Source: Clostridia bacterium
Lineage (GTDB): Bacteria; UBA6262; WVXT01; JAUXBS01
Direction: 5' to 3'
Assembly (NCBI GenBank): GCA_030619245.1
Contig: JAUXBS010000006.1
Span: 1-19,160 of the forward strand
Length of the DNA: 19,160 nt
Shown: one piece after another, positions 1 to 19,160 of the stretch
How positions within the stretch are numbered: position 1 is the first letter of the stretch
Layout: each line of letters starts with the position of its first letter
Notes under the pieces: generated by a model
What the model was told of the DNA's origin: nothing
Database searches by the model: none
The model's input: only the letters and a program-made list of their open reading frames with translations
Position numbers and translations under genes: made by a program

Positions 1-1679
1 CTGTCTTTGAACCTGAAACTGATTTTAAAAGTTCCGAAAAGACGGTATATGAGGTATTTGAAGAATCTCTTGCGGGGCGCGGGTGAAAGGTTCAGGCTCT
101 CTTCCGGTATCTTTCTGCCTGATGGTTTATTGGTTACTTTGTAAAGAGCCTGTTCAAAACCAAGGCAGGAGAGGTTTAAAACCCTTTGTGAAAGAACACC
201 TTCTTTGTCCAGTTTTTCCTTGTGCTTTGTATGCAGGTAGACATTTAATTCTCTTAAGCTGCCGGGATCGGGCGCGTAAGGGAATATTGCATATAGCTCG
301 TCCTTCTCTGCCGGGGTTTTTGTAGATGATATGGAAGGAATCCCTCCTTTAAAAGTGTATGAAAGGCAGGGTGTCAGGTAATCAACAGGCCTCCACAAGT
401 TCATGATAAATATATTGTCTCCCCTTCTGCGTTTCTCGCCGAGCAGTTTATAGAGGTAGTACTGGGACCAGTTGAAATCAGGCGCGATTATTACACTGTT
501 ATCCTCAACATTATCAAGTATGGAGTCTGCAAACAGGCCCATGCAGTTATTCCTGCTCTGGTCAACAGCAGAATAATTGAAACCGAGGGTTAACAGGAGC
601 AGGGTTATGGCAATGCCTTTTGAAAGGCGTTTTCCCGGTTTAATGTTTCGGAGTTTGCCGATGCTGTTAAGTCCGACGGCAATGAATACAGCAAAGAACA
701 TGTAAGTGGGTATGTAGTAAACATCAATGTCAAATATCTTGTAGTTCAACGCATAAAACAGGTTCGCTGCTATTATCAGGAGGAGGAATACCGTGTATTT
801 CAGCCTGTCCCTGAGGAAGATGCACAGGCCCGCCAGCCCTGCGGTATAGCCGATAATGTTAAACTGTCCAATCAGGGATGCTATGTAAGCGGGCAGTTTT
901 TCAGAAAAGAACAGCGCCGGGGAGGATGAGAACATTTTTTCCCTGAACCCTCCTCCTGAGATTATCTGAAGGAACTCCTTGATGGTGTATATTCGCATTT
1001 CAATGTATGAATCAAATGCCTGCGACCTTATAAATACGTAGATATACTGTGAAATTCCAAGGAGGAACAGGAACATGATTACGGCAAGGTTCCTTCCCTT
1101 GAGGAGCGCCCTGTAGTCCGTAATTATGATAAGGTAAACCATTGCAGGGAGAATAAGCGTCATGGTAAGGTGGTTACCGAGGCTCAGGCCGTATATGAAG
1201 GAAACCAGGTAGAGGTATTTTATCTGCCTGTTTTCTGTCCAGGCCATCAGGGTATAGACAATCGTTATCAAAAGGAAGGTGTTTAATGTATAAACTTCCG
1301 CTATCAGCGATTGCCGCCAGAAGAGCCCTGAAAAGCCGAACAGTAGGGTGGAGAGCAGGGATAGTGTTTTATTTTTTATCAGTTTATTAATTACAAGGAA
1401 CAATACAAGCAGTGTGGCTGATGCAAAGAAAGCTGACATCAGGTTAATCCTGTACGAGAGCGAGCCGAAAGGCAGTCTTGAGAAGATATTGCTGATGAGG
1501 ATATATAATGGGTATCCCGTGGGATAGGATGTTCCCAGCGTTTTCCCGAAGAACTGGAACCTGGCTGAATCACCCCATTCCCCGATGCCCGGCATTAATG
1601 TTTTTATATAGAATACAAAACTGATCAATGAACACATTAAACCATAAAATAAATCAGTTTTAAGGATTTTCCTGTTCAT
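1..1679 (-). CDS. DUF2723 (TMEM260-like) multispanning membrane glycosyltransferase, 3' end outside window
   Basis: Reading the minus strand from the ATG at 1679-1677 gives an open frame of at least 559 codons that reaches the left edge without a stop, so the C-terminus is missing. The first ~35 residues hold a transmembrane segment. A lumenal-type motif follows (GEWGDSARFQ, then TSYPTGYPLYILISNIFSRL and YRINLMSAFFAS), which matches the start of DUF2723, whose eukaryotic member TMEM260 is a protein O-mannosyltransferase. About ten hydrophobic segments follow, then a soluble C-terminal region from about residue 400 (NVEDNSVIIAPDFNWSQYYL). The likely role is transfer of a lipid-linked sugar to a periplasmic or secreted acceptor; the acceptor is unknown. 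No SD precedes the ATG, and a promoter lies directly upstream. It is divergent from nadB. A second member of the family starts at 18327. The family call is firm; the enzymatic role is inferred. Confidence 0.85.
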   Translation of the reverse strand, partial: MNRKILKTDLFYGLMCSLISFVFYIKTLMPGIGEWGDSARFQFFGKTLGTSYPTGYPLYILISNIFSRLPFGSLSYRINLMSAFFASATLLVLFLVINKLIKNKTLSLLSTLLFGFSGLFWRQSLIAEVYTLNTFLLITIVYTLMAWTENRQIKYLYLVSFIYGLSLGNHLTMTLILPAMVYLIIITDYRALLKGRNLAVIMFLFLLGISQYIYVFIRSQAFDSYIEMRIYTIKEFLQIISGGGFREKMFSSSPALFFSEKLPAYIASLIGQFNIIGYTAGLAGLCIFLRDRLKYTVFLLLIIAANLFYALNYKIFDIDVYYIPTYMFFAVFIAVGLNSIGKLRNIKPGKRLSKGIAITLLLLTLGFNYSAVDQSRNNCMGLFADSILDNVEDNSVIIAPDFNWSQYYLYKLLGEKRRRGDNIFIMNLWRPVDYLTPCLSYTFKGGIPSISSTKTPAEKDELYAIFPYAPDPGSLRELNVYLHTKHKEKLDKEGVLSQRVLNLSCLGFEQALYKVTNKPSGRKIPEESLNLSPAPRKRFFKYLIYRLFGTFKISFRFKD

Positions 1680-1686
1680 ATTTATT

Positions 1687-1715
1687 ATATTATATAATAT
1701 AGTTTAGAAAGTCAA
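1687..1715 (-). promoter_or_regulatory. Promoter for the DUF2723 gene, leaderless-type
   Basis: On the minus strand TTGACT (1715-1710) is followed after 17 nt by TAATAT (1692-1687). An overlapping TATAAT (1694-1689) gives a 15-nt spacer. Transcription should begin about 7 nt beyond the -10 box, at roughly 1680, next to the ATG at 1679. No SD is present, so translation from a leaderless or nearly leaderless mRNA is the simplest reading. The region is very AT-rich, so the exact -10 choice is uncertain. Confidence 0.55.
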
Positions 1716-1748
1716 TCAAGTAAACTAATAATATAATCGAGTGGTTTG

Positions 1749-1777
1749 TTGATTTTTATCGTTTAAATTGATAGAAT
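1749..1777 (+). promoter_or_regulatory. Promoter for nadB-uvrA, leaderless-type
   Basis: TTGATT (1749-1754) and TAGAAT (1772-1777) are separated by 17 nt. The expected start of transcription is about 1783-1785, coinciding with the nadB ATG at 1785. No SD lies in front of that ATG. The -10 region (ATTGATAGAATA) is also found in the promoter before the flavin-reductase gene at 6230-6241, which supports it being a real element. Confidence 0.55.
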
Positions 1778-1784
1778 AATCTTT

Positions 1785-3374
1785 ATGGAAATAAAGACGG
1801 ATTACCTTGTTATAGGCAGTGGTATTGCCGGGTTGAGCTTTGCCCTTAAGGCGGCGCGGTCAGGGAAAGTTGCCATCGTAACAAAGAAGGAAATCACTGA
1901 ATCAAATACCCTGTACGCCCAGGGGGGTATTGCCTCGGTATGGAGCCAGGAAGACTCCTTTGAAAAACATATTGATGATACCCTGAAGGCAGGGGATGGG
2001 CTGTGCAACAGGGGTATAGTTGAGACGACGATTAAACAGGGCCCTGAGCGTATCAGGGACCTGATTCGATGGGGTGTGGATTTTACTCCGGGGGAAAAGG
2101 ATTCAAAAAACTTTGACCTGACAAGGGAGGGAGGGCATTCCAGGAGGCGCATACTTCATGCCGATGACTTGACGGGCCGCGAAGTGGAGGAAACACTTGT
2201 AAAGCGGGTAAGGGAAAACGGCAGTATTACTATTTACGAGAATTTCATAGCCGTGAATCTTATTACTGACGGCAGTGCCTGCCTGGGCGCGTATGTTCTT
2301 AACAAAAAGGGGAGTTCGGTGGATACATTTCTTGCCGGGGCAACGGTGCTTGCGACCGGGGGTATAGGCAAGGTATACCTTTATACGTCCAATCCTGATA
2401 TTGCCACGGGCGACGGAATTGCCATGGCTTACCGGGCCGGAGCCAGTATCGGGAACATGGAGTTCATACAGTTCCATCCGACCTGTTTGTACCACCCTCA
2501 TGCGAAATCCTTTCTTATTTCGGAATCCGTGCGTGGAGAGGGAGGGGTGCTCAGGTTAAAGGACGGCAGGGCGTTCATGAAGGATTATCATGAACTTAAG
2601 GACCTGGCGCCGCGGGACATCGTTGCAAGGGCAATAGATAATGAAATGAAAAAAACCGGAGATGACTGCGTCTTCCTTGATATTACTCACAAAGACGGGG
2701 AGTCTATCAGGAAGAGGTTTCCCAATATATACGACAGATGCCTTTCTTTTGGCATAGACATGACAAAGGACCTCATACCCGTTGTACCTGCCGCGCATTA
2801 TGCTTGCGGCGGGGTAAGTGTAGATGAGTATGCCCGGACGACAGTAAAAGGTTTGTATGCGATCGGGGAAACAGCATTCACGGGTTTGCACGGCGCCAAC
2901 AGGCTGGCGAGCAATTCGTTGCTTGAAGCCCTGGTTTTTTCTCACCTGGCGGCAAAGAAAGCGGGAGAGAAGGTAAAAAAGAAAATACTTTCCGTTATTC
3001 AACCCTGGGATAGGGGCGTTGCGGTTGAGAGCTACGAATCCGTGGTTGTTTCACACTGCTGGGATGAAATCAGAAGGATTATGACTGACTACGTGGGTAT
3101 AGTGCGTTCCACTAAAAGACTCAGGCGCGCCGGTAAGAGGATAAGAATACTGCGCGATGAAATTGAGAAGTATTACTGGGATTATGACCTTACGGGGGAT
3201 TTGATTGAGTTAAGGAATATTATTTTAGTAGCGGAACTTATCATTGAATCCGCCAGGAAGAGGAGGGAGAGCCGGGGCCTTCATTGGATTACCGGGTACC
3301 CGGGCAAGTCACGGCGCAAGAAAAATACTGAATTGAGGAAAAAGGTAAGGGCCGGAGAAAATGCCGCAGGATAA
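1785..3374 (+). CDS. nadB: L-aspartate oxidase
   Basis: This FAD-dependent enzyme oxidises L-aspartate to iminoaspartate, the first step of de novo NAD synthesis in the cytoplasm; quinolinate synthase (NadA) is the usual partner. The 529-residue protein is close to the family length (about 540). It starts with an FAD-binding Rossmann motif (VIGSGIAG, glycines 11, 13 and 16). Other family motifs are [34 protein letters not shown] with His231, [12 protein letters not shown] with Arg277, AAHYACGGV with His338, and [17 protein letters not shown] near residue 370. These are the segments that separate NadB from fumarate reductase and succinate dehydrogenase flavoproteins. The C-terminal helical domain is present. 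The start fits the usual family N-terminus and lies just downstream of a promoter. The last 14 bp overlap uvrA, so the two are likely co-transcribed. nadA and nadC are not in the window. Confidence 0.97.
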
Positions 3375-5340
3375 GATTATAATAAAGGGAGCAAAGGAAC
3401 ATAACCTGAAGAATATCAGCCTGGAGATTCCCCGGAACAGGTTTGTTGTCATAACAGGGTTGTCCGGTTCCGGCAAGTCATCTCTTGCGTTTGATACGAT
3501 TTTTGCCGAAGGCCAGAGGAGGTATGTTGAGTCACTGTCCACCTATGCAAGGCAGTTCCTGGGACAGATGGAAAAACCGGACGTTGAGCAGATACAGGGA
3601 CTTTCTCCTTCCATAGCCATCCAGCAGAAGGGCCTGAGCCGTAACCCGCGTTCAACTGTGGGAACCCTTACTGAAATTTATGATTACATGAGGCTGCTGT
3701 TTGCCCGTATCGGCCACCCGCACTGCCCTAATTGCGGCAGGGAGATAAAGCCCCAGACTTCGCAGGAAATAATTGAGAAGGTCATGGGACTGCCCCTGAA
3801 ATCCGAAATAACAGTGCTTGCGCCGCTGGTCAGGGGTAGGAGGGGAGAATACAGGGAACTATTTGAGAGAATACGCAAGCAGGGTTTCGTGCGCGTAAGG
3901 GTTGACGGCAGCGTTTACGGCCTGGATGAAGAAATCAAGCTGAATAAGAAGCGGAAGCATAACATAGAAGTTGTTGTTGACCGGCTTGTAATGAAACCCG
4001 GGGTAAAAAAGCGCCTTGCGGATTCCATTGAGACCACGCTTAAACTTGGAGAGGGACAGGTCATAATAAGCAAAAAGCCAGAGGAACTTATATACAGTGA
4101 GCATCACGCCTGCGCGAAGTGCGGGCTCAGCATAGGAGAGGTTTCGCCAAGGGCGTTTTCTTTTAACAGCCCGTATGGCGCCTGTCCTGCGTGCACTGGA
4201 ATTGGTATAAAGTCAGAGGTTTCACCGGACATAGTTGTTCCTGACGGGAGCCTTTCCCTGAACGACGGGGCGATAGAGCCGTGGTCCAATCCGATTACCA
4301 CAAAGACTCACAGGTGGAAGAGTTCGTGGAAGGGCTGGTACTACGAGATGCTGCGCACGGTAAGCGAGCATTATGGGTTCAGCATGGATACTCCTTTTGA
4401 AAAACTTCCAAAGAAGTACCGGGACATTATACTTTATGGTTCAAATGAAGTGTACTACAGGCCGGGCGCTGTGTACGAAGGGGTGATTCCCAGGACTGAA
4501 AGGATTTACAGGGATACAGACTCCGAATACGTGCGTAATGCAATTTTTGAAAAGTACATGCATACAACCACCTGCCCTGCGTGCGGGGGGGACAGGTTGA
4601 AGAAGGAACTGCTGTCAGTAACGGTCAGTAATAAGTCCATCGCGGAAGTTTCCCGGATGTCCATAAAGGAGGCCGGGCTGTTCTTTAATAACCTTAAACT
4701 CACGGAAAAGGAAAAGACTATTGTAAAACAGGTTTTAAAGGAGATAAGGGACAGGCTCGGGTTCTTGATGAGCGTGGGCCTGGATTACATTACTATTGAC
4801 CGCGCTGCTTCAACCCTTGCGGGGGGAGAGGCGCAGAGGATAAATCTTGCCACGCAGATAGGTTCTTCTCTTACGGGTGTAACCTATATACTGGATGAGC
4901 CCACGATAGGGCTTCATTCAAGGGATACCGGGAGGCTCATTGATTCACTTGTTTCATTGAAGAACCTGGGTAATACCCTGATAGTGGTTGAGCATGATAT
5001 AGCAACCATAAACGCGGCTGACCATATCATTGACCTGGGCCCCGGCGCGGGAGAACACGGCGGCAGGATAGTGGTTTCAGGCAGTCTTGATAAGGTAATG
5101 AGGTGTAAGAGCTCGCTTACAGGGAAATACCTTAAAGGTGAATTGAAAGTTCCGGTGCCTGAGGAAAGGAGGCCCGTAAAGCCTGATAGGGTTATTGAGA
5201 TAAAGGGGGCCTCACAGTTTAACCTGAAGGATATTAATGTCAGGATTCCACTGGGGCTTTTCGTATGTATAACGGGAGTGTCAGGGTCAGGGAAGAGCAC
5301 TTTAATTCAGGAAATACTGTATAAAGCGCTGGCGCGGTAA
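3361..5340 (+). CDS. uvrA: Excinuclease ABC subunit A, N-terminal 659 residues (gene interrupted by in-frame TAA)
   Basis: UvrA is the damage-recognition ATPase of nucleotide excision repair, acting with UvrB and UvrC. This segment contains the first Walker A (GLSGSGKS, residues 33-40), the first zinc module (CPNC near 122, then CAKC and CPAC around residues 250-277), a CPAC cysteine pair near residue 404, the first ABC signature (LAGGEAQRI, 486-494), the first Walker B (LDEP, 511-514) and the second Walker A (GVSGSGKST, 639-647). It then meets TAA at 5338-5340, directly after ALAR, where UvrA proteins normally continue with a lysine and LY. The reading frame continues without a shift to 6183. 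As drawn, the truncated product would lack the second signature and Walker B and the C-terminal zinc finger, so it should be non-functional. GGAG at 3354-3357 is the SD, and the start overlaps nadB by 14 bp. Confidence 0.95.
5338..5340 (+). other. uvrA: In-frame TAA stop inside uvrA
   Basis: Codon 660 of an otherwise intact 940-codon uvrA frame is TAA. The flanking codons read [17 protein letters not shown], where family members usually carry Lys (AAA or AAG). One A-to-T change from AAA would create it. No frameshift is involved, because 3361 to 6183 is a multiple of three with no other in-frame stop. It could be a sequencing or assembly error, a strain-level nonsense mutation, or a recoded stop. 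Confidence 0.9.
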
Positions 5341-6183
5341 CTATACCGGTCAAAGGATGAGCCGGGAAGGCACAGGGAAATCAGGGGGCTTAAGAATATA
5401 GATAAAATTATAGATATTAACCAGTCACCGATTGGCAGGACTCCCCGGTCCAATCCTGTGACGTATATCGGGATGTTCACGATGGTGCGGCAGTTGTTTG
5501 CCTGGCTCCCCGAATCAAAGATGAGGGGGTACAGCCCGGGGAGGTTCAGTTTTAATGTAAAGGGCGGGCGCTGCGAAGCCTGCCAGGGCGACGGCCTGAT
5601 AAAGATTGAAATGCAGTTCCTGGCTCCTGTTTACGTTACATGTGAAGTGTGCAAGGGGAAGAGGTATAACAGCGAGACCCTGGAGGTAAGGTACAGGGGA
5701 AAGAATATATCCGAGGTGCTGGACATGAGTGTGGAGGAAGCCCTGGAATTCTTCAAGAATATTCCCAGGGTCAGGGAGAAACTTAAAACACTGTTTGATG
5801 TAGGGTTGGGATATATTAAACTCGGCCAGTCAGCCACGACCCTTTCAGGCGGCGAGGCGCAAAGGATTAAGTTGTCAAAGGAGCTTTCCAGGCGTTCAAC
5901 CGGCAAGACCCTTTATATTCTTGATGAACCCACGACCGGGCTGCACTTTGCTGATATCGAAAAACTGCTTGATATCCTTCACCGGCTTGTGGGCGCAGGC
6001 AATACCGTGCTTATGATAGAGCATAACCTTGATGTGATAAAGACGGCTGATTATATTATTGACTTGGGCCCTGACGGCGGGGAACTGGGCGGCTGTATCG
6101 TGGCTGAAGGCGCGCCTGAAAAAGTGATGAAGAATAAGAAGTCATATACCGGCAGGTACCTGGATAAATACATGAAGAAGTAA
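5341..6183 (+). CDS. uvrA: Excinuclease ABC subunit A, C-terminal part, in the same frame after the internal stop
   Basis: This is the continuation of the uvrA frame, and the first GTG in it is at 5458. It supplies the rest of the second ATPase half: [19 protein letters not shown], the C-terminal zinc finger with cysteines at full-length positions 738, 741, 761 and 764 (E. coli has 740, 743, 763 and 766), the second signature LSGGEAQRI, Walker B (LDEPTTGLH) and the closing H-loop (IEHNLDVI). The stop is TAA at 6181-6183. Joined with the upstream part the protein is 940 residues, the usual UvrA length. No SD-preceded in-frame start was found between 5341 and 5458, so independent translation of this part is doubtful. 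The sequence shows no further decay, which argues for a recent mutation or a base-call error. Confidence 0.9.
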
Positions 6184-6212
6184 ATGGTTTTATTTAAATT
6201 TGAAAAATTCAC

Positions 6213-6240
6213 TTGAAAAATACACAAATATTGATAGAAT
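6213..6240 (+). promoter_or_regulatory. Promoter for the flavin-reductase/exbBD operon
   Basis: TTGAAA (6213-6218) is followed after 16 nt by TAGAAT (6235-6240). The -10 region repeats the ATTGATAGAATA context seen before nadB. A start near 6247 would leave a short leader of about 13 nt that contains AAGGAG (6247-6252) for the ATG at 6260, so the leader is trimmed almost to the SD. Confidence 0.5.
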
Positions 6241-6259
6241 ATAAACAAGGAGATGATTA

Positions 6260-6802
6260 ATGGAAATTGATTTTAGTCTTTGGTACAGGGTTCTTGCCCC
6301 AAGGCCGGTTGTAATAGTATCAACTGTAAACTCCAGGGGGATATCAAATGCGGCCCCGTTTAGTTTTGTAATGCCCTGTTCGGTCAGCCCTCCCCTGATA
6401 GAATTCTCTTCCTCTCCGGGGCACCATACGGCAAAGAATATATTAAAGACCGGGGATTTTGTTGTGAATGTTCCCGGGCGCGGAGCGCTGGATAAACTAT
6501 GGAAGTGTTCCGGGAACCTGCCTGCGGGAGTAAGTGAGATAAAAAAATCAGGACTAACGGAAGAAAAATCACTTAAGGTAAAATCTCCGGGCATAGTGGA
6601 GTGTTTTGCCCGTTATGAATGCAAGCTTCACGGCAAGTTCAGGACAGGAGACCACATAACCTTTGTCGGCAGGATTGTACGGGCATTTGTTGAGGATAAG
6701 TATTTCAAAAACAAGGAATTTAAAGTCCTCCAGGCTGACCCCCTGATGCATATAGGGGGGAAGAGGTTTGGCCTTGTGGGAAAAATAATAAAGGTGAAAT
6801 AA
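6260..6802 (+). CDS. Flavin reductase-like FMN-binding split-barrel protein (flavoredoxin/DIM6-NTAB type)
   Basis: The 180-residue protein has the flavin-reductase-like layout. It begins with a beta-strand region (RPVVIVSTVNSRGISNAAPF, residues 15-34), where the TVNSxGxxNxAPFS pattern binds FMN phosphate. FVMPCSVSPPLIEFSS follows, then HHTAKNIL and a VVNVP strand. The C-terminal half contains EC(K)LHGK, GDHITFVGRIV and DPLMHIGGKRF. Members act as NAD(P)H:flavin oxidoreductases or flavin-binding electron carriers in the cytoplasm; the substrate of this one cannot be read from sequence. It starts at ATG after a good SD (AAGGAG, 6247-6252) and ends 12 bp before exbB, so it heads the probable operon. 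Any link between the flavoprotein and the proton channel is unclear; they may simply be neighbours. Confidence 0.85.
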   Translation: MEIDFSLWYRVLAPRPVVIVSTVNSRGISNAAPFSFVMPCSVSPPLIEFSSSPGHHTAKNILKTGDFVVNVPGRGALDKLWKCSGNLPAGVSEIKKSGLTEEKSLKVKSPGIVECFARYECKLHGKFRTGDHITFVGRIVRAFVEDKYFKNKEFKVLQADPLMHIGGKRFGLVGKIIKVK

Positions 6803-6814
6803 AGAGGAGATAAA

Positions 6815-7453
6815 ATGTTTCAACAATTTATACGCGGCGGCATAATGATGTACCCGTTACTTTTATGCTCTGTGTTGATAGTGGCTGTTATTATTAACAG
6901 AACAATGGTTTTCTACAGGGCTGAAACGGATGAGAAGCGTTTAATGATAAGAATAAAGGAATTCCTGGAGAAGGACATGCCTGAAGGCGCGATTGCCCTG
7001 TGTGACAGGATAGGCGGCCCTGTCGCGGCCATACTGAAGGCCGGCCTGGCTGAGCATGAAAAGGGTAAGGCGGCTATGGAGGAGGCTTTTGAGACAGCTG
7101 CCCTTTATGAAATACCAAGGCTCGAAAAGTTCCTGGCAATGCTTGCAACGATGGGGAGCGTGTCCACTTTAATAGGTTTCTCCGGCACAGTACTCGGGAT
7201 GATAAATGCGTTTAACTCAATAGCCAAGGCAAACATATCTTCCCCGGCAGTTGTCGCAAGCGGTGTCGGGCAGGCTTTGATTACAACGGCTGCGGGGCTG
7301 TTGATTGCGATACCCGCAATAGTCGCCTACCAGTATTTCGTGGGGAAGGTTGACAGGCACGTGCTTGAGATTGAAAAACGATGCAAGGAACTTATTAATA
7401 TGGTCATACGCATGGGGGAAAGAAAAAAGAAGGGCGGAGTAGAAAAAATATGA
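6815..7453 (+). CDS. exbB: MotA/TolQ/ExbB-family proton channel subunit
   Basis: The 212-residue protein has a first transmembrane helix at about residues 11-28, a cytoplasmic domain (residues 35-105), and two further helices at about 108-135 and 150-175. The middle of the protein carries the family signature (LATMGSVSTLIGFSGTVLGM) followed by GVGQALITTAAGLLIAIPA. Such proteins form the proton-conducting stator that powers TonB- or Tol-type energy transfer across the envelope, together with the ExbD/TolR-type partner. That partner is the next gene and overlaps by 4 bp (ATGA at 7450-7453). GAGGAG precedes the ATG. No tonB, tolA or tonB-dependent receptor gene is in the window, so ExbB versus TolQ cannot be settled; ExbB is the conservative label. 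Confidence 0.87.
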   Translation: MFQQFIRGGIMMYPLLLCSVLIVAVIINRTMVFYRAETDEKRLMIRIKEFLEKDMPEGAIALCDRIGGPVAAILKAGLAEHEKGKAAMEEAFETAALYEIPRLEKFLAMLATMGSVSTLIGFSGTVLGMINAFNSIAKANISSPAVVASGVGQALITTAAGLLIAIPAIVAYQYFVGKVDRHVLEIEKRCKELINMVIRMGERKKKGGVEKI

Positions 7454-7872
7454 AGTTCAGAAGATCCGGCAGGTTAAAGAGAACGAATATTGGACCCGAC
7501 ATAGGGCCGATGGCGGATATAGTTTTCCTGCTATTAATATTCTTTATGCTATCATCTTCTTTTGTTATACAGCCGGGTATTGAATTGAATTTGCCCAAGA
7601 CGGAAACCAGCCAGCCGCAGTTGAAAGACGACATGATCCTTATTATTGACAGTGAGCAGAAGATGCACCTTGATAACGAACCAGTAAGCGTCAAGCAGCT
7701 GGGAAGGGCGATAAAGGAGAGGCTGCCTCATTACAAGAATAAATTACTTATCATAAAAGCGGACCAGGACGTAAAACACGGGTTTGTGGTAAAGGTGATG
7801 GATATAGCCAAGCAGAATAATGTTAAGAAACTCGCCATTGCCACCGAAAGAAAGAAAAAGGGGAAGAGATAA
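7450..7872 (+). CDS. exbD: ExbD/TolR-family biopolymer transport protein
   Basis: The 140-residue protein has a short basic N-terminus, one transmembrane helix (residues 21-40; GPMADIVFLLLIFFML) carrying the conserved Asp23 that relays protons, and a periplasmic domain ending in basic residues. In it, IELNLPKTE resembles the conserved LPxA/LP segment, and IKADQDVKHGFVVKVMDIAKQ matches the typical ExbD/TolR end (the xADxxxxyxxVvxvmd region). It partners the preceding ExbB-type protein and is translationally coupled to it by the 4-bp ATGA overlap. The terminal KKKGKR tail is unusually basic. Confidence 0.87.
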   Translation: MKFRRSGRLKRTNIGPDIGPMADIVFLLLIFFMLSSSFVIQPGIELNLPKTETSQPQLKDDMILIIDSEQKMHLDNEPVSVKQLGRAIKERLPHYKNKLLIIKADQDVKHGFVVKVMDIAKQNNVKKLAIATERKKKGKR

Positions 7873-7878
7873 ACATTT

Positions 7879-7897
7879 AATCCGGAGAATACGGATT
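7879..7897 (+). other. Small hairpin between exbD and the 33-residue ORF
   Basis: AATCCG (7879-7884) and CGGATT (7892-7897) are perfect complements around a 7-nt loop. No U tract follows, so it is not an intrinsic terminator. It lies just before a strong SD (AAAGGAG, 7902-7908). It may be an mRNA-processing or stability hairpin, or chance. Confidence 0.35.
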
Positions 7898-7916
7898 CAC
7901 AGAAAGGAGTCAAATC

Positions 7917-8018
7917 ATGTCGAATACGAGAGATAAGTTTCGTGGTGAGAAAAAGAAGGATGCAAAAATGAGTCTTAAGGAGAAGAGGGCTAAGAAGAAG
8001 GATAAGAAGAACGCATAG
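7917..8018 (+). CDS. Lysine-rich 33-residue protein of unknown function
   Basis: ATG at 7917 is preceded by an excellent SD (AAAGGAG, 7902-7908, 8-nt gap) and opens a 34-codon frame ending in TAG at 8016-8018. The product has 12 Lys and 3 Arg in 33 residues (for example KEKRAKKKDKKN at the C-terminal end), no hydrophobic segment and no signal peptide. It should be a soluble, strongly positively charged, probably helical or disordered peptide that could bind nucleic acid, ribosomes or acidic membranes. It sits 44 bp after exbD and 23 bp before the GT39 gene, inside the probable operon. I do not recognise the family. The strong SD and clean position between genes are the reasons for calling it. 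Confidence 0.65.
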   Translation: MSNTRDKFRGEKKKDAKMSLKEKRAKKKDKKNA

Positions 8019-8041
8019 CACTGGTTGTCCGGGTAGAATGA

Positions 8042-9673
8042 TTGGGGAAAGAAATAATAAACTATAAGAAAGTTGTACCGGTCATAGTAGTTTGTTTGCT
8101 TGTCATAATGTTTATTCAGGCAGTGCTCAGCCTGCGCCTGAAATCCCTTACCTTTGATGAAACTTCACACCTGCCGGCGGGCTACAGTTACCTGAAAACC
8201 GGTGATTACAGGATTAACCTGGAACAACCTCCCTTGATAAAACTCCTTGCGGGGTTTCCATTGCTTTTCATGAAATTAAATCTCCCCCTGTACAGTAATT
8301 ACTGGAAAGAAAACTCACAGTACCAGTTCGGTAAATTCTTCATTTTTTATTCGGGGAACAATGCTGAAAGGATAATTTTCTGGGGGCGGATTCCCATGGT
8401 TCTGCTTGCGGTCCTCCTGGGTTACTTTATCTTCATCTGGACGGAAAGGCTTTATGGAGCCGGGGCAGGGCTGTTCGCGTTATTTTTCTATGTATTCAGC
8501 CCCAACATGCTGGCTTATTCAAGGCTGGTTGTTATGGACTTCGGCCTCGGGTGTTTCATGCTGATGGCGTGTTACCAACTGTGGAGGTACCTGGAGAAAC
8601 CCTCGCCGGGCGGGCTGGCCCTTGCGGGTGTATTCACGGGGCTTGCGCTGGTTACGAAGTTTTCTGCAGTAATGCTTTTGCCCGTGTTCCTGGTGATGGC
8701 TGTATACAGGGTGTTTATTGACAAGAGGGGGATGAAGGTTATAACACCGGGTAATGATACTCCTGATATTACATCCGGGATACTGTTTATTGTAAGCGGA
8801 TTTCTGGTTATCTCCGTTATATCCATCGTGATTATCTACCTGGTTTACGGGCTGAAGGGAGATGCTCTTGGTATGTATAAAAAAGGCCTGGATATGATAT
8901 ATTATAATCAGGAGCAGAGTTATAAATTCTATATGAACGGTAAATTTTCACCGGAGCCCTGGTGGTATTATTACCTTTTTGCCTTTCTTGTCAAGACACC
9001 CGTTCCCACGCTGATTATGATAATCTTTGCGGCAGTCCTTTTAAAGAAACAAAAACATGATTTATACAGGGAAATGTGGTTATTGTTACCTGTGTTGATT
9101 ATTCTCTTTACCAGTTTTTTTGATGCGCGTAACCTCGGTTTAAGGAGGATACTGCCTGTTTATCCGTTTTTGTTTGTTTTTATCGGCAAGGTTGCCTCCG
9201 GAAAGGAACCCTGGTTATTTCCGGTAAAAAAGAATACACGCAATGTCATCATTGGGGTTTTATGTGTCTGGTATATTATTTTGTCGGTCGGGATTTACCC
9301 TGATTATCTCACTTATTTTAATGTCCTTGCCGGGGGGGCAAAAAACGGGATAAACTATCTTGATGATTCAAATATAGACTGGGGCCAGGATTTAAAAAGG
9401 TTGAAGACGTACATGGATAAGAATAACATACCGCAGGTTAAGCTGAAGTACTTCGGGACTTCTGATGAAAAGTATTATAAGATTAATTCAGTCCCGCTGG
9501 AAAACAGCGAACTGGTGAACGGTCCCAGGCCGGGTAATTACTATGCCATGAGCGCTCATTTCCTTGCGCGCCTGAAACTGGCGGTTATTGAAGGGTCAGT
9601 AAAAGTTGACTGGCTGAAAGAATACGAGCCCGTGGATGTTATCGGGAATACTATATACATTTATAAATTCTAG
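8042..9673 (+). CDS. GT39/PMT-like membrane glycosyltransferase
   Basis: The 543-residue GT-C-fold protein has an N-terminal helix (about residues 10-28) followed by a first loop bearing the acidic pair FDETSHLPAGYSYL (the Asp-Glu position used by PMT and ArnT enzymes) and EQPPLIKLLAGFPLLF. About nine more hydrophobic segments follow (residues 105-420). The C-terminal part has LDDSNIDWGQDLKRL and a short soluble domain ending VIGNTIYIYKF. These enzymes use a polyprenyl-phosphate sugar to glycosylate protein or lipid on the periplasmic side. The start is the TTG at 8042, because TGA directly precedes it in frame and the next ATG (8108) would cut into the first helix; the SD is weak. It is paralogous to the gene at 15189 (shared LDSNIDWGQDL, same ending) but lacks TPRs. 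The stop codon overlaps the end of the inverted-repeat element. Confidence 0.85.
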   Translation: MGKEIINYKKVVPVIVVCLLVIMFIQAVLSLRLKSLTFDETSHLPAGYSYLKTGDYRINLEQPPLIKLLAGFPLLFMKLNLPLYSNYWKENSQYQFGKFFIFYSGNNAERIIFWGRIPMVLLAVLLGYFIFIWTERLYGAGAGLFALFFYVFSPNMLAYSRLVVMDFGLGCFMLMACYQLWRYLEKPSPGGLALAGVFTGLALVTKFSAVMLLPVFLVMAVYRVFIDKRGMKVITPGNDTPDITSGILFIVSGFLVISVISIVIIYLVYGLKGDALGMYKKGLDMIYYNQEQSYKFYMNGKFSPEPWWYYYLFAFLVKTPVPTLIMIIFAAVLLKKQKHDLYREMWLLLPVLIILFTSFFDARNLGLRRILPVYPFLFVFIGKVASGKEPWLFPVKKNTRNVIIGVLCVWYIILSVGIYPDYLTYFNVLAGGAKNGINYLDDSNIDWGQDLKRLKTYMDKNNIPQVKLKYFGTSDEKYYKINSVPLENSELVNGPRPGNYYAMSAHFLARLKLAVIEGSVKVDWLKEYEPVDVIGNTIYIYKF

Positions 9674-9744
9674 TGCTCTGTGACATAAATTCCCGATGTT
9701 TTTGCTATGGGATTTTGAGCCGCGCCAAAGCAACGAGAGGCGAG

Positions 9745-9759
9745 CATATCGGGAATATG
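9745..9759 (+). repeat. Internal hairpin of the inverted-repeat element, left half
   Basis: CATAT-CGGGA-ATATG forms a 5-bp stem. It is nested in a larger imperfect stem whose outer arms are GCAACG (9730-9735) and CGTTGC (9769-9774). It corresponds to the hairpin at 9850-9865 read on the opposite strand. Confidence 0.5.
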
Positions 9760-9849
9760 TAAGCCGAGCGTTGCAAAGGCACAGGCCAAAAGCTCTTTGC
9801 CCTTCGGGAGGCTAAATTCCGGGCAACTTCTTCGTTGTTTCGTCGGTTA

Positions 9850-9865
9850 CAATGCTACCGCATTG
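9850..9865 (-). repeat. Internal hairpin of the inverted-repeat element, right half
   Basis: On the minus strand this reads CAATG-CGGTAG-CATTG and continues TAACCGA. It parallels CATAT-CGGGA-ATATG-TAAGCCGA of the left half. Stem bases differ between the two copies, but pairing is kept. Confidence 0.5.
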
Positions 9866-9936
9866 CGCCCTCCTCACGCCTTGAATTTGCCTCAGACTAT
9901 AGCCTCAAAAATATCGGTAATTTATGTCACCGAGCA

Positions 9937-10350
9937 CTAGTCTTTATTAAAGACTTTTTCAAACTTTTTTATCAGTCGGAAGGTGAAGAAATAGGTAAAT
10001 GGTTTTGAGAAGTTGCCGAACTGGTCAACCAGGAGGTGTATGGTATAGCCAATGTTAAAGCCAAGCAGTACTGTATTGTTGCCGGTGATGTATATTATCC
10101 ATAGTATTGCGGGAATCTCGTATGAATGAAGTATAAGGTAAAACTTTTTTAATTTATAGTTGTTGCAGGTTTCAAAGAAATCATTTATACTGAACTTGAA
10201 TTTTGAATAGAGAAGGTAGTCCGGGATATGGTCAAGGTCAATAAAAACTCCCGTGAGCAAACAAGCTGTTGCGGAATATACCGACTTTGTCAGGAAATAC
10301 ACGGCTCCGCTTAAGGGTAATGAAATAAGAATGTGGTTTTTTAACTTAAT
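9937..10350 (-). CDS. YdjM/DUF457-like membrane-bound metal-dependent hydrolase, probable AUU start
   Basis: Read from 10350 the protein has 137 residues. It has an N-terminal hydrophobic segment, then FIDLDHIPDYL (acidic/His metal-type motif), LILHSYEIPAILW with a second His, and GYTIHLLVDQF with a third His-Asp pair. Four hydrophobic stretches are visible. This order matches the YdjM-type inner-membrane putative hydrolases (DUF457); the substrate is unknown. The start is unusual. The frame has no ATG near the N-terminus, and the first conventional start, GTG at 10302, would remove residues ILISLPLSGA that fit the family N-terminus. AAGGAG (10364-10359) is correctly spaced from ATT at 10350-10348, so AUU is the best-supported start. 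It is convergent with the GT39 gene and divergent from the TMTC-like gene. Its TAG stop overlaps the element end. Confidence 0.72.
   Translation of the reverse strand: MKLKNHILISLPLSGAVYFLTKSVYSATACLLTGVFIDLDHIPDYLLYSKFKFSINDFFETCNNYKLKKFYLILHSYEIPAILWIIYITGNNTVLLGFNIGYTIHLLVDQFGNFSKPFTYFFTFRLIKKFEKVFNKD
9939..9959 (+). terminator. Weak intrinsic-terminator-like hairpin after the GT39 gene
   Basis: AGTCTTT (9939-9945), a 3-nt loop and AAAGACT (9949-9955) give a 7-bp A/T-rich stem, with a T run (9955-9959) at its 3' side on the plus strand. Before the element inserted it would have lain immediately after the GT39 stop. It also encodes the last codons of the convergent gene. The stem is weak, so function is uncertain. 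Confidence 0.3.
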
Positions 10351-10364
10351 TTTAAACTCTCCTT
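10348..10364 (-). promoter_or_regulatory. SD plus AUU initiation site
   Basis: On the minus strand AAGGAGAG is followed by TTTAAA and then ATT AAG. The gap from GGAG to ATT is 8 nt, which is ideal. No ATG, GTG or TTG lies in frame at this distance. AUU starts are known in bacteria, classically infC, where IF3 discriminates against them. Confidence 0.5.
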
Positions 10365-10391
10365 GAAATTATTGTTTAATTATAATACAAT
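10363..10391 (+). promoter_or_regulatory. Promoter for the TMTC-like gene
   Basis: TTGAAA (10363-10368) and TACAAT (10386-10391) are separated by 17 nt. The leader would be about 36 nt, with AGGAGG at 10420-10425 before the TTG start at 10434. The -35 box covers the initially transcribed region and SD of the opposite gene. Confidence 0.5.
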
Positions 10392-10407
10392 TCAGCAGTA
10401 ATTTCAA
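10379..10407 (-). promoter_or_regulatory. Promoter for the YdjM-like gene
   Basis: On the minus strand TTGAAA (10407-10402) and TATAAT (10384-10379) are separated by exactly 17 nt. Transcription would begin near 10372, giving a short leader that carries the AAGGAG site. It overlaps the opposing promoter at 10363-10391. Confidence 0.6.
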
Positions 10408-10433
10408 GTGTGTAATTTCAGGAGGTTTTTAGC

Positions 10434-12413
10434 TTGGTTAAGAAAAGAAAAAATAAAAAGAAACCGGAGGCCCGGGGTAAAAAGCCCGGGGGGGGCAGGG
10501 CGCTTTCCGGGAAATCCACTTCATCAAAGAAAAAGGCCGTGAAGAAATCCCCGCATAAGAGTAAAAGAAGTTCCGGTAATACCGCGGCGGTTCATAAGCC
10601 TCACATTAAGAAAAAGAAGGCTTATGTGAAAAAAAGAGTGGAGGCGCCGGCGGTTATTGAAGAGAAAAGACAGTTGAGATTAAGGCCGGGCGCCCTGGAA
10701 AAACGCTGGGTTGGTATCGTGTGCGTAATATTCCTTGCTCTTGTTGTTTATTCCAATATTTATCAGAACCGGTTCATTTATGATGATACGGCTTTTATAG
10801 TGGAAAACGATTCAATCAGGAGCCTGGATAATATCGGCAGGTTCTTTGGGTCGTTGAAGTCCTTCTCGGCAAAAGGGAATTTCTTCATATACAGGCCCCT
10901 TCCAACGTTGACTTTTGCCCTGGATTACGGTATATGGGGATTGAGCCCGAGCCATTTTCATATACTGAACGTACTCTTCCATGTGTTGAACGGGATACTG
11001 GTTTACCTGCTCGCGAATGCGTTGATAAGAAACCGGCTTGGGGCTCTTGTGGCGGCGCTTGTGTTCGTGGCGCATCCTGTTCAGGTTGAATCCGTTACGT
11101 GGATAGCCGGCAGGAGCAACCTTATGTTCCTGGCATTCTACCTGGTGTCCCTGATTGCATATATAAGGATTCACGAAGTGAGAGAAGGGAAAAGGATTAA
11201 GTACATATTTATTTTACTTCTTTCTTTTTCTCTGGCGCTGCTGTCAAAGGAAATGGCGATTACCCTGCCTATTATCATCATCATGTATGATTTTTACTAT
11301 GCGGACAGGGCTCGGTTCAGGAATGTACTGAGGAATATAAAATATTACCTGCTGCTCGGTGTTATTGCCGGCGGCTACCTGTACATCCGGTACACAGTCC
11401 TTGGAAGGCTGAGCGGCCAGAATGAATATATAGGAGGAAGCCTTTCCAGCGCGCTTCTTACGATGTCCAGGGGGGTTGTATACTACATTAAACTGCTTTT
11501 TTATCCTATAAAGTTAAGCGCCATTTATGTGTTATCCGTATCAAAATCCATTTTTGAAACGCCGGTGGTGTTTTCCATAAGTATCATTCTTTTATTATTA
11601 ATTATATCCGTAGTATTATTGAAAAGGTCCAGGGCGGCGTCCTTTGCAATAATGTGGTTCTTTGTTACCCTGCTCCCGGTATACAATATAATCCCGCTTC
11701 AGGACGTGGCCATTGCTGAGAGGTTCCTTTACCTGCCTTCAATCGGTTTTTGTATCCTGCTCGGGTTGTTAGGCATGAAGATGTTCGGTATGAAAGAGAA
11801 GGAGCACAAGAGGAATGCGGGAGTTGTGTTTATTGTCCTGCTCGTGATATTCTTTTCATTAAAAACCATGAGCAGGAATACCGACTGGAGGGATGAGGAA
11901 TCCTTCTGGAGAGCGACGGCAGAGACCGCTCCTGAAAGTGACAGGGTTTATAATTCCCTGGGTTATTTAAGCATGGGGAAGGATATAAACGGGGCAATTA
12001 AGTATTATGAAAAGTCACTCAGGTTAAATCCCGATAACTTGAATGCTCAAAATAACCTCGCCATAGCATACGCGGAAAAAGGATGGCATGAAAAGGCAAT
12101 CAGGAAATTCAAGGATGTCTTAAGAAAAGATCCCCTTGACAGTTTTACTCACAACAATCTCGGGCATGTCTATATAAGGATAGGCCTTTACAACAATGCT
12201 ATCAGGGAATGCAAAAAAGCCATAGAATTAAATCCCTCCAACAGTACTGCTTTTATTCACTTAGGGCTTGCCTATGAAAAGAAAAGGAACTATTCTGAAG
12301 CTTTAAACCAGTATAATATTGCCATTGAAAAGGACCCGGATAATCATAATGCCAGGGCCGGCAAAGAACGTGTGCTTAAAGCGCTCTACGAAAGAAAAAT
12401 GAGAGTGTATTGA
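10434..12413 (+). CDS. TMTC-like O-mannosyltransferase with lysine-rich N-tail and C-terminal TPRs
   Basis: The 659-residue protein starts at TTG after a perfect AGGAGG (10420-10425). Residues 1-90 are a strongly basic, low-complexity cytoplasmic tail (runs such as KKRKNKKK and SKKKAVKKS). A transmembrane helix (about 93-111) is followed by the loop NRFIYDDTAFIVEND with the Asp-Asp pair at the catalytic position of TMTC proteins. Then come FIYRPLPTLTFALDY, HILNVLFHVLN, HPVQVESVTWIAGRSNLM and LLSKEMAITLPIIIIMYDFY, all hallmarks of the TMTC family, whose animal members O-mannosylate cadherins. About ten membrane helices are followed by roughly four TPR units (about residues 500-645). The predicted role is O-glycosylation of envelope or secreted proteins, with TPRs contacting acceptors on the periplasmic side. 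It is transcribed divergently from the YdjM-like gene. Confidence 0.85.
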   Translation: MVKKRKNKKKPEARGKKPGGGRALSGKSTSSKKKAVKKSPHKSKRSSGNTAAVHKPHIKKKKAYVKKRVEAPAVIEEKRQLRLRPGALEKRWVGIVCVIFLALVVYSNIYQNRFIYDDTAFIVENDSIRSLDNIGRFFGSLKSFSAKGNFFIYRPLPTLTFALDYGIWGLSPSHFHILNVLFHVLNGILVYLLANALIRNRLGALVAALVFVAHPVQVESVTWIAGRSNLMFLAFYLVSLIAYIRIHEVREGKRIKYIFILLLSFSLALLSKEMAITLPIIIIMYDFYYADRARFRNVLRNIKYYLLLGVIAGGYLYIRYTVLGRLSGQNEYIGGSLSSALLTMSRGVVYYIKLLFYPIKLSAIYVLSVSKSIFETPVVFSISIILLLLIISVVLLKRSRAASFAIMWFFVTLLPVYNIIPLQDVAIAERFLYLPSIGFCILLGLLGMKMFGMKEKEHKRNAGVVFIVLLVIFFSLKTMSRNTDWRDEESFWRATAETAPESDRVYNSLGYLSMGKDINGAIKYYEKSLRLNPDNLNAQNNLAIAYAEKGWHEKAIRKFKDVLRKDPLDSFTHNNLGHVYIRIGLYNNAIRECKKAIELNPSNSTAFIHLGLAYEKKRNYSEALNQYNIAIEKDPDNHNARAGKERVLKALYERKMRVY

Positions 12414-12721
12414 ATAAAATGCGCGCTGCCTGTGTATATATGTGTGAAAGTAAAAATGCCTGACGTGAAAACGGAGAAAGGTGATTTTTAAATAAGTTTG
12501 AGCAACAGCGTAGCGGGAAGGGCCAGGTTCCAAATCAAAAGAAATATAAGAGGCTCTTTAGCAGTATAAAGTGTGATAATTAGAAATAATAATGATGTAC
12601 TTTTCATAAATGAAACCCACATGCCACGTTGGAGCCCGTGGCGCAAAAAAGGATGAAAATCATCCCCTCACCCCAACCTCTCCTATCCGAGGAATAATGG
12701 ATAGGTTGAAACAATTATAAT
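12414..12721. other. 308-bp intergenic stretch with short hairpins, no gene
   Basis: No credible coding frame was seen. Three stem-loops cluster at the right: GCCACG/CGTGGC (12623-12642), GGATGA-AAA-TCATCC (12651-12665) and CTATCC/GGATAG (12683-12704). The segment 12665-12682 (CCCTCACCCCAACCTCTC) resembles the C-rich CCCTCACCC-type sequence I associate with dispersed intergenic repeats in many bacteria; this is from memory only. It may be the worn remnant of a small repeat element next to a gene fragment. Confidence 0.45.
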
Positions 12722-12916
12722 TTGGATAGCAATGATGAAGTTTATTATAACATAGGATTGATGTATTATTTAAAAAATAATTATAAAAAAGCTGTCCAGG
12801 GATTCCAGAGATGCGTAGACATAAACCCACATACAAAAGAAGCGGTTCTGTCAAAGGAGAATATCAGTATTATTAATGGTATTATTGAAAACAGAGCTGT
12901 CAGCCCGGTTAATTAA
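12722..12916 (+). pseudogene. TPR-domain remnant, probably the tail of a lost GT39-TPR gene
   Basis: An open frame of 64 codons begins at TTG 12722 (in-frame TGA at 12707-12709) and ends in TAA at 12914-12916. DEVYYNIGLMYYLKNNYKKA followed by VQGFQRCVDINPH is one good TPR unit, and the rest is degenerate. There is no SD, no signal peptide and no membrane part. The start resembles the junction between the membrane domain and TPRs of the gene at 15189 (TNDYNSYYNIGILYYKVL), and 15 bases are identical (12743-12757 and 16788-16802). It is therefore better explained as the 3' remnant of a duplicated GT-TPR gene than as a small independent protein. A free-standing one-repeat protein cannot be excluded. 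Confidence 0.55.
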
Positions 12917-12978
12917 AACGTAGAGACAGAGAATTTATTGTGAAATAATATTTCCAGGAAAGCAGGGGTTATTCTATT

Positions 12979-15192
12979 ATGGAAAAAACGGTCAGAAAAA
13001 ATAGCAGCACAATTCCTATGATTTTGATGGTAATAATATTACTCTCTGTATTTTTAAGGATTGTCTTGCTTGATAAAGTACCTAATGGTTTATTCTCGGA
13101 TGAAGCAAGATTTGGTTATGAAGCATACTCGCTTATAGAAACAGGGAAAGATATGACTAATAAATCTTTTCCTCTGGTTTTTGACGCTTATGAAGACCCG
13201 AGTTCTGTAACAGAGGGGATGTTTACCTATATTTGTATTCCCTTTATTCATATCTTTGGCATGAATGAATTTGGAGTAAGAATAGCTTCGGCTGTCTTGG
13301 GAGTGCTAACTGTTTTCTTTATTTTCTTGTTAGTAAAAGAAATGTTTAATGAGAAAACCGCTTTATTGGCGGCTCTGTTATTATCAATATCTTCCTGGCA
13401 TGTCCAATACAGCAGGATTAGTTTTGAGGTTATAGCTCTGCCTTGTTTTGTAGTAATTGGTTTGTATTTCTTTTATAAGGCGATTAATGAAAATCCTAAA
13501 TGGTTGATTTATAGCGCAGTGTTATTCGCTTTGAGCATGTATTCATATTCGGTTTCAAAATTATTTATACCGCTGCTCTTGATGGCAATATTTTTCGTTT
13601 ACCGGGAATATATAATTAAGAATAAAAAGGTTGTAATAAAAGCTCTCATATTCTTTGTTATAATCCTTATCCCTCTTATTAATCTCGCGCTATTTGACAG
13701 CGGGGACACAGCGGCAAGGTTCGACCGTATATCTATATTTACAAAGGGGCATGGTATTTTTGATTATACGATAATGTTTGTAAAGAATATGATTACATAC
13801 TATTCTCCCGGGTTTTTATTCTTTAAAGGCGATCCGCTTATACGCCATTCAATAAGAGGTTTTGGTCAAATGCATATATTTCATCTGCCTTTTATTTTAA
13901 TTGGGATATATATGTGCATAAGAAAGAATAAGCTGAAAAATAAATTATTATTGGCCTGGCTATTGATGTTTCCTGTTGCCGGGAGTTTAACATTTAGTGA
14001 AGGAGGGCATGCTTCCAGGGTTATTGCCGGACTGCCTTTACTGATAATACTTTCAGCATATGGATTATATAGTTCCTGGTCATACATAAGAAATAACAGG
14101 AGAAAATTAGCGGGTGTTTTTATCGTACTGGTTGCGCTCATAATAACATCTAATTCTGTAATATATTTTTATAACTACTTTGTCAAGTATCCTGAATATT
14201 CCGGGCCTGACTGGCTGTACGGTTATCGTGAAGCGGTTAATTATATAGAAAAAGTAAAGGATACATACAGAAATGTGTATATTTATGATAAACCTGATAG
14301 AAAAACAGAATATGTAAATATTTTATTCTATAACAAGTATGCCCCGGAGAAATTTCAAAGAGATAAGTTTCGGGGTTCAAAATATCGTTTTATTAGAATG
14401 AATGCGGATAATTTGCTGAAATTCTATCAAAGTGATGAAAAGAATGATTTATTCCTGGTAAGAGCATATGACCTAAAAGATATAAAGCCGGAACATATTG
14501 TCTATTATCCCAATGGCATGATAGCTTATAAGTTAATAAAATCCGGAACCGGGGAAACCTTTAATGAGGAAATTGCCGAGTACAAAGAAATATTGAAGAA
14601 AAATGTTGATGTACCGCTGGCGCATTTTAAACTGGGGTTTTATTACCACACTAATAATATGCCGGATAAAGCTCTGGTGGAATACAAAAAAGCGATTGAG
14701 TTAAAAAGAAACTTCTCTAAAGCTTATTTTAATATAGGTGTTATTTATCAGAATCTCGGCAGGCATGAAGAAGCAATTGACGAATATAAAAAAGCTATAA
14801 ATGAAAACCCGGGGTATGCCGAGGCTTATAATAACCTGATTGCGCTTTGTAATGCCCTGGGAAATAAAGATGAAGAGTTTAAATATACAGAATTATTATT
14901 GAAGAAGAAACCGTATTCTTTTGAAGCTCATTTTAATGCTGCTGTTGAATATTATAATAGGGGAAAAATAGATAAAGCTATCAAAGAGTATAAATATGCG
15001 CTGAAACTGGAGCCGGATTTTCATAGAACACATATGTATCTTGGTTATGCGTACAACAAAAAAGGACTTCATGATAAAACGAGGGAAGAATATATAAAAG
15101 CGCAAAAAATAGTCAAAAGAAAATTAACAACGAATCCTTCTGAAGAACTAAACTCCGATTATCAGGAAATATGCAGGTTTCTTAAGAGATGA
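12979..15192 (+). CDS. GT-C (ArnT/PMT-like) membrane glycosyltransferase with C-terminal TPRs
   Basis: The 737-residue protein has a first transmembrane helix (about residues 12-30) and a loop with FSDEARFGYEAY, the Asp-Glu placement of GT-C enzymes. FGVRIASAVLGVLTVF and LLSISSWHVQYSRISFEVIALP follow, the latter resembling the segment after the second helix in ArnT/GT39 proteins. About ten to eleven helices extend to residue ~390, then a soluble domain (400-530; DWLYGYREAVNYIEKV), then about five TPR units (545-720; for example AHFKLGFYYHTNNMPDKALV and AYFNIGVIYQNLGRHEEAI). The likely role is periplasmic sugar transfer from a polyprenyl-phosphate donor, with TPRs for partner binding; the acceptor is unknown. 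The ATG has only a modest purine-rich AGGGG upstream. The gene ends overlapping the next by 4 bp (ATGA, 15189-15192). It is distinctly AT-rich compared with nadB and uvrA. Confidence 0.83.
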   Translation: MEKTVRKNSSTIPMILMVIILLSVFLRIVLLDKVPNGLFSDEARFGYEAYSLIETGKDMTNKSFPLVFDAYEDPSSVTEGMFTYICIPFIHIFGMNEFGVRIASAVLGVLTVFFIFLLVKEMFNEKTALLAALLLSISSWHVQYSRISFEVIALPCFVVIGLYFFYKAINENPKWLIYSAVLFALSMYSYSVSKLFIPLLLMAIFFVYREYIIKNKKVVIKALIFFVIILIPLINLALFDSGDTAARFDRISIFTKGHGIFDYTIMFVKNMITYYSPGFLFFKGDPLIRHSIRGFGQMHIFHLPFILIGIYMCIRKNKLKNKLLLAWLLMFPVAGSLTFSEGGHASRVIAGLPLLIILSAYGLYSSWSYIRNNRRKLAGVFIVLVALIITSNSVIYFYNYFVKYPEYSGPDWLYGYREAVNYIEKVKDTYRNVYIYDKPDRKTEYVNILFYNKYAPEKFQRDKFRGSKYRFIRMNADNLLKFYQSDEKNDLFLVRAYDLKDIKPEHIVYYPNGMIAYKLIKSGTGETFNEEIAEYKEILKKNVDVPLAHFKLGFYYHTNNMPDKALVEYKKAIELKRNFSKAYFNIGVIYQNLGRHEEAIDEYKKAINENPGYAEAYNNLIALCNALGNKDEEFKYTELLLKKKPYSFEAHFNAAVEYYNRGKIDKAIKEYKYALKLEPDFHRTHMYLGYAYNKKGLHDKTREEYIKAQKIVKRKLTTNPSEELNSDYQEICRFLKR

Positions 15193-17183
15193 ATAAAAGA
15201 ACAGAAAATATATTATTAATAGTTTTAATTATTTTTATACCAATCCAGGCATTGACAAGTATAATATGGAAATCCGCAACCACGGATGAACCCGAGCATA
15301 TCGCTGCAGGCTACTACTACTGGGTGACAGGAGACTTCTGGATGGGGAAGGAAAACCCGCCGCTGGTGAAATTAATTTCAGCTGTGCCTCTCTTATTTTT
15401 TAAATCAGAACATCCGGGGGAGAATAGAACTGTTCAGCAGGGTGGATATCTTGAATATGTTGATAACTTCATACATCATAACTATTTAAGCGCAAAAAAA
15501 ATAATATTCATATCAAGAATCCCCGCAGTGTTATTAACCATGATTATGGCGTATTTTGTGTTTATATGGTCCCGGCGGCTATATGGTATAAAGGCAGGTT
15601 TTCTGGCATTATTCCTTACGGTGTTTTCTCCAAATATACTTGCGCATTCAAGGCTGGCGGCAACAGACATGGGAACTGCTGTGTTTATGTTTATTGCAGT
15701 TTATTGTTTTTGGAGGTGGCTGACATCATTTAAAAAGAAACACATGGTAGCTGCGGGAATTACCCTGGGCTTGGCTTTAGCTGCCAAATTTACCAGCGTA
15801 ATTCTGTTGCCTTCCTTCCTGATTATTATTGCAGCGTATTTTATATTTCAAAAGCCCGATGCATTTAAAAACAAAACAGGCCGTTTTATATTACAGGTTA
15901 TCGTAATATTAACCTTAGCAGTGTTGACTTTGGTTTTGTGTTATGGTGTGTTCTCCGCTGATAATTACTTCACCGGATTTAGAAAGGTGTCGGAGATAAT
16001 AAGCAGGGGCCATTCTTCCTATCTTTTAGGTAATTACTCCGAAACAGGGTGGAGGCATTATTTTTTAATAGCTTTTCTTGTAAAAACTTCTGTGCCTGTT
16101 ATTGTTTTACTTTTAATATGCATAATCACATATATACGGAAGAATAACAAAAAACAGGCTGTTAATATAAATAATTTATGTTTAATTATTCCAGCGCTGC
16201 TAATATTTTTTGTTTCGTCGTTCAGTCCCAAGCAGATAGGGCTTAGATATGTATTGTTAATATATCCATTTCTATTCGTTTTTCTTGGTAAATCCGCATG
16301 TGTTAAAAATAAATATAAAGCAGTTATAATATCAGTTCTTTGTGGATGGTATGTGTTTTCATCAGTAAGAGTATTTCCGCATTATTTATCGTATTTTAAT
16401 GAGCTTGCCGGAGGGCCTGATAATGGATATAAGTACTTACTGGATTCCAATATTGACTGGGGACAGGATCTTAACGGATTGAAAAAATACCTGGATGAAA
16501 AAGAAGCAGATAATCTTATTCTATCCTATTGCGGGACAGGCAACCCATTGAATTGGGGTATTAAATATCAGGATTTGATGTCTCCACTGGGATTAACACA
16601 GCCAACACAGCATATAAATCAAATAATGGCCAATGGGGGAAAAGAATATTTAGCTGTTAGTTTGAATAATATGCACAGCCTTCTTTATAATGATAAAACT
16701 GTTTTCAATTGGTTGAAATCATATTCACCGGTTAAAATAATAGGCCATACAATATATGTATATGATATAACAAATGATTATAACTCGTATTATAACATAG
16801 GAATACTATATTATAAAGTACTTAACCATATTAAGAAAGCATTTGTTGAAGAAAATACTCACGTTGATGCTTTGTCAGCAAATATCTTGAACAAGTTAAT
16901 CGCGGCTTTTGATAAAACAAAAAAAATAAACCCTGAATTCATAGATGTTTATAATTACCTCGGTGTTATTTATGCGGAAAACGGAATGAATAATGAGTCT
17001 ATCAGGGAATTTGAGAAGATCATTGAAATTGCTCCTGAAAATAAAATAGTATATAAAAATCTTGGGTTAGTTTATAAAAAAATGGGGAATAAGAAAAAAG
17101 CTGTGGATTATTGGAAAAAATACATTCAGAAATACCCTGAGGCTCCTGATGTGAAAATTATTAAGCAGGAGATAGAGTATTAA
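15189..17183 (+). CDS. GT39/PMT-like membrane glycosyltransferase with C-terminal TPRs
   Basis: The 664-residue protein is a close paralogue of the gene at 8042. It has ATTDEPEHIAAGYYYWVTGD (acidic pair in the first loop), ENPPLVKLISAVPLLFF, SPNILAHSRLAATDMGTAVF, IGLRYVLLIYPFLFVFLGK and LDSNIDWGQDLNGLKKYL, and the GT part ends IIGHTIYVYDI. Unlike that paralogue it continues with a TPR region: a partial unit near 530-545 and two clear units (about 584-655; DVYNYLGVIYAENGMNNESI and VYKNLGLVYKKMGNKKKAV). About ten to eleven membrane helices are present. It is predicted to transfer a sugar to periplasmic or exported proteins. It is translationally coupled to the preceding gene through ATGA. Base composition is AT-rich, like its partner. 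Confidence 0.86.
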   Translation: MNKRTENILLIVLIIFIPIQALTSIIWKSATTDEPEHIAAGYYYWVTGDFWMGKENPPLVKLISAVPLLFFKSEHPGENRTVQQGGYLEYVDNFIHHNYLSAKKIIFISRIPAVLLTMIMAYFVFIWSRRLYGIKAGFLALFLTVFSPNILAHSRLAATDMGTAVFMFIAVYCFWRWLTSFKKKHMVAAGITLGLALAAKFTSVILLPSFLIIIAAYFIFQKPDAFKNKTGRFILQVIVILTLAVLTLVLCYGVFSADNYFTGFRKVSEIISRGHSSYLLGNYSETGWRHYFLIAFLVKTSVPVIVLLLICIITYIRKNNKKQAVNINNLCLIIPALLIFFVSSFSPKQIGLRYVLLIYPFLFVFLGKSACVKNKYKAVIISVLCGWYVFSSVRVFPHYLSYFNELAGGPDNGYKYLLDSNIDWGQDLNGLKKYLDEKEADNLILSYCGTGNPLNWGIKYQDLMSPLGLTQPTQHINQIMANGGKEYLAVSLNNMHSLLYNDKTVFNWLKSYSPVKIIGHTIYVYDITNDYNSYYNIGILYYKVLNHIKKAFVEENTHVDALSANILNKLIAAFDKTKKINPEFIDVYNYLGVIYAENGMNNESIREFEKIIEIAPENKIVYKNLGLVYKKMGNKKKAVDYWKKYIQKYPEAPDVKIIKQEIEY

Positions 17184-17293
17184 TTTCCGGTTAAAAATCA
17201 AAGGTCCAATTTAGAGAATGTATATCTATATGGAAAGTAATCTGCATTTCTATTCATTATTTCCAATTCCTGCCCACCTGACCCCCCTTTATC

Positions 17294-17322
17294 TTGACAT
17301 CCTGAACCATTTAATATAATAT
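17294..17322 (+). promoter_or_regulatory. Promoter for the MORN/response regulator/DUF2723 operon, leaderless-type
   Basis: A consensus TTGACA (17294-17299) is followed by TATAAT (17315-17320; 15-nt spacer) or the overlapping TAATAT (17317-17322; 17-nt spacer). The start of transcription would be about 17328-17330, only a few bases before the ATG at 17333, which lacks an SD. The rest of the intergenic region 17184-17293 shows only an imperfect GGAAA/TTTCC inverted repeat and nothing else I can support. Confidence 0.6.
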
Positions 17323-17332
17323 ATTATAATAA

Positions 17333-17950
17333 ATGATTAAAATAATAGAATTAACCGTATTATCACTGTTGTTATCAGAAACTGCTCTTGCTGCCGTTAT
17401 AATCAAAAGAACGGAATCAAATTATCCGGACGGCAATCCCCGGGAAGTTGTCTATTTTCTAAAGGATGAGGAAGTGGCAAGGGAAAGTTTTGATGAGGAG
17501 GGTAATATTTCCAGGCTGGGTGTAATGCCGGATGGAGTTGTGGAAGAGTATTACGATAGTAAAACCATAAAGGTAAAGAGCAGGTTCAAGAATGGCAGGA
17601 GGAACGGCAGGACCAGGGAATATTATGAAAATGGCAAGCCAAAAGCCTTGATAAATTATGTGGATGGGATAAAAAATGGTAAGACCAGGGAATATAATGA
17701 AAACGGGAAGCTTGAGAAGAAGATAAATTACGAGAATGGCGTGAAGTCAGGGCTTACCAGGGAGTATGATGCGAACGGTAAAATTGAACATGGATGGAAT
17801 TACCGGGATGGAGTGCTTGAAGGTGTGAGTTACAGGTATTTTTCCAACGGCATGGTGCGCTGGGAGGAAGGCTACAGGGTTGGGAAGAAACAATACAGGA
17901 AGAAGTTCAGCAAGAAAGGCAGGATGATATCAAAAAAGGAATATGAATGA
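17333..17950 (+). CDS. Secreted MORN-variant repeat protein (YwqK-like)
   Basis: The 205-residue protein has a signal peptide: a hydrophobic core at residues 7-15 and an Ala-Leu-Ala site at 18-20, so cleavage is expected after residue 20. An N-terminal region (22-90) carries looser repeats of the same type (YPDGNPREVVYF, FDEEGNIS). It is followed by three regular 24-residue units beginning TREYYENGKP, TREYNENGKL and TREYDANGKI (residues 94-165), then a fourth diverged unit (YRYFSNGMVRWEEGYR). This YxxNGK...Y.nG pattern is the MORN_2/YwqK repeat. Such repeats form beta-hairpin stacks with binding roles; no enzyme activity is evident. The protein is probably periplasmic or surface-exposed. The start fits the promoter and signal peptide although no SD exists. 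The response-regulator gene follows after 15 bp. Confidence 0.8.
   Translation: MIKIIELTVLSLLLSETALAAVIIKRTESNYPDGNPREVVYFLKDEEVARESFDEEGNISRLGVMPDGVVEEYYDSKTIKVKSRFKNGRRNGRTREYYENGKPKALINYVDGIKNGKTREYNENGKLEKKINYENGVKSGLTREYDANGKIEHGWNYRDGVLEGVSYRYFSNGMVRWEEGYRVGKKQYRKKFSKKGRMISKKEYE
17612..17827 (+). repeat. Three tandem 72-bp coding repeats
   Basis: Units at 17612-17683, 17684-17755 and 17756-17827 each begin ACCAGGGA(A/G)TAT and encode the 24-residue MORN-type repeats. The first two are the most alike at their 5' halves (ACCAGGGAATAT then ATGAAAA). The nucleotide similarity suggests relatively recent unit duplication. Confidence 0.75.
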
Positions 17951-17951
17951 T

Positions 17952-17968
17952 GGAGGTGAGTTAAAATC
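17952..17968 (+). promoter_or_regulatory. Perfect SD plus AUC initiation site
   Basis: GGAGGTGA (17952-17959) is fully complementary to the 16S 3' end. It lies 9 nt (measured from GGAGG) before ATC at 17966-17968. TGA at 17957-17959 is in frame just upstream, so no earlier start exists. CTG at 17981 and TTG at 17999 would remove the first strand or the acidic pocket of the receiver domain. Confidence 0.55.
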
Positions 17969-18340
17969 AAGGAAAGAATACTGATAGTTGATGATGAATT
18001 GTTTATAGTTGAGGGGTTGAAGGCATACTTTGAAATGGACGGTTATGAGGTGATAACAGCTTCAAACGGCAAGGATGCAATAGAACTGGCGAAAACCCGG
18101 AAGCCGGACCTGATAATGCTTGATATTATGATGCCGGACCTTAACGGCTGGCAGGCGTTGCAGGTGCTCAAGCAGGAAGAGAGTACCAGGGATATACCGG
18201 TTATTATGGCTTCCGTCATGGAGAAGGATGAAGATATAAAGATGAGTCTTTCACTGGGGGCGGTAGATTATATTGTAAAGTCCCAGGATGCGGATAAAAT
18301 TGTTGATAAGATTAAGACAATCCTAAATGAAAAAAAATAA
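17966..18340 (+). CDS. Single-domain response regulator (CheY-like receiver), probable AUC start
   Basis: From ATC 17966 the product is 124 residues, exactly one receiver domain. Visible features are RILIVDDE with the acidic pair Asp9-Asp10, the phospho-acceptor Asp53 in LIMLDIMMPDLNGW, the switch Ser83 in PVIMASV, and Lys105 in GAVDYIVKS, where the usual Lys-Pro has become Lys-Ser. There is no output domain, so it would act by protein contact or within a phosphorelay. No histidine kinase is nearby. Starting at the conventional TTG (17999) would delete the first beta strand and both acidic residues, so the AUC start is preferred. The gene lies 15 bp after the MORN gene and overlaps the DUF2723 gene by 14 bp, suggesting one operon. 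Confidence 0.85.
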   Translation: MKERILIVDDELFIVEGLKAYFEMDGYEVITASNGKDAIELAKTRKPDLIMLDIMMPDLNGWQALQVLKQEESTRDIPVIMASVMEKDEDIKMSLSLGAVDYIVKSQDADKIVDKIKTILNEKK

Positions 18341-19160
18341 TTATCTGGTTGGGCTGGTTGTTTTCCTGGCAGCTTTTGGTTTATATGTTAAGACACTTTG
18401 TCCGTCGATATATACGCAGGACAGCGGGGAGTTTATTACCACTGCCTGTACCCTGGGCGTGTCTCATCCATCAGGTTACCCGCTTTATAATGTCCTGGGG
18501 AAGTGTTTTTCCCTGCTCCCTTTCAGTAACCCCGCTTTCAGGGTGAACCTGATGTCCGCATTCTTTGGCGCGTTGACCGCGGCCCTGGTTTACTTCATAA
18601 TCCTCAAACTGTGTTCTGCTGTTATCCCGGCAGTTATCGGCGCGCTGTTCTTGTTGGTTTCAAGGACGTTGTGGTTCCTGTCAACGGTTGCAGAGGTATA
18701 TTCGCTGAACGCCTTTTTTACAGCGCTTATAATCCTGGTGCTCCTTCACTGGAACGGCAGGGCCGTGTACCTGTACCTGTTAGCCTTTCTTTTTGGCCTG
18801 AGTTTAACCAACCATCAAACGATGGTTATATGCGGGATTGCCTCCGGGTACTTCGTTCTGTCAGCCAGGAAGGATAATCCGGTATCCGGGCGGGATATTA
18901 AAGCCATGTTCCTGTTATTCCTGCTGGGCTTTTCACTGTATTTATACCTGCTGATACGCGCGGTAAAAGGGCCGGTTCTGTGCTGGGGCGCGCCCGATTC
19001 GCTAAACAGGTTTATAAGGGTTATTATGAGGTCGGATTACGGCATGATGGAAATGGGCGCTTTCAAGGATACCGCCCGCACTTTTGATTTGATGATGAAG
19101 CAGTTATATGGATACTTTACTTCTCTTGCCGGCCAGTTCAATATTGCCGGTTTCCTTACA
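18327..19160 (+). CDS. DUF2723 (TMEM260-like) membrane glycosyltransferase, 3' end outside window
   Basis: ATG at 18327 opens a frame of 278 codons that reaches the right edge. It shows the canonical DUF2723 start: a helix (residues 5-22), then IYTQDSGEFITTACTLGVSH, PSGYPLYNVLGKCFSLLPF and FRVNLMSAFFGALTAAL. TLWFLSTVAEVYSLNAFFTA and LFGLSLTNHQTMVICGIASG follow, with several helices. QDSGEF is the acidic motif in the first external loop. The eukaryotic relative TMEM260 transfers mannose to protein; the bacterial substrate is unknown. The start overlaps the end of the response regulator by 14 bp, so translation is probably coupled. It is a more typical family member than the left-edge gene, which has DSARF in place of DSGEF. 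Confidence 0.87.
   Translation, partial: MKKNNYLVGLVVFLAAFGLYVKTLCPSIYTQDSGEFITTACTLGVSHPSGYPLYNVLGKCFSLLPFSNPAFRVNLMSAFFGALTAALVYFIILKLCSAVIPAVIGALFLLVSRTLWFLSTVAEVYSLNAFFTALIILVLLHWNGRAVYLYLLAFLFGLSLTNHQTMVICGIASGYFVLSARKDNPVSGRDIKAMFLLFLLGFSLYLYLLIRAVKGPVLCWGAPDSLNRFIRVIMRSDYGMMEMGAFKDTARTFDLMMKQLYGYFTSLAGQFNIAGFLT

Follow-up and report, generated by a model that had tools for sequence, protein, structure and literature searches.

The 19,160-nucleotide window analysed here, which is one entire contig (C137) of a Clostridia MAG, carries six GT-C open reading frames (ORFs) with kinship to animal O-mannosyltransferases. All six are open at the coordinates given in the sequence-only reading, which had described relatives of PMT/POMT, TMTC and TMEM260 together with an ArnT/PMT-like enzyme within 19 kb, and Pfam, BLAST and motifs confirm that description (Table 1). 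The cluster suggests a bacterial system that coats surface proteins with sugar, with both the target and the sugar being putative. With a probability of roughly 0.58, we favour the reading that these are extracytoplasmic protein O-glycosyltransferases that use polyprenyl-phosphate sugars and have multiplied in this lineage, the window being one patch of that expansion.

Table 1. Features of the window and the evidence behind each. G001 is the only same-genus genome listed.
Feature	Positions	Strand	Evidence
TMEM260a: TMEM260-like GT-C enzyme	3..1679	-	PF11028; phmmer to 9rql; alignment A3
GT39a: PMT_2-type GT-C enzyme without TPRs, TTG start	8042..9673	+	PMT_2; PMT; orthologue in G001
DUF6122-like small membrane protein, between GT39a and TMTC	9937..10302	-	sub-threshold PF19617; G001 homologue
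TMTC-like GT-C enzyme, C-terminal TPRs, Lys-rich N-terminal tail	10434..12413	+	TPR matches; motifs; model; synteny
Block separating TMTC from response regulator	12414..17950	.	GC; absent at same G001 site
64-aa TPR ORF, left edge of block	12722..12916	+	
GTC4: PMT_2 GT-C enzyme with C-terminal TPRs	12979..15192	+	PMT_2; TPRs; GC3
GT39b: PMT_2 GT-C enzyme with C-terminal TPRs	15189..17183	+	PMT_2; TPRs; GC3
MORN_2 repeat protein, hydrophobic N-terminus	17333..17950	+	PF07661, 64.5 bits
Single-domain response regulator receiver	17969..18340	+	PF00072, 86.4 bits; G001 orthologue
TMEM260b: TMEM260-like GT-C enzyme	18327..19160	+	PF11028; phmmer to 9rql; G001 orthologue

The GT-C enzymes of the window

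TMEM260 (GT117) is the O-mannosyltransferase of plexin, cMET and RON IPT domains. Both TMEM260-like proteins of the window are truncated by the contig ends. Their proposed kinship to TMEM260 (DUF2723) stands on PF11028 scores of 108.3 bits for TMEM260a and 130.6 bits for TMEM260b (Pfam cut-off 24.2) and on phmmer matches to the solved TMEM260 9rql (E = 7.5e-21 over residues 22-398 and E = 1.1e-31 over residues 8-273, respectively). In alignment A3, GDSAR of TMEM260a occupies the position of QDSGE in TMEM260b. DSGE is common to TMEM260 and TMEM260b, and a weak TPR in the G001 orthologue (22.3 bits, below cut-off) is a further likeness to TMEM260. The bacterial kin differ from it in the DSAR of TMEM260a, in having several copies per genome and in the C-terminal part of a full-length relative (L135), which lacks a Pfam match.

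TMTC1-4 (GT105) are cadherin O-mannosyltransferases. The protein encoded at 10434 resembles them in its GT-C domain, its C-terminal TPRs and the motifs DD (residues 117-118), YRP (153-155), KE (272-273) and ERxxY (ER 429-430, Y433). Pfam reports its TPRs and a marginal PMT_2 match (25.3 bits, cut-off 26.1), and BLAST links it to 21 further TMTC-like ORFs or fragments in the same genome. Compared with the motif list M1-M7 in Table 4 of PMC7801869, M1 (DD), M7 (ERxxY) and the KE of M4 are present, while M2 (SHKSYRP), M3 (RxD) and M6 (PxxP) are incomplete, with YRP only, RSN, and a second P by spacing only. Unlike in TMTC1-4, the DUF1736/DW loop is not recognised: DUF1736 (PF08409) has no Pfam match on the window protein, reaches at best 20.6 bits in six genomes (cut-off 27) and is weak in six of the 12 members of alignment A1 (best E 0.0019); no DW lies between residues 277 and 412, and the matching columns contain one in 10 of 66 aligned sequences. 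A further difference is the number of paralogues, with about 20 TMTC-like ORFs or fragments each in the own genome (G000) and in G001. The model (pLDDT 88.6) predicts a GT-C fold followed by a TPR fold, in line with the expected placement of the TPRs. Its structural neighbours include ArnT and oligosaccharyltransferases; 9rql is not among the 50 structural matches listed, which is no argument against kinship. Likewise, the A1 and A2 profiles matched no solved chain by sequence, a result that carries little weight. Given the BLAST kin, several TMTC motifs and the succession of GT-C domain and TPRs, the proposed kinship of this protein to TMTC is upheld.

GT39a, GTC4 and GT39b exceed the cut-offs of both PMT_2 (51.9, 74.6 and 44.0 bits; cut-off 26.1) and PMT (PF02366; 26.8, 35.2 and 26.5 bits; cut-off 22.7), with PMT_2 higher in all three, and no MIR domain is among the Pfam matches of the proteins encoded at 8042, 12979 and 15189. 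The PMT/POMT label given to GT39a and GT39b therefore holds at the superfamily level and not in the sense of a strict POMT relative, and POMT orthology was set aside. With POMT1/2 and bacterial PMT (GT39) these proteins have in common a PMT profile that they reach weakly and, in GT39a and GT39b, a DE in the first loop (D39 and E40 of GT39a are invariant in 10/10 rows of alignment A2). They differ in their profile preference, in the MIR domain and in the TPR tails of two of the three. Together with the TMTC-like protein, this makes three proteins with TPRs after the GT-C part (10434, 12979 and 15189), as had been proposed. GT39b is 40% identical to GT39a and has kin in G001 at 43%, 45% and 39%. 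For GTC4 no orthologue was found in G001, where its best match has E 6.8e-7 at 20% identity. The GT39a model, built from four sequences, is poor (pLDDT 56.4). A home-made TMEM260 profile matches GTC4 weakly (E 9e-6). Overall, the profile searches returned PMT and PF11028 over cut-off in the expected proteins, the exception being DUF1736 on the TMTC-like protein.

Locus organization and genome-wide expansion

The order GT39a-TMTC-response regulator-TMEM260b is kept on contig C90 of G001 at 68-77% identity (71%, 68%, 77% and 74%, respectively), with a homologue of the DUF6122-like protein (PF19617, 17.2 bits against a cut-off of 27) at the same place. The GTC4-GT39b-MORN block is missing from the G001 site, where TMTC and response regulator lie 22 bases apart. 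In the window, GC content is 0.350 in the block versus 0.458 before and 0.465 after it; GC3 is 0.324 in GTC4 and 0.329 in GT39b, and the MORN protein (0.481) is not AT-rich like those two neighbours. The block was probably inserted into a genus-conserved core, insertion being preferred to loss. We read the 64-aa TPR ORF as a remnant of the tail of a GT-C/TPR gene that has been lost. At the border of the block, a 23-base sequence (position 12620) was considered as a possible mobile repeat and rejected, since its exact copies occur only in fetched loci overlapping the same place.

The window genes fall into several units: a gene on the other strand (9937-10302) and a gap of 565 bases ahead of GTC4 rule out a single operon. 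The GTC4 stop and GT39b start overlap by 4 bases and the response regulator and TMEM260b by 14 bases; the response regulator frame is open upstream of the listed TTG and probably starts at a non-standard ATC. Neither an acceptor gene nor a sugar-donor gene was recognised within the window, no window ORF has a prepilin motif, and Rfam gave 0 matches at gathering score.

Genome-wide, 42 GT-C ORFs or fragments were found in 1,516 kb (four of them added by hand from PMT_2 matches), including 22 TMTC-like and 8 TMEM260-like. Because four same-order genomes hold 0-1 TMTC matches, no TMEM260 and 5-8 PMT_2 matches, the expansion is lineage-specific, and the window is one patch of it. TPRs are present on 29/29 full-length paralogues tested. 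Six of the 42 lie in these 19 kb where 0.53 would be expected, and any such cluster has P = 0.005 under uniform random placement, a null that ignores tandem duplication. The genome has dozens more paralogues outside the window, and the grouping therefore partly follows from the expansion. The idea of a single dedicated multi-enzyme locus is not borne out, in view of these paralogues, the several units, the opposite-strand gene and the block absent in G001. Conservation of the grouping in relatives holds for the core but not for the block; a similar set occurs in L219, an unrelated deltaproteobacterial locus with a GT39-like gene, GT2, two TMEM260, TMTC, a prepilin gene and a YfhO gene.

Candidate acceptors

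Of 79 TMTC-bearing loci, 9 have a prepilin gene next to a TMTC gene (4.0 expected, P 0.002). These 79 are the best-scoring loci from the scan; L188 is G001, and the pairs L206/L208 and L213/L229 each come from the same genome, none of these having the adjacency. Prepilins were assigned by motif regex, TMTC and prepilin ORFs taking precedence over overlapping frames, and Pfam N_methyl confirmed the six of the nine adjacency loci that were checked (L189, L211, L219, L230, L257 and L261). The other three, L214, L220 and L239, are motif assignments. An earlier count, in which some TMTC ORFs were lost to overlapping frames, gave prepilins as 7/153 direct TMTC neighbours versus 8/702 others (P 0.009), or P 0.10 when neighbours at distance 2 were included. 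The adjacency also occurs in the own genus (G000 C87 and G001 C15, both N_methyl-confirmed). The link comes from loci other than the window, and 70/79 loci are without it. Geomonas silvestris (L253), a named strain, has a TMTC-like gene with no prepilin gene next to it. Near TMTC, GT2 genes showed no significant enrichment (5/277 versus 3/578, P 0.12).

We found no report of a TMTC-pilin link in the open-licence literature. TfpW, which transfers D-arabinofuranose to group IV pilins of Pseudomonas aeruginosa, is likened to the TMTC-like enzymes by its description. It is a GT-C enzyme acting on the pilin with which it is associated, and its gene is described as accessory to that pilin's gene (PMC11841053); in the window, no pilin gene was recognised beside the GT-C genes. 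Cadherin and TIG/IPT domains, the acceptor types of animal TMTC and TMEM260, were rejected as candidates, each being found in 0/6 genomes searched. Ig_Rha78A proteins were also rejected: four of five lie beside GT-C genes (2.9 expected; within-contig P 0.20, pooled P 0.024), and the domain profile has no match in the named loci. For some TMTC-like enzymes, the acceptor candidates with the most support are type IV pilins. Secreted proteins with Ig/fn3 domains are a weaker lead, and Ig-domain proteins on G000 contigs C201 and C75 count among the candidate acceptors.

Possible roles and significance

In the favoured mechanism, each GT-C enzyme would take one sugar from a polyprenyl-phosphate sugar and attach it to Ser/Thr residues of proteins that are secreted or anchored in the membrane, the way animal TMTC and TMEM260 work in the ER, and the TPR or another C-terminal module would select the acceptor. 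Multiplication of TMTC-like and TMEM260-like enzymes may then have let different paralogues serve different surface proteins, and the genus-conserved core would later have received the GTC4-GT39b-MORN block, probably by insertion. Protein acceptors, transfer of a monosaccharide, the nature of the sugar and paralogue-specific acceptors are what we infer from kinship and context, and a different acceptor class for each enzyme may be part of this. Only tentatively do we extend it to dedicated enzymes whose every paralogue is matched to its own acceptor (type IV pilins, Ig/fn3-fold secreted proteins).

Lipids or glycans are also substrates of PMT_2/ArnT-type enzymes, and the window enzymes could, like ArnT, YfhO or Agl proteins, modify lipids or polysaccharides of the cell envelope, with the TPRs only holding an envelope complex together. 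The higher PMT_2 scores, an NCBIfam hint of Agl23 for GT39a, GTC4 and GT39b that lies far under cut-off, the structural neighbours of the TMTC-like model and the YfhO gene in L219 point this way; we consider it rather unlikely, as TMEM260 and TMTC acceptors are described as proteins (PMC11292533), every full-length paralogue tested has TPRs and prepilin adjacency recurs in several record groups. Building of a polyprenyl-linked glycan by donor-side or elongating paralogues, one alone transferring to protein, would fit the fold that both kinds of GT-C enzyme share and the adjacency of several paralogues. We regard it as improbable: the TPR tails suggest that each paralogue meets a protein, and STT3 profiles stayed under cut-off in TPR-free scans of four proteins (GTC4 13.2 bits versus 24.5).

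Compatible with any of these is the possibility, which we rate as appreciable though below even odds, that duplication and rearrangement put six of about 42 GT-C genes or fragments together to no functional end. It draws on the 29 PMT_2, 9 PF11028 and 22 TMTC matches that 1.5 Mb contain, some of which hit a gene in common, on the missing G001 block, and on home-made profile searches with flanks of up to 10 kb, which found all three families in 1/79 TMTC loci and TMTC with a GT39-like gene in 2/79. A core order kept at no more than 68-77% identity, the overlapping of genes from TMTC to TMEM260, and the random-placement result, with its neglect of tandem duplication, argue against it.

TMTC and TMEM260 were recognised in human biology only recently and are tied to disease. 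Should each bacterial paralogue indeed be matched to its own surface acceptor, bacteria would have a counterpart of the animal scheme in which every Ig-fold acceptor class has its own enzyme family, much expanded here in a lineage whose genomes measure about 1.5-1.7 Mb. In the literature covered, bacterial kin of the two families come up only in passing, PMC7801869 noting that homologues exist even in prokaryotes. If pilins or Ig-fold surface proteins are glycosylated, bacteria would offer simple systems for acceptor choice by TPRs and for the origin of the animal pathways, and loci where TMTC and pilin genes are neighbours would allow a direct test with two genes.

Families of the GT-C genes and the core shared within the genus

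A conserved core and a probable insertion make up the grouping, which lies within a genus-wide expansion. All six GT-C genes named in the sequence-only reading are present as open reading frames in the window, which spans all of contig C137 from a MAG (G000; 1,516,324 bases, 288 contigs, 76% complete). Profile searches place both outer genes in PF11028 (108 and 131 bits; cut-off 24.2), and TMEM260 (9rql) is their proteins' sole match among sequences of solved structures (E 7.5e-21 and 1.1e-31). The proposed kinship with PMT/POMT, TMTC and TMEM260 holds for two of the three families: GT39a, GTC4 and GT39b match PMT_2 (52, 75 and 44 bits) and score more weakly with PMT. C-terminal TPRs, noted earlier on three proteins, were recovered with Pfam on TMTC, GTC4 and GT39b.

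Coordinates of the features discussed (nucleotide positions)
Feature	Location	Coordinates	Strand	Remark
TMEM260a	window	3-1679	-	PF11028, cut by contig end
uvrA	window	3361-6183		ORFs 3361-5340 and 5458-6183
TAA in uvrA	window	5338-5340		in frame
GT39a	window	8042		PMT_2 type
TMTC	window	10434		TMTC-like
Lys-rich tail of TMTC	window	10434-10690		N-terminal
64-aa TPR ORF	window	12722-12916		near left edge of GTC4-GT39b-MORN block
GTC4	window	12979		PMT_2 type
GT39b	window	15189		PMT_2 type
Response regulator	window	17969-18340
TMEM260b	window	18327-19160	+	PF11028, cut by contig end
Relative of TMEM260a	L135	11624-13690
Mannose-metabolism-type genes (PGM/PMM; GH130)	L152; L131; L167	2271-3734; 683-1606; 1649-2572		L167: homology only

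Only one of the 60 relatives listed is of the same genus (G001, record set JAUXDE01, Clostridia bacterium isolate CSMAG_2843); its contig C117 matches JAUXDE010000040.1 exactly. Contig C90 of G001 carries, in order, flavin reductase, ExbB, ExbD, GT39a, a DUF6122-like gene on the opposite strand, TMTC, response regulator, TMEM260b and a further TMTC-like gene. Because GT39a, TMTC, the response regulator and TMEM260b are kept there at 71%, 68%, 77% and 74% identity, the core is conserved over a wide distance; the neighbourhood comparison thus bears out the grouping for these genes but not for GTC4, GT39b and the MORN gene, which are missing from C90. The window's GT-C genes form several units and no single operon. 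An opposite-strand gene directly follows GT39a, and overlaps join GTC4 to GT39b (4 bases) and the response regulator to TMEM260b (14 bases). Since TMTC, response regulator and TMEM260 are tightly consecutive in G001, they may be co-transcribed.

Several further features were observed. The response regulator's natural beginning in the window has no standard start codon (ATC after GGAGGTGA); the corresponding position in G001 is ATG. The TMTC-like protein begins with a Lys-rich tail of about 80 residues that is modelled with low confidence and is presumably cytoplasmic; a similar tail is present in the G001 orthologue. One in-frame TAA, which may be a sequence error or a real nonsense codon, divides uvrA into two ORFs of the same frame. 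The label "Clostridia bacterium" of the G001 record (locus L188) looks doubtful, since the TMTC matches nearest to it in other records come from Omnitrophota and the 60 relatives listed include no same-phylum genome outside its order.

Origin of the block and of the cluster

The block of GTC4, GT39b and the MORN gene is probably an insertion into the window, although its absence from G001, where 22 bases separate TMTC from the response regulator, may reflect a deletion there. No GTC4 orthologue was found in G001 (best match E 6.8e-7). The block has a GC content of 0.350, against 0.458 upstream and 0.465 downstream, and GC3 is 0.32-0.33 in GTC4 and GT39b and 0.52-0.59 in GT39a, TMTC, the response regulator and TMEM260b. 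The MORN gene, with a GC3 of 0.48, lacks this AT bias, and GC below 0.345 also occurs in one in 20 of the 1-kb pieces from other fetched contigs; composition is therefore not sufficient proof of foreign origin. The 64-aa TPR ORF is probably a relic. Six GT-C genes in 19 kb exceed uniform scatter (P 0.005), an excess that tandem duplication would also produce.

Genome-wide, G000 has 29 PMT_2 matches (E up to 0.001), nine PF11028 matches (eight above cut-off) and 22 matches to the TMTC query (by BLAST also 22 ORFs, window counted), these sets overlapping. On the contigs fetched for family matches, GT-C ORFs or fragments number 42 in G000 and 33 in G001. In G000 contig C28, a row of TMTC, TMEM260 and TMTC follows a TMTC fragment located at the end of the contig, with 4-base overlaps between all successive members. 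As judged from sequence matches, TMTC-like and TMEM260-like enzymes are expanded in the genus, because four same-order genomes yield 1, 1, 0 and 0 TMTC matches and none to PF11028 (PMT_2: 8, 7, 5 and 5). Such expansion is not unique to the genus, since TMTC-like genes also occur five or six together in three records (L252, L246, L254), two of them labelled Geobacter and one Omnitrophota.

Neighbours of TMTC-like genes in other records

An alignment-guided scan of genome contigs returned at least 587 stretches, at least 573 encoding relatives, and the highest-scoring of these make up the 79 loci compared here. Their titles include Omnitrophota, Planctomycetes, Elusimicrobia, Deltaproteobacteria, Acidobacteria, Ignavibacteria, Nitrospirae and Gemmatimonadota, and two are archaeal. 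PF11028 was matched in 20 of 50 searched genomes of these loci (19 above cut-off). With home-made profiles and flanks of up to 10 kb, TMTC accompanies a GT39-like gene in L219 and L252, and all three families meet in L219 only. L219 (Deltaproteobacteria bacterium isolate B60_G16) reads GT39-like (PMT_2 26.1 bits, barely at cut-off), YfhO, SGNH/AlgX-like, GT2, TMEM260, TMEM260, TMTC (other strand), prepilin and sigma-54 response regulator; the GT2 is PgfS-like and polyprenyl-phosphate transferase-like, all well below equivalog cut-offs. Relatives of TMEM260a (L135, L165, L166) carry DSAR, DCAK or DVAK in place of DSGE and align mutually in a C-terminal part; in L135, the only member scanned with Pfam, this part has no match.

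Prepilin-motif genes number 27 in the 79 loci, and 10 of them, in nine loci, directly adjoin a TMTC-like gene, against 4.4 genes and 4.0 loci expected by label shuffling within loci (P 0.0036 and 0.0024). With some TMTC ORFs overlooked, an earlier count yielded P 0.009, or 0.10 with second neighbours included. Within the genus, a prepilin gene lies beside a TMTC-like gene in both cases (G000 C87 and G001 C15; P 0.05).

Candidate acceptors

Four of five secreted-looking Rha78A-type Ig-domain proteins, some also with fn3 or subtilase domains, directly adjoin a GT-C gene in the fetched contigs of G000 and G001, a count too small to weigh (within-contig P 0.20). Genes of mannose-metabolism type adjoin TMTC-like or GT39-like genes or lie close to them; a phosphomannomutase/phosphoglucomutase gene is flanked by two TMTC genes in G000 C201, and a GH130 mannoside phosphorylase (G001 C8) and its homologue (G000 C60) lie near GT39b kin. 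According to PMC11292533, human TMTC and TMEM260 targets are Ig-like folds, and O-mannose is also found on fn3 and Ig C2 domains. The animal parallel is weakened by the absence of TIG and cadherin domains from the six genomes searched (G000-G005).

Pilins are classical O-glycosylation substrates. PMC11841053 describes TfpW, a GT-C enzyme of P. aeruginosa that glycosylates the pilin associated with it. Taken with the prepilin adjacency, this background and precedent make pilins the best acceptor candidates for part of the TMTC-like family. The window contains no pilin gene. Protein O-glycosylation is the most likely role, at a probability of about 0.58; the case for it comes chiefly from family kinship and from the prepilin genes that adjoin TMTC-like genes in other loci.
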